Below are positions 1-64,000 of a DNA stretch of 64,000 nt, one piece after another. Positions within the stretch are counted from its first letter, which is position 1. The number at the start of each line of letters is the position of its first letter. The DNA is from Chloroflexota bacterium. GTDB taxonomy: Bacteria; Chloroflexota; Dormibacteria; Dormibacterales; Dormibacteraceae. The position numbers and the translations under genes were made by a program. Below the pieces are notes generated by a model. That model saw nothing but the letters and a program-made list of their open reading frames with translations, was not told the origin of the DNA and ran no database searches. The stretch is from positions 124,001 to 188,000 of the forward strand of contig VBFH01000022.1 in NCBI GenBank assembly GCA_005883575.1. The letters run 5' to 3'.

Positions 1-296
1 ACGATCGCCAGCGTTTCATAGGCCGCCTGGGAAAGCCTGCCAGACACCTCCGGTCGCAACGCGCGACGCACAGCGGCCGCGTACTCGGGTCGCGTCGCGA
101 GGTGGACCTCGTCGCGATGGCGCATCAGCATCACGCCCCTGCCATCGAGCGTCTCGCGCAGCTTCTCCAGGGCCCCTTCGATCCCGTTTCGGTCGACGTC
201 GGTCGCCTGCTGCAGCTCGCGGACCTTCAGCGGGTGGTTCGAGCTGAACAGGATCGCCTCCAGCACAGCGGAAACGTCAGTGGACCGCATTTTCAT
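1..296 (-). CDS. scpB: Segregation and condensation protein ScpB (5' part only)
   Basis: ScpB is the winged-helix partner of ScpA in the SMC condensin that compacts and segregates the chromosome. Only the first 98 codons lie in the window; the C-terminus runs off the left edge. The visible part gives two winged-helix features: an N-terminal stretch reading VLEAILFSSNHPLKV and, at the edge, LSQAAYETLAI, the family hallmark before the conserved AYRQPV segment. I chose the ATG at 296 because it overlaps the TGA of scpA in an ATGA junction; a second in-frame ATG lies two codons later. Cotranscribed with scpA. Identification is firm, length unknown. Confidence 0.9.
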   Translation of the reverse strand, partial: MKMRSTDVSAVLEAILFSSNHPLKVRELQQATDVDRNGIEGALEKLRETLDGRGVMLMRHRDEVHLATRPEYAAAVRRALRPEVSGRLSQAAYETLAI

Positions 297-991
297 GGGG
301 CGGGCTCGCGCGCCTCCACGTGGATCGGACCGAATCGCTCCTTCTGCCGGACGCGGACCGCAGAGCGCCGGATGAGCTCGAGCAGCGCCACGAACGTGAC
401 CACCGCCTCGAGGCGGTCTTCTGACTCGAGGATCAGCTCGACGAGCTCGATCGGTCCGCGCCGCAGGCGCTCGGTGATCAGGTCCAGCTTTTCCTGCAGC
501 GTCCAGGTCCGCCCAGTGACGACCAACGGCCGCGGTGGGATGCGGGCGAGGACGCGATTGAATGCCTCGACGAGGAAGTCGACGTCGAGCGGTTCTTCCT
601 GGCCGCCGGCCTGGACGGGCCTGGCCGGTGGAGGAAACGCGAAGGATTCCTGCTGGGCGCGCTCCAGCAGCTCACCGGCGATCTCTTTGTAGGCGCGGTA
701 TTCGTCGAGTCGCTGCCGTACTTCGTCTTCCCAGCCGAGCAGCTCCGTCTCCTCGTCGGTCGGGGTCTCGCCGGGCAGAAGGCGGATCGACTTCAAGAGC
801 AACATCCGCGCCGCCATCCACAAGAACTCGGCCATCTCCTGCGGGTCGGCGATCTCCCTCGAAGCGATCTCGGCGAGGTACGCGTCGGTCACCTTCGCGA
901 GGGAGACTTTGAAGATGTCGACCTCCTCGCGCTCGACTAACGCGAGGAGAAGCTCCAGAGGGCCTTCGAAAACCTGGGTTCTTACGTTCAT
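293..991 (-). CDS. scpA: Segregation and condensation protein ScpA (kleisin)
   Basis: ScpA is the kleisin that bridges SMC heads and binds ScpB in bacterial condensin. The product is 232 aa. The N-terminus MNVRTQVFEGPLELLLALVE is the standard ScpA opening (FEGPLxLLLxLI), and WMAARMLLLKSIRLLP matches the conserved AA-LL-KS segment. An upstream in-frame start at 1045 would add 18 residues unlike the family, so ATG 991 is preferred. The start lies inside a ~37-bp element that is also found at the start of pyrH (see repeats). The stop overlaps the scpB start by 4 bases. recN lies just upstream. Confidence 0.92.
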   Translation of the reverse strand: MNVRTQVFEGPLELLLALVEREEVDIFKVSLAKVTDAYLAEIASREIADPQEMAEFLWMAARMLLLKSIRLLPGETPTDEETELLGWEDEVRQRLDEYRAYKEIAGELLERAQQESFAFPPPARPVQAGGQEEPLDVDFLVEAFNRVLARIPPRPLVVTGRTWTLQEKLDLITERLRRGPIELVELILESEDRLEAVVTFVALLELIRRSAVRVRQKERFGPIHVEAREPAP

Positions 992-1017
992 CTGGGCGCC
1001 CTGCGCGCGCGCCGGCG
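982..1017. repeat. Copy A of a duplicated start-codon element (scpA)
   Basis: On the plus strand TTACGTTCAT is followed after 2 bases by TGGGCGCCCTGCGCGCGC and then GCCGGCG. The same blocks in the same order occur at 50380-50416 over the pyrH start, with a 4-base instead of a 2-base spacer. In the mRNA sense the element contains GGCGC...GCGCC arms that could form a hairpin ending just before the start codon, with AGGG as possible ribosome binding site in the loop. The first three codons (Met-Asn-Val) are part of the shared block. Confidence 0.6.
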
Positions 1018-1057
1018 CGTCGAGTGGCCTTGGCGCCGATTCCATCGACCCGCAACC

Positions 1058-2662
1058 TTACCTGAGATTCACTTGATCGACCCGGTGAGCTTCTTCGAGC
1101 AGCTCGCGTGCGCGCGCCATAGCTTTCGAGGTGACCCCGCCGCTCATCATCCGCGCCAGCTCCGCGGCCTTCTCGTTTTCGGTCGCAAGCTCGCGGACGG
1201 TAACCACGTTGCGCCCGTCGGTGCCGGGCGTCTTTTCGACGACCAGATGGTGATCGGCAAATGACGCAATCTGCGCCAGGTGCGTCACGACCAGAACCTG
1301 GTGACGCACGCCGAGAGCTTTGAGCCGGAGCCCGACCTGGATCGCGGCCTCGCCGCCGATCCCCGCGTCCACCTCGTCGAACACCAGCGTCGGCAGCTGA
1401 TCCGCTCCCGCGCCGGCGGTCTTGATCGCGAGCATCACGCGCGCGAGCTCACCGCCTGACGCAACCCTCGCCAGCGGCGCCAGAGGTTCGCCCGGATTGG
1501 CGGAGAAGACCATCTCGGCTTCTTCAGCGCCCGCCGGTCCGATGTCGGCAAGGGGTCTGAAAGCGACCTCGAACCGCGAATCTTCCAGGCGGAGTGCGTG
1601 CAGCTCAATCGCGACGGCTCTCTTCATCCTGCCGGCGGCCACCACACGCGCATTCGACAGTCGAGCCGCGGCGGCCTCGAGCTCGCTTCGGCGCACTGTC
1701 TTCTCCGCCTCGGCGCCGGCCACAGCCTGTTCGACATCTTCGGTCGCGCCTAGCTGCGCCTCGAGACGATGCCTCTCCTGGATCGCCGACTCAATCGAGC
1801 CGCCGTGTTTGCGCTTGACGGTCTCGAGCTCGGCGAGCCGCGATTCAATGGCGTCGAGGCGTCGAGGGTCGGAATCCAGCACTTCAACGTAGCGCCGGAC
1901 TTCGGCGGCGACGTCAGCGGCCTCGTCGGCAAGCGCCTGCAGGCGCCCTGCGTGGTCGGCCAGACGTGCATCCAGGCCCGCAGCGGTCTCCAACGCGACG
2001 GCGGCCCTGGCCAGCCCATCTTCATGCAGGGCCTGAATCGCCTGCTGCCCGAGCTCGCCGAGATGCGCCGCATGACGGATCGCCGCTCGCTCGGCGCGGA
2101 GAGCTTCGTCTTCGCCGGGTCTCGGATCGACTGTGCGGAGCTCTTCGAGCTGCCAGCGGAGGTATTCCTGCTCACGGTGCCCGCGCGAGCGAAGCTGCTC
2201 CAGATCGCGCAAATTGTTCGCCGCATGGAGCCACGCCGCGTGGGCAGCTGCCACCGCGCTCCGCGCATCGAGGGCTCCGGCGTACGCGTCCAGCAGCTCG
2301 GTCTGGGTTTGGGTGTCGAGCAGCGCGTGGTGCGCGTGCTGGCCATGGATCGCGACGAGTCTTTCGCCCAGCTCGCGGAGCTGACCCGGCGCAGCCGGGC
2401 GGCCGTCGACCTTTGCGGTCGTCCGCTTGCCCAGCTCCCGAGACAGAACGACCGAGTCGAACGTCGCCTCCACGCTCGCTTTCTCGGCGCCGTGCCTGAC
2501 CTGGTCGGCTCCGCCGCGGGCGCCAAGAGCAAGGCTCAGCGCGTCGATGATCAGCGACTTCCCGCTGCCGGTCTCGCCGGTCAGCAGGTTCAGACCCGGT
2601 CCGAACCGCACCGTCGATTCCGCGACCAGCGCCAGGTCGCGCACCTTGAGGTGTGTCAGCAT
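1058..2662 (-). CDS. recN: DNA repair protein RecN
   Basis: RecN is an SMC-like ATPase that acts early at double-strand breaks. The 534-aa product starts with the ABC head (GETGSGKS Walker A at residues 29-36), followed by a long coiled-coil arm rich in Glu, Arg and Ala (roughly 150-370). The C-terminal head carries the signature VASGGELARVMLAIKT and the Walker B LPTLVFDEVDAGIGG. Length is slightly under the usual 550-560. It starts 3 bases after nadK ends and is followed by scpA, so nadK-recN-scpA-scpB looks like one transcript. Intact. Confidence 0.96.
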   Translation of the reverse strand: MLTHLKVRDLALVAESTVRFGPGLNLLTGETGSGKSLIIDALSLALGARGGADQVRHGAEKASVEATFDSVVLSRELGKRTTAKVDGRPAAPGQLRELGERLVAIHGQHAHHALLDTQTQTELLDAYAGALDARSAVAAAHAAWLHAANNLRDLEQLRSRGHREQEYLRWQLEELRTVDPRPGEDEALRAERAAIRHAAHLGELGQQAIQALHEDGLARAAVALETAAGLDARLADHAGRLQALADEAADVAAEVRRYVEVLDSDPRRLDAIESRLAELETVKRKHGGSIESAIQERHRLEAQLGATEDVEQAVAGAEAEKTVRRSELEAAAARLSNARVVAAGRMKRAVAIELHALRLEDSRFEVAFRPLADIGPAGAEEAEMVFSANPGEPLAPLARVASGGELARVMLAIKTAGAGADQLPTLVFDEVDAGIGGEAAIQVGLRLKALGVRHQVLVVTHLAQIASFADHHLVVEKTPGTDGRNVVTVRELATENEKAAELARMMSGGVTSKAMARARELLEEAHRVDQVNLR

Positions 2663-2665
2663 CGG

Positions 2666-3496
2666 TTACTTCTTCGGAACTAGCGGGCGACCCCAACCGA
2701 GCTTGTCGCCGAGACGCTGATAGAAGCTCTCCGGTGGGCTGAACCGCACGACCTTCAGGCGCTTCTCGTGTGATCCGCAGCGGATGACGTCGCCGGTTGC
2801 CACCGCCACACCCTGCCGCCCGCCGTCGACCCGCATCTCAGCCGGACCGCGAACCACCTTGAGGGTGATGTCCTGGCCGGGCGCGAAGACGATCGGCCGG
2901 ACCGTGAGCGCGAATGGGTTCATCGGCACAAGCACGAGGTCGCGCAGCGTCGGCTCCAGGATCGGACCGCCGCTGGCCAGCGCGTATGCGGTCGATCCGC
3001 TCGCGGTCGCCACGATCGCGCCGTCGGCGTCGATGACACCCACGGCCTGGCCGCCGACATCGATCTCAAGTCGCAGCATCCGTGCCTCGCCCGAGTGATC
3101 GACGACGACTTCGTTGAGCCCGATCGAACGGTCTCGGACCGTCTCGCCGCTGAACAGCGTCACCTGCAGGATGCTTCGTTCTTCGATCCGATATTCGCCG
3201 GAGAAGAAATGCTCCAGGCCGCGTTCCAGCTCAGGCTCCTCGACCTCGGTCAAGAATCCAAGCCTGCCCAGGTTGACACCCAGGATCGGGATCCCTGCAG
3301 GCGCGGCCAGGCGCGCGCCCGCGAGAAAGGTGCCATCGCCGCCCAGGGTCACGATCAGGTTGCTCCCGCGAGGCGCCTCCTCAGAGCCGTCGCGCTGCAG
3401 CTCGACCGCTTCCGCGTTTCGATTCTTCGCCGACCTGAGCGCGCGGTCGAGAACCGATTGCTCCGCGCCGGGTCCACGCAAAATGCAGATCTTCAC
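2666..3496 (-). CDS. nadK: NAD kinase
   Basis: Phosphorylates NAD to NADP, the cell's only de novo NADP source. The 276-aa product has the catalytic GGDGT motif at 52-56 and the GLNEVVVDH segment (Asn-Glu about 128-129) that binds the nicotinamide ribose. A Gly-rich C-terminal region, SGSTAYALASGGPI, matches the conserved TPTGSTAY block, here ASGSTAY. I chose GTG at 3496, which makes a GTGA overlap with the tlyA stop; an upstream start at 3598 would add 34 residues read from inside tlyA. The tlyA-nadK-recN order is common in Gram-positive and Chloroflexi genomes. Confidence 0.94.
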   Translation of the reverse strand: MKICILRGPGAEQSVLDRALRSAKNRNAEAVELQRDGSEEAPRGSNLIVTLGGDGTFLAGARLAAPAGIPILGVNLGRLGFLTEVEEPELERGLEHFFSGEYRIEERSILQVTLFSGETVRDRSIGLNEVVVDHSGEARMLRLEIDVGGQAVGVIDADGAIVATASGSTAYALASGGPILEPTLRDLVLVPMNPFALTVRPIVFAPGQDITLKVVRGPAEMRVDGGRQGVAVATGDVIRCGSHEKRLKVVRFSPPESFYQRLGDKLGWGRPLVPKK

Positions 3497-4212
3497 CGCT
3501 CGAGCGGCTCCAGGTGGACGAATATCTCGCGATTGCCCTCGCTGCCTGCCACCTGAGACGCCGCCTCGCCCTTGACGGTGTAGCCGCTTGCCGCGCACCA
3601 GGAGCGAAAGCGCCCCAGGGCAGCCTCGGTAGCGGGCTGGTTGCGGACGATGCCTCCCTTCCCCACCTCCGACCGGCCCACCTCGAACTGCGGCTTGAAG
3701 AGCGCCACCACCTCGGCCCCGGGCGCGGCGCGCCGGACCGCCGGCAGGATCCTGTCGAGGCTGATGAACGAGACGTCGATCACGACCAGGGTCACCGCCT
3801 CGGAAAAGGACTCGAGCTCGCGTGCGTTGACACGCTCGATCACGACCACGCGCGGGTCCTGCCGCAACCTCCAGTGAAGCAGCCCGCGGCCGACGTCGAC
3901 GGCGTAGACCCTGGCCGCGCCGCGCCTGAGCAAGACGTCGGTGAAGCCACCGGTCGACGCACCGATGTCCGCGCAGACACGGCCTGAGGGGTCGACATCG
4001 AATTGGTCCAGAGCAGGCGCGAGCTTCAGGGCGCCGCGGCTCGCGTAGCCGGGCTCGGAGTCGACTGCGATCAGGGCGTCTTCGCTGACCGAACGGTCCG
4101 GGCGGCGCACCGTTTCGCCTGCGACCCTGACCTTGCCCGCGAGGATGAGCGCCTGGGCTCGCTCGCGCGATTCCGCCAGGCCGCTCTTCGTCACCAGCAC
4201 GTCCAGGCGCAA
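3493..4212 (-). CDS. tlyA: TlyA family rRNA 2'-O-methyltransferase
   Basis: TlyA proteins methylate ribose in 16S and/or 23S rRNA; the old name 'hemolysin' is misleading. The 239-aa product has an N-terminal S4 RNA-binding domain (1-60, beginning MRLDVLVTKSGLAESRERAQ) and an FtsJ-like methyltransferase domain with SAM motif DIGASTGGFTD at 82-92. YASRGALKL at 56-64 carries the conserved Lys of the K-D-K-E tetrad, and VVALFKPQFEVG holds a later one. The start is TTG, immediately after the TAG of the DUF212 gene. Which rRNA sites it modifies cannot be read from sequence. Confidence 0.92.
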   Translation of the reverse strand: MRLDVLVTKSGLAESRERAQALILAGKVRVAGETVRRPDRSVSEDALIAVDSEPGYASRGALKLAPALDQFDVDPSGRVCADIGASTGGFTDVLLRRGAARVYAVDVGRGLLHWRLRQDPRVVVIERVNARELESFSEAVTLVVIDVSFISLDRILPAVRRAAPGAEVVALFKPQFEVGRSEVGKGGIVRNQPATEAALGRFRSWCAASGYTVKGEAASQVAGSEGNREIFVHLEPLER

Positions 4213-4626
4213 CTAGAGGATGAGGCCGACGGCGAGGCCGATCACAGCACCCACCAGCACCTCCATCGGGGTGTGGCCCAGCAGCTCGCGCAGCCTTGCC
4301 TCCTGGACGCCCCGCATGTGCACCAGGTCCTCGACGAGACGATTCAGGACCTCCGCCTGCCGCCCCGCGGCGCGGCGCAGCCCGGCGGCGTCGTACATGA
4401 CCACAAAGGTGAAGATAAGGGCGATCGCGAACGCGGCGGAACCGACCCCGGAATATTTACCGATCGCCGTCGTCAGGCCCATCACGATCGCGCTGTGGCT
4501 GCTGGGCATGCCGCCGGTCTCGGCCAGGACCCTTAGGTTCAAGCGCCGCTGGCGGACCGAGGTCAGCGTGACCTTGGCCGCCTGGGCGAGAGCCCAAGCG
4601 ACGATCGGGGCCAGAAGAAATCTCAC
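4213..4626 (-). CDS. Divergent PAP2 family (DUF212, YuiD-like) membrane protein
   Basis: A 137-aa integral membrane protein of the DUF212 family, distant relatives of PAP2 phosphatases. It shows GGMPSSHSAIVMGL at about 38-51, the family counterpart of the PAP2 SGH motif, and a conserved YDAAGLRRAAGRQAEVLN segment near 78-95. Four hydrophobic stretches look like membrane helices, the last at the extreme C-terminus. Substrate unknown; a lipid or isoprenoid phosphate is the family guess. Start is GTG in a GTGA overlap with the xseB stop, and tlyA follows without a gap. Confidence 0.88.
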   Translation of the reverse strand: MRFLLAPIVAWALAQAAKVTLTSVRQRRLNLRVLAETGGMPSSHSAIVMGLTTAIGKYSGVGSAAFAIALIFTFVVMYDAAGLRRAAGRQAEVLNRLVEDLVHMRGVQEARLRELLGHTPMEVLVGAVIGLAVGLIL

Positions 4627-4817
4627 TCAGAGAGCAATTTTGCAGTTTCGTCCACGTGCGCTCTCAGCTGCGTCAGCCGAGACTGCGCCTCAGCGTGCAG
4701 CTTCAAGGCTCGCTGGTGCGCCGCCACAAGCTCTTCCAGAGGAGCGCTTCCCTCCGCCAGGATGGCGATCGTCTTCTCTAGGTCAGCGAGGATCTGGTCG
4801 AATCCGCGCTCGCTCAA
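4623..4817 (-). CDS. xseB: Exodeoxyribonuclease VII small subunit
   Basis: XseB binds several copies to XseA to form exonuclease VII, which degrades single-stranded DNA. The 64-aa product has the family helical hairpin: FDQILADLEKTIAILAEGSAPLEELVAAHQ, close to the consensus FEExLxxLExIVxxLExGxLxLEExL. The start is TTG in a TTGA overlap with the nusB stop; no ATG or GTG is available at the expected N-terminus. XseA is not next to it and would have to be elsewhere on the chromosome. Confidence 0.88.
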   Translation of the reverse strand: MSERGFDQILADLEKTIAILAEGSAPLEELVAAHQRALKLHAEAQSRLTQLRAHVDETAKLLSE

Positions 4818-5218
4818 GTCGCCGTCGCGGCCACGCGGCCAAGGATGCCGTTGACGAATCGGCCCGCCTCGTCGCCCGAAAAAGTCTTCGCCAGCTCGAT
4901 CGACTCGTTGATCGCCGCCTTGGTCGGCACCTTGCGGTCGATCGCGATCTCGTAGATGGCGATCCGGAGGATGATGCGGTCGACCTTCGCCATCTGCTCG
5001 AGCTTCCAGTGCTCCGACGTCTCGCTCAGGATGGTGTCGAGCTTGTCGCGATTCGCGGTGACACCATGGACGAGCTGCCGCGCGAAGTTGGTGATGTCTT
5101 CGTTTCCCGCGCCCTCGGCCGCGTGATAGAGCAGCACATCCTCCGGATCGTCGCCGCTGCCTTCGAGTTGGAACAGGACCTTGAGCGCCAGCTCCCTCGC
5201 CTGGTGGCGCTTACCCAC
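4814..5218 (-). CDS. nusB: Transcription antitermination factor NusB
   Basis: NusB with NusE (ribosomal protein S10) binds boxA RNA and supports antitermination on rRNA operons. The 134-aa all-helical product opens RHQARELALKVLFQLEGSG, the family start, and ends with the conserved block VDRIILRIAIYEI...KAAINESIELAKTF...FVNGILG. GTG start at 5218 shares one base with the TAG of the Asp23 gene upstream. Intact and of normal length. Confidence 0.95.
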   Translation of the reverse strand: MGKRHQARELALKVLFQLEGSGDDPEDVLLYHAAEGAGNEDITNFARQLVHGVTANRDKLDTILSETSEHWKLEQMAKVDRIILRIAIYEIAIDRKVPTKAAINESIELAKTFSGDEAGRFVNGILGRVAATAT

Positions 5219-5568
5219 TAAGTGGCGAAGGCGACGCTCGAGACGAAGACGTTCACCTCGCCGACCTCCAGGCCCAGCATGCGCTCCGTCGCCTCGACGA
5301 CGTTGGCCTGCACTGCCGCAGCCACCTCAGCGAGCTTGGCCTCCGATTCGACCGTGATGAACACCTCGAGGTGGATCGACCGATCGCCTTCGATGTGCAC
5401 CCGCACGCCCCGATGCGCTGCCTGGCGGCGCACCCAATCACCGAAATGACGGGCCGCGGCCTCGTCCATTCCCTCCACGCCTTCCACCTCACATGCGGCA
5501 AGCGCGGCGATGCTTGCGATCACTTCGTTGGCCACACGGACCGCCCCCAGCGAACCGTTCTCACTCAT
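5218..5568 (-). CDS. Asp23/Gls24 family envelope protein
   Basis: Asp23/Gls24 proteins are small alkaline-shock/envelope-stress proteins of Gram-positive-type bacteria, often placed next to nusB. The 116-aa product contains VRVANEVIASIAALAACEVEGVEGM near the N-terminus and VHIEGDRSIHLEVFITVESEAKLAEVAAAVQ..V..ATERMLGLEVGEVNVFV, the family beta-alpha pattern. No membrane segment, so a partner anchor (as AmaP in Staphylococcus) would be needed. The next gene upstream, efp, ends about 56 bases away, so a promoter may lie at 5569-5624. Presence of the family hints at a monoderm envelope. Confidence 0.88.
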   Translation of the reverse strand: MSENGSLGAVRVANEVIASIAALAACEVEGVEGMDEAAARHFGDWVRRQAAHRGVRVHIEGDRSIHLEVFITVESEAKLAEVAAAVQANVVEATERMLGLEVGEVNVFVSSVAFAT

Positions 5569-5624
5569 AACCGACTGATCCTACGCTGGAAATCCCCCAC
5601 CGAGTCAACCCGCGTGACGCAGGC

Positions 5625-6182
5625 TCAGGCGCGTTCGACGTAGGAGTGATCACGCGTATCGACGCGGATCACATCGCCTGACTGGATGAAAAGCGGCACT
5701 TGAATCGTGGCGCCGGTCTCGAGCTTCGCGGGCTTGGTACCGCCGGAGACCGTGTCGCCCCTGAAACCGGGATCGGTGGACACGACCTTCAGGTTGACGT
5801 TGATCGGAAGCTCGACCCCGATCAGCCGGTCCTGGTAGCGCTGCAGGAAGACCGTGCTGCCCTCCTTCAACATGGGAAGCACGGTTTCGAGCATGTTTTC
5901 GTCGACGGCGACCTGGTCGTATGTCTTGGTGTCCATGAAGTGGTGATGCGTGCCGTCGGAGTAGAGGTACGTCGCCTCAGTGCTGTCGATGCGGACGGCG
6001 CGGTACTTGTCACCGCTGCGAAAGCTCTGCTCGAAGATGGAACCGGTGAGCACGTTGCGCAGCTTGGCCTTGATCACCGCGCCCGCGCGGGCAAGCTTGA
6101 TGTGCTCGACGCTGACGATGGACAGCAGCTGCCCGTCCATCTCGAACATGGTCCCGTTCCGGAAATCGTTGCTCGAAATCAC
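5625..6182 (-). CDS. efp: Translation elongation factor P
   Basis: EF-P enters ribosomes stalled on polyproline and promotes peptide bond formation. The 185-aa product has the three beta-barrel domains in order: KOW-like domain 1, then LYSDGTHHHFMDTKTYDQ (domain 2) and TGATIQVPLFIQSGDVIRVDTRDHSYVERA (domain 3). The tip loop that reaches the P-site tRNA reads HIKLARAGAV, with Arg32 at the modifiable position. The usual Pro-Gly before it is Leu-Ala and the following Gly is Ala, which is unusual. GTG start in a GTGA overlap with aroQ. No EF-P modification enzyme is in the window. Confidence 0.95.
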   Translation of the reverse strand: MISSNDFRNGTMFEMDGQLLSIVSVEHIKLARAGAVIKAKLRNVLTGSIFEQSFRSGDKYRAVRIDSTEATYLYSDGTHHHFMDTKTYDQVAVDENMLETVLPMLKEGSTVFLQRYQDRLIGVELPINVNLKVVSTDPGFRGDTVSGGTKPAKLETGATIQVPLFIQSGDVIRVDTRDHSYVERA

Positions 6183-6610
6183 TGCTGTGCCAAATACTCC
6201 AACGCGAGCTCATATCCCACAAATCCGAGTCCCGTAATCACGCCGCGCGCGGCGCGCGCGGTCACGCTACGGGATCTGAATTCCTCGCGCGCGTGGATGT
6301 TCGAGAGATGCACCTCCACAACCGGCAGCGCGAGCGCCTGAAGGCAATCGTAGAGCGCGAGCGAGTAGTGGGACAGGGCGCCCGGGTTGATGACGATGCC
6401 CACCGAACCGGGCGCGTGCTGCTGCAGGAAATCGATGATGGCGCCCTCGTCGTTGCTCTGAAACAAGCTCACATCCCACCCCAGCCCGCGGGCCTTGACG
6501 CTCACGGTCTCGTTCAGGTCGTCAAGCGACCGCGTGCCGTAGATCTCGGGCTCGCGCTTTCCGAGCAAGTTGAGGTTTGGCCCATTGACCACCACCACCC
6601 GTTTCTTCAT
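6179..6610 (-). CDS. aroQ: 3-dehydroquinate dehydratase, type II
   Basis: Catalyses the third shikimate step, 3-dehydroquinate to 3-dehydroshikimate. The 143-aa product opens VVVVNGPNLNLLGKREPEIYG with catalytic Tyr24. It continues with INPGALSHYS (72-81), VEVHLSNIHAREEFR (His99 and the SNIxxREExR block), all type II hallmarks. ATG 6610 is chosen because it overlaps the aroB stop as ATGA; a longer reading frame reaching 6838 only adds residues from a shadow of aroB. efp follows with a 4-base overlap. Confidence 0.95.
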   Translation of the reverse strand: MKKRVVVVNGPNLNLLGKREPEIYGTRSLDDLNETVSVKARGLGWDVSLFQSNDEGAIIDFLQQHAPGSVGIVINPGALSHYSLALYDCLQALALPVVEVHLSNIHAREEFRSRSVTARAARGVITGLGFVGYELALEYLAQQ

Positions 6611-7674
6611 GCCAGGGACCTCGTGATGACGCGGCGAACGATCGCGCCCGGCACCGCGTGGCCGATCTCGGAGTGCCCGATCCGGCGCGGCAACACCCAG
6701 GCCACCTTGCCGCGGCGCGCCTTCTTGTCCAGCGCCATCGCCGCCAGCACGCGCTTGGGATCGGCGTGCGGGGGCCGGTCGGGCAGGCCGAACTCCTCGA
6801 GCAGCGCATCCTGCGCGTCGACGACCCGCTTGCTGCACAGGTCCATCGCGAGAGCTATCCGCGCGGCAACCCGCATGCCGAACGCCACCGCGCGCCCGTG
6901 CGTGACGCGGAAACCGGTCGCCGCCTCGAGAGCGTGCCCCGCGGTGTGGCCGTAGTTCAGGATCGCTCGGGGTCCGCGGTCGCGCTCATCCTTGGCGACG
7001 ATCAGTGCCTTGGCCGCGACACAGCGAAAGACGACTCGCTCGAGCATCGATCGGTCGCGGTCCGCGAGCCGCGGCGCGTTGCGCTGGAGCAGATCGAACA
7101 GCCCTCGGTCCATGGCGACGGCGTACTTTACAACCTCGGCAAAAGCGTCCCGGTAGGTGGGCGCCGGCAGCGTCTCGATGGCCGCCAGATCGGAGATCAC
7201 AGCCGAAGGCTGCCAGAACGCGCCGATCGCGTTCTTCGAACTGCGGCCGTTGACGCCGGTCTTGCCGCCGATGCTGGAATCGACCATGGCCAGAAGCGTC
7301 GTCGGCACGGCCACCAGACGCACGCCCCGCTGCCACACCGCCGCCGCCAGGCCGGCTAGGTCACCGACCGTTCCGCCCCCGACCGCGATGACGCACCCGC
7401 CGCGGTCGATCTGCCGCCGTTCCAGAAACGACAGCACCTCCTCGAGCTGCGCCATCGATTTCGAGCGTTCACTCGCTGGGATGACGTGGATGGGGGTCTT
7501 GAGCCCCACGCGTTTGATCGCCTTGGCGACCTTGAGCGCCCAGGGGCGGACGTTGCGGTCGGTGATGATGGCGGCGCCTGTCGGCTCGAGACGCGTGATC
7601 ACGTTGCGGAGCTCGCGTTGGAGGTTGGAGCCGATCACGACGGGATAGCTGCCGGACGACGAGTCGAGGATCAG
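6607..7674 (-). CDS. aroB: 3-dehydroquinate synthase (probable CTG start)
   Basis: Converts DAHP to 3-dehydroquinate using NAD and a divalent metal. Motifs include AVGGGTVGDLAGLAA (NAD site), TTLLAMVDSSIGGKTGVN, EVVKYAV, LNYGHTAGHALEAATGF and the later His in THGRAVAFGM. The N-terminus should lie just before SSGSYPVVIGSN. No ATG, GTG or TTG is there: the candidates are CTG at 7674, which makes a CTGA overlap with the aroK stop, or CTG at 7683. GTG at 7794 would overlap aroK by 124 bases, and GTG at 7638 would cut the first strand. Product about 355 aa. Function certain, start inferred. Confidence 0.92.
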   Translation of the reverse strand: MILDSSSGSYPVVIGSNLQRELRNVITRLEPTGAAIITDRNVRPWALKVAKAIKRVGLKTPIHVIPASERSKSMAQLEEVLSFLERRQIDRGGCVIAVGGGTVGDLAGLAAAVWQRGVRLVAVPTTLLAMVDSSIGGKTGVNGRSSKNAIGAFWQPSAVISDLAAIETLPAPTYRDAFAEVVKYAVAMDRGLFDLLQRNAPRLADRDRSMLERVVFRCVAAKALIVAKDERDRGPRAILNYGHTAGHALEAATGFRVTHGRAVAFGMRVAARIALAMDLCSKRVVDAQDALLEEFGLPDRPPHADPKRVLAAMALDKKARRGKVAWVLPRRIGHSEIGHAVPGAIVRRVITRSLA

Positions 7675-8150
7675 GCGGACCAGAGCTTCATCACCTCGTC
7701 GGCGATGGCGTCGGGCTCGCGGCTTGCATCGACCCGATGCTCCGCCTGCTCGTATCGTGACCGCCGGCGCTCGAACAGCTCCTCCACATCCCACCTCGTG
7801 CGCCCGGCCATCAGCGGGCGGCCGGGCAGGTGGGCGATGCGGCTCCAGATCGTCGCGAATGGCGCCTCGAGATAGACGGTCGTCGCCTGGTCGGAGATCA
7901 AGGCCCAGTTATCGTCGTCGATCACGACCCCGCCGCCGAGCGCGACCACCGCTCCCGGCTTCAGGGCTCGTGGGAGGAGCTCCTTCTCCAGCGACCGAAA
8001 CACCTCCTCGCTGTGGACAGCGAAGATGTCCGCGATCGGCATTCCGGCTCGGTCTTCGACCATCAGGTCGAGGTCGGAGAACGGTGCGCGGGAGCGTTCG
8101 GCAACCAGCGCCCCGACGAGCGTCTTGCCCGACCCCATGAAGCCGAGCAG
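7671..8150 (-). CDS. aroK: Shikimate kinase (start uncertain)
   Basis: Phosphorylates shikimate with ATP. The P-loop GFMGSGKT lies at the extreme N-terminus, followed by FSDLDLMVEDRAG (shikimate-binding Asp), VALGGGVV and the lid region GRPLMAGRTRWDVEELF with Arg residues. The difficulty is the start: between the bPH2 stop (8176) and the P-loop there is no ATG, GTG or TTG. The ATG at 8138 lies inside the P-loop. CTG at 8150 (LLGFMGSGKT) is the nearest plausible start; the ATG at 8351 would overlap bPH2 by 176 bases. aroB follows with a 4-base overlap. Confidence 0.88.
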   Translation of the reverse strand: MLGFMGSGKTLVGALVAERSRAPFSDLDLMVEDRAGMPIADIFAVHSEEVFRSLEKELLPRALKPGAVVALGGGVVIDDDNWALISDQATTVYLEAPFATIWSRIAHLPGRPLMAGRTRWDVEELFERRRSRYEQAEHRVDASREPDAIADEVMKLWSA

Positions 8151-8175
8151 CGCGAGAGGCTTTCGCGCGCGGTAA

Positions 8176-8706
8176 CTAGACGCCGCTCGGGTTCGCCGGC
8201 ACGGGCGCTGGGAAAGGCGATGCCGCTGTCGCGCCGCCCCGTCTCCTCTCCGACTGCACGAAAACCTGATCGCGGAATTCGCCCGGCCTGGGCAGGTGGT
8301 CGAGGACCTCGGCGCCCTGCGCGCCGGCGGCGTCGACTTCGACACGTCCATAGCCCATCATCCGGCCGAGAAGCGACTGCCTGGTCGTGCAGTCCTGCAC
8401 TCGATCGATCGGGATGATCTTTTCTTGGCGGCTGAAGACCCCGGCTTGGATCGTGATGCGCTGGTCTGTGAGGGTGTAGGTGATCGACCGCCAGCGGATC
8501 CAGACCACGATCAACCAGAGCAGGGCAAGCGCCACCACTCCCAACGTGAGGAACGTCCTGAGCCTCGCGTCCAGGCCCACCAGCGTGAAGTCTGAAACGA
8601 GGACGACGACGAGGAGGACCACGGGAACCACAAGGCTCTTGACGAGGGTGATCCAGTGTGGGTGATCTTTCAAGACGAGGTTTTCGCCGGGAAGGAGCTT
8701 GCTCAT
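8176..8706 (-). CDS. Bacterial PH-domain (bPH2/DUF304) membrane protein
   Basis: A 176-aa protein with two adjacent membrane helices (about 22-42 and 51-72) followed by a bacterial pleckstrin-homology domain. The DUF304 core is ITYTLTDQRITIQAGVFSRQEKIIPIDRVQDCTTRQSLLGRMMGYGRVEV, the pattern seen in YdbS/YdbT proteins. The C-terminal 25 residues are Pro/Ala-rich and probably disordered. Role unknown; the family is tied to the envelope. It sits between the prepilin peptidase and aroK, which is a placement rather than a pathway link. Confidence 0.85.
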   Translation of the reverse strand: MSKLLPGENLVLKDHPHWITLVKSLVVPVVLLVVVLVSDFTLVGLDARLRTFLTLGVVALALLWLIVVWIRWRSITYTLTDQRITIQAGVFSRQEKIIPIDRVQDCTTRQSLLGRMMGYGRVEVDAAGAQGAEVLDHLPRPGEFRDQVFVQSERRRGGATAASPFPAPVPANPSGV

Positions 8707-8722
8707 GGCCGGCTATTGTCCC

Positions 8723-9430
8723 CTACTTGAGCGGGTCCAGCAGCACGATCAGAGCGCCGGCCGCCAGGTAGGGACCGTAGGCAATCGTGCCTTTCATCGA
8801 GCGCCGCCAGACGATGACGCCGATCGAGATCAGCCCGGCCAGGAACACGCCGTAGAACATCGCCGTGAACGTATAGGGCCATCCGAGCAGGAGGCCCATG
8901 AAGAGCGCCAGCTTGACGTCGCCGAAGCCGAGCGCCTCGGCCTTGAAGAGAGCGGACCCGGCCAGCGCGAGAACCAAGAACAGCAGCCCGGCCGCCAATC
9001 CCATTGCGATCCCCGTCCACCACGGCTGCTGCCACAGCCCAAGGCGGCTGCTGACCAGTGGCGAGAGGCTGACCAGGAGCGCCAGCACCATGGATGGGAA
9101 GATCACGCGGTCGAGGATCAGCCGGTGCTCGAAATCGAAAAAGATCACCTGCACCAGGACAAGCCCGAAGAGGCTGCGGAGCACCAGCAGCGGAAACGGC
9201 GTTATCTCGAAGGCGTAGATCGCGAAAACGAGGGCGCACAGAACCGGCGGACCGAAGATTTGCCAGCGCTTGCTTCCGGGCTCGAGACCTTCGAGCCGAG
9301 CGAGCTTGACCGAACCCCATCGCACAGCCCATCCGGCGGCCCCGCCTCCCACCGCCCAGATCGCCGCCAGGGCGTATGGACTCACTAAAGGGGGGTCCCC
9401 GCAGACGCACGGCAAAGCCTCGGCGTCCAC
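8723..9430 (-). CDS. Type IV prepilin peptidase (A24 family, short form)
   Basis: Membrane aspartyl protease that cleaves the leader of type IV/Tad prepilins. The 235-aa product has about 7 hydrophobic helices. Both catalytic Asp motifs are present: IFFDFEHRLILDRVIFP (first Asp with the D...R.I.D pattern) and GFGDVKLALFMG (GxGD). The N-terminal methyltransferase domain with paired CxxC motifs of PilD is missing, as in TadV/CpaA types, so it is the likely processing enzyme for the TadE-like proteins at 29344-30503. GTG start at 9430. Confidence 0.88.
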   Translation of the reverse strand: MDAEALPCVCGDPPLVSPYALAAIWAVGGGAAGWAVRWGSVKLARLEGLEPGSKRWQIFGPPVLCALVFAIYAFEITPFPLLVLRSLFGLVLVQVIFFDFEHRLILDRVIFPSMVLALLVSLSPLVSSRLGLWQQPWWTGIAMGLAAGLLFLVLALAGSALFKAEALGFGDVKLALFMGLLLGWPYTFTAMFYGVFLAGLISIGVIVWRRSMKGTIAYGPYLAAGALIVLLDPLK

Positions 9431-9437
9431 GGGGTTC

Positions 9438-10211
9438 TCATGGCTGGAGAGTTTCCCGCATCGCCTCGAGCGGGGCGGTGCGACCGGTCCAGAGCTGGAA
9501 CGCGATCGCGCCCTGCGACAGCAGCACGCCCCAGCCGTCCGCAGTGCGAAGTCCGAGCGACCGCGCCTTGCGCACGAGTGGCGTCCCGCCCTTGACGTAC
9601 ACGAGGTCGATCACCGCGCCCTCTTTAGGCAGCGCTGCGGGGCGCAGCGGCATCTCCTCACGCCGGCCGAGGGGTGTCGCGTTGACGATCACGTCGGCCG
9701 AACGTGTCAACGACGCGACCGACGGGTCGTCCCAAGCGACGGTCTTGCCGGGTACGTCGACCTCGTCGGGACGTCGCGCGACAAACGTGAGGTGCGCGCC
9801 TTCCAGCGCCTGCGCGGTCGCCCGCGCGGCGCCGCCGGCGCCGAGGATGACCGCGTTCGCGCCGCGAGACTCCACTCCGGCGTCCTCGATGGCGAGACGG
9901 ATCGCCGGGATGTCGGTGTTGAATCCTCCCAGCCGGCCGCCGTCGCCGACGATCGTGTTCACGGCGCGCGCGCGAAGGGCCTCGTCGGCGATGGTGTCGA
10001 GGAATTCCATCACGGTCTGCTTGTAGGGGATGGTGACGTTGGCCCCGGCGACATCCGGCGCCTTCAGCTGTTGGAGCGCAGCGGCAAGCTCCTGCGGCTC
10101 GACGTCGAGCAGCTCATAGCTCCAGTCCATGCCGAGCGCGCGAAACGCTGCGTTGTGCATGACGGGGCTGCTCGAATAAGCGATTCTCTGCCCGAGGAGA
10201 AAGACCTTCAG
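9438..10211 (-). CDS. aroE: Shikimate dehydrogenase (CTG start)
   Basis: NADPH-dependent reduction of 3-dehydroshikimate to shikimate. The expected N-terminus KVFLLGQRIAYSSSPVMHN is present, followed by ANVTIPYKQTVMEFLD (catalytic Lys), NTIVGDGGRLGGFNTD (catalytic Asp), ILGAGGAARA (NADP site) and NATPLG. The codon before Lys is CTG at 10211, forming CTGA with the mltG stop; no ATG/GTG/TTG lies nearby, and the upstream ATG at 10334 would overlap mltG by 127 bases with residues unlike the family. Product about 257 aa. Function certain; CTG start is inference from spacing and family length. Confidence 0.92.
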   Translation of the reverse strand: MKVFLLGQRIAYSSSPVMHNAAFRALGMDWSYELLDVEPQELAAALQQLKAPDVAGANVTIPYKQTVMEFLDTIADEALRARAVNTIVGDGGRLGGFNTDIPAIRLAIEDAGVESRGANAVILGAGGAARATAQALEGAHLTFVARRPDEVDVPGKTVAWDDPSVASLTRSADVIVNATPLGRREEMPLRPAALPKEGAVIDLVYVKGGTPLVRKARSLGLRTADGWGVLLSQGAIAFQLWTGRTAPLEAMRETLQP

Positions 10212-11257
10212 CTGCCGCTCACGCCGTACTTCTTGATGTCGCTGTCGAAATCCGCCTGGTTGGTCTCGAAGTGCGTCGTTCCCTGCTTGTCGGTGAAGTA
10301 GAAGAGATAGTTGGTCACGGGCGGGTTGATGCACGCGGCCAGCGCCGCCTTCCCCGGATTGCTGATGGGCCCCGGCGGCAGTCCCGCATGGATCCGGGTG
10401 TTGTACGGCGAGTCGCGCTTGAGCTCATCGGCGGTCGGCTCGGGCGTCAGCCGTCCAAGGAGGTAGAGCAAAGTTGCATCCACGCCCAGCGGGATGTTCT
10501 GCCTGAGGCGGTTGTAGTAGACGCTGCAGACGTTGCCCCGATCGGTCGCAGTCTTGTTGTTGGCCTCGCGATCGACCATCGAGGCGAGGATCACGATCGA
10601 GCGAATGTCTTCTCTCGGCCGCGCGCTTGTCGACTGCGAGATCTGCGCCTTCCAGTCGGCGGAGAACACTGCCGCAAACTGGTCCAGCTGCGCCTTGACC
10701 AGGCCTTTGGCGCCGGCCGACGGGTCGACTAGATACGTATCCGGGAACAGGTAGCCCTCGTATGGAAAGTCACCGCTCGCCTGGACCGGCAAGAAGTTGT
10801 AACTGCCGGCGAGCGCGGGATCCTTCGCGGCGCTGAGATAGTCGGCTCCGCTGATGGTACCCAGCTTCTTGCTGTCGACCAGCTGTGCCTGGTAACGAAG
10901 AGGAAAGCCTTCCGGGAACGTGATGGTCTTTTCGTCCGGCCGTCCATGCTGCAGCGCCGTGACGATCTGGCTCATGGACATGTTGGTGTTGAGCAGGAAA
11001 GCGCCCGCCTGAAACCTGGGCGCGGCGTCCGTCAGCCGGGTGTAGAGGTCGAAGGCGATCGTGCTGCGGATGAGACGCAGGTCATAGAGGTCGGTTCCGA
11101 TCTGGGACGGGGTCTCACCCGGGTCGACGTGGAACGTCACGCTGTGGCTGGTGGTGGATACGGGCGTGTTCACGTTGAAGTTCCACCAGTCGATCGCACG
11201 CGAGGTCCCAAATCCGAGCAGGGCAAGCACGACTACGAACGCGATCAGGCGCCTCAC
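10208..11257 (-). CDS. mltG: Endolytic murein transglycosylase MltG
   Basis: MltG (YceG) cuts nascent peptidoglycan near the membrane and limits glycan strand length. The 349-aa product has one N-terminal membrane helix (about 4-22), a LysM-like subdomain, and the YceG domain. Hallmarks are FPEGFPLRYQAQLV, FPYEGYLFPDTYLV, IVILASMVDREANN (conserved Glu retained, preceding position Asp) and TPYLYF-like TNYLFYFTDKQGTTHF at the end. GTG start overlaps the DUF1292 stop as GTGA. The stop gives the CTGA junction with aroE. Confidence 0.93.
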   Translation of the reverse strand: MRRLIAFVVVLALLGFGTSRAIDWWNFNVNTPVSTTSHSVTFHVDPGETPSQIGTDLYDLRLIRSTIAFDLYTRLTDAAPRFQAGAFLLNTNMSMSQIVTALQHGRPDEKTITFPEGFPLRYQAQLVDSKKLGTISGADYLSAAKDPALAGSYNFLPVQASGDFPYEGYLFPDTYLVDPSAGAKGLVKAQLDQFAAVFSADWKAQISQSTSARPREDIRSIVILASMVDREANNKTATDRGNVCSVYYNRLRQNIPLGVDATLLYLLGRLTPEPTADELKRDSPYNTRIHAGLPPGPISNPGKAALAACINPPVTNYLFYFTDKQGTTHFETNQADFDSDIKKYGVSGS

Positions 11258-11478
11258 TCGACCCGTTCTTCCTCGAGAGCGCTCATGACGCGGCCGAACT
11301 CCTCACCGTCGACCGTCTCCAACCCCGAAGCCGTTTCGCGCAGCAGCAGCACCCGTTCGGGTTCAGAGACGTCCTCGACCAGGTAGTAGGCGACCCCTTC
11401 GAGGTCGAACGCGTCGTGCAGCGCAAAACGGCGCTCCACGCCGGACTCGTCGACGAGCGTTACCTCTTCTTCAGACAC
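11254..11478 (-). CDS. DUF1292 family protein (YrzB-like)
   Basis: A 74-aa acidic protein. The pattern VTLVDESGVERRFALHDAFDLEGVAYYLVED...VLLLRE is the DUF1292 fold signature, known from B. subtilis YrzB. In Firmicutes the same neighbour order (ruvX, DUF1292, mltG) is conserved, which supports the call. No catalytic residues are evident and no function is known for the family. It overlaps ruvX by 8 bases. Confidence 0.85.
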   Translation of the reverse strand: MSEEEVTLVDESGVERRFALHDAFDLEGVAYYLVEDVSEPERVLLLRETASGLETVDGEEFGRVMSALEEERVE

Positions 11479-11884
11479 GGCGGCTGTCGAGGTGGGACTG
11501 GAGAAGGAGAGCCGCAGCCACGCGGTCTATATTCGCGCGCCGTTTTTCCCGGCGCATCCCTGCCGCCAGCAATGACCTCTCCGCGGCCGCGGTGGTCAGG
11601 CGTTCATCGACCAGCTCGACAGGCAGCCCCGACGCGTGACGAATCGCATCGGCGAGGTCCCGCGCGGCTTTTGCCTCAGGGCCAAACGTGCCGTCCATCC
11701 GGCGCGGCAGCCCGACCACGATCCTCGCCGCTTCCTTGGCCTTCGCCATCGCAGCCAATCGCTCCGCGAGCGTCTCCCGCGGCTCGGCAGGGATCGTGGC
11801 CAGAGGTTGGGCGATCGTGCCGGTGGGATCGCTGACAGCCAGGCCGACTCTCCTCGAACCGGGATCGACGGCCAGCACCCTCAC
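11471..11884 (-). CDS. ruvX: Holliday junction resolvase-like RuvX (YqgF)
   Basis: YqgF/RuvX is an RNase H-fold nuclease implicated in pre-16S rRNA 5'-end processing and perhaps junction resolution. The 137-aa product has VLAVDPGSRRVGLAVSDPTG (first catalytic Asp), IVVGLPRRMDGT, VELVDERLTTAAAERSL and NIDRVAAALLLQSHLD (last catalytic Asp), all standard. It begins 13 bases after the stop of the baseplate-J-like gene and overlaps the DUF1292 gene. Confidence 0.94.
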   Translation of the reverse strand: MRVLAVDPGSRRVGLAVSDPTGTIAQPLATIPAEPRETLAERLAAMAKAKEAARIVVGLPRRMDGTFGPEAKAARDLADAIRHASGLPVELVDERLTTAAAERSLLAAGMRREKRRANIDRVAAALLLQSHLDSRRV

Positions 11885-11897
11885 GCAGCCACTGCGG

Positions 11898-13484
11898 CTA
11901 GTGGGAAGGCGATGGCGACGGCTTCGGCGAGCTTTCCGCTGCAGCCTCGGCCGGAGGCGCGTTGGACTCGACCACGTAGTGCAGCTGGATCCTCCGGTCC
12001 AGAAGCGGCATCAAGGGCAGCGCGATGGGCTGCTCTTTGATCGCGACCGACCGGATCGGGAGCCTCTCCAGGTAGAACCGCGCCTGCTGGACCGGCCGGC
12101 CCACGATCTGGGCGCGGATCTTCTCCTCGTCAAGCCTGGGCGCCACATACGCCGACGCGCTTCCGACGAAGACGAGGTAGCCGCCCTTGGCGGCGCTGAG
12201 CAGGCGGTACTGGACCTGGATCGGGCTTTCTGTCAGCAGCTGCTGGTTGTTGGGCACCCGCTGCGCCAGGTAGGTCTTGTAGGCCTGGACGACGTCCCCG
12301 TCGACGTAGAAATCGCCTTCGGCGCTGACCGTCATCGTGCCTGTGAAGCTCGGTACTTTGTCATTGGGCTGGTGGTCGGTCGTGAACTGCGGCGGGCCAA
12401 AGATCACCGTCTCGCTCAGCTTCTCGCCCTGCTGGGCTCCCGCTGACAGCTCCTGGGCGAGGGCCTGGTGGAGCTCCTGCTCGAGCTGCGCGCGGGCGGC
12501 GTCGAAGTCGGCCACGCTCATCTGCGGCGTCGAGGATGGATCGGTCCCACCACCGGTCGCCTGTGGGTTGGTGACGGTAAAGCAGTCGTAGGGATTCGGG
12601 TCCGACGGCGACCACGAGTTGATGGTGTGATCACCGACGTTGCCGACGGATCCCGGCGTTGTCGCGATCACGTTGGCCGTCGCCGTTTGGCCCCATCCCA
12701 CCGTGATGTCTCCGGAAGACTGAGCGAACTCGATGCCGTTTGTGTTGACGAACCGCGTGCCTCGGAAGCTGATGATGCCGCTCGAGTTCAGGTTCTTCGG
12801 CTTGCCGCAGGCGTTACGAAGCTCGATCGCACCGATTGACGGAGCAAGAGGCACGTTAATGGAGCCCGTGACCTTGAAACCCTGCGAGTTGGATTTCGAG
12901 ACCGACACGGTCCTGACCTTGATCGGGGGCTTGCCCGGCTGTGCCTGGATCTCGACATCCTTCTGTGAAAAGGGCTGCGCCTGGGCCACAAGCGTCACCG
13001 ATGCCGACGGCACGAACACGGCCGCGGCAAAGAGACCGACGAGGATCAGGGTGATCGCTGTCACGGAGAGAAGGAATCGACCCGGCTTGAGCTCGGTCGC
13101 GGTCCTGGTCAGCAATTTGCTGGGCGCGCCGACGCCGACGTGCGTGGTCGCCGCCGCCGGCCTTCGCTGCCACCACCTCCGGAGCGGCGGCGGAACCTCG
13201 GCCTCGGATGGGATGCCCTGGCCCTCCGGACCGACGGCGCCGAACACCGGGAATCCGGTCTCGGAGGCCATCTTCTGGACCGCCGGGTCGTCGCACACTA
13301 CTGTGACCCGTTTGCCCAGACGGGCCGAGTAGTTGCGTAGGAGCTGGAAGTTGAATCGGCTCTGCCCGATGCGCGAGCGCATCGGCAGAACGAGCATCGT
13401 GTCCTCCCCGTGATAGCGGCGGAGGCGCTCGACGAGCTCGGGGATCTCCTCTTCGGTCTCGACGTAAATCTGGTTCGTTGCCAT
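11898..13484 (-). CDS. Membrane-anchored baseplate-J-like protein with cytosolic alpha/beta domain
   Basis: A 528-aa protein I recognise by architecture only. Residues 1-95 form an alpha/beta domain (IYVETEEEIPELVERL..., MLVLPMRSRIGQSRFNFQLL, KRVTVVCDDPAVQKMA). A basic linker (95-135) and one membrane helix (about 137-160) follow. The rest is beta-rich; the stretch around 240-290 (FRGTRFVNTNGIEFA..., TTPGSVGNVGDHTI) resembles the baseplate J/gp47 fold. The last 30 residues are Pro/Ser-rich. There is no phage context. It lies directly downstream of an FtsA/PilM-like ATPase, suggesting a cytosolic partner. Similar proteins occur in Chloroflexi and CPR genomes, function unknown. Confidence 0.7.
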   Translation of the reverse strand: MATNQIYVETEEEIPELVERLRRYHGEDTMLVLPMRSRIGQSRFNFQLLRNYSARLGKRVTVVCDDPAVQKMASETGFPVFGAVGPEGQGIPSEAEVPPPLRRWWQRRPAAATTHVGVGAPSKLLTRTATELKPGRFLLSVTAITLILVGLFAAAVFVPSASVTLVAQAQPFSQKDVEIQAQPGKPPIKVRTVSVSKSNSQGFKVTGSINVPLAPSIGAIELRNACGKPKNLNSSGIISFRGTRFVNTNGIEFAQSSGDITVGWGQTATANVIATTPGSVGNVGDHTINSWSPSDPNPYDCFTVTNPQATGGGTDPSSTPQMSVADFDAARAQLEQELHQALAQELSAGAQQGEKLSETVIFGPPQFTTDHQPNDKVPSFTGTMTVSAEGDFYVDGDVVQAYKTYLAQRVPNNQQLLTESPIQVQYRLLSAAKGGYLVFVGSASAYVAPRLDEEKIRAQIVGRPVQQARFYLERLPIRSVAIKEQPIALPLMPLLDRRIQLHYVVESNAPPAEAAAESSPKPSPSPSH

Positions 13485-13512
13485 GGCGTTTACAGGTCTC
13501 CTGGAGGTCTGG

Positions 13513-14772
13513 TCAAACCTTTATAGCGCTTAGGACCCGTCTCATGACGGTGTTGACCGTGTCGCGCTCCTCGGCTTCAGTTCGCAAAGCGTGGTTGGCG
13601 AGGCCCATCGGGGCGATGTCCTGAGGGCTCACGAGCTGCCCGGTCGAGTCGCTCAGGTTCCGTACGTCGGCGGGTACAAGATGCCTAACGCGGGGCTCGC
13701 GCGGGAACGGAAGGCCCGCCGCCCAGTTGTTCTTCACGATCTCAAGGGTCAGCTCAGGCAGGAGGCTTCCTCCTCCACACAGGTAGATGCTGCTGGGCAG
13801 CCGCTCACCGCGCGAAAGCTCCTTGATGCTCAAGGCGAGGCCTTGCAGGAGCACCTCGGCGTCCGCGGTCAGCAGCTCGGAGACCTGACGGTGCTGGTCC
13901 GCGGACAGCAAGCCCTCCGAATGCCGGAGCTTGCGTGCCTCGGCCTCCTCGTAGCTCAGTCCGAAGGCCAGCGCCAGCCTCCGCGTGAAGGCGCGCCCGC
14001 CGAGATTGAACATCCGCGTCCCCTCCACCCCGCCGTCGCGGATCAAGGCCACGTCGGTCGTGCCGCCACCGACGTCGACGAAGATCCCGCCCTCCGCCCA
14101 GATCTCTTCGTTCGCGCATGCGCGGGCGAGGGCATAGGGCTGCGCCACCGCGGCGGCCAGCTCGAGGTCGAGCTCACGCACGACCGTCTCGATGGCGTCG
14201 ATGTGGGTCATCGGCGCGAAGGTGTTGAAGACCGTGACCTCGAGGTTCTTGCCCGTGAAGCCGACCGGGTTGGTGACCGGGTAGCCGTCCACCCGTACGT
14301 TGGTGATCGCGGAGTGCACAAGGCGCGCCTCGAGCTGGCCGTAGCTCCGCTCCATCTCGAGCAGGTGCTGCGCCTCGCGGAGGGCGCGGCGCTGGACCAT
14401 CTGGAGCATGGTCGACATCTCTCCGGAGCGGACCCGGGACTTCGAGTTCTCCCGCGGGTAGGCGATCGTCGACGAGAAGCCCTTGATCAGCTCGCCGGCG
14501 ATCCCCACCACGACCTGTCCGGGAACCGTCCGGGCCATGTCCTCGGCGGCCTCCAGGGCGCGGTTGCAGCACCTGATCACCGACTCGAGGTCGGCGATCG
14601 CGCCGCCCGACATCGCCGCCGGAGCCTGGGGCTCGCGGCCGACGCCCAGCACCTCGCCGTCGGGGCCCTCGCGGCGGACGACGAGGACCTTGATCAGGTC
14701 GGTGCCGATGTCGAGCACCGTGAAATGGCGGTAGTAGTCGCTGCGCTTGCGCAGGAACTTGAACTTGCTCAC
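13513..14772 (-). CDS. FtsA/PilM-like actin-fold ATPase
   Basis: A 419-aa protein of the FtsA/PilM branch of the actin superfamily. It shows phosphate-1 VLDIGTDLIKVLVV (about 19-32), an SHS2-type insert (GQVVVGIAGELIKGFSST through VTVFNTFAP), phosphate-2 GIFVDVGGGTTDVALI and the adenosine motif IYLCGGGSLLPELT. The last residues, TVMRRVLSAIKV, are amphipathic and could be a membrane anchor as in FtsA. No ftsZ or pilN is adjacent; instead the single-pass baseplate-J-like protein follows. FtsA proper, PilM, or a new subfamily are all possible. GTG start, GTGA overlap with alaS. Confidence 0.8.
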   Translation of the reverse strand: MSKFKFLRKRSDYYRHFTVLDIGTDLIKVLVVRREGPDGEVLGVGREPQAPAAMSGGAIADLESVIRCCNRALEAAEDMARTVPGQVVVGIAGELIKGFSSTIAYPRENSKSRVRSGEMSTMLQMVQRRALREAQHLLEMERSYGQLEARLVHSAITNVRVDGYPVTNPVGFTGKNLEVTVFNTFAPMTHIDAIETVVRELDLELAAAVAQPYALARACANEEIWAEGGIFVDVGGGTTDVALIRDGGVEGTRMFNLGGRAFTRRLALAFGLSYEEAEARKLRHSEGLLSADQHRQVSELLTADAEVLLQGLALSIKELSRGERLPSSIYLCGGGSLLPELTLEIVKNNWAAGLPFPREPRVRHLVPADVRNLSDSTGQLVSPQDIAPMGLANHALRTEAEERDTVNTVMRRVLSAIKV

Positions 14773-17321
14773 GCCAGAGCTTCCTCCAGGCGCTTGAAAG
14801 CTTCGTCCACCGGGACGTTCAGCCTGCCGCTCACCAACTGCGGCCGTCCGCCCCCCGTGCCGAAGAGGTCTTTGAGGCGCGTGGCATCGAACTGCTGCAC
14901 GAGGTCATTGGACACCTTGATGACAAACTTGTTGCCCGCGACAACGGTTACGATGCCCGACTTGACCTTCTCGAGGTAACGATCGGCGTAAGACTTCAGC
15001 TCGGCCTCATCTGAGGCGTCGACCGTCGCGGCCACGTAGTCCACGCGGCCGTGCTTGACCACAACACCGTCGCCTCCGATGGGCTCCCTACGCAGCCTCT
15101 CGCGCTCGCGTTGGGCTTCCTTGAGCTGACCTCGCAGGCTCTGGACCCGCTCGGGCAGCTGCTCGGGGTTGACGTTGAACGACCTCGCCAGGTCGGACAG
15201 CAGATCTCGATCCCGCCGGATGAGCTCGTCCGCTGCCTCGCCTACGACCATGTCGATGCGGCGTAAGCCCGAGCCGATGCTCGATTCGGACACGATGACC
15301 GCGGGGCCTATGTCGGCGGTGTTCTTCACGTGCGTGCCGCCGCACAGCTCGCAGGTCCAGTCGCCGAAGCACACCACACGCACGACGTCGCCGTACTTCT
15401 CCTCGAACAGGTGCATCGCGCCCTTCGCGACCGCCTCCCTGTAGGGCTTCTGGCTTTCGTGAAACGGCAGCGCCTCGCGAATCTTCTCCATCACGCGGCC
15501 GTTCACGCGAGCCAGCTCTTCCCTGTTGATGGCGCGATTGAGCGGGATGTCAAAGGTCGTGTGGTCGGGGCCGACCCACGATCCCTTTTGGGCTACCTGT
15601 TCGCCCAGCGTCTCGCGCAGGGCTTTGTGGAGCAGGTGCGTGGCCGAGTGGTGACGCATGATCTGCCGCCGGCGCTTCTCGTCGACCGCGGCGGTCGCCT
15701 CTTCGCCGAGCAGGATCTCGCCTGTAACGACCGTACCGAGATGCGCGATCGCGCCTTCGGCAGGCTTCTGCGTGTCTTCGACACGGACCATGCCGCTCGG
15801 CGTCTTGATCGTGCCGGTGTCACCGATCTGTCCGCCGGACTCGGCGTAGAAGGGTGTGCGCTCGAGGAAAACTTCGACCTGGTCTCCCTCGCCCGCCGCT
15901 TCGATCGCTGATCCTTCCCGGCGAAGTCCGACGACCTTGCTGTCGGTCGTCATCTCGCGATACCCGGTGAACTCAGATCTGGGCAGGTCTTTCACGGTCT
16001 GCCATCCGCGCGGCAGATCGCGGCGTGAACGCTGTCGCTGAAGCTCCATCTCCGCCCGAAAAGCGTCTTCGTCGACCTGCAGGCCGCGTTCAATCGCCAG
16101 CTCTCGCGTCAGCTCGAGAGGGAAGCCGAATGTGTCGTGCAGCCGGAAGGCATCGGCGCCGGACACCACCTTGCCGCCGCGCGAAGCAACCTTCTCGAAC
16201 TGCTCCATGCCCTCGTCGAGGGTGCGCGCGAAACGCCCGGTCTCGGCGTCGATGGCATCGGTGATGACGCGCTCACGTTCTCGCACCTCGGCGTAGTGGT
16301 CTTTGAAGATCGCGACAGCCTGTTTGGCGCCGGTGGAGAGCTTTCCGCGCATCCCGATGTTTCGACCGTGCAGGGCGGCGCGGCGGATCAGGCGCCGCAG
16401 CACGTAGCCGCGTCCTTCATTGGACGGGACAACTCCATCCGCTATGCAGAAAGTCATCGCGCGAACGTGGTCGGCGATGATCTTTTCTGACAGCGCCGCT
16501 GGCTTGGTGCTTTGCTCCCGCACGAGATCGACAAGCGGGGCCAGGACGTCGGTCTCAAAAACGTTGTCCTTGCCCTGCAGGACAAAGCCGATACGTTCCA
16601 AACCCATCCCGGTGTCGATGGCCGGGCACGCAAGGGGCACGAGCGCTTCGTCGGCGATGCCTCGCTGGATGGCTTCTGCTGTCGAAGGCTGATCTGACAG
16701 ATCCGCTCGCTGGTCGTACTGCGGGAACACGAGATTCCAGATCTCCGTGAAGCGGGTGCAGTGATCCGGATAACAGTCAGGCTGTCCGCATCCGGCCTCG
16801 CGGCCGCGGTCCCACCAGATCTCCGAGTCGGGACCGCACGGCCCGCGGCCAAGACCCCACCAGTTGGTACCGTCCCTCGTCACGTGGTCGCCCGCGATGG
16901 CGGTCGCCGTCGTCCAGATCTCGAACGCCTCGTCGTCCGACGGATGAACCGTGGCGCGAAGCCGGTCGACCGGCATGCCGAATCCCGTTGTCACCAACTC
17001 CCAGGCCAGTGGGATCGCGGTCTCCTTGAAGTAGTCGCCGGTCGGGGCGAAGTTCCCGAGCATCTCGAAGAAGGTGAGGTGGCGCTCGGTCTTCCCCACC
17101 TCTTCGATGTCGCCGGTACGCAGACATTTCTGAGAGCTCGCCAGCCGGGGCGCGGGAGGTTGTCCCAAACCCAGGTAGTAGGGTTTGAGCGGCTGCATTC
17201 CAGCCGAGATGAAGAGAGTGCTCGGGTCGCCGTGCGGTACAAGCGGCGCGCTCGGCAGGACCAGATGCTCCCGGCTCGCGAAATGCTCTAGAAAGCGTCT
17301 GCGGATCTCATTCCCGGTCAC
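14769..17321 (-). CDS. alaS: Alanyl-tRNA synthetase
   Basis: Charges tRNA-Ala and edits mischarged Ser/Gly. The 850-aa product has the class II core (residues 1-240: FLEHFASREHLVLPSAPLVP...FISAGMQPLKPYYLG), GRGYVLRRLIRRA, the editing domain with HHSATHLLHKAL and CELCGGTHVKNT metal-binding motifs, a coiled-coil linker, and the C-Ala domain ending in TGGGRPQLVSG. Slightly shorter than the usual ~870. Ends in a GTGA overlap with the FtsA-like gene. pdxH lies 15 bases upstream. Confidence 0.97.
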   Translation of the reverse strand: MTGNEIRRRFLEHFASREHLVLPSAPLVPHGDPSTLFISAGMQPLKPYYLGLGQPPAPRLASSQKCLRTGDIEEVGKTERHLTFFEMLGNFAPTGDYFKETAIPLAWELVTTGFGMPVDRLRATVHPSDDEAFEIWTTATAIAGDHVTRDGTNWWGLGRGPCGPDSEIWWDRGREAGCGQPDCYPDHCTRFTEIWNLVFPQYDQRADLSDQPSTAEAIQRGIADEALVPLACPAIDTGMGLERIGFVLQGKDNVFETDVLAPLVDLVREQSTKPAALSEKIIADHVRAMTFCIADGVVPSNEGRGYVLRRLIRRAALHGRNIGMRGKLSTGAKQAVAIFKDHYAEVRERERVITDAIDAETGRFARTLDEGMEQFEKVASRGGKVVSGADAFRLHDTFGFPLELTRELAIERGLQVDEDAFRAEMELQRQRSRRDLPRGWQTVKDLPRSEFTGYREMTTDSKVVGLRREGSAIEAAGEGDQVEVFLERTPFYAESGGQIGDTGTIKTPSGMVRVEDTQKPAEGAIAHLGTVVTGEILLGEEATAAVDEKRRRQIMRHHSATHLLHKALRETLGEQVAQKGSWVGPDHTTFDIPLNRAINREELARVNGRVMEKIREALPFHESQKPYREAVAKGAMHLFEEKYGDVVRVVCFGDWTCELCGGTHVKNTADIGPAVIVSESSIGSGLRRIDMVVGEAADELIRRDRDLLSDLARSFNVNPEQLPERVQSLRGQLKEAQRERERLRREPIGGDGVVVKHGRVDYVAATVDASDEAELKSYADRYLEKVKSGIVTVVAGNKFVIKVSNDLVQQFDATRLKDLFGTGGGRPQLVSGRLNVPVDEAFKRLEEALA

Positions 17322-17336
17322 GGGGGTCGATCAAGT

Positions 17337-17948
17337 CTAGGGGGCGAGACGCTCGGTGCGCCAGGCGTCGGTCGAGGGCCGCCGTACGTAGCGCAGCCGA
17401 TCGTGGAGGCGATCTTCGCGGTGCTCCCAGAATTCGATCCAGAGCGGCTTGAGCAAGTAGCCTCCCCAATCGTTCGGCAGCGGGACCTGTTCTGGGTATT
17501 TCGCCGCCAGCTCGAGCACGCGACGCTCGAGCACCTCCCGGGAACGCACCACGTGGCTCTGTCGTGATGCCGTCGCCGACAGCTGAGCGCCGCGAGGCCG
17601 GCTGCTGAAATACTCCTCCGACGCCGCGCGGCCCAACCGGCGCACGGTCCCATAAGCGCGCACCTGGTGTCGGGTGACCGACCAGTAGAAGACCAGCGCG
17701 GCGCGGTGGTCGTACGTCAGGTCCCGCCCCTTGCGACTCGCGTAGTTGGAATAGAAGAGGAAGGCGCCGTCCCGCAGGCCTTTGAGCAGCACCATCCGCG
17801 CCGAAGGCCCTTCCTCGCCGGCCGTCGCGAGCGTCATCGCGTCGGGCTGTGGCGCGCCGGCGTCCTGCGCCTCACGAAACCAGCGATTGAAAAGCACGAG
17901 CGGATCGCGCGGCGCCTCCGACTCGAGCAGGGGCACTTTGGTCAGCAC
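17337..17948 (-). CDS. pdxH: Pyridoxamine 5'-phosphate oxidase
   Basis: FMN-dependent oxidation of pyridoxamine/pyridoxine phosphate to pyridoxal phosphate. The 203-aa product carries MTLATAGEEGPSARMVLLKG, FLFYSNYASRKGRDL (FMN phosphate contacts), VFYWSVTRHQVRAYG and the terminal WRTERLAP that packs on FMN and PLP in the family. Intact. It lies between the sigma factor (5 bases upstream) and alaS, so it may be cotranscribed with both. Confidence 0.93.
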   Translation of the reverse strand: MLTKVPLLESEAPRDPLVLFNRWFREAQDAGAPQPDAMTLATAGEEGPSARMVLLKGLRDGAFLFYSNYASRKGRDLTYDHRAALVFYWSVTRHQVRAYGTVRRLGRAASEEYFSSRPRGAQLSATASRQSHVVRSREVLERRVLELAAKYPEQVPLPNDWGGYLLKPLWIEFWEHREDRLHDRLRYVRRPSTDAWRTERLAP

Positions 17949-17953
17949 GCCCC

Positions 17954-18736
17954 TCAGCCGGCGCTTTCTTGCGGCACGTACTTCCGCAGCTGCTCGAGCG
18001 CGGCGCGCTGGAGGCGCGAGACGTGCATCTGGCTGATGCCGAGACGGCGCGCAATCTCGGACTGGGACATCTGCTCGTAAAACCTCATCGCCATGATCGC
18101 GCGCTCACGAGGCGTGAGATGCTCCATCGCGCGGTCGAGGACGTCGCGCATCTCCACGCGCTCCAGCTCGGGATCCGAGCCCCCGATCTGCTCGGCCACC
18201 GAGCGGTTGTCCTGGCCGTCGGCCGCCGCGACCGGCTGATCGAGCGACACCGGCACGTACGCGGGGCCCATCTCCATCGCCTCCGTGACGTCGTCCGGGG
18301 AGACGCCGAGCCGCTCCGCAAGCTCGCCCACCGTGGGTTCTCGCCCGAGCTCGTTCTTCATCTGCTCGTTGACCCGCACCACGGATTGGTGCAGCTCCTG
18401 CAGCCGCCGCGGGAATCGGATGGCGGTGCCCTTGTCGCGGAAGTACCTCTTGATCTCGCCCGCAACCGTCAGGGTGGCGAACGTTGTGAACTCGTAGCCC
18501 AGGTCGGGGTCGAATCGCTCGATCGCCTTGATCAGGCCGAGGTAGCCGACTTGGACGATGTCGTCCAGCGGTTCGCCGCGGTTCTGGAACTTCCGTGCGA
18601 GGAAGTAGACGAAGTCGTGATAGGAGTCGACGAGCTGGGCGCGGATGCGGTCGCGCTCGGCCTGGTCTGTGCTTTCCTTGTAGCGGCGATGTAGCGCCCG
18701 CAGCTCATCGCGGGGAAGCCGCGCCGAACTGGCCAC
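17954..18736 (-). CDS. SigB/SigF-class RNA polymerase sigma factor
   Basis: A 260-aa group 3 sigma factor. Region 2 (YHDFVYFLARKFQNRGEPLDDIVQVGYLGLIKAIERFDP...FTTFATLTVAGEIKRYFRDK) matches SigB/SigF closely. Region 3 is FPRRLQELHQSVVRV...GREPTVGELAERLGVSPDDV, and region 4 is LTPRERAIMAMRFYEQMSQSEIARRLGISQMHVSRLQRAALEQLR. In Actinobacteria and Firmicutes such factors are held by RsbW/SpoIIAB anti-sigmas. Here the gene just upstream encodes an RsbW-like protein with a degenerate N-box. GTG start. Confidence 0.93.
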   Translation of the reverse strand: MASSARLPRDELRALHRRYKESTDQAERDRIRAQLVDSYHDFVYFLARKFQNRGEPLDDIVQVGYLGLIKAIERFDPDLGYEFTTFATLTVAGEIKRYFRDKGTAIRFPRRLQELHQSVVRVNEQMKNELGREPTVGELAERLGVSPDDVTEAMEMGPAYVPVSLDQPVAAADGQDNRSVAEQIGGSDPELERVEMRDVLDRAMEHLTPRERAIMAMRFYEQMSQSEIARRLGISQMHVSRLQRAALEQLRKYVPQESAG

Positions 18737-18765
18737 TACCTATTAGTTAAGCCGTTGCGCGAAGT

Positions 18766-19191
18766 TCAGCCTGCCAGGTGCTTGACCATCCGGAAGCGGA
18801 CGTGTCCCGTGCGCGGCTCGATGCTCGGTCGAAAGTCATCGACGAAGCAGCGGATCATCTCGTAGGCGAGCCGCTGCAGCTCGGGATCGACGTGAGTCGC
18901 GTGCGGATGCAGGGGCATCGGCAACGCCGCGCCCGTCGGCATCAGGTCGACGTCGACGACGAGCGCCCGGTTGGTGGCGAAGTATGTGAGCTTCAGGTCC
19001 GCTGGTGTGCCCAGGTCCTCGGCGGCGCCGATGGCGCTGTCGCAGGCCTGGGTCAGAGCGATCGCCAGTTCGTCCAGGTCCATCAAGCTCAGACCGAGCT
19101 GACCTCCCAGCGCCGTCGCCACGCGTTTGGCCACTGGAATGAACTCCGCCGATGCCGGGATCTTGAGCTCCGCCAGGTTTCGTTTCGCCAT
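18766..19191 (-). CDS. RsbW-like ATP-binding-fold protein, N-box degenerate (probable anti-sigma)
   Basis: A 141-aa protein with the layout of RsbW/SpoIIAB GHKL kinases: IPASAEFIPVAKRVATALGGQLGLSLMDLDELAIALTQACDSAI. In active RsbW the N-box reads EACTN; here it is QACDS (48-52), so both the Glu and the Mg-binding Asn are replaced. The DxGxG motif after it is absent (LVVDVDLMPTGAALP). A later PELQRLAYEMIRCFVDDF resembles the family C-terminal helix. Placed 29 bases ahead of the sigma gene, it probably binds that sigma but may not phosphorylate an anti-anti-sigma. No RsbV or RsbU is nearby. Confidence 0.7.
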   Translation of the reverse strand: MAKRNLAELKIPASAEFIPVAKRVATALGGQLGLSLMDLDELAIALTQACDSAIGAAEDLGTPADLKLTYFATNRALVVDVDLMPTGAALPMPLHPHATHVDPELQRLAYEMIRCFVDDFRPSIEPRTGHVRFRMVKHLAG

Positions 19192-19201
19192 CGGTTGGCG
19201 G

Positions 19202-19528
19202 TTACTCCTCCAGGTCCGTGCTCGCCCGCTGCATCCTGCGCGCCGCGGTCGCCTCGAGCTCCTCGCGCTTGCGCTTGGCCGCGGCCACCCCGTCCTGAAT
19301 CGCTTTTCCGACCGGGTGCTCAGGGTCGGTCACGATCGTTCGCGCGCGCTGGGCGGCGTCGCGGGCTCGCTGCACGGGCTCGCTGCCACTGAGCTCGATC
19401 GTCTTGCTGCGCAGGCTCTCGATCTGCTCGCGACCGGGCCCGCTCGCGATATACGCGCCGACCGCAAGGCCGACCAGGCCGCCGAAGATGAACCAGCCAA
19501 ATCCGCCGCCGCTTCTATCGTCAGCCAT
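19202..19528 (-). CDS. YtxH domain protein
   Basis: A 108-aa protein with one N-terminal membrane helix (GFGWFIFGGLVGLAVGAYIA, glycine-rich) followed by a basic/acidic helical tail (about 35-108). This is the YtxH family, general stress and envelope proteins in Gram-positive bacteria. I prefer ATG 19528 because it gives the normal YtxH start MADDRSGGG; a start at 19558 would add ten residues read from the gene upstream. Located in the sigma-factor cluster, so likely a stress gene. Confidence 0.8.
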   Translation of the reverse strand: MADDRSGGGFGWFIFGGLVGLAVGAYIASGPGREQIESLRSKTIELSGSEPVQRARDAAQRARTIVTDPEHPVGKAIQDGVAAAKRKREELEATAARRMQRASTDLEE

Positions 19529-19865
19529 CGCCGAATCCTCCTCTAACCGTGCGAACAAGGCTCTGACCCGCCACCCTCACTCCGTACACGGCCGAGCTGA
19601 CGCCGCGGCCGAATGCCGCCAGCCCGCGACCCCCAGTCCGCAGCCCGACGTTCACACCGGACGTGATGTCGTTCACGTTCTCGATGGTCTGTCGCACTTC
19701 GGGCAGCGTCTCCTTCATTTCTTCATTGGTGGTGTCGAGAAGCTCCTCGACGGCGCCAAGGGTTCCGCGCAACCGGATCAGGACCGCCGCCAGGGCGAGC
19801 GCCACGATCAGGGCGGCCACCCCCAAAGCAATCCACATGAAGCTCTGGCTGCTCAACGAGTGCAT
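19521..19865 (-). CDS. DUF948-like small membrane protein
   Basis: A 114-aa protein with a single N-terminal membrane helix (about 8-29) and a helical region (LRGTLGAVEELLDTTNEEMKETLPEVRQTIENVNDITSGVNVG) that matches the general pattern of DUF948 proteins, which often travel with YtxH. The C-terminal third is glycine/arginine-rich. First gene of the 19865-17954 stress cluster, so the promoter should lie in 19866-19999, a region that contains a GTCCGGAC palindrome. Function unknown. Confidence 0.72.
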   Translation of the reverse strand: MHSLSSQSFMWIALGVAALIVALALAAVLIRLRGTLGAVEELLDTTNEEMKETLPEVRQTIENVNDITSGVNVGLRTGGRGLAAFGRGVSSAVYGVRVAGQSLVRTVRGGFGDG

Positions 19866-19948
19866 ACCCCCGCCGCCCCGGCCGCAAACACACCCGCAAT
19901 CTTAAGTGCGTGCGTTGGAGACGGCTGCGAGGGGGGGTGGGTGGCCGA

Positions 19949-20009
19949 TAGTCCGGACTAACCGGACATTTCGCAGGCGGATTGAGCTGATGCTTCGGAC
20001 TATCCGGGA
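19949..20009. repeat. GTCCGGAC palindromic intergenic repeat, copy 1
   Basis: A perfect 12-bp palindrome TAGTCCGGACTA (19949-19960) is part of GTCCGGACTAACCGG (19951-19965). About 30 bases on lies the partner TTCGGACTATCCGGG (19995-20008). The same 15-mer in reverse orientation, and a GTCCGGACTATCCGG partner, occur at 42430-42492. The right part overlaps the TAG stop of the small membrane gene at 20000-20002. It could be a REP/MITE-like element, a terminator or a binding site. Confidence 0.55.
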
Positions 20010-20302
20010 GGGGCCCGGCGTGCGTCCGGTTCCTTCGGTTCCCGGCTGGGTCGGGGGACGAAGCGGGCCAGAGGCTGGAGCAGCAGTGCAAAGAACAGAG
20101 CGGGCACCAGGTTGGCCTGGCCCAGTCGCAACGAGGGCAACCCGAGGAAGTCCCAGAGCTGCCCCAGGGCGAAGCCCAACGCTGTCATGAGAAGGATCGG
20201 GAGGTAGGCGCGCTGGCGGTACGGGAGGAAGGCAAAGCAAAGCTGGGAGACGATGAGGACGAGCAGGACGGCGACGATGCTGCCTGGAGGGATGAATTTC
20301 AC
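20000..20302 (-). CDS. Small membrane protein, unknown
   Basis: A 100-aa protein I do not recognise. Three hydrophobic segments are likely membrane helices: about 8-26 (IVAVLLVLIVSQLCFAFL), 33-50 (YLPILLMTALGFALGQLW) and 62-80 (ANLVPALFFALLLQPLARF). The C-terminus is short, basic and Pro-rich. GTG start at 20302. The stop codon lies in a GTCCGGAC-type repeat. It is a plausible real gene because the hydrophobic pattern and codon usage are coherent and it sits alone between two non-coding stretches; confidence is moderate. Confidence 0.6.
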   Translation of the reverse strand: MKFIPPGSIVAVLLVLIVSQLCFAFLPYRQRAYLPILLMTALGFALGQLWDFLGLPSLRLGQANLVPALFFALLLQPLARFVPRPSREPKEPDARRAPPG

Positions 20303-20602
20303 TTTTGATAATCGGACTCCGACCCCTCTCCCCCCGTCACTCTCCCCTTCAGGGAGAGGGTGCCTTTCCCACCACGGTGGGGAAGTGCTCCCTCCGGACG
20401 GTGGGGGTGGGTTGTCCTGAGCATGCTCAGGTGGGTCCCCTGCCTTGGCTCTCCAAGTCCCGTCCAGGGGGTCCCCACGAAATCGAAGATTTCGAGGGGT
20501 CTTCTGGCGGGCTTTTGGTCGGCCTAGCGGACTCCGGGGTCCCTTTCAGCGAGTGTTGGGCAACGCGCACATGCCCACCACCCCTCGGGAGCGACACCAA
20601 TG
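20303..20602. other. 300-bp non-coding region with four inverted repeats
   Basis: No gene is supported here; reading frames crossing it are shadows. It contains CTCTCCC/GGGAGAG (20340-20358), a near-perfect palindrome CTTTCCCACC/GGTGGGGAAG (20364-20385), a perfect 14-bp palindrome CTGAGCATGCTCAG (20417-20430), and CGAAATC-GAA-GATTTCG flanked by CCCC/GGGG (20473-20499). The last, just downstream of aspS, may act as its terminator although no T-run follows. The others would be in the leader of the small membrane gene or belong to decayed repeats. Confidence 0.6.
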
Positions 20603-22357
20603 CTACGACGGCTTCTGCGGCGGCACGACGCGTATGTGCAGCTCCTCGAGCTGTTGGGGGTCGACCGGGCTCGGCGCGCCCAGCATCAAGTCCTGGTGGC
20701 TCTGGGTCTTGGGGAAGGCGACCACGTCCCGCACGTTTTCGGTCCCCGTGATGGCCATCATGAGACGGTCGATCCCTGCCGCGATGCCACCGTGTGGTGG
20801 CACGCCGTACTCGAAGGCGTCGAGCAGATGACCGAACTGCGCGCGTATCCGCTCTCGATCCATCCCGAGGATCTCGAAAACTCTTTCCTGCAGCTCGCGG
20901 TCGTGGATGCGGATGCTGCCCCCTGACACCTCGACGCCGTTGAGCACGCAGTCGTAAGCGCGAGCGCGGACGTCGTAAGGTCGCTCGGTCAACAGGTCCA
21001 TGTCCTCCGGCCACGGCGACGTGAACGGATGATGTCCGTACGTGAGGTTGCCGAGATCGTCCTCCTGGAAGAGGTACATCGGATAAACCCAGAGGAACTT
21101 CCACTCGCCCTGACGGATCAGCTTGCGGCGGCGCGCGATCTCACGACGCAACAGACCCATCACCGTCTCCGCCTTGCGCCGCCGATCGGCGACGAGGAGG
21201 ATGAGGTCTTCGGCCCCCGCACCGGCCGCGGACTTGATGGTCGACATCTCCCCCTCGCTCAGGTGGCGGTCGAGGGGGCCCGGGAACCACGCGAGGCCCT
21301 TCGCGCCCGCGCCCTTCGCCAGCAGCGCCAGCTCGTCGAGCTCGCGCCGGCTCATGTCCCTGCCTCCGGGCACCGCCAGACAACGCACCACGCCGCCGGT
21401 CTCGAGAGCTCCTCGGAGCACGCTCGCCCTCGTCTGGCGAAGTATGTCGCTGACGTCGGCGATCTCCAGCTCGTAGCGCATGTCGGGCTTGTCTGTGCCG
21501 TACCGCAGCAGTGATTCCTGCACGTCGATCCGTGGGAACGGCGTCGGGATCTCGATCCCGAGCACGTCTTTCCAGACCGTCGCCCACAGTCCTTCGATCA
21601 AGGTGAACACGTCCTCTTCGGTGCAGAACGACATCTCGACGTCGAGCTGCGTGATCTCCACGACTCGGTCCGCGCGCAGGTCCTCGTCGCGAAGGCAGCG
21701 TGCGATCTGGTAGTAGCGACCGATCCCGGCGACCATCAAAAGCTGCTTCAGCTGCTGCGGCGACTGCGGAAGCGCGAAGAACTCCCCCGGGTGCAGGCGC
21801 GACGGGACGATGAAGTCGCGCGAACCTTCCGGTGTGCCTTTGAGCAGCATTGGAGTCTCGACTTCCATGAACTCGTGCCCGTCCATGTAGCGGTGGATCG
21901 CCTGCACGACGCGATGCCGCAGCTCGAGGGTTTGCGCCATCTTCGGGCGGCGGATGTCGAGGTAGCGGTACTTGAGCCGGAGCGCCTCATCCGCCTCGAC
22001 CTCGTCCTCGATCGCGAAAGGCGGGGTCCTGGCCACGGAGATGACCTCCAGGTCTGACGCGACCACCTCTACCTCACCGGTTGCCATGCGAGGGTTTTCA
22101 GCGCCGGCTCGCCGGCGCGCCACCTTCCCTCCTACTCGCACCACATACTCCGACCGCAGGTCGGATGCCTTCTCATGAGCCTTTGGCGACTGGGCAGGGT
22201 TGAAAACGACCTGCACCGCACCCCAGCGGTCGCGAAGGTCGATGAAGATGAGTCCGCCGTGGTCGCGGCGGCGCGCGACCCAGCCGTACAGCTCGACCTC
22301 GCGACCCTCGTCAGACCCACGCAGCGAACCGCAGTGCGGAGCCGAAAACCCGCTCAT
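20603..22357 (-). CDS. aspS: Aspartyl-tRNA synthetase
   Basis: Class II synthetase charging tRNA-Asp (possibly also tRNA-Asn). The 584-aa product has the N-terminal OB fold (VELYGWVARRRDHGGLIFIDLRD), motif 2 region RCLRDEDLRADR, the bacterial GAD insert, and motif 3 GGIAAGIDRLMMAITGTENVRDVVAFPK. I prefer ATG 22357, which makes an ATGA overlap with the hisS stop; a start at 22384 would add nine residues. Whether it is discriminating depends on the presence of AsnRS or GatCAB elsewhere, which cannot be seen. Confidence 0.96.
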   Translation of the reverse strand: MSGFSAPHCGSLRGSDEGREVELYGWVARRRDHGGLIFIDLRDRWGAVQVVFNPAQSPKAHEKASDLRSEYVVRVGGKVARRRAGAENPRMATGEVEVVASDLEVISVARTPPFAIEDEVEADEALRLKYRYLDIRRPKMAQTLELRHRVVQAIHRYMDGHEFMEVETPMLLKGTPEGSRDFIVPSRLHPGEFFALPQSPQQLKQLLMVAGIGRYYQIARCLRDEDLRADRVVEITQLDVEMSFCTEEDVFTLIEGLWATVWKDVLGIEIPTPFPRIDVQESLLRYGTDKPDMRYELEIADVSDILRQTRASVLRGALETGGVVRCLAVPGGRDMSRRELDELALLAKGAGAKGLAWFPGPLDRHLSEGEMSTIKSAAGAGAEDLILLVADRRRKAETVMGLLRREIARRRKLIRQGEWKFLWVYPMYLFQEDDLGNLTYGHHPFTSPWPEDMDLLTERPYDVRARAYDCVLNGVEVSGGSIRIHDRELQERVFEILGMDRERIRAQFGHLLDAFEYGVPPHGGIAAGIDRLMMAITGTENVRDVVAFPKTQSHQDLMLGAPSPVDPQQLEELHIRVVPPQKPS

Positions 22358-23610
22358 ACGAAGTGAATCGGCAATTCGTCCCATGCGAGCTCAGTCTGGT
22401 CCCCGCTGGTCATGTCGCGCAGTTGTGCGACCCGTCGAGCCGCGTCTTCCACGCTCAGCAGCACGACCCAGCGTGCACCCAGCTTGTTCGCCGACCGCAT
22501 CTTGGCGCGAAGGCTCTTTGGCTCGTAGTCGACAGCGACCGCACGCGCAGCGCGGCAGATGCGAGCCACCTCGGCCGCCTCCACTGCGAGGTCGCCGTCG
22601 GGCAGCACCAGAACGTCGGCCGGAGGAGACGCGGCGCCATCTTCGCCCTTGGCCGCCATCAGCTCCGTGACCCGATCGAGACCTCCGGCAAACCCGACGC
22701 CGGGCGTGGCGGGCCAACCAAGCTCCTCGGCGAGGCCGTCATACCGACCGCCCGACGCCAACGCGTCCTGCTGGCCGGTCGCTCCACCAGGGTAGAACTC
22801 GAAAACGGTGCGCGTGTAGTAGTCGAGCCCGCGTACCAGGTAGGGGTTGTGCTGGTACTCGATGCTTGCGGCGTCGAGCAACCGCCGGACCGCAGCCCAG
22901 TGTGCTGAACACTCGTCGCAGAGGAAGTCGGTGACGCGGGGCGCGCCCGCCTTGAATGGCTGGCATTGCGGCACCTTGCAGTCGAGAAGACGCAGCGGGT
23001 TTTTCTCGAGCCGCAGCTGGCAGTCGCCGTGCAGCTGGGACTTGAGCGGCCGGTAGTAGGCCTTCAATCGCTCGAGGTAGGCCGGTCGGCACTTGGCGTC
23101 CCCGATGCTGTTCAACTCGAGACGGAGGTCGCCGAGCCCGACGGCGGCGAGCCAGCTGTGGGCGAGCTCGACGACCTCGGCGTCGAGTCCGGCGGCGCCG
23201 CTACCGATCGCTTCTGCGTTGAACTGGAAGAACTGGCGGTAGCGGCCCTTCTGCGGCCGGTCGTAGCGAAACATCGGACCGAACAGATAGAGACGCGAGG
23301 GCTGCGGGCCCTGGTTGAGGAGACCTTCGAAGTACGCTCGCACCACGCCCGCGGTCGCTTCCGGCCGCAGGGCGAGGTTGCGTCCGCCACGGTCATCGAA
23401 TCGGTAGAGCTCCTTGGCGACCGCGTCGGTGTCTTCGCCGACCCGCTCGATCAGCTCGGCCTTCTCCAGGATCGGGGTGATGATTTCCTCGTAGCCGAAC
23501 TTTCGCGCCATGTCCTCAGCTCCCGACTTCGCGGCGCGCCACACCGGAAGGTCGGCGGGCAAGATGTCACGGACTCCGCGGACGGCTTTGATCGGCTCGG
23601 AGCGGGGCAT
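22354..23610 (-). CDS. hisS: Histidyl-tRNA synthetase
   Basis: Class II synthetase for tRNA-His. The 418-aa product begins MPRSEPIKAVRGVRDILPAD, has motif 1 region YEEIITPILEKAELI, LRPEATAGVVRAYFE, motif 2 LYLFGPMFRYDRPQKGRYRQFFQFN, LVRGLDYYTRTVFEF (His loop) and ALASGGRYDGLAEELG. Glu/Arg-rich anticodon domain at the end. ATG 23610 chosen; the longer frame to 23964 is antisense to the membrane gene. hisS-aspS pairs are common in bacteria. A sigma-70-like promoter lies immediately upstream. Confidence 0.96.
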   Translation of the reverse strand: MPRSEPIKAVRGVRDILPADLPVWRAAKSGAEDMARKFGYEEIITPILEKAELIERVGEDTDAVAKELYRFDDRGGRNLALRPEATAGVVRAYFEGLLNQGPQPSRLYLFGPMFRYDRPQKGRYRQFFQFNAEAIGSGAAGLDAEVVELAHSWLAAVGLGDLRLELNSIGDAKCRPAYLERLKAYYRPLKSQLHGDCQLRLEKNPLRLLDCKVPQCQPFKAGAPRVTDFLCDECSAHWAAVRRLLDAASIEYQHNPYLVRGLDYYTRTVFEFYPGGATGQQDALASGGRYDGLAEELGWPATPGVGFAGGLDRVTELMAAKGEDGAASPPADVLVLPDGDLAVEAAEVARICRAARAVAVDYEPKSLRAKMRSANKLGARWVVLLSVEDAARRVAQLRDMTSGDQTELAWDELPIHFV

Positions 23611-23620
23611 TGAGTGTTCG

Positions 23621-23650
23621 ATTGTAAGAACCGGTGGTGCGGCGGTTAAA
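23621..23650 (-). promoter_or_regulatory. Putative sigma-70-type promoter of hisS-aspS
   Basis: Reading the minus strand, TTTAAC (23650-23645) and TACAAT (23626-23621) are separated by 18 bases, and the hisS ATG is 10 bases downstream. The plus strand offers TTGTAA (23622-23627), 17 bases, GTTAAA (23645-23650) ahead of the divergent membrane gene. The two promoters would overlap face to face. Motif match only. Confidence 0.4.
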
Positions 23651-23661
23651 CTCCTGCGCCG

Positions 23662-23997
23662 GTGACCACGGCATACGTCCAGCTGGTTTCGCTCGTCCTG
23701 GCCGCGCTGGCTCTGGTGATGGGCGCGTGGCTGCTGATCGTCGGCAAGCGGCCGTGGCGGGGCGGTGAGAGGGCCGAGGTTGCGCCTCGGGTCCGCCTCC
23801 TTGGGCTGAGCTACATCCTGGTCTTTGGCTCGGCGATGATCCAGATCATCACCCAGCCCACCGGCATCGAGGCCGAGGCGCTCGGCGGCTTCATGGTGTT
23901 GGGCGGGATGATCGTGATCGTCGTCGTCTACCTCGAAGCTCGCGCGTCGCGGCTGGCCACTCACGAAGACCGGCTCGACAACCGGCTGAGGAACTAG
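23662..23997 (+). CDS. Small membrane protein, unknown
   Basis: A 111-aa protein with three hydrophobic helices: about 5-27 (VQLVSLVLAALALVMGAWLLIVG), 43-62 (RLLGLSYILVFGSAMIQIIT) and 73-92 (GGFMVLGGMIVIVVVYLEAR), and a charged C-terminal tail. No family recognised. GTG start at 23662 with a putative promoter only a dozen bases upstream, so the mRNA may be leaderless or nearly so. Divergent from hisS, convergent with the kinase-like gene; a composite palindrome at 24041-24068 lies between the latter two. Confidence 0.65.
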   Translation: MTTAYVQLVSLVLAALALVMGAWLLIVGKRPWRGGERAEVAPRVRLLGLSYILVFGSAMIQIITQPTGIEAEALGGFMVLGGMIVIVVVYLEARASRLATHEDRLDNRLRN

Positions 23998-24040
23998 CGC
24001 CTCCGTTTTCCATTGCCCTCTCTCCCTCGGGGACAGGGAC

Positions 24041-24068
24041 CTAGCGAAAGGGCTTAAGCCCGAGCTAG
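24041..24068. terminator. Composite palindrome between convergent genes
   Basis: A perfect 12-bp palindrome GGGCTTAAGCCC (24050-24061) is enclosed by CTAGC (24041-24045) and GCTAG (24064-24068). It lies between the plus-strand membrane gene ending at 23997 and the minus-strand kinase-like gene ending at 24065, and its right arm includes the latter's stop. A bidirectional terminator is the simplest reading, although there is no T-run. Confidence 0.45.
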
Positions 24069-25678
24069 AGGCCCGCCGTCTCTCGATTGGTGCGATAACC
24101 GGTCGCCGCGTTCAACGACTCCGTCAGGTCCTCCATCCGGATGGGCTTGCTCATGTAGTCGTCGTACCCGGCGCGGAGACACCGCTCCTGATCCCCAGGT
24201 CCAGCCATCGCCGTCAGCGCGATGAGCCGCGGCCGGTTGCCTCGCGGCCAGCGCCGGCAGATGGCCTCTGCGGCTGCGAGCCCGTCCATCTCGGGCATCA
24301 GCACGTCCATGAGCACGGCGTCGTAGGGCTGCTGCGCGACGGCGGCCACCGCCTCACGGCCGTTGGACACGACGTCGACGCTGTGCCCGAGCTTGGTGAC
24401 CAATCGCTTGAGGAGGTTCTGGTTCAGCGCGTTGTCATCGGCGATCAGAACTCGAAGCGCGCCCGGCTGCACATCTTGCACCGCCTGCGGCTGGGCCCCG
24501 CGGCCGCCGACCTGGATCATCACGTCATGCAGGGTGCGCGGCGGCACGGGTTTGGTGAGCGTCGCCTGGATGACGCCGCTGTCGGCAGCCGTGGCCTCCG
24601 CCGGTCCTGGCGTGGACGAAGAGATGAGGACGATCGGCATCTGGTCGGCCCGCCGTGCCGCTCGAAGCGCCGTCGAGATCTCGAGGCCGTCGATCGCCGG
24701 CTGGCGGTGCTCGACTAGCGCGATGTCGAAGGGACGCCCGACCTGGACCGCGCCCAGCGCCTCCTCTGGCGTGGCCGACGTCGCGTTGGCGCCCCACTGC
24801 TCGACCTGCAGCGCCAGGACACGCTTCTCGGTCGGATCCGCGGCGACGACCAGCACTCGCATCCCCTCGAGGGTCAGCAGCGTCGTCGCGATTCCGCCCG
24901 GCAGCGCTTCGGCCAGGATCGTGAAGCCGAAGGTCGTGCCCGCATCCGGACCCGCCTCGACCCCGCCCTGCTCGACGCGCAGCTCGCCGTCCATCATCTC
25001 GACGAGGTGCTTGGTCGTGCGGAGGCTCAGCACGGAGAGGCGGTCGCCCGGCTCGAGACGGTCGTAAGGACCCGTGACTCCGTCCAGCCCGCCGCGAAGA
25101 ATCCGGGCCGGCACGCCACGGCCGGTGTCGCGGATTCTGAAGCTCAACGCCACCAGCCCACCGCGATCCTCCGACGTCAGCTCGATGCCGATGCCCCCTC
25201 GGTATGTGCGATCCACGGCGCCGTGCAGCAGCGTCAGCAGGATCTGCTCGAGCCGGCGCGAGTCGCCGATCGCGACATTCGGCACATCCGGCGCCGCGCT
25301 GAAAGACATGTCTAGGCCTTTGGAGCCCGCCGCTTCGGACAAGAGGGCGAGGCAGCTCTCGACGGTAGAGCGCACGTCGAAGGGATGGAGCGCGAGCTCG
25401 AACTCGCCGGTCCCGATGGTGGCCGCGTCGAGCACGTCATCGACGATCCTCGCCACCTGCTCGGCGCCGGCCTCGACGATCGCGGCGAGCTCCCGCTCCT
25501 CACTCGTCTCCGCGCCCGTGGAGAGAAGGCCCGCCGCGCCCACGACCGCGTTGAGCTGGTTGCGCAGCTGGTGCCCGATGTCAGCGAGCAGCTCGGAGTC
25601 GACCTCGATCGTGCGGTGATGACCGTCCGTCTGGCCGTCGGGCGGCGGCGTCGGAGTTACGTCCTGGAACTCGCCCAT
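24065..25678 (-). CDS. Hybrid histidine-kinase-like protein with degenerate ATP site and two receiver domains
   Basis: 537 aa in four parts. A HisKA dimer domain has the phospho-His at His36 (DIGHQLRNQLNAVVG). The HATPase region (about 100-255) keeps DTGRG (184-188) but the N-box reads LTLLHGAVDRTYRG without Asn, and the G2 box GLGL is lost (RLSVLSLRTTKHLVEMMDG). REC1 (273-390) has Glu323 in place of the phospho-Asp. REC2 (408-530) is canonical: IADDN, Asp458 in VLMDVLMPEMDG, LIALTAM and SKP. No membrane helix. It may be a pseudokinase scaffold or phosphotransfer node. It starts one base into the tadA stop, so it is tied to the Tad operon. Confidence 0.85.
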   Translation of the reverse strand: MGEFQDVTPTPPPDGQTDGHHRTIEVDSELLADIGHQLRNQLNAVVGAAGLLSTGAETSEERELAAIVEAGAEQVARIVDDVLDAATIGTGEFELALHPFDVRSTVESCLALLSEAAGSKGLDMSFSAAPDVPNVAIGDSRRLEQILLTLLHGAVDRTYRGGIGIELTSEDRGGLVALSFRIRDTGRGVPARILRGGLDGVTGPYDRLEPGDRLSVLSLRTTKHLVEMMDGELRVEQGGVEAGPDAGTTFGFTILAEALPGGIATTLLTLEGMRVLVVAADPTEKRVLALQVEQWGANATSATPEEALGAVQVGRPFDIALVEHRQPAIDGLEISTALRAARRADQMPIVLISSSTPGPAEATAADSGVIQATLTKPVPPRTLHDVMIQVGGRGAQPQAVQDVQPGALRVLIADDNALNQNLLKRLVTKLGHSVDVVSNGREAVAAVAQQPYDAVLMDVLMPEMDGLAAAEAICRRWPRGNRPRLIALTAMAGPGDQERCLRAGYDDYMSKPIRMEDLTESLNAATGYRTNRETAGL

Positions 25679-27186
25679 CAGTAGAGCTGCTCCCCCGGTG
25701 GCTGGTTGTTGGGTTCGAACATGGACGGCCCGAGCTCCATCCCATTGGCCTTGAAGTGATCCTGGAACGTGGAGAGCGTTCCGGTCGCCGTGTGGTAGCC
25801 GACCGCGCGGCCGTCAGGTGTGACTGCGATCTGGCGAAACGCGAACAGCTCGTTGAGACCGATGTCGCCGTCGCGCAGGCCGAAAACTTCCGCGACGCTC
25901 ACGATCTTGCGCGCGCCGCCCCGCAGTCTCTCGGTCTGGACGATGACGTTGATGGCCGACGCTATCTGGCCGCGGATCGCGCGCGATGGCAACTCTGTGC
26001 CCGCGAGGAGCACCAGGGTCTCGAGGCGGTTGATCGCGTCGCGCGGGTTGTTGGCATGCACAGTGCTCATCGAGCCGTCGTGACCGGTGTTCATCGCCTG
26101 CAGCATGTCGAGCGCTTCGCCGCCGCGAACCTCGCCGACTATGATCCTGTCCGGACGCATGCGCAGTGCGTTGCGAACGAGGTCGCGGATCGTGATCTGG
26201 CCGCGGCCCTCGACGTTGGCCGGTTTCGATTCCAGGCTGATCACGTGCACCTGGCGCAGGCGAAGCTCGGCAGCGTCTTCGCAGGTGACGATGCGCTCGG
26301 TGGCGGGGATGAACCCGGACAGGACGTTCAGCAGCGTGGTCTTGCCCGAGCCCGTGCCGCCGGAGACGATGATGTTGAGGCGCGTCTTGACCGCCGCGTC
26401 GAGGTACTCGAGGATCGCTTCGCTCGAGCCACCTGTCGTGACGATGCGTTCAGGAGTGAGAACCTCGCGGCCGAACTTCCGGATCGTGAGGCAAGGGCCG
26501 TAGATGGCGACGGGCGGAATCACCACATTCACTCGCGAGCCGTCCTTCAACCGGGCGTCGCACATGGGCTCGGACTCGTCGACCCGCCGGCCGATCGTCG
26601 AGACGATGCGGTCGATCACGCGTCGCAAGCTCGCCTCATCCTCGAACGCAAGGTTGGTCAGCTCGATCCGGCCTCGCCGCTCGACGAAGATCTGCTCGGG
26701 CCTGTTGACCATGATCTCGGTGATCTCGGGGTCGCGCAGGGGCGCCTCCAGCGGCCCGAGCCCAATGACCTCGTCGAAGAGGATCTCGACCAGACGCTCG
26801 CGGTCCGCGGCCGTGACGAGCGCGGCGGGCGGCTTGGCCCGAAAGTGGTCTTCGGTCAGCTGCATCAAAAGTCTGCGGATGCCGGCCCGGTTGCTGATGT
26901 CGATCGCGGCGGCATGCCGCCTGAGCAGCTCGGCGTGGATCTCCGCCTTCGCCGCCGCGAGCCCGGGGCTCAGGACGGCCGGCGCCTCCACGGCGCGGGG
27001 GCTGGTGTCGATCACCGGCGCCATCGGGCTCGTGCCGTCACGCGGCACCGCGCGGCGCTCGATCGGGGCGATCGTCGGCGTGCCGTCGGCGGGCGTAACG
27101 GGCTCGGCGGGTGGAGGTGCGGGTGCCGTCGGGGCGGCCACGGGCGTCTGCTGGTAGCGGCGATCGAAGCGCTCGGAAAGCTTCAT
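25678..27186 (-). CDS. tadA: Tad/CpaF secretion ATPase
   Basis: Hexameric ATPase that drives Tad (Flp) pilus assembly. The 502-aa product has a Pro/Ala-rich tail at 1-75, an N-terminal helical domain, and the T2SSE ATPase core: VNRPEQIFVERRGRIEL, Walker A SGGTGSGKT (275-283), Asp box with TCEDAAELRL, GEVRGGEALDMLQAMNTGHDGSMSTVHANNP (Walker B and His box). ATG 27186 chosen; it makes an ATGA overlap with the HEAT-repeat gene upstream, while the longer frame to 27351 is a shadow. Partners TadB and TadC lie at 33712-35576 on the other strand. Confidence 0.95.
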   Translation of the reverse strand: MKLSERFDRRYQQTPVAAPTAPAPPPAEPVTPADGTPTIAPIERRAVPRDGTSPMAPVIDTSPRAVEAPAVLSPGLAAAKAEIHAELLRRHAAAIDISNRAGIRRLLMQLTEDHFRAKPPAALVTAADRERLVEILFDEVIGLGPLEAPLRDPEITEIMVNRPEQIFVERRGRIELTNLAFEDEASLRRVIDRIVSTIGRRVDESEPMCDARLKDGSRVNVVIPPVAIYGPCLTIRKFGREVLTPERIVTTGGSSEAILEYLDAAVKTRLNIIVSGGTGSGKTTLLNVLSGFIPATERIVTCEDAAELRLRQVHVISLESKPANVEGRGQITIRDLVRNALRMRPDRIIVGEVRGGEALDMLQAMNTGHDGSMSTVHANNPRDAINRLETLVLLAGTELPSRAIRGQIASAINVIVQTERLRGGARKIVSVAEVFGLRDGDIGLNELFAFRQIAVTPDGRAVGYHTATGTLSTFQDHFKANGMELGPSMFEPNNQPPGEQLY

Positions 27187-28019
27187 CTCGCCACCGCGCG
27201 CCTGACCAACCGGCGGTGGGCCCTGTCCGCCGCCTTCTTGACCGGCGCGTCGGGATCCGAGTCGGCCAGCCGCTTGAGTCCGTCGGCCGCAGCGCGGTCG
27301 CCGATCGTCGCCAGCGACTTGCACGCGGCCATTCGCACCTGCCTCGGCCACCTTCGGTCGTGGGCGATGCCCAGCAGCGGCGACACCCGGAGCACGTCGC
27401 GGCGCAGGCCGCAGGCGAGCACGGTCGCGACGGCCGTGCGCTCGCTGGCCGGCTGGCGCATCAGGGCTTCGATGTCGACGTCGGTGGCGGCGCGCGATAG
27501 GGCGATGGCAAGGCGATAAAGAGGTATCCCGTCGGCCGCCGCGATCAGCATATCGACCGCTCGCCGGCCGCCGAGCTGGGAGAGCGACCGTATGGCGGCC
27601 TCGCGGACACGCTGGTTGGAATCCGCCACCAGATCTCCTATCCAGATGAACGACTCGGTCAGCCGGGCCGCGGAACAGATCCGCGCGGCCGCGGCCCGTG
27701 TGACCGGGCTCGGGCTGGCCAACGAGTTCACCAACTCCTCTTGCAGCCCGGAGCGGCGGAACAGCTCGTGGACCATCCAGTGGCCCATGACGCCGACCCC
27801 GGGGCGGTCGAGCGCGGCCCTGAGCACGTTGGCGACGGCGAGGGGCTCGGCCAGCAGCTCGTCGGCGCTGACGTTAAGAACGGCGGCCCGCTCACCCTCG
27901 AGCGCAGTTTTAACCACCCGCTCAACGCGCCCCGTGACGCGAGATCGGCTGGCCGGACGGGGAACCGCCTGCGTCACCGGCCGGGTATTTGAGCCATTGC
28001 TGCGAAGCTGGGAGTCCAT
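27183..28019 (-). CDS. HEAT-repeat protein upstream of tadA
   Basis: A 278-aa alpha-helical repeat protein. From about residue 80 onward it shows helical pairs typical of HEAT/PBS-lyase repeats: SPVTRAAAARICSAARL, NQRVREAAIRSLSQLGGRRAVDMLI, RQVRMAACKSLATIGDRAAADGLKRLADSDPDAPVKKAADRA. The first 40 residues are basic and probably disordered. It starts the leftward Tad operon (HEAT protein, tadA, kinase-like) and is divergent from the cpaE-like gene with only 30 bases between starts. A scaffolding or partner-binding role is inferred; function is not known. Confidence 0.78.
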   Translation of the reverse strand: MDSQLRSNGSNTRPVTQAVPRPASRSRVTGRVERVVKTALEGERAAVLNVSADELLAEPLAVANVLRAALDRPGVGVMGHWMVHELFRRSGLQEELVNSLASPSPVTRAAAARICSAARLTESFIWIGDLVADSNQRVREAAIRSLSQLGGRRAVDMLIAAADGIPLYRLAIALSRAATDVDIEALMRQPASERTAVATVLACGLRRDVLRVSPLLGIAHDRRWPRQVRMAACKSLATIGDRAAADGLKRLADSDPDAPVKKAADRAHRRLVRRAVAR

Positions 28020-28043
28020 CTGGGGGGCGGTTGCTACAGTATC

Positions 28044-28058
28044 GGCGTTTTGAACGCC
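28044..28058 (+). promoter_or_regulatory. Hairpin with the cpaE-like start codon in its loop
   Basis: GGCGTT (28044-28049) and AACGCC (28053-28058) are perfectly complementary and enclose exactly the TTG start codon (28050-28052). In mRNA this would make a 6-bp stem with a 3-base loop over the initiation site. No Shine-Dalgarno is visible upstream. Confidence 0.4.
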
Positions 28059-29351
28059 CGTGAGGTTCCCGAAACCTTACAGCGGGCGCGGGAGGAAGAG
28101 CCACGTCAGGTGGGCGCTAGCGGAAGCCGTCCCGCCGAAGACCAGACGCCGTCAGCCCTCCAGATGCGGATGCGCATCCTGGAGATGTCGGCCGTTTTCT
28201 CGGAGCTAAACGACGGCGTCCTGCGAGCCGTGGCCCGGCGCATGCGGGCGGTCGGGCTGGCGGCCCGGGACACCCTCCGCCTGGGCGGCCAGGGCGCCGA
28301 CGTCGTCGTCTTCCTGGCGTCGGGGCAGATCGAAGAATCGATCACGGACGCCGGCGGCAAGGTCCTGCTCACCCGCCGGCCGGCCCCCGGCGACCTGGTC
28401 ATCCTCCCGGCTCCACGCACGAGTGACCGCTACGTGACCAGCATCTACGGCCTGACCGACGCGGTCCTGCTGACCCTCGACCGCGACGGGCTCCTGGAAG
28501 GGCTGGGCGCCGACGTGGAAAAGGTCGCGCTAACGCTGGACAAGCTCTGGGATCAGGAGCTGACGGCCGCCGCCGCGATCGCCGCCCAGACCGCGTCTCG
28601 GACCGCGGCCGCGATCGTCGCCGTCTTCTCGGCGAAGGGCGGCGCCGGCACCACGACGCTCGCCATCAACACCGCCGGGGCCCTCGCGCGCAAGTTCCCG
28701 CGTCAGGTGCTGCTCATCGACCTCGGCCAGCCGTTCGGCCATGCGGCCCTCTTCGCCGACCTGATCGCGACCGGCTCCATCGCAAGCGCCTCCAAAGCCG
28801 CGTCGGTGGATTTCGAGTCCGTCCTGCGCGGCAACATCGTCAACCACCGCACGGGCATGGGCGTCCTCCCGGGCACCCTGCGGCCGGAAGAGGTCGACAC
28901 GCTGACCGGGGAGCTGGTCGGCCGCGTTCTTGACGTTGTGGTCTCCTGGCAGAAAGTCATCGTGGTCGACCTCGGCACCTCTCTCGCGGAGGCGGCGCTT
29001 GCGGTGATCGAGCGTGCTGAATGCCTGGTCGTCGTCGTGCCGCCGGAGATCGCTGCCATGACCGACGCCCGCCGAGCGCTGGCGATATTCCGCGACATCA
29101 TGAACGTGCCCGACAACCGGATGGAGCTGGTCCTGAACCAGCGCTCACCTCACCCGCCGCTCGACCGCGCCGCGGTCGAGTCGATCCTCGGCCGCAAGAT
29201 GTCCGTCATCGTCGGCTTCGATGACTCCCGTCCCGAAGATTCGACCCTCGCCGGCGGCCTGGTCATCCAGCACGACCCTTCCTCGATCGTCTCGCGCGGG
29301 GCAACCGAGGTCGCGCGGGTCATCCTTTCCAACCTGAAGCTCGATGGATGA
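28050..29351 (+). CDS. CpaE/TadZ-like ATPase fused to an N-terminal CRP-like domain
   Basis: 433 aa. TadZ/CpaE proteins are MinD-relatives that place the Tad machine in the cell. The C-terminal half (about 188-430) has a deviant Walker A KGGAGTTTL (196-204), VLLIDLGQPFGHAALFADL and VIVVDLGTSLAEAAL. Normal CpaE has an N-terminal receiver-like domain; here residues 46-150 look like a CRP/cNMP-binding fold (VFSELNDGVLRAVARRMRAV, GGQGADVVVFLASGQIEESI, PGDLVILPAPRTSDRYVTSI, LLTLDRDGLL). Ligand binding is unproven because the phosphate cassette is altered. TTG start at 28050; ATG at 28164 would still keep the domain. First gene of the rightward Tad operon. Confidence 0.85.
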   Translation: MNAREVPETLQRAREEEPRQVGASGSRPAEDQTPSALQMRMRILEMSAVFSELNDGVLRAVARRMRAVGLAARDTLRLGGQGADVVVFLASGQIEESITDAGGKVLLTRRPAPGDLVILPAPRTSDRYVTSIYGLTDAVLLTLDRDGLLEGLGADVEKVALTLDKLWDQELTAAAAIAAQTASRTAAAIVAVFSAKGGAGTTTLAINTAGALARKFPRQVLLIDLGQPFGHAALFADLIATGSIASASKAASVDFESVLRGNIVNHRTGMGVLPGTLRPEEVDTLTGELVGRVLDVVVSWQKVIVVDLGTSLAEAALAVIERAECLVVVVPPEIAAMTDARRALAIFRDIMNVPDNRMELVLNQRSPHPPLDRAAVESILGRKMSVIVGFDDSRPEDSTLAGGLVIQHDPSSIVSRGATEVARVILSNLKLDG

Positions 29352-29838
29352 TCGCCGCCGCCGAGCTCGCGGACAGGCGCTGGTCGAGCTCGCGCTTGCG
29401 CTGCCGGTCCTGGTGGTCCTTATCGCCGGCGTCCTCGAGCTTGGTCGTGGTTACTCGTTTGCGGTCGAAACCTCGGACGCCGCCCGTGATGCGGCAAGGT
29501 TCGTAGCCGGCAAGACCGCGACCACCAACGGCCCAGGCCTGACCGCCATGTGCAGCCTGGTCACGGCGGATCTCGCCGCGGTGACGGCCAACGTTTCCTG
29601 CCCGACGCAGGTCAACCACGCGCCGCCGTTCGTCGCCGGCACCGACTACACCAGGCCGGTCGCCGGCCAGGCCGTCGTAGCCGTCTACTGCGGAACGAGC
29701 ATCAACTGCACCGGCGCCATACCCACCCTCTATCAGTCGGAGATCGACGTCTTCGTTTACTACGGGTTCAGCGACCTCAACATCCTTGGCGGCGGGATCA
29801 CGATCACGGGGTCGAGCCGAGCCACGACGGCCTGGTGA
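29344..29838 (+). CDS. TadE-like pseudopilin 1
   Basis: A 164-aa TadE-family protein. A short basic N-terminus (MDDRRRRARGQ) precedes ALVELALALPVLVVLIAGVLELGRGYSFAVETSDAARDAARF, the TadE signature with conserved Glu in the helix. The remainder is a small exported beta-rich domain with paired cysteines. Likely cut by the prepilin peptidase at 8723-9430 and built into or near the Tad pilus. ATG start overlaps the end of the cpaE-like gene by 8 bases; ends in a GTGA overlap with the next gene. Confidence 0.87.
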   Translation: MDDRRRRARGQALVELALALPVLVVLIAGVLELGRGYSFAVETSDAARDAARFVAGKTATTNGPGLTAMCSLVTADLAAVTANVSCPTQVNHAPPFVAGTDYTRPVAGQAVVAVYCGTSINCTGAIPTLYQSEIDVFVYYGFSDLNILGGGITITGSSRATTAW

Positions 29839-30503
29839 ATCTCTTGGGCCACAAGCAGCTCGGGCAGGCTCCTCGCCGGTCGCGTGGAGGGCGACTTCAA
29901 AGCGCGCAAGCGCTGGTCGAGTTTGCGCTGATCGCGCCCGTGCTCTTCCTGCTGATCGGGGCGACGGTCGACCTCGGCCGCGGGCTGCTGATCTACACCA
30001 TGCTTCAAGGCGCATCGCGTGACATGGCGCGCCAGGCGGTGCTCGGCTACTACAGCGGCTCGAACACGCTGCCCCCAACGTGCACCACCCTCTCCACACC
30101 GTGTTCGCTCGGTGCGCTGACCAACGGTGCGCACCAGCTCGACCCGTTGGGGATGTCGGTCGTGTACCAGGATTCCACCGGGATCAGCGCACCTCCCGCC
30201 TATGGCGCCTACGTGGCGAACGCCAATCCGCTGCAGCCGGGCACGATCACCCTGTCCGGTGTGATCAACGCGAGCACGGTCTACGTGTTCATCTACGAGC
30301 TCGACGCGACTCCGGGTAATCCGAATCCGCGCTGGAGCTGCCCGACGTGCGCCGGCGTCAACGGCGCTGCTGTGCGCACGTCAGGACACCAGCTCGTCGT
30401 CGTCGACATGAAGCTTCAGTGGAAGCCCGTGCTCAACACCCTGTTGGGCATCCCGAGCGCGATCACGTTCGACTCGCAATCGGTCGAGCGGCTCGAGTTC
30501 TGA
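29835..30503 (+). CDS. TadE-like pseudopilin 2
   Basis: A 222-aa TadE-family protein: basic N-terminus, then SAQALVEFALIAPVLFLLIGATVDLGRGLLIYTMLQGASRDMARQAV, the same helix signature with Glu. The exported part carries cysteines (TCTTLSTPCSLG, WSCPTCAG). GTG at 29835 is chosen because it overlaps the TGA of the first TadE gene as GTGA; the frame is open upstream but that part is a shadow of the first gene. The stop shares one base with the following ATG (TGATG). Confidence 0.86.
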   Translation: MNLLGHKQLGQAPRRSRGGRLQSAQALVEFALIAPVLFLLIGATVDLGRGLLIYTMLQGASRDMARQAVLGYYSGSNTLPPTCTTLSTPCSLGALTNGAHQLDPLGMSVVYQDSTGISAPPAYGAYVANANPLQPGTITLSGVINASTVYVFIYELDATPGNPNPRWSCPTCAGVNGAAVRTSGHQLVVVDMKLQWKPVLNTLLGIPSAITFDSQSVERLEF

Positions 30504-32824
30504 TGCGCCGGCAGTCGGGACAGGCACTTGTGATCGTCGCCATCTGGTTGGTCGCGCTCATCGGGTCGGCCTCCCTCATCCTGCTGACAGGCTCGGTCGA
30601 ATGGCAGCGCAATCAGCTGCAGCAGCTGGCGGACCAGGCTGCTCTCGACGCAGCTATGAAGATCGGTGTCGGCTGCACAGCCGGCTCAGCCAGCACCATC
30701 ATCACCGAGGCGGACAACTTCATCGCAACCCAGCGCACTCGCACCGGCGCGCTCACGATCGGCGCGAGCACTTGCGCCGGCGCGTATACAGGCAGCGACA
30801 CATTCGCGACCGGCCTGAGCGAGACGATCCACTATCCCTATCGCGCCCACCAGCAGCAGGTCGAGGTCATCCTCACCCTTGCGCTGCCGATCTCATTCGG
30901 CAGCTACATGGGCGCCTCGAACACGAACGTCACCCGGCGCGCGGTCGCGCAGCAGCTGACCGGGTCAGTCCCCACCATCTCGGCAACCACGGTTTCCTGC
31001 ACGGGCGGGCAGTTCAACGTCGCGGGCACGATCGCCTCCTCCAACGCCATCACCCTCAGCGGCTCGTGTGCGATGTATGCGCACACCCGCTTCGACGCCG
31101 CGTCGAGCACGTACTCAGACCTCGGCAACGTCTCGGTGTACGCCCAGGGCCAGACGTGGGTCGGCGGCGCGGGCTCGTGTGTCGGCGGATCGAACTCGGG
31201 ATCGACCAACGCTGTGTGCGCCGACGGCTATGAGGTTTCAGGGCACACCTCGACCGCCTGCGGAGCCGGCGGCACCAGCGCCTTTCTCTCGGCGGGCGAC
31301 GCGGTCATCAACCCCAACCCCTGCGCGGGTGGCGCAGCGGCGCAGCCGGTGCCACCCCTGTCGACGACGCTGCCGCCCGAGCCGAACACAGACCCTTCGG
31401 CGATCGCGACCCTGCAGAACAACGCTGGGGGTCCGCTGGGTGCCGCATGCTCCTCGAGCGGCGTCTACCCCAATATCACTGCCGGCGGCACCGTCGTCGG
31501 CACGGGTCTCGGACCGTCGCCGAGCAGCAGGGACGCGAGCGGCTTTTATCACTTCAAGCCCAGCTGCTACGGCTACCTCGACCTGAGCACCACCGCGGGC
31601 GGAATCTCCAACCGTCAGACAGGCGCCGAGAGCGCGTTCCAGACCCACTTCGTCACCGCGAGCATGCCCGCCGCGAGCCAGGCGGGCACTCTGCTGATCG
31701 CGACCGTGACGTCGGCCTCGACACCCAACAAGTTCGGCGCTCCGGCGGGCTGGGTCTCGGCCGCCGAGGCCAACCAGGTCGGCGAGGGCCGGAGCGAGAT
31801 CTGGTACTACCCCAACAACCCGGGCGGGATCGCAAGCGTCACCTTCACCATGAACCCGGCGACGGTCGGCGGCAACGCGCAGCTCTCCGAGTGGCTCGGC
31901 GTCGCGACAGCCTTGCCGCTCGACCAATTCGGGTGGCAAACCGTGCCGGTGGCCACGACCACGACCACCATCTCGACGAGCGGAGCCATGACTCAAACCG
32001 GCGAGCTCGTCGTCACCGATGACGGCTTCAAGATCGCGGCGGGCACGTTCACACGGGCGGCGGGCTGGACCCCTCTGGTCACGGACATTACGCAGGGCTA
32101 CGCCTCTGAGTACCGCCTGGACCTGCCCGTCGGCATCGCAAGCGAGACGTTGTCGACGAGCGTCCCCGCGCTCTGGGCGAACGTGATCGCGACCTTCAAG
32201 CCGGCCTCGGCCGGCTCAGGCGCCGTGCTCGACCCCGGCTTCTACTACTTCAACGGCTCCGGATTTGCCGGCGGCGGCGGGATCTGCCTTGGCGGCGGCG
32301 AGCTCCTGGCCCGTGACGTGACCATCGAGCTCGTCAACGCGGCGGGCTTCTCGACCGGGACTTGCGCCGCCGGCGGAGGCGCCGCGTGCGGCGCGGCGAG
32401 CTGTCAGTTCGGGTCGACCCCGTGCTCGCTTTCGGCCTGCCCGCCCAACGCGGCCGCCGACTCGGCAGGCGGCGGTTACACCTGGTTTGCCGCGCCCTGC
32501 AACCAGGCGCCCGCCGGCGACGCGAGCTGCCCTGGCTCGGCGTGGTGCCCCGTGGGCGACCGCGCCTGCTGGAACCTCCTGATCTGGGCCCCGGCAAGCA
32601 ACTCTGGCCAGATCGCGATCAAAGGCACCGTGGCCAAGAACTGGCTGCTGGGCTCTGTCTACTGGTCCGGCACCTGCACGTACACCGACAACGGCTTGAG
32701 CATGCTCGCCGGGTCGCTCGCCTGCGGGACGCTGTCGGTGTCGGCGGCCGCAGGCTCGGGCACCTCGATCGGGAGCGATTATGGTCTCAATACCGCCGTG
32801 GTCGAGGCCGTCCTGATCGAGTGA
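30503..32824 (+). CDS. Large TadG-like protein with an embedded beta-sandwich domain
   Basis: 773 aa. The N-terminus RRQSGQALVIVAIWLVALIGSASLILLTGSVEWQRNQLQQLADQAALDAA is the TadG pattern (one helix at about 7-30 followed by the QxxADxAALAAA-like segment). Unlike ordinary TadG it has no recognisable vWA domain. Residues ~375-566 form an independent beta-rich domain (TLLIATVTSASTPNKFGAPAGWVSAAEA, WYYPNNPGGIASVTFTMNP) like those found in bacterial surface proteins. Flanking parts are rich in Gly, Ser, Thr and Cys (over twenty Cys), suggesting disulfides outside the cell. ATG at 30503 overlaps the preceding stop. Probably surface-exposed or pilus-tip; inference. Confidence 0.75.
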   Translation: MRRQSGQALVIVAIWLVALIGSASLILLTGSVEWQRNQLQQLADQAALDAAMKIGVGCTAGSASTIITEADNFIATQRTRTGALTIGASTCAGAYTGSDTFATGLSETIHYPYRAHQQQVEVILTLALPISFGSYMGASNTNVTRRAVAQQLTGSVPTISATTVSCTGGQFNVAGTIASSNAITLSGSCAMYAHTRFDAASSTYSDLGNVSVYAQGQTWVGGAGSCVGGSNSGSTNAVCADGYEVSGHTSTACGAGGTSAFLSAGDAVINPNPCAGGAAAQPVPPLSTTLPPEPNTDPSAIATLQNNAGGPLGAACSSSGVYPNITAGGTVVGTGLGPSPSSRDASGFYHFKPSCYGYLDLSTTAGGISNRQTGAESAFQTHFVTASMPAASQAGTLLIATVTSASTPNKFGAPAGWVSAAEANQVGEGRSEIWYYPNNPGGIASVTFTMNPATVGGNAQLSEWLGVATALPLDQFGWQTVPVATTTTTISTSGAMTQTGELVVTDDGFKIAAGTFTRAAGWTPLVTDITQGYASEYRLDLPVGIASETLSTSVPALWANVIATFKPASAGSGAVLDPGFYYFNGSGFAGGGGICLGGGELLARDVTIELVNAAGFSTGTCAAGGGAACGAASCQFGSTPCSLSACPPNAAADSAGGGYTWFAAPCNQAPAGDASCPGSAWCPVGDRACWNLLIWAPASNSGQIAIKGTVAKNWLLGSVYWSGTCTYTDNGLSMLAGSLACGTLSVSAAAGSGTSIGSDYGLNTAVVEAVLIE

Positions 32825-32901
32825 GGGAGCCTGGAACCGCCTTTGTGGCCTTATCTGTTGCGCTTCGGCGTCCATTTTGTGAAGCTAGCGCGCGCAGTTA
32901 A

Positions 32902-33696
32902 GTGTCAATAGCCACCTCCGCCCTGGCCCGGCCTCGCCGCGGGCGCCTGTACATCGTGGTCGGCGCAGTTCTTGCCGTGCTGGCTTTCGCCCTGGCGGCC
33001 GGGATCGCGAGCCTGCCCCTCATCCAGGGCACGACCACAGGGACTAGGGTTGTCGTGGCCAGCCACGACATCAAGGCGAGGACCGTCATCACGGCCTCCG
33101 ATCTCACCATCGCCAACTTCAACCCGGCACCGCCGGAAGCATTCATCGCTGTCAAAGACGTCGCCGGAAAGGGAGCTCGGGTGGACCTCCCGGCCGGCCA
33201 GCCCATCACCGCCAACCTGGTGGCCCCGTCCGGTGACCTTCTAAGCAGCAGCGACGTCGCCTACCTGCCGATCCCCAAAGGGTGGATCGCCGTCACCGTT
33301 CCGACCGGTGAACAGGTCGGCGTCGGCGGCTACGTCCAGATCGGAGACAGGATCACCATGCTCGCCACGATCAACACCGCGGCCTTCGGGCAGAATCCCG
33401 GCAGAAACGTGGTCCTCACGGTCTTTCGCGACATCGACGTCCTGCGCGTCGGGCCGGCGAACGGCGCGACCTCGACCGGCTCGGTTACCAGCAGCCTCAC
33501 CGTGCTCATGACCGGGTGCGATTCCGAGTTTCTGTTCTGGCTGCTCAACAACGCGTCGATGAAGTACGAGCTCGAGTCCTACACCGACTATCAGGGCCTC
33601 CCGACCCAACCTGATACCAAGTGTCCCAGCGTGTCATCGGCGACGGGAGTCGGCCCCAAAGACGTCGACGGACGCTGGCACTTCACGACCCATTAG
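32902..33696 (+). CDS. cpaB: CpaB/RcpC-like Tad assembly protein (SAF domain)
   Basis: A 264-aa protein with a basic N-terminus, one membrane helix (about 17-40) and an SAF/CpaB domain: TRVVVASHDIKARTVITASDLTIANF and LPAGQPITANLVAP. The C-terminal part (PKGWIAVTVPTGEQVGVGGYVQIGDRITMLATI, NVVLTVFRDIDVLRVG) is the RcpC/CpaB portion. In diderms it meets the secretin; no secretin gene is here, consistent with a monoderm. GTG start at 32902, after a 77-base gap that may hold a promoter. Confidence 0.88.
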   Translation: MSIATSALARPRRGRLYIVVGAVLAVLAFALAAGIASLPLIQGTTTGTRVVVASHDIKARTVITASDLTIANFNPAPPEAFIAVKDVAGKGARVDLPAGQPITANLVAPSGDLLSSSDVAYLPIPKGWIAVTVPTGEQVGVGGYVQIGDRITMLATINTAAFGQNPGRNVVLTVFRDIDVLRVGPANGATSTGSVTSSLTVLMTGCDSEFLFWLLNNASMKYELESYTDYQGLPTQPDTKCPSVSSATGVGPKDVDGRWHFTTH

Positions 33697-33711
33697 AGGG
33701 CCGACCGGCCA

Positions 33712-34653
33712 ATGAACACCGCCATCATCCTCGTCGCCGTCGCGGCGGCCGTCGGCGTCGGCCTCGTCGTTTTCGGCATGGTGAGCTCGCGTCAGGCGTC
33801 GAGCCCGGAAATCTCGGTCCGCGCCTCCTACCGAACGCTCGCCGACGTGCGGGAGCAGCTCCGCCGGCGGTTTGAGCCGACCGGCACGCCCGCCTGGATC
33901 GCGTCTGAGCAGAGGACGAGCCGCCTTCAGCGCGACCTCGTGAGCGCCGACCTGGAGCTGAGACCGTACGAGTTCAGGATCATCCAGGCAGGCATCGCCC
34001 TGCTGCTGGCGATCATCGGCGTCTTGCGATTCGGCATCGGTCCCGAGTTCGTCGTCCTGGCCGTGATCGGTTACGTGCTTCCCGCGCTGTACCTGCGCAA
34101 CCGCCGTGGACATCGTCTGCGCCAGTTCGACGCCGGGTTGCCTCGGGCGATGGAGCTCATCGCCAACTCGATGAAGGCCGGACAGTCCGTCGCGCAATCG
34201 CTCAGCGCGGTGACCGACAACGCAGGCCCGCCCGTCTCGGACGAGTTCGCGCTCGCCCGCCGCGAGATCGAGTTGGGCGCGTCGATCGACAGCGCGCTCA
34301 ACAACATGGTCAAAAGGATTGGCAGCAGCGACCTTCGCTTGATGGTCATGGTGATCACGATCCAGCGGTCGGTCGGCGGTGACCTGCCAGCGATCCTGGT
34401 CACCCTCGCCGACACGATGCGACAGCGCGAGGAGATGCGCTCCGAGATCATGGCGGCGACCGCGCAGTCTCGCGCCACGGCGCTGATCATCACGCTGCTC
34501 CCTATCGTCGCGGCATTGCTTCTCTACTTCATCGTCCGCGACTATTTCCGTCCGATGCTCGTCAACCCGCTCGGCTGGGCGATGCTCATCCTCGCGGGAT
34601 TCCTCCTTTTCGTCGGCAACCTGATCATCCGCCGCCTGACCGCGATCGCATGA
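33712..34653 (+). CDS. tadB: Tad platform protein TadB
   Basis: A 313-aa inner platform protein. One helix at the N-terminus (about 2-22), a cytosolic stretch, two helices near 88-125, the T2SSF core (AMELIANSMKAGQSVAQSL...GGDLPAILVTLADTMRQREEMRSEI) and two C-terminal helices. TadB with TadC couples the TadA ATPase to pilin extrusion. ATGA overlap with tadC (34650-34653). Intact. Confidence 0.92.
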   Translation: MNTAIILVAVAAAVGVGLVVFGMVSSRQASSPEISVRASYRTLADVREQLRRRFEPTGTPAWIASEQRTSRLQRDLVSADLELRPYEFRIIQAGIALLLAIIGVLRFGIGPEFVVLAVIGYVLPALYLRNRRGHRLRQFDAGLPRAMELIANSMKAGQSVAQSLSAVTDNAGPPVSDEFALARREIELGASIDSALNNMVKRIGSSDLRLMVMVITIQRSVGGDLPAILVTLADTMRQREEMRSEIMAATAQSRATALIITLLPIVAALLLYFIVRDYFRPMLVNPLGWAMLILAGFLLFVGNLIIRRLTAIA

Positions 34654-35576
34654 ACGCACTGCCGCTCGTCATCGGCGTGGCGGCTGCGATCGGCGCCTAC
34701 CTGCTGACGATCGGAATCATCGCCTCGCGCGCAGCCGACGCCACCACACTCGCGCGCGAACGTCTCGCCCGCCAGGAGGTGGGCCTCGGCCAGAGCGCGG
34801 TTGCCTTGCAGCTCGAGAAGCCGTTCAGAGAACGGCTCTTCGCGCCACTTCGCCGGTGGCTCGACCGCCAGACGATGCGGATGACGCCGGAGGCCCAGGC
34901 CGCGAACTTCCGCCGCCAGCTCGACTTCGTCGGCAATCCGTTCAGCCTCGACCCGGCGAGCCTCCAGACCCTGCGCATCGCGGCTGCTGCGGCGTTTGGC
35001 GCCACCGGGACCGCGGTCGGGATGTTCATCGGCACCCCGTTCGCGATCGGCATCGCGCTGCTGGCCGGCGTCGCGCTCGGGTTTTACCTGCCGGTCGTGT
35101 GGCTCGACCAGCTCGTCCGCGAGCGACGTACGGAGCTGGAGGCCTCCCTGCCCAACGCGCTCGACGTAGTCGCCATCAGCATGGAGGCCGGCCTCGGGTT
35201 GGACCGCGCCCTGGAGCAGCTGGTTCGCCACCAGGACGACTCCCTAACCCTGCTTGTCGCGCGAGCGCTGCGCGAGATCCAGCTTGGTCGGCCCAGGGCT
35301 GACGCCCTCGAAGAGATGGCCATAGCGACGGGCATTGAGGACTTTGCCTCGCTCGTGCGCGGCATCCTGTACGCGGAGCGCACCGGCGTGCCGATCGCGC
35401 GGACGATCGCCGCCCACGCCGCGCAGATGCGCGTGAAACGCCGGCTCAAGATCCGCACCGAAGCCGCGCGAGCCTCGCTGAAGATCCTCATCCCGACGGT
35501 TGGGTGCGTGTTCCCGACCTTGTGGCTCATCCTGCTCGGACCTGCCTTGATCGTCGTCATGAGCCTGGGCCACTGA
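34650..35576 (+). CDS. tadC: Tad platform protein TadC
   Basis: A 308-aa T2SSF-domain membrane protein paralogous to TadB. Hallmarks: LPNALDVVAISMEAGLGLDRALEQLV, LGRPRADALEEMAIATGIEDFASLVRGILYAERTGVPIARTIAAHAAQMRVKRRLKIRTEA and a final hydrophobic helix. TadC ends the rightward Tad operon. It is followed after 16 bases by a convergent MBL hydrolase gene. Confidence 0.92.
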   Translation: MNALPLVIGVAAAIGAYLLTIGIIASRAADATTLARERLARQEVGLGQSAVALQLEKPFRERLFAPLRRWLDRQTMRMTPEAQAANFRRQLDFVGNPFSLDPASLQTLRIAAAAAFGATGTAVGMFIGTPFAIGIALLAGVALGFYLPVVWLDQLVRERRTELEASLPNALDVVAISMEAGLGLDRALEQLVRHQDDSLTLLVARALREIQLGRPRADALEEMAIATGIEDFASLVRGILYAERTGVPIARTIAAHAAQMRVKRRLKIRTEAARASLKILIPTVGCVFPTLWLILLGPALIVVMSLGH

Positions 35577-35592
35577 GCCTCGACCTGGAAGG

Positions 35593-36219
35593 TCAGCTGA
35601 GGAACGGGTTCATCCTTCGCTCCCGGCCGATCGTGGTCGCCGGGCCGTGTCCGCTGTACACGATCATCTCGTCCGGCTGGGCGAGCAGCTTGGTGCGGAT
35701 GCCTACGATCAGTGCACCGCCGTCTGAGTTCGCGAAGTCCGATCGCCCGATGGATCCCGCGAACAGCGCGTCCCCGGTGAACAGATAACCGTTGATCTTC
35801 AGGGTCACACCTCCGGGGCTGTGCCCCGGCGTGTGCAGGACCTCGAACTCGAGCGAACCCGCCTGGTAGGACTCGCCGTCGGCCAGCCGTGTCACGTTGT
35901 CGACCTGCGTTGCGATCGGGCCGAACTCGCGGCGGAGCGGGCGACCGCGCTCGACCACGTCGCGCTCTGAGTCGTGGACCGCGATGGGGATGGAGCCAAA
36001 CGCCTCGCGCAGCTCGTGCAGGCCGGCGATGTGATCGAGGTCGGTGTGCGTCAGAAGGATCGCTCTGACGTTGACGCCCCGCTCGCGCGCGGCGTCGATG
36101 ACCAGCTCCGGCTCGAGGTTGGAGTCGACGACGACGGCGTCATGCGTCGCCTCGTCTTCGACCAGGTAGGAGTTGGTGCCGAATCGCCGATCGGCGGTGA
36201 CCTCGACCCGAACCTTCAC
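35593..36219 (-). CDS. MBL-fold hydrolase (glyoxalase II-like)
   Basis: A 208-aa metallo-beta-lactamase-fold hydrolase. Metal ligands: THTDLDHIAG (HxxxDH variant, HTDLDH), later His in VLHTPGHSPGGV, and Asp in LFTGDALFAGSIGRSDF. The length and the GRSDF block match the YcbL/glyoxalase II-like group that hydrolyses thioesters; actual substrate unknown. GTG start with a GTGA overlap with the SRPBCC-GNAT gene, so the two are cotranscribed, probably with rel. Confidence 0.85.
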   Translation of the reverse strand: MKVRVEVTADRRFGTNSYLVEDEATHDAVVVDSNLEPELVIDAARERGVNVRAILLTHTDLDHIAGLHELREAFGSIPIAVHDSERDVVERGRPLRREFGPIATQVDNVTRLADGESYQAGSLEFEVLHTPGHSPGGVTLKINGYLFTGDALFAGSIGRSDFANSDGGALIVGIRTKLLAQPDEMIVYSGHGPATTIGRERRMNPFLS

Positions 36220-37220
36220 AAGGCCTTGCGGACGACGACGTACGGGCCAGTCTCGCGGTGTGGCTCAAAGCCCGCCCGAAGGTACATGCTCAACGGGCCG
36301 CGGTAGTTCGACTGCGGGGATTGCTTGTCATTGATGGGATAAGCCTCGGCCACCTTGACGCCTCGATCCCGCAATCGCGACACGGCGGCGTCAAGCAGAC
36401 GGGACGCAACGCCATGGCCGCGATACGGCGCCGCGATCACGAAGCAGGCGATCGAACCTACGCCGTCGTACTGCCTCGCATCGAGCTCGAAGCGATGCAT
36501 CACCCCAGCGAGCCGCGTCGTCTCCCCGTAATTGCACCAGCCGACGGGCTTACCGTCGACGTACGCGAGGAGCGCAGTCACATGGCCGCGTGAGATGGAC
36601 TCACTCATGTCGCGGCGGTTGTCTTGGGCTGTACGAACAGCCCACTCCTCTTCGGATTGAGAGCGATGCGTCTCCATGCAGTAGCACGACTGCCAGCCAG
36701 GGAAGTCGCGGAATGCGTGGTGATCGAAAAACTCCTGGTAGTCACCGACTCGGTCCGGCGTCACGTCGTGAACTTCGATCTTTCCGATCTCCGGCAAGCG
36801 CTCGATCTCAGCCTGCGCCGCCGGGTCGTGCTCGAGCCGAAGGCCCTGCAGCACGCCCTGGCCCTCGGATGCAAGCAAACCGCCGACGATGTCGCCCGCC
36901 TCCCACGACATGCGGACACGACAACCCGAGCCTTCGCTGAACACCTCCCACCTCATTGTGTGCGGCGGCTGCCGCGCGAAGATCGGTGCGTAGACAAAGC
37001 GCGTGCTCGCAACGAGTCGGTGAGGCGCTTCCAGCTCGACGATCTCGGACTCCTCGGCGAGCCCTCCTCTCCCGTCCACCCAGCGGATGGTCTCTCCCTT
37101 CCCGAAAGTGCCTTCCGGGGTCAGGCGGAAGTACCACCGGTGGGGCGCGGGCGCCACCAGCGCCTTCCAGGCGGCGTCGGCGGGCGTGTCGAGATAGACC
37201 TCATGGGAACCGCGGTTCAT
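36216..37220 (-). CDS. SRPBCC (AHSA1-like) domain fused to a GNAT acetyltransferase
   Basis: 334 aa in two domains. Residues 1-145 look like an SRPBCC/AHSA1 ligand-binding fold (VYLDTPADAAWKALVAPAPHRWYF, GKGETIRWVDGRGG, GSGCRVRMSWEAGD, VLQGLRLEHD). Residues 148-334 are a GNAT acetyltransferase with the CoA motif IAAPYRGHGVASRLLDAAVSRLRDRGV and a substrate pocket containing CYCMETHRSQSEEEW. The bond between the two is continuous, with no frameshift. Perhaps a small-molecule or antibiotic N-acetyltransferase; substrate unknown. ATG start with an ATGA overlap with rel. Confidence 0.82.
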   Translation of the reverse strand: MNRGSHEVYLDTPADAAWKALVAPAPHRWYFRLTPEGTFGKGETIRWVDGRGGLAEESEIVELEAPHRLVASTRFVYAPIFARQPPHTMRWEVFSEGSGCRVRMSWEAGDIVGGLLASEGQGVLQGLRLEHDPAAQAEIERLPEIGKIEVHDVTPDRVGDYQEFFDHHAFRDFPGWQSCYCMETHRSQSEEEWAVRTAQDNRRDMSESISRGHVTALLAYVDGKPVGWCNYGETTRLAGVMHRFELDARQYDGVGSIACFVIAAPYRGHGVASRLLDAAVSRLRDRGVKVAEAYPINDKQSPQSNYRGPLSMYLRAGFEPHRETGPYVVVRKAL

Positions 37221-39346
37221 GACGCCTCGCGCGCGACCGTGTGCACGTCCTTCACCCCCTCGAGTTTCTCCATCAGGCGCGACAGCTGTGCCAGCGAGTC
37301 GATCTCCACCGTAGCGGAGACGACCGCGGTCTTGTCGTCGTACACGTGGACCTCGAGGGCGGACATGTTGACGCGGTTTTCGGCCACCACCGTGGCGATG
37401 TCACGCATCAGTCCCTGGCGGTCCCAGGCCTCGATCTTGATCGCGACCGGATAGAGGTGCGATGCGTCGGTCTCCCAATCGACCGGGACCACTCGCGATG
37501 AGTCCTGCGCGTTGACGGCATTGATGCAGTCGGCGCGGTGGACCGTGACCCCTTTGCCCCGGGTGGTGTAGCCGACGATGGCGTCCCCGGGTACAGGCTG
37601 GCAGCATGTCGCGATCGTGGTCAGGATTCCCTTCTCTCCCCGGACCAGGACGCGTGGCGAGGGCTGGACCTGCGGGATGAGCGGGATGGTGCGCAGGTCC
37701 CCGCCGGGGGTGTCGAGGCTCAGCGCCATGCGCATGACGACGGCGTGCGGAGAGAGGTCGCCGTAGCCGATGGCTGCCATGAAGTCGTCCACCGTGGCGA
37801 ACCTGTGCAGCGTCGCCATCTCCTGCAGCTTTGGCTCGGGGAGGTCGCCGAGGCTGATGCGGTGCATGCGATGGAGCTCTTTGTCGAGAAGGTCGTGGCC
37901 CTTGGCCACGTTTTCCTCGCGGCGCTGGCTCTTGAACCACTTCCGGATCCGCTCCTTCGCGGACGCGCTCTTGACGAAGTTCAGCCAGTCACGGCTTGGG
38001 CCGTGCGGACCCTTCGATGTCAGGATCTCCACGATCTCGCCATTCTGCAGCGCGTAGTCGAGCGCCACCATGCGCCCGTTGACCTTGGCGCCGATGCATC
38101 GGTGGCCGACTTCGGTGTGGATCCGATATGCGAAGTCGACCGGCGTCGATTCCGACGGAAGGTTGATGACGTCGCCGCGCGGCGTGAACACGTAGACCTC
38201 GTCCTGGAACAGGTCCACCTTGACAGTGTTGAGGAACGACTCCGCATCCCCCACCTCGTTCTGCCACTCAAGCAGGCTGCGCAGCCAGGACAGCTTCTGG
38301 TCGAAGCTCGCGTCCTTGCCGCCTTCCTTATATGTCCAGTGAGCGGCGACGCCGAACTCCGCGACCCGGTGCATCTCCTGGGTCCGGATCTGGATCTCGA
38401 TCGGCTCGCCGGTGTGGGTGATGACCGTCGTGTGCAGAGACTGATAGCCGTTGGACTTCGGCATCGCGACGTAGTCCTTGAAACGTCCTGGCATCGGCTT
38501 CCACAGGGAGTGGACGACGCCGAGCACGCCGTAGCAGTCCCGCACCGTGTCGACCAGGACCCGGATCGCGGACAGGTCGTAGATCTCGGTGAAGTCCTTG
38601 TCCTCGCGGGTCATCTTCTGCCAGACGGAGTAGATGTGCTTCGGCCGGCCTGTGATCTCGGCCTGGATCCCGACTTTCTCCAACTCACGGGCCAGTATCT
38701 CCCGCAGGTCGGAGACGAGCGCCTCACGGTCGTCGCGCTTGCGGGCGATGCGCCGGACGACGTCGTCGTAGGCCTCAGGCTCGAGGTTCCGGAACGCGAG
38801 GTCCTCGAGCTCCCACTTGATCTGGCCGATGCCGAGCCGATGGGCGAGCGGGGCGTAGATGTCGAGGGTCTCGCGGGAGATCTTCCGGCGCTTGGGCTCC
38901 GCGAGCGGCTCCAGCGTGCGCATGTTGTGCAGCCGGTCGGCGAGCTTGATGAGGACCACGCGCAGGTCCTCCGCCATCGCCACCATCATCTTGCGGATGT
39001 TCTCGGCCTGCTGCTGCTGGTCGGTGCGCAGGGAGATCCGCCCCAGCTTGGTGACTCCCTCCACCAGCCGCGCCACCTCCCCTCCGAACTCGCGCTTGAC
39101 CTCCTCGGCGGTCAGGTTGGTGTCCTCGACCGTGTCGTGCAGGAGGGCAGCGGCGATGGTCTCGGCGTCCAGCTCCAGGTCGGCGAGGATGGCGGCCACC
39201 TCGAGGGGGTGGTTGACGTAGTCCTCGCCCGAAAGCCGGTGCTGCCCGTGGTGGGCGGTCGCCGCGCGCTCGTAGGCCTTGCGAACCATCACCTGGCCCT
39301 TTGGGTCGAGGTGATCGGCGATCCTGAGGAGCTCGGAGACCGTCAA
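37217..39346 (-). CDS. rel: Bifunctional (p)ppGpp synthetase/hydrolase Rel
   Basis: 709 aa. Order: HD hydrolase (AALLHDTVEDTN, HD intact; LADRLHNMRTL), synthetase (YDLSAIRVLVDTVRDCYG, PGRFKDYVAMPKSNGYQSLHT, with the RFKD form of the RxKD motif that marks the bifunctional Rel class), TGS (VYVFTPRGDVINLPSESTPVDFAYRIHTEVGHRCIGAKVNG), helical/zinc-finger-like region, and C-terminal ACT (IKIEAWDRQGLMRDIATVVAENRVNMS). TTG start at 39346. Likely the only long Rel in the genome. Followed by the acetyltransferase and MBL genes with overlapping stops. Confidence 0.96.
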   Translation of the reverse strand: MTVSELLRIADHLDPKGQVMVRKAYERAATAHHGQHRLSGEDYVNHPLEVAAILADLELDAETIAAALLHDTVEDTNLTAEEVKREFGGEVARLVEGVTKLGRISLRTDQQQQAENIRKMMVAMAEDLRVVLIKLADRLHNMRTLEPLAEPKRRKISRETLDIYAPLAHRLGIGQIKWELEDLAFRNLEPEAYDDVVRRIARKRDDREALVSDLREILARELEKVGIQAEITGRPKHIYSVWQKMTREDKDFTEIYDLSAIRVLVDTVRDCYGVLGVVHSLWKPMPGRFKDYVAMPKSNGYQSLHTTVITHTGEPIEIQIRTQEMHRVAEFGVAAHWTYKEGGKDASFDQKLSWLRSLLEWQNEVGDAESFLNTVKVDLFQDEVYVFTPRGDVINLPSESTPVDFAYRIHTEVGHRCIGAKVNGRMVALDYALQNGEIVEILTSKGPHGPSRDWLNFVKSASAKERIRKWFKSQRREENVAKGHDLLDKELHRMHRISLGDLPEPKLQEMATLHRFATVDDFMAAIGYGDLSPHAVVMRMALSLDTPGGDLRTIPLIPQVQPSPRVLVRGEKGILTTIATCCQPVPGDAIVGYTTRGKGVTVHRADCINAVNAQDSSRVVPVDWETDASHLYPVAIKIEAWDRQGLMRDIATVVAENRVNMSALEVHVYDDKTAVVSATVEIDSLAQLSRLMEKLEGVKDVHTVAREAS

Positions 39347-39423
39347 CTTGTGCCTGCCATGAAGTTTAAGTTGGCTATCTAGCTTCCCCTTCCGAACACA
39401 AACCTAGACTTACGAGCCGCCCA

Positions 39424-42405
39424 ATGAGTTCGGGACGAGCCGCTTTGAGCTTCCGAATCGGTTTCTCCGCGGTAGCCGCGGTTCTCCTTCTGGCCGGCGC
39501 ATCGCTCAACGCTGGCGGCCGCGAGGAGGGCGCGACCGCCCTCGCGGCGGCTTCCGGGCTCCTCGCCATGGCGGCCGGCGCCTCCTTTCGATGGTGGCGG
39601 CCGGCGGCGCCTCTCGCGGCGGCGGCGCTGATCCTTGCGGTGGCGATCGCCCAGTTCAACGCCCGGCAGGGCGACCTCGTCATCCAGCTGGGCGGCCTGG
39701 TGCTGCTGGCCCTGGGAGGAGCGCTGGGCATGATCGCCTACAGGAGCTTTGCGGGGGAGCTCCAGCAGCAGGCCGGCGAGGCGGCAAGGCTCACCGCCCA
39801 GCTTGGGATGAAGCATCAAGCCTTCGTGGCCGCCACGTCCGACATGAACGGAACCCGACCGGGGGATACGACCGCGATCACGTCCGGCATCGCCGCGAAC
39901 GTGGGGGCCGACTTTGCCTGCTGCTACCTGGCATCGGCTGACGGGCGGCGGTTCGTGCCCCAACCCCCAGGCCTGGGGGTCGAACGCCTGCGGCCCCAGG
40001 CTGTCAACCGCCCACACGACAACGCGGGACCGCTCCTGTCAGCCATTGAAGCTCGTGGCTCCTTCGTGGCGGCGGACGAGAACGGCTTGGTGGAGCTGAT
40101 CAGCTACCTGCCGGAAGACTTCCACCTGCACAGCCTGATCGCAGTTCCCATGCCGATGGACGACCATATCGGCGGATTCATAGTCCTGGGCCGTACAACC
40201 GGCGAGTTCAGCGACGACGACAAGCGGCTTGCCGCGACCCTCGCGGCGCGGGCGGGGGCGCAGGTCTCGAGCGCTCAGCTCGTTGCGCTGACCCGACACG
40301 AGTCGGCCCGCTACTCGCTCATGAACGAGCTCGTCAAGGAAGCGTCGGGCAAGACGATGACCGAAGTGCTCGAGCTCGTCATCGGCCGCGGCTCCGAGGT
40401 GATCCGCTATGACACCGGGCGCGCGCTCATGTTCCAGCCCGACAACAGCTACGCCTGGCTTGATGCCGCCAACCCGGGTTCGGACGTAATCGACGGACCG
40501 CTCGCCCGGGTGCGCGACGGCGAGACCATGCTGCGCAACCTGGTCACCGAGGATGAGGGAATCTACTCCGGGCTCCATCCGGAACGCTTCGGCGGCACCG
40601 TCAACGAGGCGCTGACGCCGATTCGAGGCAAGTCGGGGGTGATCGGGGCGCTCTGCCTGGGCAGGCGAGGGACCACCGGCTTCAGCCAGCAGGACGTCAG
40701 CGCGCTGGACGATCTGGGCTCGATGGCAGGCGTGGCGGTCGAGAACTCGCGCATCCTCCAGGTCGTGAGCGGCCAGGCCTCGCGCCTTGATGTGGCGCTG
40801 GACGCCCTCGGTGAGGTGTCGGCGGCGCTCACCACCGTGACGCAGGGCTCCCGGGTCCTGGAGCAGAAGACTCTCGAGGCCGCGATCCGGGTGGTGGATG
40901 GCTCGGCGGGACTGCTGACGCGCTCCAGCGACGAGGGTCACCAGGTCGCGATCATGTCGGTCGGCCTTTCGGACCTGGAGGGGATGCTGTTCCAGAACGG
41001 GCAGGGCATGGTCGGAGCCACGATGCTCAGCCGGCGGGCCACTGCTGTGGCCGACCTGACGGCGCAGCTGGAGCTTGCCGCCCCGCCCGACCTCGTCGCG
41101 AGCGGCTTCAAGGCAGCGATATGCGCGCCCATGCTCGAGGATGCTCAGCTCTGGGGCACGCTCTCGGTGTTCGACGACAAGAAGCGGGAGTGGACGGCCG
41201 ACGACCAGCGCGTGCTCGCGACCCTGGGCAACCAGGGTGTGGTCGCCGTGCGCAACGCCGAGCTCTACGAGAAGAACGAGCGCAGCATCTGGGAGCTGCG
41301 CAACCTCCAAGAGGCCTTGCAGGCCGCCACCTCGACGCTGGATCTCAAACAGGTGTTGCAGCAAGTCCTGGCTGGTGCGGCCAAAGCTTCATCGGCGCAG
41401 ATCGGATGCCTCGCCCTGGACGACTCGGGGAAGTTGACTCTCAAGGGCGGTTTCGGCACCGACCACCTCACCGCAGAGAAGCTGGCTCTCGACATCGGAG
41501 GAGACATCTGCCGGCGCGTCATGCAGTCGGGCGAACCGGTGATGGAGGCGCGAGTCCAGGAGTCGAAGGCGGAGAGCCCCCTCAACCCGCGCGCCGTGCT
41601 GTGCGTGCCCATCACGCTGCGCGGGACGCCGCTCGGGGTGCTGTTTCTCGCCAACTATCAGGTCGGCCATGCCTTTACAGCCGACCACCGCAACCTCGTC
41701 ACCGAGCTCGCGACGCAGGCGGCGGTTGCGATCGACAACGCCCGGCTGTTCAAGGATCGCGAGGACGTGATCTTTCAGTCCCTGGTCGCGCTCGCGAACA
41801 CCTCCGACGCGAGGGACCGCTACACGGCGGGACACTCGCAGCGGGTCACGCAGTACGCGCTGATGATCGCGCGGCAGATGAGGTATTCGCCCAATGACCA
41901 GAGCGCGTGGGTGCGGCTCGAGCGTGGTTGCCGCTTGCACGACATTGGCAAGATCGGCGTCCCCGATGAAATCTTGAGAAAGACCGGCAAGCTGACCGAG
42001 GCGGAGTTCGAGAAGATGAAAGAGCACACGACAGTCGGGTTCAACATCCTGAGCGCGCTCAAGATGCTGACGGACGAGCTGGTGATCGTCCGTTCGCACC
42101 ACGAGCGGTACGACGGCAAGGGTTATCCCGATCGGAAGAAAGGCGATGAGCTGCCCATCTTCGCGTGGATCGTGAGCGCGGCGGATGCGATCGACGCGAT
42201 GACTTCGGACCGCCCGTACCGAAAGGGGATGTCGCTGGAGGTGGCGATAGAGCAGGTCCGGGAGGGAGCGGGGACGCATTTCCACCCCGATGTCGTCGAG
42301 GCCGTGCTTGACGCGGCTCAGAGCGGGACGTTGACGCTCATTCCTCAGGAGTCGCTTCACCCGGACGCGCCCACGATCGGGGCGTTTGAGAATCCCGTCG
42401 CCTAG
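39424..42405 (+). CDS. Membrane protein with four GAF domains and an HD-GYP domain
   Basis: 993 aa. Four hydrophobic helices in residues 8-105, then four consecutive GAF-type domains (about 150-290, 310-445, 470-620, 640-775; the second to fourth end with characteristic TLGNQGVVAVRNAELY-type helices), and an HD-GYP domain from about 780. HD-GYP hallmarks: AGHSQRVTQYALMIA, CRLHDIGKIGVPDEIL (HD), HHERYDGKGYPDRKKGDELPI and AADAIDAMTSDRPYR, so the c-di-GMP phosphodiesterase site is intact. A multi-input membrane sensor that degrades c-di-GMP is the likely role. Divergent from rel with a 77-base spacer. Confidence 0.92.
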   Translation: MSSGRAALSFRIGFSAVAAVLLLAGASLNAGGREEGATALAAASGLLAMAAGASFRWWRPAAPLAAAALILAVAIAQFNARQGDLVIQLGGLVLLALGGALGMIAYRSFAGELQQQAGEAARLTAQLGMKHQAFVAATSDMNGTRPGDTTAITSGIAANVGADFACCYLASADGRRFVPQPPGLGVERLRPQAVNRPHDNAGPLLSAIEARGSFVAADENGLVELISYLPEDFHLHSLIAVPMPMDDHIGGFIVLGRTTGEFSDDDKRLAATLAARAGAQVSSAQLVALTRHESARYSLMNELVKEASGKTMTEVLELVIGRGSEVIRYDTGRALMFQPDNSYAWLDAANPGSDVIDGPLARVRDGETMLRNLVTEDEGIYSGLHPERFGGTVNEALTPIRGKSGVIGALCLGRRGTTGFSQQDVSALDDLGSMAGVAVENSRILQVVSGQASRLDVALDALGEVSAALTTVTQGSRVLEQKTLEAAIRVVDGSAGLLTRSSDEGHQVAIMSVGLSDLEGMLFQNGQGMVGATMLSRRATAVADLTAQLELAAPPDLVASGFKAAICAPMLEDAQLWGTLSVFDDKKREWTADDQRVLATLGNQGVVAVRNAELYEKNERSIWELRNLQEALQAATSTLDLKQVLQQVLAGAAKASSAQIGCLALDDSGKLTLKGGFGTDHLTAEKLALDIGGDICRRVMQSGEPVMEARVQESKAESPLNPRAVLCVPITLRGTPLGVLFLANYQVGHAFTADHRNLVTELATQAAVAIDNARLFKDREDVIFQSLVALANTSDARDRYTAGHSQRVTQYALMIARQMRYSPNDQSAWVRLERGCRLHDIGKIGVPDEILRKTGKLTEAEFEKMKEHTTVGFNILSALKMLTDELVIVRSHHERYDGKGYPDRKKGDELPIFAWIVSAADAIDAMTSDRPYRKGMSLEVAIEQVREGAGTHFHPDVVEAVLDAAQSGTLTLIPQESLHPDAPTIGAFENPVA

Positions 42406-42428
42406 TCCCTCTCATTACGGCGCCGCCC

Positions 42429-42496
42429 CCGGTTAGTCCGGACGAAGCCGCCTGAAGGCCGAAACAAACCCCGGATGGTCCGGACTATCCGGGGTT
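42429..42496. repeat. GTCCGGAC palindromic intergenic repeat, copy 2
   Basis: CCGGTTAGTCCGGAC (42430-42444) is the reverse complement of the 15-mer found at 19951-19965. Thirty-odd bases on, GTCCGGACTATCCGG (42478-42492) matches the right partner of copy 1. The two copies share the layout of two GTCCGGAC-cored motifs around a spacer containing a GGCGG/CCGCC block. Confidence 0.55.
42467..42496. terminator. Bidirectional terminator hairpin, HD-GYP gene / proS
   Basis: AACCCCGGAT (42467-42476) and ATCCGGGGTT (42487-42496) pair perfectly; the ten bases between (GGTCCGGACT) are self-complementary with one G-T pair, so the hairpin is about 15 bp. Rightward it is followed by TTGTTGGTT, leftward by TTTGTTTCGG, so both convergent genes get a T-rich tail. 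It is built from the copy 2 repeat. Confidence 0.65.
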
Positions 42497-42502
42497 GTTG
42501 GT

Positions 42503-43984
42503 TCAGTAGGCCTTGGCCAGGGCCACGCGGGATTTCGCGGGCCGACCACATACAAAGCACCTGCCCGATACCTTTGTCTCTTCGTCGATAGTGCGGATGG
42601 TCACGCCGCCGGCATCGGTCTTGATGCGCGCCTCCTCCTCCCCCTCCCCACACCACTGCGTCCACACGAAACCTCCGCGCTCGCGGAAATGCGCGACGAC
42701 CTGGTCCAGCGTCTCGAGCTGGTAGGTGTTGTCACTCTGGTAGTTGAGGGCGCGATCGAAAAGCTTCTTCTGAAAGGCGTCTAGCTCGTGGGCCAGCCGC
42801 TTGCCGATGCCGGAGATGGGCACCCCGACCTTTTGTCGCGCCAGGCGGTCGACCATCTCCACCTGTCCCGCGTCCGCGTCACGGCCACCCACGTTGAGGC
42901 GGATCGGCACGCCCTTCAGCTCCCAGTGCGCGTACTTGTCGCCGGGCCGCTCGTCGCGCCAGTCGACGCGGTGCCGGATGCCCGCGGCCCTCAGGTTGGG
43001 CGACCAGGTGTCGATGAAGCGCTCGACCTTCGTCCGGCTCTCATCGTCGCGGAAGATGGGCACGATCACAACCTGGATGGGAGCAATTTTTGGAGGCATG
43101 ATCAGGCCCGAGTCGTCGCCGTGCGCCATCACCAGGGCTCCGACGAGCCGCGTGCTGATGCCCCAGGAGGTCGAGTAGCACAGCTCGCGCGCGTTTTCCC
43201 GGTTCGAAAACGAGATGTCGTAGGCCCGGGCGAAGTTCTGGCCGAAGTAGTGCGACGTACCCATCTGCAGCGCCAGCCCGTCGCGCATCAAGCCTTCCAC
43301 CGTCAGTGTGTGCACGGCGCCCGGAAACGTCTCGGCGGGTGACTTCCTACCGGTGAGCACCGGTACGGCAAGCCAGTCCTCGGCGATGGAACGGTAGTAG
43401 CCGAGGATCAAGTCCGCCTCTTGCATCGCTTCGTCCGCCGACGCGTGAAAAGTGTGGCCCTCCTGCCACCAGAACTCGCGGCTGCGCAGAAAAAGGCGTG
43501 AGCGCATCTCCCAGCGGACGACGCTGTTCCACTGGTTGGTCAGCTTGGGCAGGTCGCGGTGGCTTTGGATGTAGCGCTTGATGAGCGGGCCGATGATCGT
43601 CTCCGAGGTGGGCCGCACGGCGAGGGGCTCCTCTAGCTCTTCCATCGAGCCGCCCGCCCGGGTGACCCACGCAACCTCGGGCGCGAACCCCTCGATGTGC
43701 TCGGCCTCCTTCATCAAGTACTCGCGAGGGATCAGGAGCGGAAAAGCCCAGTTCTCGTGTCCGCTCTCTTTGATCATGTCGTCGAAGGCGCGCATGATCG
43801 CCTCCCACATCGCCCACCCATAGGGACGGACGACCATCATCCCGCGCACGCCTGACCAGTCGGCGAGCTCGGCCTTGCGGACGACGTCTGTGTACCAGCG
43901 GTCGAAGTCGTCCGACATCTTGGTGACTTCCTTGACGAAGTCTTGCTGCTCCTCGGTTTCCTGTTTCACGCCTTTGGCTCCCAT
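42503..43984 (-). CDS. proS: Prolyl-tRNA synthetase, archaeal/eukaryotic type
   Basis: Class II synthetase for tRNA-Pro. The 493-aa product has no INS editing domain between motifs 2 and 3 and carries the C-terminal zinc-type extension (ARIKTDAGGVTIRTID, SGRCFVCGRPAKSRVALAKAY, ending in Tyr), the features of the archaeal/eukaryotic ProRS class rather than the E. coli class. Motifs: LAVRPTSETIIGPLIKRYIQSHRDLP, WNSVVRWEMRSRLFLRSREFWWQEGHTFH. This class is found patchily in bacteria, including Chloroflexi. Stands alone between a terminator repeat and ispG. Confidence 0.95.
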   Translation of the reverse strand: MGAKGVKQETEEQQDFVKEVTKMSDDFDRWYTDVVRKAELADWSGVRGMMVVRPYGWAMWEAIMRAFDDMIKESGHENWAFPLLIPREYLMKEAEHIEGFAPEVAWVTRAGGSMEELEEPLAVRPTSETIIGPLIKRYIQSHRDLPKLTNQWNSVVRWEMRSRLFLRSREFWWQEGHTFHASADEAMQEADLILGYYRSIAEDWLAVPVLTGRKSPAETFPGAVHTLTVEGLMRDGLALQMGTSHYFGQNFARAYDISFSNRENARELCYSTSWGISTRLVGALVMAHGDDSGLIMPPKIAPIQVVIVPIFRDDESRTKVERFIDTWSPNLRAAGIRHRVDWRDERPGDKYAHWELKGVPIRLNVGGRDADAGQVEMVDRLARQKVGVPISGIGKRLAHELDAFQKKLFDRALNYQSDNTYQLETLDQVVAHFRERGGFVWTQWCGEGEEEARIKTDAGGVTIRTIDEETKVSGRCFVCGRPAKSRVALAKAY

Positions 43985-44032
43985 GGTGAAGTAATCGAGT
44001 CGTGATCAGCCCGGCGGCGAGTACCTACCGGG

Positions 44033-45175
44033 CTACGACGGGAGCGGGGCCGGTGCGGCAGGGGCGTGCTCGGCTGCGATCGCGTCGATCTCGGCCAGTA
44101 GCAGTGTCAGCAATTCCTCCTGGGGCACGGTGCGGTACAGCTTACCTTTCTTGAAAATCACGCCCTTGCCGCGGCCGCCGGTGACGCCGATGTCGGCGTG
44201 GCGCGCCTCGGCGGGCCCGTTGACCACGCAGCCCATGACCGCGACTGTGATGGGCACCCTCAGCTTCGCTATGTAGGCCTCGACCGCCTTGACCGTGGGC
44301 ACCATGTCGTACTCGAGCCGACCGCAGGTCGGACAGGCGATCAGGGTCGGGCTTTCGACCCGAAACGCGAGCGTCTTGAGGATCTCATGGGCGACTCGTA
44401 CCTCCTCGCGGGGGTCCGACGTGGCGAGTGACACGCGGATCGTGTCGCCGATCCCCTCGCTGAGCAGGATGCCCAGCCCGACCGAGCTGCGGATGCTCCC
44501 CGCCTCGACCGGGCCTGACTCGGTCACGCCCAGGTGGATCGGGTATGGGCGAGCCGCGGCGAACTTGCGGTTGGCGAGGATGTTGGTCCACACGTCGGTC
44601 GCCTTCAGCGAGACCTTGATGAAACCCGGGCCGTAGTCGAGGTCCTCGAGGATCTTGCAGTGTCCGAGCGCCACCTCCACCATCCGCGCCGCGGTCCGCT
44701 CGCGGTCGTCGCGGTCGATGTGGTGCTGCTCGCGCAGGCTCTTGTGGACCTCCTCTGGCAGCGAACCCGCGTTGACGCCGATGCGAAACGGAATCTGCCG
44801 CTCCTTGGCCGCGGTGACGACCCTCACGACCTTGTCGCGGTCGGGCAGGTTGCCCGGGTTCAGGCGCAGGCAGTGGACGCCCGCCTCGATCGCCATGAGC
44901 GCGAGCGTGTGGTCGTAGTGAATGTCGGCGATCACGGGCAGCGGCGAACCCTTGACGATCTCCTTGAGCGCCTCGGCGGCCTCACGGTCGGGCACCGCCG
45001 GGCGCACGATCTCGCAGCCGGCCTCTTGCAGCTCGTGGATCTGGCGCAGCGTCGCTTTGACGTCGCGCGTATCGGTCTTGGTCATCGTCTGGACAGCGAT
45101 GGGCGCCGCGCCTCCGATGACCACCTCGCCGACCTTTACCGGGATCGCCTTCCGGCGATTCACGAAGGTGATCAC
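44033..45175 (-). CDS. ispG: 4-hydroxy-3-methylbut-2-enyl diphosphate synthase
   Basis: IspG (GcpE) reduces MEcPP to HMBPP with a [4Fe-4S] cluster in the MEP isoprenoid pathway. The 380-aa product has VQTMTKTDTRDV, LPVIADIHYDHTLALMAIEAGVHCLRLNPGN, and the cluster ligands in CPTCGRLEYD and MGCVVNGPAEARHADIGVTGG. GTG start with a GTGA overlap with rseP. Together with dxr (46233) it marks this chromosome as a MEP-pathway user. Electron donor not visible. Confidence 0.96.
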   Translation of the reverse strand: MITFVNRRKAIPVKVGEVVIGGAAPIAVQTMTKTDTRDVKATLRQIHELQEAGCEIVRPAVPDREAAEALKEIVKGSPLPVIADIHYDHTLALMAIEAGVHCLRLNPGNLPDRDKVVRVVTAAKERQIPFRIGVNAGSLPEEVHKSLREQHHIDRDDRERTAARMVEVALGHCKILEDLDYGPGFIKVSLKATDVWTNILANRKFAAARPYPIHLGVTESGPVEAGSIRSSVGLGILLSEGIGDTIRVSLATSDPREEVRVAHEILKTLAFRVESPTLIACPTCGRLEYDMVPTVKAVEAYIAKLRVPITVAVMGCVVNGPAEARHADIGVTGGRGKGVIFKKGKLYRTVPQEELLTLLLAEIDAIAAEHAPAAPAPLPS

Positions 45176-46236
45176 CGCTGCAGCCCGGGGAACTGGCCCG
45201 TGGCGATGCGTTCGATGTCGAGGAAGCTGATCACCGCCGCCAGTGCAAGCAGGGCGACGAGGCCCGCGCGCTGGAAGTTGAGCTCGCTCGCCCTGTCAAA
45301 CGGCCGGCGGCGAAGCACCTCGATCAGGACCACGACCATGCGTCCTCCGTCGAGGGCGAGGAAAGGCAGCAGGTTGGTAAACCCTAGCGCGACCGAGAGC
45401 AGGGCGACGATGGGGATGTACGTCTCGAGTCCCAACGAGACCGATTGCGCCGCCACGTCGGCGATCCCGATCGGGCCGGTCACGCCATTCGGGCCTAGGA
45501 GGCCGCCCGGCACCTTGCCGGTAACCAGCTCGCTCAGGCCCAGGACTATGTTGCCTACGGCGACGAACGGAAAGGTCACACCGTTGACGACCGCATCCTT
45601 CACGGTCACGACCGCCCACCGCGCTGTGATCCCCATCTGGCACTGCTTTGTCCTTTCATCGCAGCGGGGCGTGATGATGTACCGGAAAGGCTGCCCATTG
45701 GCGTGTACTCCGCCGATGACGATGGCGGCGTTCGGGGCGCTGTTCTCCACCTGGCGGAGCTGATCGGGGGCCGTGATCGGCCGCCCTTCGACGGTTCGCA
45801 GCTGGTCGCCGGTCCGAATCCCTGCCGCGGCCGCCGGTGAGTTGGGGAGCACGCCCACCACCTTGCCCGGCGCGTCGTTGAGCTGGGTCAGGTCGTAGGC
45901 CGTGATCAGCAGCATGGCGACCAGGAAGTTCGCTGCCGGCCCGCCCGCCAGGATCAACAGCCTCTGCCAGGCAGGTCGGGTGTGGAAGCCGTCCGGGTCT
46001 TCGAAATCGCCGGCCTCCATGCCGCCCATACGGACGTAGCCAAGGATCGGGAACGCCCGTATGGCGTACAGCGTGCCGCCGCGTGTCATCGACCACAGGC
46101 GCGTCCCGGCCCCGATCGAGAACTCGATCACCCGGACCTTGAACAGCTTCGCAAAAGCGAAGTGGCCGGCCTCGTGGGGCGCGATCAGGAGCAGGAACAT
46201 TCCCGCGATGCCGATAACGACCAGGAGCCCGTTCAT
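45172..46236 (-). CDS. rseP: RIP site-2 protease RseP
   Basis: Membrane zinc metalloprotease that performs intramembrane cleavage, for example of anti-sigma factors. The 354-aa product has HEAGHFAFAKLF near the N-terminus (HExxH), GGPAANFLVAMLL, a PDZ domain (VGVLPNSPAAAAGIRTGDQLRTVEGRPI) and the C-terminal NLLPFLALDGGRM with the third metal ligand Asp. Four helices predicted by eye. Classical place between dxr and ispG. Its substrate might include an anti-sigma factor, but the RsbW-like protein in this window is soluble. Confidence 0.94.
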   Translation of the reverse strand: MNGLLVVIGIAGMFLLLIAPHEAGHFAFAKLFKVRVIEFSIGAGTRLWSMTRGGTLYAIRAFPILGYVRMGGMEAGDFEDPDGFHTRPAWQRLLILAGGPAANFLVAMLLITAYDLTQLNDAPGKVVGVLPNSPAAAAGIRTGDQLRTVEGRPITAPDQLRQVENSAPNAAIVIGGVHANGQPFRYIITPRCDERTKQCQMGITARWAVVTVKDAVVNGVTFPFVAVGNIVLGLSELVTGKVPGGLLGPNGVTGPIGIADVAAQSVSLGLETYIPIVALLSVALGFTNLLPFLALDGGRMVVVLIEVLRRRPFDRASELNFQRAGLVALLALAAVISFLDIERIATGQFPGLQR

Positions 46237-47330
46237 GCGCGCCTCACACTACCGAACTTTGCTTTAACTTCAGCCCTCGCCCAGCGGTCCGCCTCCAGGA
46301 TCTCTGGTAGGGAACCGCCGCACCCTGGGAAGGCTTCGAGCGCCCGTTCGACGGTGGGGATGATGGCGCCGAACGGGAGGTCCCCGGCCAGGAATGCGTA
46401 CACAGCCTCCTCGTTGGCCGCGTTCAGGACCGCCGGGTGGCCGCCACCGGTCGCGGCAGCATCGCGCGCTAGACGGACGCTGGGAAAGCGATCCTCGTCG
46501 AGCTCTTGGAACTCCAGGCCGCTCAGCTCGTGAATGGAGGTCGGCGGCACCGCATCCGGCAGGCGGTCTGGGTAGGCGAGCGCGACCGCAATTGGGAGCC
46601 GCATGTCGGGCCGGCCGAGCTGCGCTTTGAAGGAGCCGTCGACAAACTCGACGAGCGAGTGGACGACGCTCTGGGGGTGGATGCAGACCGAGATGCGATC
46701 CAGAGGGATGCCGTACAGGTGATGCGCCTCGATCAGCTCGAGGCCCTTGTTCATGAGCGTGGCCGAGTCCACCGTCACCTTGCGCCCCATCGACCAGCGC
46801 GGATGGTTCAGCGCCTGCTCGACCGTGACCTGGTCCAGATCCAGCTCGGGGTGGGCCCAAAACGGACCGCCGCTGGAGGTGATGACGAGCCGCCGCACGT
46901 TCTTGAGCTCCTCGCCCCAAAGGCACTGCCAGATCGCGCTGTGCTCGGAATCGATGGGGCGGATTCCGCGTTCGCCTGCGGCCTTCATGACCAGCGCGCC
47001 CGCCATCACCAGGACTTCCTTGGTGGCCAGCGCCACCTCCTTGCCCGCGCGAAGCGCTGACATCGTCGGCCCGAGAGCCCGCGCGCCTGGGATCGCGACG
47101 ACCACGAGGTCGCACCGTGGGTCGGTGACCATCGCCTCGACTCGCGCATCGAAATCGCCTTCTCCGGCGCGCCCGTGGATATCGTGCTCGGCCTTGCGGT
47201 CGGAGGAGCCCACGCCCCCGGTCAGGCCGAACAGCTTGAACCGCGCCGGGTTGCGGTCGATGACATCGAGCGTCTGCCGGCCGATCGAGCCGGTGGCTCC
47301 GAGGACGGCGATGTTGATGGGTCGGGTCAT
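46233..47330 (-). CDS. dxr: 1-deoxy-D-xylulose 5-phosphate reductoisomerase
   Basis: First committed step of the MEP pathway, DXP to MEP with NADPH. The 365-aa product has the nucleotide-binding VLGATGSIGRQTLDVI, LATKEVLVMAGALV, IDSEHSAIWQCL (substrate and metal), TSSGGPFWAH, and WSMGRKVTVDSATLMNKGLELIEAHHLYG. Intact. ATG abuts the TAG of cdsA and the stop overlaps rseP as ATGA. Confidence 0.96.
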   Translation of the reverse strand: MTRPINIAVLGATGSIGRQTLDVIDRNPARFKLFGLTGGVGSSDRKAEHDIHGRAGEGDFDARVEAMVTDPRCDLVVVAIPGARALGPTMSALRAGKEVALATKEVLVMAGALVMKAAGERGIRPIDSEHSAIWQCLWGEELKNVRRLVITSSGGPFWAHPELDLDQVTVEQALNHPRWSMGRKVTVDSATLMNKGLELIEAHHLYGIPLDRISVCIHPQSVVHSLVEFVDGSFKAQLGRPDMRLPIAVALAYPDRLPDAVPPTSIHELSGLEFQELDEDRFPSVRLARDAAATGGGHPAVLNAANEEAVYAFLAGDLPFGAIIPTVERALEAFPGCGGSLPEILEADRWARAEVKAKFGSVRRA

Positions 47331-48173
47331 CTAAAGGAGGTGGAAGACCGTGACATAGAGATAGACGAGGATCGGCGGAAAGAGAATCGAGTCCAGTCGG
47401 TCGAGCACGCCGCCGTGGCCGGGGATGAGATGCGATGAGTCCTTCACCTCGGCGAGGCGCTTCATCTGCGACTCAACGAGGTCCCCCACTATCGCGCTGG
47501 TGCCGACAAGAAAACCCAGCACTACCGAGTGCAGCGGATTGACGCCGATCACGCCCGAGATTCCAACCAGCATCACCAGCATCGCTCCGATCACGCCGGC
47601 GATCGCGCCCTCGAGCGTCTTCTTGGGGCTGATCGCCTCGAAGAACGGATGCCGGCCGATCCGACTGCCGACCAGCAGCGCGGCCGCGTCGCTCACGACC
47701 ACTGCGAAGATCGTGAACAGAGTCCAGACCAGGCCGTTGGGCTTGGACGTGTAGAGGAGCAGGTAGAAGTTGAACGGCATGCCGACATAGAGCGCGCCCG
47801 ACATTCCCATCGCCCAGCGGCTGAGACCCTGCCGCTGGCCGGGTAGGAAAAGAAAAGCGCCCAGTCCGCCGACCAGGGCGAGCGCGAGCACCAGCGTCAC
47901 GTCGACCTGCTTCAGCACCGTGCCGCTGAACGCAAAAAAAGCGCCCAGCGGGAATAGCAGCCACGCCGGCGCGCGCGAGCCCATGCGGTCCGAGAGATCG
48001 TTGAACTCGTACAGCGCCAGGCCGCCAAGGATCAGCACGACCAGATAGACGCCGTAGATCCCCACCAGGACGAGGCCGATGACGAGCCCGAGGACAACGA
48101 ATGCGCTGAGGATGCGCACCATCAGCGGACTTGGCTTCCAGCTGCCTGTCAAGGGCGCGTTGCGCGTGGTCAA
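47331..48173 (-). CDS. cdsA: Phosphatidate cytidylyltransferase
   Basis: Makes CDP-diacylglycerol from phosphatidate and CTP. About 280 aa with some eight membrane helices and the C-terminal CdsA signature SQMKRLAEVKDSSHLIPGHGGVLDRLDS (consensus S.xKRxxxxKDxxxxxPGHGGxxDRxDs), plus SDAAALLVGSRIGRHPFFEAISPKKTLEG. Start: TTG at 48173 gives a TTGA overlap with uppS and a 17-residue polar lead; ATG at 48122 (MVRILSAF) is an alternative. The longer frame to 48317 is not supported. Confidence 0.93.
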   Translation of the reverse strand: MTTRNAPLTGSWKPSPLMVRILSAFVVLGLVIGLVLVGIYGVYLVVLILGGLALYEFNDLSDRMGSRAPAWLLFPLGAFFAFSGTVLKQVDVTLVLALALVGGLGAFLFLPGQRQGLSRWAMGMSGALYVGMPFNFYLLLYTSKPNGLVWTLFTIFAVVVSDAAALLVGSRIGRHPFFEAISPKKTLEGAIAGVIGAMLVMLVGISGVIGVNPLHSVVLGFLVGTSAIVGDLVESQMKRLAEVKDSSHLIPGHGGVLDRLDSILFPPILVYLYVTVFHLL

Positions 48174-48886
48174 CTGACCATCACTTCGTGCGCGGGTCGC
48201 GCTCCAAAACGCCGCACCCTGGTTGCGTACTCGGTCAGCGCTGTTCTGAGATCGTCCTCGCCGAAATCGGGCCACAGGGTCTCGCTCACCAGCATCTCCG
48301 CGTATGCGCCCTGCCACAGCAGGAAATTGCTCACGCGATGCTCACCCGCGGTGCGAATGATCAGGTCGGGATCGGGAAGATCCGGCTGATACATCCGCTG
48401 CGAGATGGCCGCTTCATCGACACGTTCCGGTGGGACGCCGTCGCGGATCAACCTGCGCGCCGCGTCAACGATCTCGGCGCGGCCGCCATAGTTGAGACAG
48501 ACGTTCAGGATCCCGTTCTTGTTGTTGGCTGTGCGGGCCATTGCCTCCTCGATGCGATGGCGCATCTTTGGCGAGAGCTCGTCCCGCCGCCCGCTGACCA
48601 AGATCCGCACGCCACGTCGATGCATCTCGTCGACCTCCCGCTGCATCGTCTCGTGGAACAGCCGCATCAGCGCGCGAACTTCGGCCCGCGGCCTCGCCCA
48701 GTTTTCGGTCGAGAAGGCGTAGATCGAGAGGGCATGCACCCCCAGGTCTTCGCAGGCTTGGAGGACACGCTTGATCGCCCGGACGCCCGCCCGATGGCCG
48801 AAGCTGGCGGGCCGGCTCTGGCGGCGGGCCCAACGCCCATTGCCGTCCATGATGATCCCGATGTGGCGGGGGACCTGCGAGTCCAA
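48170..48886 (-). CDS. uppS: Undecaprenyl diphosphate synthase (TTG start)
   Basis: cis-Prenyltransferase that makes the C55 lipid carrier. The ~238-aa product shows HIGIIMDGNGRWARR (catalytic Asp), FGHRAGVRAIKRVL, LSIYAFSTENWARP, LNYGGRAEI, DLIIRTAGEHRVSNFLLWQGAYAE and LWPDF. TTG at 48886 (DSQVPRHIG...) gives the normal family start; an ATG at 48973 would add 29 unusual residues. No strong Shine-Dalgarno. The 5' region (48887-49071) can fold into hairpins, for example GGCCGAG/CTCGGCC. The stop overlaps cdsA. Confidence 0.94.
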   Translation of the reverse strand: MDSQVPRHIGIIMDGNGRWARRQSRPASFGHRAGVRAIKRVLQACEDLGVHALSIYAFSTENWARPRAEVRALMRLFHETMQREVDEMHRRGVRILVSGRRDELSPKMRHRIEEAMARTANNKNGILNVCLNYGGRAEIVDAARRLIRDGVPPERVDEAAISQRMYQPDLPDPDLIIRTAGEHRVSNFLLWQGAYAEMLVSETLWPDFGEDDLRTALTEYATRVRRFGARPAHEVMVS

Positions 48887-49048
48887 AGTTGAGGGAAAGC
48901 GTACCGACCCGACCGAAAACCGGCTGGGGGCAGGGTGGCCAGGGCGGCCGAGTTCATCTCGGCCGCGACCCACGTCGCGTTTGGCCGCCAGGCATCTCTG
49001 GTGGAAGGCTACTTAATGAATCCGAACCGTATACCGGAAGGTGAGCAG

Positions 49049-49102
49049 GCCCGGCGCGAAGCGCCCGGCCGATGAGCGGAAACCATCCGGGTTTCCGCTC
49101 AT
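49049..49102 (-). terminator. Tandem hairpins downstream of frr
   Basis: Left arm ATGAGCGGAAACC (49072-49084) and right arm GGTTTCCGCTCAT (49090-49102) form a perfect 13-bp stem with a 5-base loop, ending 2 bases before the frr stop codon. Further on lies GGCCCGGCGC-GAA-GCGCCCGGCC (about 49048-49070) with one mismatch. No T-run follows. Probable end of the rpsB-tsf-pyrH-frr transcript. Confidence 0.55.
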
Positions 49103-49103
49103 G

Positions 49104-49661
49104 CTATACCTCCATCACCTCGCGTTCCTTCCGGCCGGCCAGCGCGTCGACCTTCTCGATCTGGGCTTCGGTGATCTTCTGCAGCCGGCCCGTAGCCCGC
49201 TTCGAGTCGTCCTCCGCCACCTCACCCTGCTTCTGCATCTGCTCGATGCGGTGCAGCTCGTCGCGGCGCACGTTGCGGATCGCCACGCGGGCGTCCTCCG
49301 CCTTCTGGCGGACGAGCTTGACGTACTCGCGCCGCCTTTCCTCGGTCAGAGGCGGGATGGGGACGCGGATCACTTGGCCGTCGTTCGCTGGGTTCAGTCC
49401 CTGGTCGCTCGTACGCAGCGCTTTCTCCACCGCGCCGATCTGGCTCTTGTCGTAGACCTGGACGACGAGCAGGCGCGGCTCCGGAGCGCTGATCTGTGCG
49501 AGCTGGTTGAGCGGAGTCGGCGTCCCGTAGTAAGGAACCATGATCTTGTCGATCAGCGCGGGATTCGCGCGCCCCGTGCGGATGTGAGTGAGCTCCCCGC
49601 CGAAATGCTCGACGGACTTGTTCATCTTCGTCTCTGCCTCCCGGAGGATCGGATCAATCAC
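49104..49661 (-). CDS. frr: Ribosome recycling factor
   Basis: Splits post-termination ribosomes with EF-G. The 185-aa product has the three-helix bundle signature: [86 protein letters not shown] and the final helix. Normal length. GTG start in a GTGA overlap with pyrH; the segment before the frr end forms a strong hairpin. Confidence 0.97.
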
Positions 49662-50389
49662 GACGCCGCGCCCACCAGCGTCCCGACTTCTTCTCCGAGC
49701 ACCACGCGCTCGATGTTGCCAGGCGTGAGGAGGTTGAAAACGACGATCGGCACATCGTTGTCCATGCAGAGCGTAAGGGCGGTGTTGTCCATCACCTCGA
49801 TGCCGCGGTTGAGCACCTCCAGGTAGTCGAGCCGCTCGAACTTCGTCGCGCTCGGATCTCGCTTCGGATCCGCGGTATAGACGCCATCGACCTTGGTTGC
49901 CTTCAGGATCACGTCCGCCTCGATCTCGACCGCCCGCAGCGCCGCCGTCGTGTCGGTCGTGAAGTACGGATTTCCGGTCCCGGCCGCGAGGATGACCACG
50001 CGACCTTTTTCCAGGTGGCGCACCGCGCGTCGCCGGATGTACGGCTCGGCGACCTGCGGCATCTGGATCGCGGTCATGGTCCGCGCCGGAATTCCGGCGC
50101 GCTCCAGCGCGTCCTGCAGTGCGAGCGCGTTGATCACCGTCGCGAGCATGCCCATGTAGTCCCCTGTCGCGCGGTCGAATCCTCGCTCCGTGGCGGCCAG
50201 CCCGCGGAAGATGTTGCCGCCGCCGACGACCAGCGCGACCTGCACACCCATCTGATGGACGCGCTTCACCTGCGCGGCGATCGTCTCCACCACCTCGAGA
50301 TCAAGTCCGTAATCACGGCTGCCGCCAAGCGCCTCTCCGCTTAGCTTGAGCAGAACGCGGTTGTACTTGGGGGATCCGTTTACGTTCAT
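49658..50389 (-). CDS. pyrH: UMP kinase
   Basis: Phosphorylates UMP; hexameric amino-acid-kinase fold. The 243-aa product has [83 protein letters not shown] and [24 protein letters not shown] 50389 ([11 protein letters not shown]) chosen; the longer frame to 50452 lacks family similarity. The start lies inside copy B of the element shared with scpA (50380-50416), which could form a hairpin over the ribosome binding site. Confidence 0.96.
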
Positions 50390-50416
50390 GTTTGGGCGCC
50401 CTGCGCGCGCCCGGCG
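50380..50416. repeat. Copy B of the duplicated start-codon element (pyrH)
   Basis: Plus strand TTACGTTCAT, 4 bases, TGGGCGCCCTGCGCGCGC, CCGGCG. The same blocks cover the scpA start at 982-1017. In the mRNA sense GGGCGC...GCGCCC form a 6-bp stem with AGG in the loop immediately before ATG-AAC-GTA. It lies in the 34-base gap between tsf and pyrH. Confidence 0.6.
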
Positions 50417-50423
50417 AGCTGGC

Positions 50424-51035
50424 TCAGTTCTCTCTGATGTTAAATCGCGCAAAGCGCCGGACTGTGATGTTCTCCTGAAGCTTGGAGATGTGCTCGGCGA
50501 TGAACTGCGCCACCGTGTGGCCCGGTTCGCGGAAGTATTCCTGCTCCATGAGGCAGTTGTGCTTGAGGAAGTCCTCGATCTGGCCTTCGACGATTCTCGG
50601 GATCACCTGCTCCGGCTTGCCGTCCTGCCGCGCCTTCGCCTCGTGCACCTCGCGCTCGGTGACCAGCACCTCGTCGGGGACTTCCTCGCGCGAAACCCAA
50701 CGGGCTCCGAACCCCGCAACCTGGAGCGCCAGCTCCTTGGCAAGCTTGCGGAAGTCCGGACCCTTGGCGACGAAGTCCGTCTCGCAGTTCACCTCGATGA
50801 GCACTCCGATTTGGGGCGGGTAGTCCGGCGAGGTGGTGTGAAGGTAGGCCTCGACCACACCCTGTCCTGTGGGGCGGTCCGCCCGCTTGCTCGCCTTCGC
50901 GATACCTTTCTCGCGCAGGATCGTGAACGCCTTCTCGAGATCGCCGCCTGCCTCCTCCAGGGCGTTCCTGCAGTCCATCATCCCGGCCCCGGAGATCTCG
51001 CGCAGCTTCTTGATCAGGTCCATGTCCACGGCCAT
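50424..51035 (-). CDS. tsf: Elongation factor Ts
   Basis: Nucleotide exchange factor of EF-Tu. The 203-aa product is a short EF-Ts: UBA-like N-domain ([38 protein letters not shown]), core with [27 protein letters not shown] (TDFVA hallmark), and one dimer-type C-terminal region. ATG 51035 shares a base with the rpsB stop (TGATG); a second Met lies four codons later. Longer frame to 51224 is a shadow of rpsB. Confidence 0.96.
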
Positions 51036-51883
51036 CAACGGGCCTCCTCTTCGTCCACCGTGCGCTCGATGAACTCCTCTTCTGAGACCGTCGGCAGGTA
51101 GTCTTCCTCGTCCTCGAGGTACTCCTCGATCTCTTCGTAGCGAGGCGTCTCGAGGAACTCGCGCTCCTCGACCTCTGGCAGGATCTCGCCGCGAGCCGCC
51201 GCTTCCTGGCGGCCTTCCTGACACGCGTCTGCGATCTTGCCGGTCAGCAGCTTCACCGCGCGGATCGCGTCGTCGTTGCCGGGGATGACGAATGTGATCA
51301 GGTCCGGGTCGCAGTTCGAGTCGGTGATCGCGACCACCGGGATCTTCAATCGATTCGCCTCAGTGACTGCGATGTGCTCCTTGCGCGGGTCGACGACGTA
51401 GAGCGCGCCCGGCAGCCGCTTCATGTCGGCGATACCGTCGAAATGGAACATCAACCGGTCGAGCTCGTCCTGGAGGCGCTTGGCCTCCTTCTTTGGCATC
51501 TGCTCCAGCTGGCCTTCCTGCTGCATCTTGCGCAGGTCCTGCAGCCGCTCGATGCGCTTTTTGACGGTGCTGAAGTTGGTCAGCATGCCGCCCATCCAAC
51601 GGCGGTTGACGAAGTACATGCCGCAGCGCGCGGCTTCGGTCTGGATGGTCTCCTGGGCCTGCTTCTTGGTGCCGACGAACAGCACGGGCCGTCCGCTTGC
51701 CGCCACGCTGCGGGTGAACTCCCACGCGTCGTCCAACAGGCGCACGGTTTTCTGCAGGTCGATGATGTGGATGCCGTTGCGCGCGGTGAAGATGTACGTC
51801 TTCATCTTCGGGTTCCAGCGGCTGGTCTGATGCCCGAAGTGGACACCCGCCTCCAGCAGCTGCTTCAAGGTCACTTGAGCCAC
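51035..51883 (-). CDS. rpsB: Ribosomal protein S2 with acidic C-terminal extension
   Basis: 30S protein S2. The 282-aa product has [114 protein letters not shown]. The last ~45 residues (from about 237) are a Glu/Asp-rich tail ([23 protein letters not shown]...) longer than the usual S2. GTG start with AGGAGG 11 bases upstream (51895-51900). First gene of rpsB-tsf-pyrH-frr. Confidence 0.97.
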
Positions 51884-51991
51884 GTTGTTGCTTGCCTCCT
51901 GTTCTTCTTCCGCTCGGGTTCCGGCCTTCGGAATGAAGGACAGGGGCGTGGCCCGGGCGTGCTGACTCAGTCGATTAGGACTGGCTCAGGG

Positions 51992-52020
51992 AGTATACCC
52001 AGACTCGAAATCGGTTAAGC
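51992..52020 (-). promoter_or_regulatory. Putative rpsB promoter with SigB-like match
   Basis: On the minus strand GCTTAA (52020-52015), 14 bases, GGGTAT (52000-51995). This fits the SigB consensus GTTTAA-N12..15-GGGTAT at 11 of 12 positions. The same place also offers a good sigma-70 -10, TATACT (51997-51992). It lies about 110 bases before rpsB and overlaps the topA stop. Either sigma class could use it; motif match only. Confidence 0.4.
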
Positions 52021-54354
52021 GACGGCTTTCTTGACGCCCTTCGGGCCCGGGCACTTCGGGTAGTCCGAGCACGACTTGAACGCGCCGAACCGACCGCGGC
52101 GCTCGACCAGCGGCTTGCCGCAGATGGGACAAGGCTCGTCGAGGATCTTCGGGCCCTGGCGAGGCTTGCCGTCCTTGCCCATGTTGGCGCGGTAGTTGCA
52201 GTCCGGGTAGCGCGAACACGCGACGAAGGGGCCATACCGGCCCGTGCGCTCGACCAGGTCCCCCTCTCCGCACTGCGGGCACTTCCCGCCTGTCGGCTTG
52301 GCCTCGGCCTGGGCGGCGTCGCGCTTGATGTACTTGCACTCCGGATACCCCGAGCAGCCGACGAACTCGCCGTAACGGCCCGTGCGCAGCTGCAGCGGCC
52401 TGCCGCAGCTCGGGCACGGCTCGTCGAGCAGCTTCGGCTGCGGGGCCTCCCCATCAGGGGTCAGGGCGCGGCGGAACTTGCACTTCGGGTAGCGGGAGCA
52501 GCCCATGAACGGACCGAACCGGCTCGCCTTACGCACGAGGTGTCCCTCGTGGCATAGGGGGCAGACCTCGTCCGTGTCCGCCGGCGTGGCCTCCTCGGCG
52601 GCGCTGAGCATGCGCTGCAGCGGCCCGTAGAAGTCCTTGACCACCGGCACCCACTCCTGGCTGCCGCTCTCGACCTCGTCCAGGCGCTTTTCGAGCTTCG
52701 ACGTGTACTCGTCGTCGGAGATCGTCTTGAAGTGGTCGACCATCAGAGTGTTCACCGCCTCGCCTACCCGCGTCGGGAACAGCCGGCGGTCCTTGATTTC
52801 CACGTAGCCGTGGGCCTTGGTGATGGTCTGCACCGTGGGCGCGTACGTCGAGGGCCGCCCGATGCCGCGCTGCTCCAGCTCCTTGATCAGGGTCGCCTCC
52901 GAGTATCGCGGCGGCGGCTGGCTGAAGTGCTGCTCCGGCTTCAGACCGTGGTAGTCGAGGTCTTCGCCCTGGGCGAGGACGGGAAGATCGTTTTCGCCGT
53001 TCTCGTCTTGACTAGGGGGGTTGTCCCCCCTTTCGCCCTGCGCGGGCAAAGCCCGCGCTGACGGGCTACCCCCCTGCGGCCAGATCTTGTAGAAGCCGTC
53101 GAACGCAAGCACCGAGCCGTTCGCGCGGAAGACGTAATCTCCGCCTTCGATCTCGACCTGCGTTTGGTCGTAGACCGCAGGGGCCATCCGGCTTGCCACG
53201 AAGCGGCGCCAGATGAGGTCATACAGCCGGTACTGGTCCGGCGTCAGGTGCTGACGGACCGCCTCCGGCGTCCGGTGGACGTCGGTCGGCCGGATGGCCT
53301 CGTGTGCATCCTGCGCCCCCGGCACCGCCTTGGTGGCACGGGCCGACCCGAGGTACTTTTCGCCGTGGTGGCCCTTGATCCAGCCGTTGACCTTCGCGTC
53401 GGCGTCGGCGGAGATCCGCGTCGAGTCGGTGCGCATGTAAGTGATCAGGCCGGTCGGCCCTTCGGCGCCGAGCTCCACGCCCTCGTAGAGCTGCTGGGCC
53501 ACGCGCATCGCGATGTGCGGGCGCATTCGCAGCCGGCTCGAGGCGTCCTGCTGCAGAGTCGAGGTGATGTACGGCGGATTCGAGCTCTTGGTGCGGCGCC
53601 GCTGCTCCACCCCGATAACGCGATAGCTCGCGCCTTCGAGCTTGCGGACGATCTCGTTGGCCTCAGCCTCGTTGTGGATCTCGAACTTCTCGTCGCCCGG
53701 CTTGGGCGCCGATCCGAGAGGCCGGTTGAGCCTGGCATGGAAATGGTTCTCCGCTCCCGTCTTTTTGGACAGCTCGACGTCCACCGTCCACGACTCGACC
53801 GGGACGAACTTGCGAATCTCCTCCTCACGGTCCACTACGAGCCGCAACGCGACCGATGAAACGCGACCCGCGCCGATCCCCTTCTGTACCTTGCTCCAGA
53901 GGAACGGGCTCAGCCGGAATCCGACCAGACGGTCGACCACCCGCCTGGCCTGCTGTGCGTTGACCAGGCGCATGTCGATGCCGCGAGGCGATTCGAGCGC
54001 CCTGCGCACCGCCTCGGAAGTGATCTCGTGGAACTCGATCCGCTTTGGATCGCGAATCTTCAGCACCTCGGCCAGGTGCCAGGCGATGGCCTCCCCCTCC
54101 CGATCGGGGTCGGAGGCCAGGATCACCTCCTGGTCCTTCTTGGCCGCGGACTTGAGCTCGTTGATGGTCTTGCGGCGGCTTTCCACCACCTCGTAGTGGG
54201 GCTTGAAGCCGTCGTCCACCTCGACCCCCATCTCCTTTTCGGGCAGGTCCCGCACGTGGCCCATCGAGGCGCGGACGTCGAAACGGTCCCCCAGAAACCG
54301 CTTCAAGGTCCGGGCCTTGGCCGGCGACTCGACGATGATCAGACCTTCTGCCAC
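52015..54354 (-). CDS. topA: DNA topoisomerase I with an in-frame repeat insert
   Basis: Type IA topoisomerase that relaxes negative supercoils. The 779-aa product has Toprim (LIIVESPAKARTLKRFL; DPDRE at 82-86), catalytic Tyr306 in GLITYMRTDSTRIS, GIGRPSTYAPTVQTI, and four C-terminal Cys4 zinc ribbons (about 590-775; CPLCHEGHLV...CPxCGRPL...CPQCGEGDLV...CPICGKPLV). Residues 427-447 (PQGGSPSARALPAQGERGDNP) are encoded by a GC-rich inverted-repeat element; E. coli TopA has no such segment. The catalytic parts are intact, so the gene is probably functional. Single long transcript with dprA likely. Confidence 0.96.
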   Translation of the reverse strand: MAEGLIIVESPAKARTLKRFLGDRFDVRASMGHVRDLPEKEMGVEVDDGFKPHYEVVESRRKTINELKSAAKKDQEVILASDPDREGEAIAWHLAEVLKIRDPKRIEFHEITSEAVRRALESPRGIDMRLVNAQQARRVVDRLVGFRLSPFLWSKVQKGIGAGRVSSVALRLVVDREEEIRKFVPVESWTVDVELSKKTGAENHFHARLNRPLGSAPKPGDEKFEIHNEAEANEIVRKLEGASYRVIGVEQRRRTKSSNPPYITSTLQQDASSRLRMRPHIAMRVAQQLYEGVELGAEGPTGLITYMRTDSTRISADADAKVNGWIKGHHGEKYLGSARATKAVPGAQDAHEAIRPTDVHRTPEAVRQHLTPDQYRLYDLIWRRFVASRMAPAVYDQTQVEIEGGDYVFRANGSVLAFDGFYKIWPQGGSPSARALPAQGERGDNPPSQDENGENDLPVLAQGEDLDYHGLKPEQHFSQPPPRYSEATLIKELEQRGIGRPSTYAPTVQTITKAHGYVEIKDRRLFPTRVGEAVNTLMVDHFKTISDDEYTSKLEKRLDEVESGSQEWVPVVKDFYGPLQRMLSAAEEATPADTDEVCPLCHEGHLVRKASRFGPFMGCSRYPKCKFRRALTPDGEAPQPKLLDEPCPSCGRPLQLRTGRYGEFVGCSGYPECKYIKRDAAQAEAKPTGGKCPQCGEGDLVERTGRYGPFVACSRYPDCNYRANMGKDGKPRQGPKILDEPCPICGKPLVERRGRFGAFKSCSDYPKCPGPKGVKKAVA
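53014..53075. repeat. 62-bp inverted-repeat element inserted in topA
   Basis: Left end AGGGGGGTTGTCC (53014-53026); right end, on the other strand, AGGGGGGTAGCCC (53075-53063): 11 of 13 match. Inside, GCGCGGGC-AAA-GCCCGCGC (53040-53058) is a perfect 8-bp hairpin, and GGGGGG-TTGT-CCCCCC (53015-53030) another. The element lies in frame in the loop between FDGFYKIWP and the EDLDYHGL region of topoisomerase I. No second full copy was seen in the window. Confidence 0.6.
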
Positions 54355-54416
54355 AGCTCTCTCTTTATTCCCAAAAGCGGACCGTTGTTCCCGGCCCGCC
54401 TTCCGGGGCTGGCATC

Positions 54417-55253
54417 CTACGCCCGTTCTTTGCCGCGGCGCAACGCCCTTACATACCCACCCTGGTGCCGCCGGACGGCCCCGTCGAGCTCCAGGGCGGT
54501 GAGTCTGCCAAGGACCTCGGCGACCGGCAACTGGAGCTTTCGGGCCAGCTCGGCGGCGTTCAGAGCAAGAACGTCCGAGAGATGGGATAGGATGCCGTCC
54601 CGTTCGGGACGGAGCCTAAAACCCAGTGTCTGGGGCGTGGCCAGGGGGTCGTCGAGCACCTCGCCGCCCCGGTTCAGCAGGGCCAGCACGTCGCGCGCGT
54701 TCTGGACCAGGCCGGCCCCGTCACGAAGGAGCGAGTGAGTGCCCACCGAAAGAGGCGAGAACACGCTGCCTGGGACGGCCATTACCTCTTTATGTAGGTC
54801 GAGCGCGGCCTCGGCCGTGATCAGGGCGCCCGACCCTTCCGCGGCCTCCACCACCACCACGACGTCCGAGATGGCGGCCATCGTGAAGTTGCGCGCCGGG
54901 AAGTTGTGCCGGCGAGGGGCCGTGCCATCGGGAAACTGGCTGACCAGCGCACCGCCGGCCGCCAGGATCGACTCCGCGAGCACGGTGTGGGCCACCGGGT
55001 AGATGACGTCCACGCCGGTGCCCATGACCGCGACCGTGACTCCCCCGCCGTTCAGCGCCCCGCGATGGGCGGCTGCGTCGATGCCCAGCGCCAGGCCGCT
55101 CACGACGACGACACCGGCCCGGGCAAGCTCGAGGCCAAGCTGCTCCGCGACCGCCTCCCCGTAAGGCGACGGCCGGCGTGAGCCGACGATGGCCACCCGC
55201 GGTCCCTCGGGCGGCGGCCACCGTCCCCGAGTCCGCAGATCAGGCTGCGACAT
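54417..55253 (-). CDS. dprA: DNA processing protein DprA, short form
   Basis: DprA loads RecA on incoming single-stranded DNA during transformation. The 278-aa product has the Rossmann core: VAIVGSRRPSPYGEAVAEQLG, VVVSGLALGIDAAAHRGAL, VAVMGTGVDVIYP, EAAEGSGALITAEAAL, VMAVPGSVFSPLSVGTHSLLRDGA, and a C-terminal winged-helix (LARKLQLPVAEVLGRLTALELDGAV). The N-terminal SAM/HhH domain of longer DprA is absent. ATG 55253 chosen (MSQPDL); overlaps comM by 14 bases. With comM it suggests natural DNA uptake or recombination. Confidence 0.93.
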   Translation of the reverse strand: MSQPDLRTRGRWPPPEGPRVAIVGSRRPSPYGEAVAEQLGLELARAGVVVVSGLALGIDAAAHRGALNGGGVTVAVMGTGVDVIYPVAHTVLAESILAAGGALVSQFPDGTAPRRHNFPARNFTMAAISDVVVVVEAAEGSGALITAEAALDLHKEVMAVPGSVFSPLSVGTHSLLRDGAGLVQNARDVLALLNRGGEVLDDPLATPQTLGFRLRPERDGILSHLSDVLALNAAELARKLQLPVAEVLGRLTALELDGAVRRHQGGYVRALRRGKERA

Positions 55254-56751
55254 CTTGCAGGCGGAAGCCGAGAGCCTCGAGGATGTGGTGCTCCAGGACC
55301 TCGTCCGAGCCGTCGAGGTCGGCCGCCGTCCGGGCGACCCGCCACGCACGATGGAAGCCTCGGGCGGTCAAGCCTCGCTGGGCCGACCAGCGCTCGAGAG
55401 TCCGCCGCGAACCGGGTGCCAGTGGCGCCAGCTGGCGGAGCCGCCCGGGCTTGAGCTGCGAATTGAGCGCCCCCTGGCGCTCGATCTGACGGCGCCTCGC
55501 GTGGATGACGCGCTCTCGCACCAAGGACGACGGCTCGCCTCGCGGCTCCGACGCCAATGCCTCGATCGGCACGCGACACACGGAGACCTGGAGGTCGATG
55601 CGGTCGAGCAGCGGGCCTGACAAACGCCGTTGATACGTGTCGATCGCGCCCGGCGTGCAGCGGCATGTGCGCAAGTCATCTCCACCCCACCCGCATGGGC
55701 ACGGGTTGGTCGCGGCGACCAGGCTGAATCGAGCCGGGTAGGCGACCGAGCCGCCTGACCGCGTGATGCTCACGCGCCCGGACTCGAGCGGCTGACGCAG
55801 CGCCTGGAGCACCGCCGTCTGAAACTCCGCCAGCTCGTCGAGAAACAGGACGCCGTGGTGAGCGCGGCTTATCTCTCCGGGAAGCGCGAGCCGGCTGCCG
55901 CCGCCGATCAAGCCCGCCGTGGAGACGCTATGGTGTGGGGCGCGAAAGGGTCGGGTCCAGTCGAGCGGCCGGTCGTGCGGCAGCTCGCCGAGCAAACTTC
56001 GTAGCTGCGCCACCTCGAGCGCCTCCTGGAGCTCGAGCGGAGGCAGGATGCTGGGCAGGCAACGCGCGAGCATAGTCTTGCCCGCCCCCGGCGGCCCGGA
56101 CAGCAGGAGGTGATGTCCGCCCCCAGCCGCGACCTCGAGCGCCCGTTTGGCCTCCTCCTGCCCGTGGACCTCGGCCAGGTCGTGCTCAGCGGCGATGTGC
56201 TCGGGCAATGCGCTGAGGTTTTGAGCGGCGGCCGCAATCTGCTCGGTGCCAAGCAAGTGCATCACGACCGCGCTGAGCGACTCGCACGGGATGACCTCCA
56301 ACCCATCGACGAGGGCGGCCTCCGAAGCGTCCTCTGCCGGGACGAAGACGCGCTTGTAGCCGAAGTCGCGGAGACCCCGCGCCGCCACCAGCACGCCATC
56401 CACGTGCCGCACGGCGCCGTCGAGCGCCAGTTCGCCCAGGAATGCGCTTTGTGGAGGTGGAGGGCGACGCGCCTGCGCGAGGGCAATCGCCACCGCGATG
56501 GGCAGGTCGAGGCCCGACCCTTCCTTGCGCAGCTCGGCCGGGGCGAGGTTGACGGTGAATCGGGTCCTCGGATACTCGAGCCCGCTGTTTTTGATCGCAG
56601 AGCGGACGCGCTCGCGCGCCTCCTTCACCGTGGTGGCCGCAAGACCCACCAGGAAGAACTTCACGTCCCCTCCACGGCTGATGTCCGCCTCGACGTGAAT
56701 GGGGCGCGCCTCGAGGCCGACGAGCACGCAGGAATCGACGCTTCCGACCAC
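55240..56751 (-). CDS. comM: ComM/YifB family Mg-chelatase-like AAA ATPase
   Basis: ComM is a hexameric helicase that promotes branch migration in transformation. The 503-aa product has an N-terminal lon-protease-like domain (1-165), AAA core (SGPPGAGKTMLARCLPSILPPL, Walker A; GVLFLDELAEF, Walker B; ATNPCPCGWGG with cysteines in the CPCGWGGDDLRTCRC loop) and C-terminal Mg-chelatase domain. GTG start at 56751. Upstream 56752-56851 contains small hairpins, no gene. Confidence 0.93.
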   Translation of the reverse strand: MVGSVDSCVLVGLEARPIHVEADISRGGDVKFFLVGLAATTVKEARERVRSAIKNSGLEYPRTRFTVNLAPAELRKEGSGLDLPIAVAIALAQARRPPPPQSAFLGELALDGAVRHVDGVLVAARGLRDFGYKRVFVPAEDASEAALVDGLEVIPCESLSAVVMHLLGTEQIAAAAQNLSALPEHIAAEHDLAEVHGQEEAKRALEVAAGGGHHLLLSGPPGAGKTMLARCLPSILPPLELQEALEVAQLRSLLGELPHDRPLDWTRPFRAPHHSVSTAGLIGGGSRLALPGEISRAHHGVLFLDELAEFQTAVLQALRQPLESGRVSITRSGGSVAYPARFSLVAATNPCPCGWGGDDLRTCRCTPGAIDTYQRRLSGPLLDRIDLQVSVCRVPIEALASEPRGEPSSLVRERVIHARRRQIERQGALNSQLKPGRLRQLAPLAPGSRRTLERWSAQRGLTARGFHRAWRVARTAADLDGSDEVLEHHILEALGFRLQDVAA

Positions 56752-56851
56752 GCGCCCGACGTTATCGGGATGGTCGCTTGATTTCAGCCCCGGCTGTTAA
56801 GGGCTAGGGGCCCGAGAGGGGTCGCGCCGAAGCGACGGACTTCGTGGAGTC

Positions 56852-57700
56852 CTAAGACGCGAGGAAGTCGGCAACCCCGTCATGAAATGTCTGCGGCTGC
56901 TCGACGAAGACCTGGTGCCCCGCGTCCCCCACAACGACCAGCCGGGCGCCGGACATGCCGGCGCAGATTTCCTTGGCGCAAATCGGGCCGCAGATGAAAT
57001 CTTCATCACCGGTGATCACGAGGGTCGGTGACGTGATCGCGGGCAGCCGGCTGCGGAGGTCGAACGTGGTGAAGATCTCCTGGTTGAAAAGCTTCAACGC
57101 ATCGGCGTTGACCGTCTCCGATTTCAGCGTGTCCAGGTAACCGGCCTCCGCGGCCCCGAAGTGGGCGAAGTACAGGGGGAGCTCCCGAAACACGAGGGCG
57201 CTCAGCTCCTGGTCGGACACGAAGTGCCCCGCCTGCTCCTCCTCGAGCGCGGCGATGGCGTCCGCCGCCCAGTGCTGTCCGGTGCGTTTGTCGATCCCGG
57301 CGCGCATGGCCGCTTCCTGGTCCGGGCCGAAACGGCATAGAGTCGAGGCAAGTACGAGGCGCCGCACACGGTCGGGAAAGGTCGCCGCATAGGCCATCGC
57401 GACGACTCCACCGTGCGAGTGGCCGAGCAGCAGCATCCGCTCCAGGCCGAGGTGCTGGCGAAGCTGTTCGACGTCGGAGACGTAGTCGTCGATCTGGTAA
57501 GCACGCGAGTCGTTGGGCCGGTCCGATCCGCCGGTGCCGCGCGGGTTCAGCATGATCAGGGTGTGCTGCTCCCAGAGCGCCGCCAGGTCGCCGAAGTACG
57601 TGGCCGAGAAGCCCGGGCCGCCGGGATGGCAGACCATCACCGGCCCGTGTCCGAGCTTGCGGTAGGTCAGCTTCCGGCCGTCCGCGGTCGTGAAGCTCAA
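56852..57700 (-). CDS. Alpha/beta hydrolase (proline iminopeptidase-like)
   Basis: 282 aa. Oxyanion motif CHPGGPGFSATYF, nucleophile elbow LLGHSHGGVVAMAYA (Ser), acid in VITGDEDFICGP (Asp), and His in DAGHQVFVEQPQTFHD: a full triad. HGGPG-type start and length fit the proline iminopeptidase branch; esterase or lactonase activity is also possible. TTG start in a TTGA overlap with the lactonase-like MBL gene, so both probably act together, for instance on a lactone or ester. Confidence 0.85.
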   Translation of the reverse strand: MSFTTADGRKLTYRKLGHGPVMVCHPGGPGFSATYFGDLAALWEQHTLIMLNPRGTGGSDRPNDSRAYQIDDYVSDVEQLRQHLGLERMLLLGHSHGGVVAMAYAATFPDRVRRLVLASTLCRFGPDQEAAMRAGIDKRTGQHWAADAIAALEEEQAGHFVSDQELSALVFRELPLYFAHFGAAEAGYLDTLKSETVNADALKLFNQEIFTTFDLRSRLPAITSPTLVITGDEDFICGPICAKEICAGMSGARLVVVGDAGHQVFVEQPQTFHDGVADFLAS

Positions 57701-58536
57701 AGCAGGCGAGGTTCGGGCCGCCAGCGACCGCCCGCTTCGAGGTAACCCGCCGGCTGCTCGGTCTCATGGCTCAGCACGAGCAGCCAGCGGTGGGTCTCGG
57801 CCTCGTCGAACAGACGCGCTTTCTCCTCGAGCACGCGCAGCGGCTCGAGGTCGGCCGCCATGTTCCAGGGCACGCGTAGATGCGGCGTCTGGCACACCAG
57901 GTCGCCCGTTACGGCGCATGCCAGGTCTCCCGACTGAAGGACGAGGACCTGGCTGCCGGGCGTGTGACCACCGACGTGGCGCAGATGCACGCCGGGCAAG
58001 ACCTCAGCGTCGCCGTCGAGAAACTCCACGCGGTCGTTGTCGTCTGCAAGTGGCGTGAAATCGTCGGTGATGTAGCTCGACTTGCTGCGCACGTCCGGCT
58101 CCAGCGCGAAATCCCACTCGCTGCGCTGAATGAAGTGCCGCGCGCGCTTGAAGGTCAGCTCCACCTCGCCTTCCTGGTTGCGGCGCGTGAGGCCGCCCGC
58201 GTGGTCCCAGTGCAGATGCGTGGTGACTACGGCATCGACTTCGTCAGCGCGGATGCCCAATCGCTGCAGAGCGTGCAGCATGCTCTCCGGCTCACGCAGC
58301 ACGACCTGTTGCGCGCGCTTCTCACTCAGCTTGTTCCCTATGCCGGTCTCACAGATGATCACCCGGCCGTTCTTGCGCGCGATCAGGCACACGCAGGCAC
58401 AGTCGATCATGTTGTTGCCATCGGCCGGCTTCTGCTTTTCCCACAGCACCTTGGGCACGACTCCGAACATCAGTCCTCCGTCCGCCTTCCAGTGGTCGGT
58501 GATCAAAAGATGAAGCTCGAGGTCGCCCATCTGCAC
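57697..58536 (-). CDS. MBL-fold hydrolase (lactonase/quorum-quenching-like)
   Basis: 279 aa. Dizinc motif VVTTHLHWDHAGGL (HxHxDH), later His in HVGGHTPGSQVLVLQ and Asp in CAVTGDLVCQTPH, final His in LVLSHETEQPAG. The N-terminal part, with ICETGIGNKLSEKRAQQ, matches the family including N-acyl-homoserine lactonases and related hydrolases of GloB type. Substrate unknown. First gene of a two-gene unit with the alpha/beta hydrolase; divergent from the ABC ATPase gene with a 10-base gap. Confidence 0.82.
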   Translation of the reverse strand: MQMGDLELHLLITDHWKADGGLMFGVVPKVLWEKQKPADGNNMIDCACVCLIARKNGRVIICETGIGNKLSEKRAQQVVLREPESMLHALQRLGIRADEVDAVVTTHLHWDHAGGLTRRNQEGEVELTFKRARHFIQRSEWDFALEPDVRSKSSYITDDFTPLADDNDRVEFLDGDAEVLPGVHLRHVGGHTPGSQVLVLQSGDLACAVTGDLVCQTPHLRVPWNMAADLEPLRVLEEKARLFDEAETHRWLLVLSHETEQPAGYLEAGGRWRPEPRLL

Positions 58537-58546
58537 GGCGCCTTAT

Positions 58547-59476
58547 ATGCTCCCCGAAATGGGCACGGCGCCGATCAGGACATCGCAGCTCACCAAGAAC
58601 TACGGCGCCAGGCGCGGCCTCTTCGACCTCGACCTGCAGGTCTCCGGCCAGGAGGTCTTCGGCTACTTGGGGCCAAACGGAGCGGGCAAGACGACCACGA
58701 TCCGCCTGCTGATGGGCATGATCCGGCCGACGAGCGGGTCGGCTCACATCTTCGGCATGGACTGCGTCCGCGATTCGGTCGAAGTCAAGCGCAGGGTCGG
58801 CTACCTGCCCGGGGACGTGCCGCAGTTCGGCAGCCTCAGCGGCGGCGAGGTGGTTGCCTATCTGGGCGGTATGCGCGGCGGCGTCGACACGCGGCGGGTG
58901 CATGCCCTCGCCGAGAGATTCGAGCTCGACCTCAGCCGGCGTTTTCGCGAGTACTCGAGCGGCAACAAGCAAAAGCTCGCGATCGTGCTCGCGTTCATGC
59001 ACCGGCCCGACCTGTTGATCCTCGACGAGCCCACCGGAGGCCTCGACCCGCTGAACCAGCAGGAGTTCTACTTGCTTCTGCGCGAAGCCCGCGATGATGG
59101 CGCGACGGTTTTTCTTTCGTCGCACATCCTGTCCGAGGTCGAGCACGTCTGCGACCGAGTTGGGATTGTCCGCGACGGCAAGCTGGTGCGTGTCGCGCAG
59201 CTGGATGAGCTCCGACACATCCGTGTTCACAACGTCGAGCTGGAGTTCGCTCCCGGCGAGACGATTCCCGAACAGCAGATACGAGACTCGGACGGCGTCG
59301 AGTCGATGACGGTGTCCGGCCAACGAGTGGCATGCAGCGTGCATGGGAGCTTCGAGCCTTTGCTGCGGGCGGTAAGCGGCTCTCGAGTTGTTGACCTCGT
59401 CAGCACCGAGCCAAGCCTCGAGGAGATATTCCTCAGCTACTTCAAAGAGCCCAAGCCCAAGCTGCTCAAGTCGTGA
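58547..59476 (+). CDS. ABC transporter ATP-binding protein
   Basis: 309 aa. Walker A GPNGAGKTTTIRLLMGMI, signature YSSGNKQKLAIV, Walker B LLILDEPTGGLDP, His switch LSSHILSEVEH, then a C-terminal DUF4162-like tail (about 220-309). This is the ABC-2 exporter type (drug/antibiotic or envelope component export). GTGA overlap with the permease gene. The substrate cannot be deduced. Confidence 0.93.
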   Translation: MLPEMGTAPIRTSQLTKNYGARRGLFDLDLQVSGQEVFGYLGPNGAGKTTTIRLLMGMIRPTSGSAHIFGMDCVRDSVEVKRRVGYLPGDVPQFGSLSGGEVVAYLGGMRGGVDTRRVHALAERFELDLSRRFREYSSGNKQKLAIVLAFMHRPDLLILDEPTGGLDPLNQQEFYLLLREARDDGATVFLSSHILSEVEHVCDRVGIVRDGKLVRVAQLDELRHIRVHNVELEFAPGETIPEQQIRDSDGVESMTVSGQRVACSVHGSFEPLLRAVSGSRVVDLVSTEPSLEEIFLSYFKEPKPKLLKS

Positions 59477-61095
59477 TGTCCTTCGTCCTGGGCCTGCGTC
59501 TGGGTCGCTGGGGGATCGCCGGCTTCTCCGTCGCGGCGCTGGTCTCGGCGTTCGTCCAGACCGCCGGCTTCTACCAGATCGCCGGCCATACGGCCGCCGA
59601 GCGCACGGCATTCGGCGCCTCGATGGCGACGCTCGCCACCCAGTTCGTCGCGCTCTTCCCGCCGCCGATTCGCCCCGACACGGTTGGCGGGTACGTGGAA
59701 TTTCGCGGCATCCATCCGCTGGCGATCCTGTTTGGGGTGTGGGCGCTTGCTTCCGCGATGGGGTTTGCGCGCGGCGATGAGGAGCGCGGAATTGTTGAAG
59801 CGTCGCTCGCCACCGGCACGTCGAGGATTGCCCTGGTGGCCTCGCGCGCCTCTGCATTCGTGGCCGCGATCACAGCCGCCTCGGCCGCAGCAGGGGCCGG
59901 TTTCCTGGCCGGCGTGGCGTCGGGACACGAGACGGTCGAGCTCCGCGGGCTGATCGAAGACCTGGCCCTCCTCGTCGCTGTCGGCTTCTCGTGCTATGGG
60001 ATTGCGCTCCTGGTTGCCCAGCTCGTGCCGGCGCGGATGGCCGCGGCGGCCGCCGGCGGCGTCCTGCTCGCCTTGTTCCTGCTCAACAGCCTGAGCCGCG
60101 TGTTCGCGTCTCTGGCGACATGGAGATGGCTCTCGCCTTTTCGTTACTACGACCTGGGCCAGCCCCTTCCTCCGGGGGGTTACTTCGACACGCGCGCTCT
60201 CCTGGCGATGCTCGGGATCGGTGCGCTGACGGCGGCCGGCGCCGCAGTCGCTTTCCTTCGCCGCGACCTCGGCGGTGCTCTCGTGAACGTTCCCTTGCGC
60301 TCGCACCGTCCCGGCTACGACGCTTCGCCGACCGTCCTGTGGTATCTGCCACTGGCACGTGGGTTGTATGAACGACGCGCCGGCCTGGTCGCATGGACAG
60401 CCGGCATGGCGGTGCTCGCCATCGTCTTCGTCTCACTGACCAGGACGATCGTCAACGTCCTGCTCTCAGTTCCTGCCCTCCTGCCGTACCTTTCGAGCTT
60501 CGTCCACCAGCAGCTTTATCCAGCCGTGCTCGGGTTCACGTGGTTCAACGTCGCCCAGCTTCTGTTCGCGGCTCTCGCCATCACTTACGTAGCGCGCTGG
60601 TCGGCGGAAGACGACGACGGCCGGCTCGAGATCGCGCTCAGTGAGCCGTTCTCGCGCGCCGCGATCGTCGTCGAGCGGATGGCCGTCCTGATCCTCGCAG
60701 CCCTCGTGATCACGGCCGTCAGCGGCGCGACGCTGTATTACGCGTCGCACGCCGAGGGCATCGACCTCAATCCCGGCCGGCTGGTGGCCGCGTCGCTGAT
60801 GCTCGTGCCGTTCGCGCTCGTGTTCGCGGCCGCCGGTTCCCTGCTCGCCGCCTGGAATCCACGCGCAGCCGTCGGGCTGCTGGGCGCGTTCGCGTTCGCC
60901 AGCTACCTGGACACCGAGCTCGGCACGATCTTCAAGCTTCCGATGTGGCTGCAGGACCTGTCCGCGTTCAAGCTCTTCGGCACGCCTTTGCTCACCGGCA
61001 TCGACGGCCGCAACCTGGCGCTGATGATGCTGCTCGCACTCGCGGGCCTCGGAAGCTCGATACTTGCGATGCAACGGCGGGACGTCGGCGCATAG
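59473..61095 (+). CDS. ABC-2 type permease, double-length
   Basis: 540 aa with about twelve hydrophobic helices in two similar halves (roughly 1-265 and 290-540), each with a large loop after the first helix (FRGIHPLAILFGVWALASAMGFARGDEERGIVEASLATGTSR in the first, WSAEDDDGRLEIALSEPFSRAAIVVERMAVLI in the second), the internal-duplication pattern of the DrrB/ABC-2 class of exporters. It works with the ATPase encoded just upstream (GTG start, GTGA overlap). Substrate unknown. Confidence 0.85.
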   Translation: MMSFVLGLRLGRWGIAGFSVAALVSAFVQTAGFYQIAGHTAAERTAFGASMATLATQFVALFPPPIRPDTVGGYVEFRGIHPLAILFGVWALASAMGFARGDEERGIVEASLATGTSRIALVASRASAFVAAITAASAAAGAGFLAGVASGHETVELRGLIEDLALLVAVGFSCYGIALLVAQLVPARMAAAAAGGVLLALFLLNSLSRVFASLATWRWLSPFRYYDLGQPLPPGGYFDTRALLAMLGIGALTAAGAAVAFLRRDLGGALVNVPLRSHRPGYDASPTVLWYLPLARGLYERRAGLVAWTAGMAVLAIVFVSLTRTIVNVLLSVPALLPYLSSFVHQQLYPAVLGFTWFNVAQLLFAALAITYVARWSAEDDDGRLEIALSEPFSRAAIVVERMAVLILAALVITAVSGATLYYASHAEGIDLNPGRLVAASLMLVPFALVFAAAGSLLAAWNPRAAVGLLGAFAFASYLDTELGTIFKLPMWLQDLSAFKLFGTPLLTGIDGRNLALMMLLALAGLGSSILAMQRRDVGA

Positions 61096-61174
61096 GCGTT
61101 GGCATTAGAAAAGCCCCGACCCAGCACCTACGAAAAGTAGCCAAGCACGAACTTAGGAGGTAAACTGCGTCGCC

Positions 61175-62011
61175 ATGCCGAGATCGATGTGGAAAGGCGT
61201 GGTCTCTTTCGGAATGGTCTCGATCCCCATTCGCCTCTACAACGCCACCGAATCCAGCGCCAAGGTCTCCTTCCGCCAGCTGTGCCCTGAGCACCACTCC
61301 CCGATCTCGTACAAGCGCTGGTGCGCCGAAGGCGACCACGAAGTCGCCTACAGCGAGATCCAGCGCGGTTACGAGGTCGGCAAAGACCGCTACGTGATCA
61401 TCGAGGACAAAGATCTCGACAACCTCCCGCTGCCCACCGCCCACGCGATCGACATCGAGGAGTTCGTGCCTGCAGACGACATCGAGCCCGGCTTGTACTA
61501 CGACAACGCGTATTACGTCGAGCCCGAGGAGCTCGGCAAGAAGCCTTACCAGCTGCTCAAGCGAGCGCTCGAAGCGACAGGCCGAATGGCCATCGCCAAG
61601 ATCGCGCTGCGCGACAAAGAGCACCTCTGCGCGCTGCACCCCAACGGCCAGGGTCTGATCATGAATACGCTGCACTGGCCGGACGAGATCCGCTCGACCG
61701 AAGGTCTCAAGGGGCTCGAGGGCGAGGTCAAGATCAACCCCAAAGAGCTCGAGATGGCCAAGGCGCTGATCGAAAGCCTCGCCGAGACATTCGACCCGAG
61801 CCGCTACAAGGACGACTACCGGGAGGCGGTCATGAAGGTGGTGCACGCGAAGATGGAGGGCGAGGTCATCGAGGCTCCCGAGGCGCCTCAGCCGGCCAAG
61901 GTCATGGACCTGATGGAGGCCCTCCGCCAGTCCGTGGAGCAGGCGAAAAAGCAACGCTCCGGACGCGAGAAGCCCGCGGCTGAGGCCAAGAGGCGGCGTA
62001 AAGCTTCATAA
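61175..62011 (+). CDS. ku: Ku family DNA end-binding protein
   Basis: Homodimeric Ku ring that binds double-strand-break ends and recruits ligase for NHEJ. The 278-aa product opens MPRSMWKGVVSFGMVSIPIRLYNATE, the bacterial Ku hallmark, then KRWCAEGDHEV, YVIIEDKDLDNL, IDIEEFV, YYVEPEELGKKPYQLL and a Lys-rich C-terminal tail (KKQRSGREKPAAEAKRRRKAS) known in Ku to bind DNA. AGGAGG lies at 61155-61160. Intact; followed by the ligase gene. Confidence 0.95.
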   Translation: MPRSMWKGVVSFGMVSIPIRLYNATESSAKVSFRQLCPEHHSPISYKRWCAEGDHEVAYSEIQRGYEVGKDRYVIIEDKDLDNLPLPTAHAIDIEEFVPADDIEPGLYYDNAYYVEPEELGKKPYQLLKRALEATGRMAIAKIALRDKEHLCALHPNGQGLIMNTLHWPDEIRSTEGLKGLEGEVKINPKELEMAKALIESLAETFDPSRYKDDYREAVMKVVHAKMEGEVIEAPEAPQPAKVMDLMEALRQSVEQAKKQRSGREKPAAEAKRRRKAS

Positions 62012-62036
62012 ACGCGCTGCCCCTAATCTGGGGCAG

Positions 62037-63068
62037 ATGCAGGAGTCAGACCAACTCCAGATTGACCTGGAGAGCTTCCCTGCCGAGGTGCGGCCGATGC
62101 AGGCCGTGTCCGCCGAGGCGCCCTTCAGCTCGCCCGAATACCTCTTCGAGGTGAAGTGGGACGGCCTGCGCTGCATCCTCTTCCGCGACCCGGACGGGCA
62201 GGTGAGACTCAAGGATCGCGGCCTCAACGACCTCACCGCGGACCTTCCCGAGGTGGTGGCGGCGGCCAAGCGCGTGCCGCCCGGGAGCGTGATCGACGGC
62301 GAGCTCGTGGCCACCGACAGCGACGGGCGGCCGAACTATCCGCGCCTCCGCCAGCGCCTGGCTGCGAGCGCGCAAATGCGCGACGAGATCCCCACCGCTT
62401 ACCTGGCCTTCGACGCCCTGTATCTCGAGGGGAGACCCCTGCTGCGCCAGCCGGTTCTGCGCCGCCGCACGCGCCTCGCCAAGGCTGTCGAGACAGGCGG
62501 CCACCTGTTCGTGCCCGACCATATACAGGAGGACGGCGTAGAGCTCTTCGAAGCCTGCCTGGAGCGCGGCCTCGAGGGTGTCGTCGCCAAGCACTTGCAG
62601 AGTCCGTACGTGCCAGGTCAGCGCAGCCCCTTCTGGCTCAAGGTCAAGGCGGTGAAGTCGGACGACTTCGTCGTCATCGGCTGGACGGGCTCGAAGCCGT
62701 TCGACGCGCTCGTGGTCGGCTACCACGAGGACGGCCGTCTTCTGCCCTGCGGGACGGTGGGCGGCGGTTACGACGAGGACGCGGGGCACGCGCTGCGCGA
62801 CGCGTTGGTCGAGCTTGCCACCGAGCAATCTCCCCTCGAACCGCCGCCGATCATGATGCGTCCCGTTCAATGGGTGCGGCCGGAGCTCGTCGTGAGCATC
62901 CGCTACTCGGAATGGTCGCCCGACGGCACGCTGCGTTTTCCAATCTTCAACGGTCTCCGGCCAGAGGTCCACCCGGCAGAGGCCGTGCGGCATCGGCCGC
63001 GCGTTGTGATCAGCGGCCACGTGCGTCCGGGTTCGGCGGCCTACGACCTGACGCGGTTCCCGTTTTGA
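62037..63068 (+). CDS. ATP-dependent DNA ligase (LigC/LigD-ligase type)
   Basis: 343 aa. Motif I with catalytic Lys40 in FEVKWDGLRC, motif Ia/III with SVIDGELVATDSDGRPNYPRL, YLAFDALYLEG, motif IV EGVVAKHLQSPY, motif V FWLKVKAVKSDDFVVIG, then an OB-fold. It equals the stand-alone ligase of bacterial NHEJ; the polymerase and nuclease domains of LigD are absent. Adjacent to ku by 25 bases. The stop overlaps the next gene as TTGA. Confidence 0.92.
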   Translation: MQESDQLQIDLESFPAEVRPMQAVSAEAPFSSPEYLFEVKWDGLRCILFRDPDGQVRLKDRGLNDLTADLPEVVAAAKRVPPGSVIDGELVATDSDGRPNYPRLRQRLAASAQMRDEIPTAYLAFDALYLEGRPLLRQPVLRRRTRLAKAVETGGHLFVPDHIQEDGVELFEACLERGLEGVVAKHLQSPYVPGQRSPFWLKVKAVKSDDFVVIGWTGSKPFDALVVGYHEDGRLLPCGTVGGGYDEDAGHALRDALVELATEQSPLEPPPIMMRPVQWVRPELVVSIRYSEWSPDGTLRFPIFNGLRPEVHPAEAVRHRPRVVISGHVRPGSAAYDLTRFPF

Positions 63069-63991
63069 TCCAGGAGCCGAAGGCCGACTTCGACGTCGTC
63101 ACCGGCGCCTTCAGCTATACCGGTCGCTTCATCGCTCGCCGGCTGCAAGCGCTGGACCGCCGGATCAAGAGCCTGACCAACCATCCGCGGCGCGCGGGCA
63201 CGGAAGACATCCAAGCCGATGTCGCGCCGCTCCAGTTCACCGACCGTGCGGCCCTGGTGGACAGCCTGCGCGGCGCCGACGTCCTCTACAACACCTACTG
63301 GGTCCGTTTCCATCACGGACGGGTTCGCTTCGGCGACGCTGTCGCCAACACCAGGATCCTGCTCGGCGCCGCGAGAGACGCAGGCGTGCGCAAGGTCGTG
63401 CACATCTCCGTCAGTAACCCCTCCGAGGACTCGCACCTCGACTACTACGCCGGCAAGGCGCGGGTCGAGAGGATCGTGCGCGAGTCAGGGCTCGCGTGGG
63501 CGATTGTCAGGCCGACCTTGATCTTCGGGCCGGGCGACATCTTGATCAACAACATCGCGTGGCTCTTGCGACGCCTGCCCGCGTTCGGCATTCCTGGTCG
63601 TGGCGATTACCGTCTCCAGCCGGTGGCCGGAGAAGACGTGGCGGAGATCGCCACGTGGGCTGCTGATCAGCACGACAACCTGACGGTCGATGCGGCGGGG
63701 CCCGACATCATCTTCTACAGCGAGATGGTCGAGTCCATCGCCATCGCCGTGGGACGCCACCCGCGCTTCATTTACCTATCGCCCCGCAACTCCGTGCTCG
63801 CCGCGCGGATCATCGGGCGGTTGGTCAACGACGTCACGTTGAATGAACCCGAGCTGAAGGGTTTGATGCAGGAGCTGCTGGTCTCGCATGAGAGACCTCG
63901 AGGAACGCGGCGGCTGGACAACTGGCTCTTGAGCAGCGCTGAGACCCTCGGCAAGACTTACGCGTCGGAGCTCGACCGCCACTGGCGTTAG
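63065..63991 (+). CDS. NAD(P)-binding NmrA/epimerase-like protein (TTG start)
   Basis: 308 aa Rossmann protein of the extended SDR/NmrA type. Cofactor loop DVVTGAFSYTGRFIARRL (TGxxxxTG), VNTRILLGAARDAGVRKVVHISVSNPS, YYAGKARVERIVRESGLAWAIVRPTLIFGPGD (YxxxK-like). Substrate unknown. TTG at 63065 forms a TTGA overlap with the ligase stop; the frame is open far upstream, but those residues are only a shadow of the ligase. Last gene in the window; only 9 bases follow. Confidence 0.82.
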   Translation: MIQEPKADFDVVTGAFSYTGRFIARRLQALDRRIKSLTNHPRRAGTEDIQADVAPLQFTDRAALVDSLRGADVLYNTYWVRFHHGRVRFGDAVANTRILLGAARDAGVRKVVHISVSNPSEDSHLDYYAGKARVERIVRESGLAWAIVRPTLIFGPGDILINNIAWLLRRLPAFGIPGRGDYRLQPVAGEDVAEIATWAADQHDNLTVDAAGPDIIFYSEMVESIAIAVGRHPRFIYLSPRNSVLAARIIGRLVNDVTLNEPELKGLMQELLVSHERPRGTRRLDNWLLSSAETLGKTYASELDRHWR

Positions 63992-64000
63992 AAGCAACCG

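Follow-up and report, generated by a model that had tools for sequence, protein, structure and literature searches.

The locus raises the question of what an FtsA/PilM-like actin-fold ATPase does beside a single-pass membrane protein with a phage baseplate-like exterior, and whether the two act together. In the window, which is the whole 64,000-nucleotide stretch of DNA that was analysed, both genes lie on the reverse strand: an open reading frame of 419 amino acids for the ATPase (13513-14772) and one of 528 amino acids for the bitopic baseplate-J-like protein, here called J (11898-13484). The coordinates leave a gap of 28 bases between them (13485-13512), as the original prediction had stated. 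The ATPase gene begins with GTG and overlaps the stop codon of alaS by 4 bases. On Pfam matches and synteny, the conserved neighbours, also on the reverse strand, are alaS upstream (14769-17321) and, downstream, ruvX (yqgF; 11471-11884) and mltG (YceG; 10208-11257), the last encoding a lytic transglycosylase. No ftsZ, pilN or phage gene adjoins the pair in the window, in agreement with what had first been noticed. Our best explanation, to which we give a probability of about 0.6 as a whole, is that the ATPase and J form one machine, in which a membrane-bound ATPase docks on J, organises an outer J scaffold and serves cell-wall work, and that the FtsA/PilM side of the actin superfamily has in this ATPase a third branch, beside FtsA and PilM.

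The ATPase was matched by the Pfam families FtsA (4.9e-13), PilM_2 (1.4e-8) and, weakly, SHS2_FTSA (0.003), and its nucleotide motifs are intact (LDIGT, DVGGGTTD and GGG). An SHS2, or FtsA 1C-type, insert was placed at about residues 84-180 (14233-14523, reverse strand) from the SHS2_FTSA match, the secondary structure of an ortholog model and the structural alignment with FtsA. Structural comparison was carried out with a model of the ortholog at locus L115, which is 92% identical to the window ATPase. This model aligned with FtsA (7q6f_A) over residues 15-399 with a Z of 39.7 (354 residues at 2.5 A) and with PilM at Z 31, FtsA being the closest fold; the actin fold with an SHS2 insert that had been proposed from the sequence is thus borne out. 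The amphipathic C-terminus proposed with it (TVMRRVLSAIKV; 13516-13560, reverse strand) remains plausible as a basic helix and possible membrane anchor, as the basic-hydrophobic end is conserved across the ATPase family and the hydrophobic moment is moderate, but the signal is not strong in the window protein alone, where a moment of 0.57 was reached by 10% of shuffles; it is stronger in some relatives.

Against the FtsA model TIGR01174 the ATPase scored 112.6 bits (range 109-113), under the cut-off of 175.85, and against the PilM model TIGR01175 it scored 35.9 bits, under the cut-off of 133. The canonical FtsA of the same Ca. Dormibacteria genome scored 397.9 bits and is encoded beside ftsZ in a mur/fts cluster on another contig, and a canonical FtsA over the cut-off was found in each of 10 pair-carrying genomes tested. 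In a tree of 34 pair ATPases, 14 FtsA, 6 MreB and 3 PilM proteins (L080, L085 and L090 were excluded for their very long branches), the pair ATPases formed a single clade (100/99), with FtsA, MreB and PilM each separate. The three PilMs formed their own clade (100/100), and their position as sister to the pair clade was weak (78/49). Identification of the ATPase as canonical FtsA was rejected on its TIGR01174 score, the separate ftsA-ftsZ and the separate clade, so that clustering with an FtsA next to ftsZ, which would have refuted the original prediction, did not occur. Membership in the type IV pilus PilM family was likewise rejected, on the TIGR01175 score and because 15 of 16 pair-carrying genomes have no PilM that reaches the cut-off. 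The C35 match of the genome search was considered as a PilM and rejected, being an MreB-like gene beside murA.

The model of J (53 rows, mean pLDDT 85) comprises an alpha/beta domain at residues 5-84, a disordered linker, a single membrane helix at residues 137-156 (13017-13076, reverse strand) and an ectodomain, which is the order of cytosolic, membrane and external parts originally described. Residues 1-90 are the proposed ATPase docking module (13215-13484, reverse strand). Within the ectodomain, residues 211-317 (12534-12854, reverse strand) matched the phiCD508 baseplate protein 9g8s_A with a Z of 14.2 at 1.8 A over 93 residues, and further barrel matches, seen also with Foldseek, were to diffocin (Z 12.6), the phage Mu baseplate (12.5) and a Streptomyces injection system (12.3). 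A C-terminal domain at residues ~450-505 (11970-12137, reverse strand) was recognised from its conserved pattern LP.SV.I...P..LP..PL..SRI, and two-domain baseplate matches reach residue 504. The sequence match to Baseplate_J (PF04865) is weak (0.0045; 16.8 bits, below the gathering score of 21.1); a fused CPR relative scored 32.6 bits against this family, and J matched a PHROG baseplate wedge family at 1.7e-5. None of the NCBIfam models names J. Judged by the predicted structure, the ectodomain carries a true baseplate-J barrel, weak by sequence and clear by fold, and the check for such a fold came out in favour of the first reading. The cytosolic domain matched several alpha/beta folds at Z 5-6, the STAS protein RsbS coming first at Z 5.8 and tied with unrelated folds. 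A STAS identity was appealing on visual inspection, but this level is common and too low for an assignment, and a profile comparison of the domain with one STAS protein of the genome gave no match.

The order alaS-ATPase-J-ruvX-mltG is conserved in Dormibacteria, where it is followed by aroE, a prepilin peptidase, a bPH protein, aroK, efp, asp23 and nusB, and distant Chloroflexota keep the same five genes (loci L074-L077, L079, L086, L091 and L093). Named relatives in the records are Ca. Dormiibacterota and Chloroflexi MAGs, mostly from soil; it has been proposed that the Ca. Dormiibacterota class belongs in one phylum with other Chloroflexota (PMC10608941), as it does in the genome grouping used here. 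In a profile scan with patterns from Dormibacteria, J lay directly after the ATPase in nearly all of the best 79 named loci, including those of Peregrinibacteria, Gracilibacteria and Berkelbacteria; these 79 were Chloroflexota/Dormibacteria, CPR, or unassigned or probably mislabelled MAGs. The gap between the two genes is short in nearly all named relatives, mostly 2-160 bases. The ATPase is the slowest-evolving protein of the operon in the genus and family, with identities mostly of 91-98%, while those of J are about 60-82%. Some early sequence matches carried TGA marks, and no recoding is claimed for them. Since conservation of the two genes, and of their order, extends across classes and reaches another phylum, the pairing is more than chance, and the failure of conservation that would have spoken against it was not seen.

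Several other genes were observed around the locus. In the window, a SigB-type sigma factor gene and an RsbW-like kinase gene (17954-18736 and 18766-19191, reverse strand) lie upstream of alaS with pdxH between, the position of the former being kept in almost all relatives. The downstream aro cluster contains genes for a type IV prepilin peptidase (8723-9430, reverse strand) and a bacterial PH-domain membrane protein (8176-8706, reverse strand), whose positions are kept across the class. A Tad/Flp-type pilus region of mixed orientation, with genes for a GspE-type ATPase and TadE/G-like and RcpC/CpaB-like proteins, is found ~12-20 kb from the pair (25678-27351, 30347-32824 and 32902-33696).

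J was found in 210 of 301 Chloroflexota genomes. Strict ATPase orthologs, defined as those scoring above about 379 bits, together with fragments of such proteins, were found in 81 of the 301, and all 81 also have J; the remaining 129 J genomes have no strict ortholog. That the pair might also occur in CPR had been guessed correctly: 230 of 240 CPR genomes (96% of the sample) have J, and 110 of 240 have the ATPase (E under 1e-60). Where both were listed, the genes are adjacent in 83 of 89 CPR genomes, with the ATPase first and a median gap of 57 bases. In CPR, the ATPase accompanies a J that has the cytosolic domain in 84 of 102 genomes and a J that lacks it in 5 of 46; these counts are uncorrected for shared ancestry, and phyla beyond Chloroflexota and CPR were outside the sampling. 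Because many lineages have J and no ATPase, the ATPase was either a later addition to a J-based system or has been lost from it. Among CPR loci, L191-L204 and L206 have a J that keeps its cytosolic domain with no family ATPase adjoining, and in L191 alaS and J are separated by a gene for a cupin-type glucose-6-phosphate isomerase (L191:4102-4905). Ktedonobacteria-like genomes (family f19), L086 and L087 among them, each encode as many as four J-type proteins, of which some have about 900 amino acids and lie away from the pair locus.

Contact between the two proteins is supported by two indirect lines of evidence. The ATPase and the J domain of L115, of the same family as the window pair, were modelled in one chain by reading through the stop codon (75 rows, 15 of them naturally paired), giving a pTM of 0.82 and a J-domain pLDDT of 84-89. 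With the J domain unplaced, a pTM of about 0.73-0.79 would be expected even for a near-perfect ATPase. The model suggests a defined ATPase-J interface and is not proof of one, as neither PAE nor coordinates were available.

The other line comes from natural fusions, observed at 12 CPR loci as a single protein of 710-795 amino acids with an N-terminal domain of ~250 residues, a long linker, a membrane helix and a J ectodomain. A profile of the fused N-terminal part matched the ATPase of the pair (97.1%, 8e-11, 230 columns) and a divergent group of paired ATPases (97.5%), with no match to FtsA (3.2%), MreB (0.1%) or the cytosolic domain of J (0.4%). The fused actin domain spans the ATPase and is degenerate: the nucleotide motifs are absent, the SHS2 region is missing or shortened, and this domain stands in place of the cytosolic domain of J, which the fused proteins lack. 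In most of the divergent paired ATPases, too, one nucleotide motif or both are gone. Read from the sequences, this loss of motifs and of the domain in divergent pairs and fusions forms a graded series, from an active ATPase with a J bearing a docking domain, through a degenerate ATPase with a J of weak domain, to a fused pseudo-ATPase-J without the domain. Though indirect, the series speaks more strongly than any other single finding for an ATPase that acts on J from the cytosolic side, with the cytosolic domain as its docking module. As a Rosetta-stone link the fusions, together with the conserved pairing, make it almost certain that the two proteins act jointly at the envelope. At one locus (L211) the fusion gene lies between alaS and a sortase-mltG stretch, and the sortase gene (L211:5875-6531) overlaps its end, ahead of mltG.

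An association with peptidoglycan was observed in the distribution of J, which was present in 203 of 259 Chloroflexota genomes with murG as against 7 of 42 without it (n=301), the other 35 murG-less genomes lacking J as well. murG was found in 80 of the 81 genomes that carry the ATPase, and the genomes with J and no murG are mostly incomplete MAGs. Those lacking both include several single-contig genomes of 1.4-1.9 Mb that fit Dehalococcoidia, an identity inferred here; Dehalococcoidia have no peptidoglycan (PMC10608941). Wall genes also lie near the pair: mltG is its standing neighbour, mreB and mreC are downstream in L161, and ddl is upstream in L162. From these observations we infer that the role of the pair is tied to peptidoglycan.

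In the machine that we propose, the ATPase would lie under the membrane, probably held by its C-terminal helix, and would dock onto the ~90-residue cytosolic domain of J; membrane binding is inferred, and docking has the indirect support given above. Nucleotide-dependent assembly of the ATPase could then gather J, and the baseplate-type barrels of the gathered J might form an oligomeric scaffold outside the membrane, polymerisation and oligomerisation being inferences as well. Such a machine may serve peptidoglycan-related envelope work, whether insertion, remodelling or termination, perhaps with MltG, although this function is again inferred. The plan would be analogous to that of FtsA with bitopic division proteins and of PilM with PilN. 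Its observed basis is the folds, the conserved pairing and order, the separate paralogy, the natural fusions and the tie to murG-bearing genomes. Against a single machine stands the occurrence of J without the ATPase in many Chloroflexota and, in the CPR loci L191-L204, even with the cytosolic domain, so J can work without the ATPase and the domain may not be a docking site only. The operon context is mixed, because alaS and ruvX are not wall genes.

A narrower form of this explanation, in which the ATPase is an FtsA paralog working with FtsZ or MreB and J is a bitopic partner in the divisome or elongasome, cannot be excluded, though we consider it unlikely. FtsA is the closest fold, mltG adjoins the pair, mreB and mreC follow it in L161, and the pair appears to be present in Ktedonobacteria (family f19; identity inferred), for which a lack of mreBCD has been reported (PMC10608941); yet every pair genome tested has a canonical FtsA, and the pair, a clade of its own, was not seen beside ftsZ. 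More doubtful still is an alignment complex of a type IV pilus or related secretion system, with the ATPase as PilM and J as a highly modified PilN/PilO. The PilM-like fold (Z 31), the shared plan, the prepilin peptidase in the same gene cluster (8723-9430) and the Tad-type genes at 25-34 kb would fit it, but the score against the PilM model falls far short (35.9 bits against 133), J has a folded domain instead of a short PilN tail, and J tracks murG. Moreover, one CPR genome (G399) encodes, in addition to the pair, two real PilMs, of which one is followed by a classical PilN (MIQVNLLPEE; L268). As separate PilMs coexist with the pair there and none passed the cut-off in the other 15 of 16 genomes, the pair is not a pilus module.

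The remaining readings deny a joint machine. alaS, ruvX and mltG are neighbours of long standing in many bacteria and J is also found without the ATPase, as would be expected if the two genes merely shared a conserved translation/wall operon; this is very improbable, given that the pair is kept in L162, L164 and L169, where alaS, ruvX and mltG were not found beside it within the fetched stretch, that the ATPase never occurs without J (n=81), and that fusion loci recur in CPR. That J is left over from a phage tail or contractile injection system, and that the neighbouring ATPase has nothing to do with it, is scarcely credible despite the true baseplate-J fold, as no other tail gene was found among the neighbours scanned, J has a membrane helix and a conserved cytosolic domain instead of a tail context, and its family occurs in 230 of 240 CPR genomes. 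The vertical, class-wide synteny already contradicts a phage remnant, which was rejected on this ground.

A bolder form of the single-machine explanation, for which the odds are somewhat against us, is that a third FtsA-superfamily membrane machine was already present in the ancestor that Chloroflexota and CPR share, that a filament of the actin-fold protein arranges J into a baseplate-like assembly, either spanning the cytoplasmic membrane or outside it, and so controls wall growth, and that part of CPR reduced the pair to a single pseudo-ATPase-J. Two membrane actins are known in this branch, FtsA and PilM; the pair ATPase would bring the number to three, its partner having the fold of a phage baseplate protein. 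No description of the pair was found in the open-access literature, so this absence is weak evidence. As J occurs in 96% of sampled CPR and most Chloroflexota, it may be among the commoner undescribed bacterial envelope proteins. Recent trees place CPR and Chloroflexota as sisters (PMC8890751), a grouping for which the shared, partly syntenic pair would be an independent character. The pair is testable in cultured CPR with genetics.

Compared with known systems, the pair ATPase resembles FtsA in its actin fold with an SHS2 insert, intact nucleotide motifs, basic hydrophobic C-terminal end and bitopic partners, and differs in falling under the TIGR01174 cut-off, in forming its own clade and in having J as its partner, with ftsA-ftsZ elsewhere in the genome. 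The elongasome of MreB with MreC/RodZ also joins an actin-like protein to a bitopic partner among wall-related neighbours, whereas MreB lacks the SHS2 insert, forms a separate clade and coexists with the pair. With the Baseplate_J/Mu gp47 wedge (PF04865, PHROG 6) J shares the beta-barrel fold at Z 12-14; in contrast, it is chromosomal, conserved and bitopic, with a cytosolic domain and no tail genes. PilM and PilN of type IVa pili likewise combine, from adjacent genes, an actin-fold protein with the cytosolic part of a single-pass membrane protein, but PilN has a short INLLP-type N-terminal motif where J has a folded cytosolic domain of ~90 residues and a baseplate-J ectodomain, and the pair ATPase is followed by J, ruvX and mltG rather than lying in a pilN/pilO pilus operon. 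By this comparison, the PilM/PilN-like or FtsA-based envelope machine of the original prediction holds as to its plan, which appears to be the same, although the pair is neither the PilM/PilN nor the FtsA system proper.
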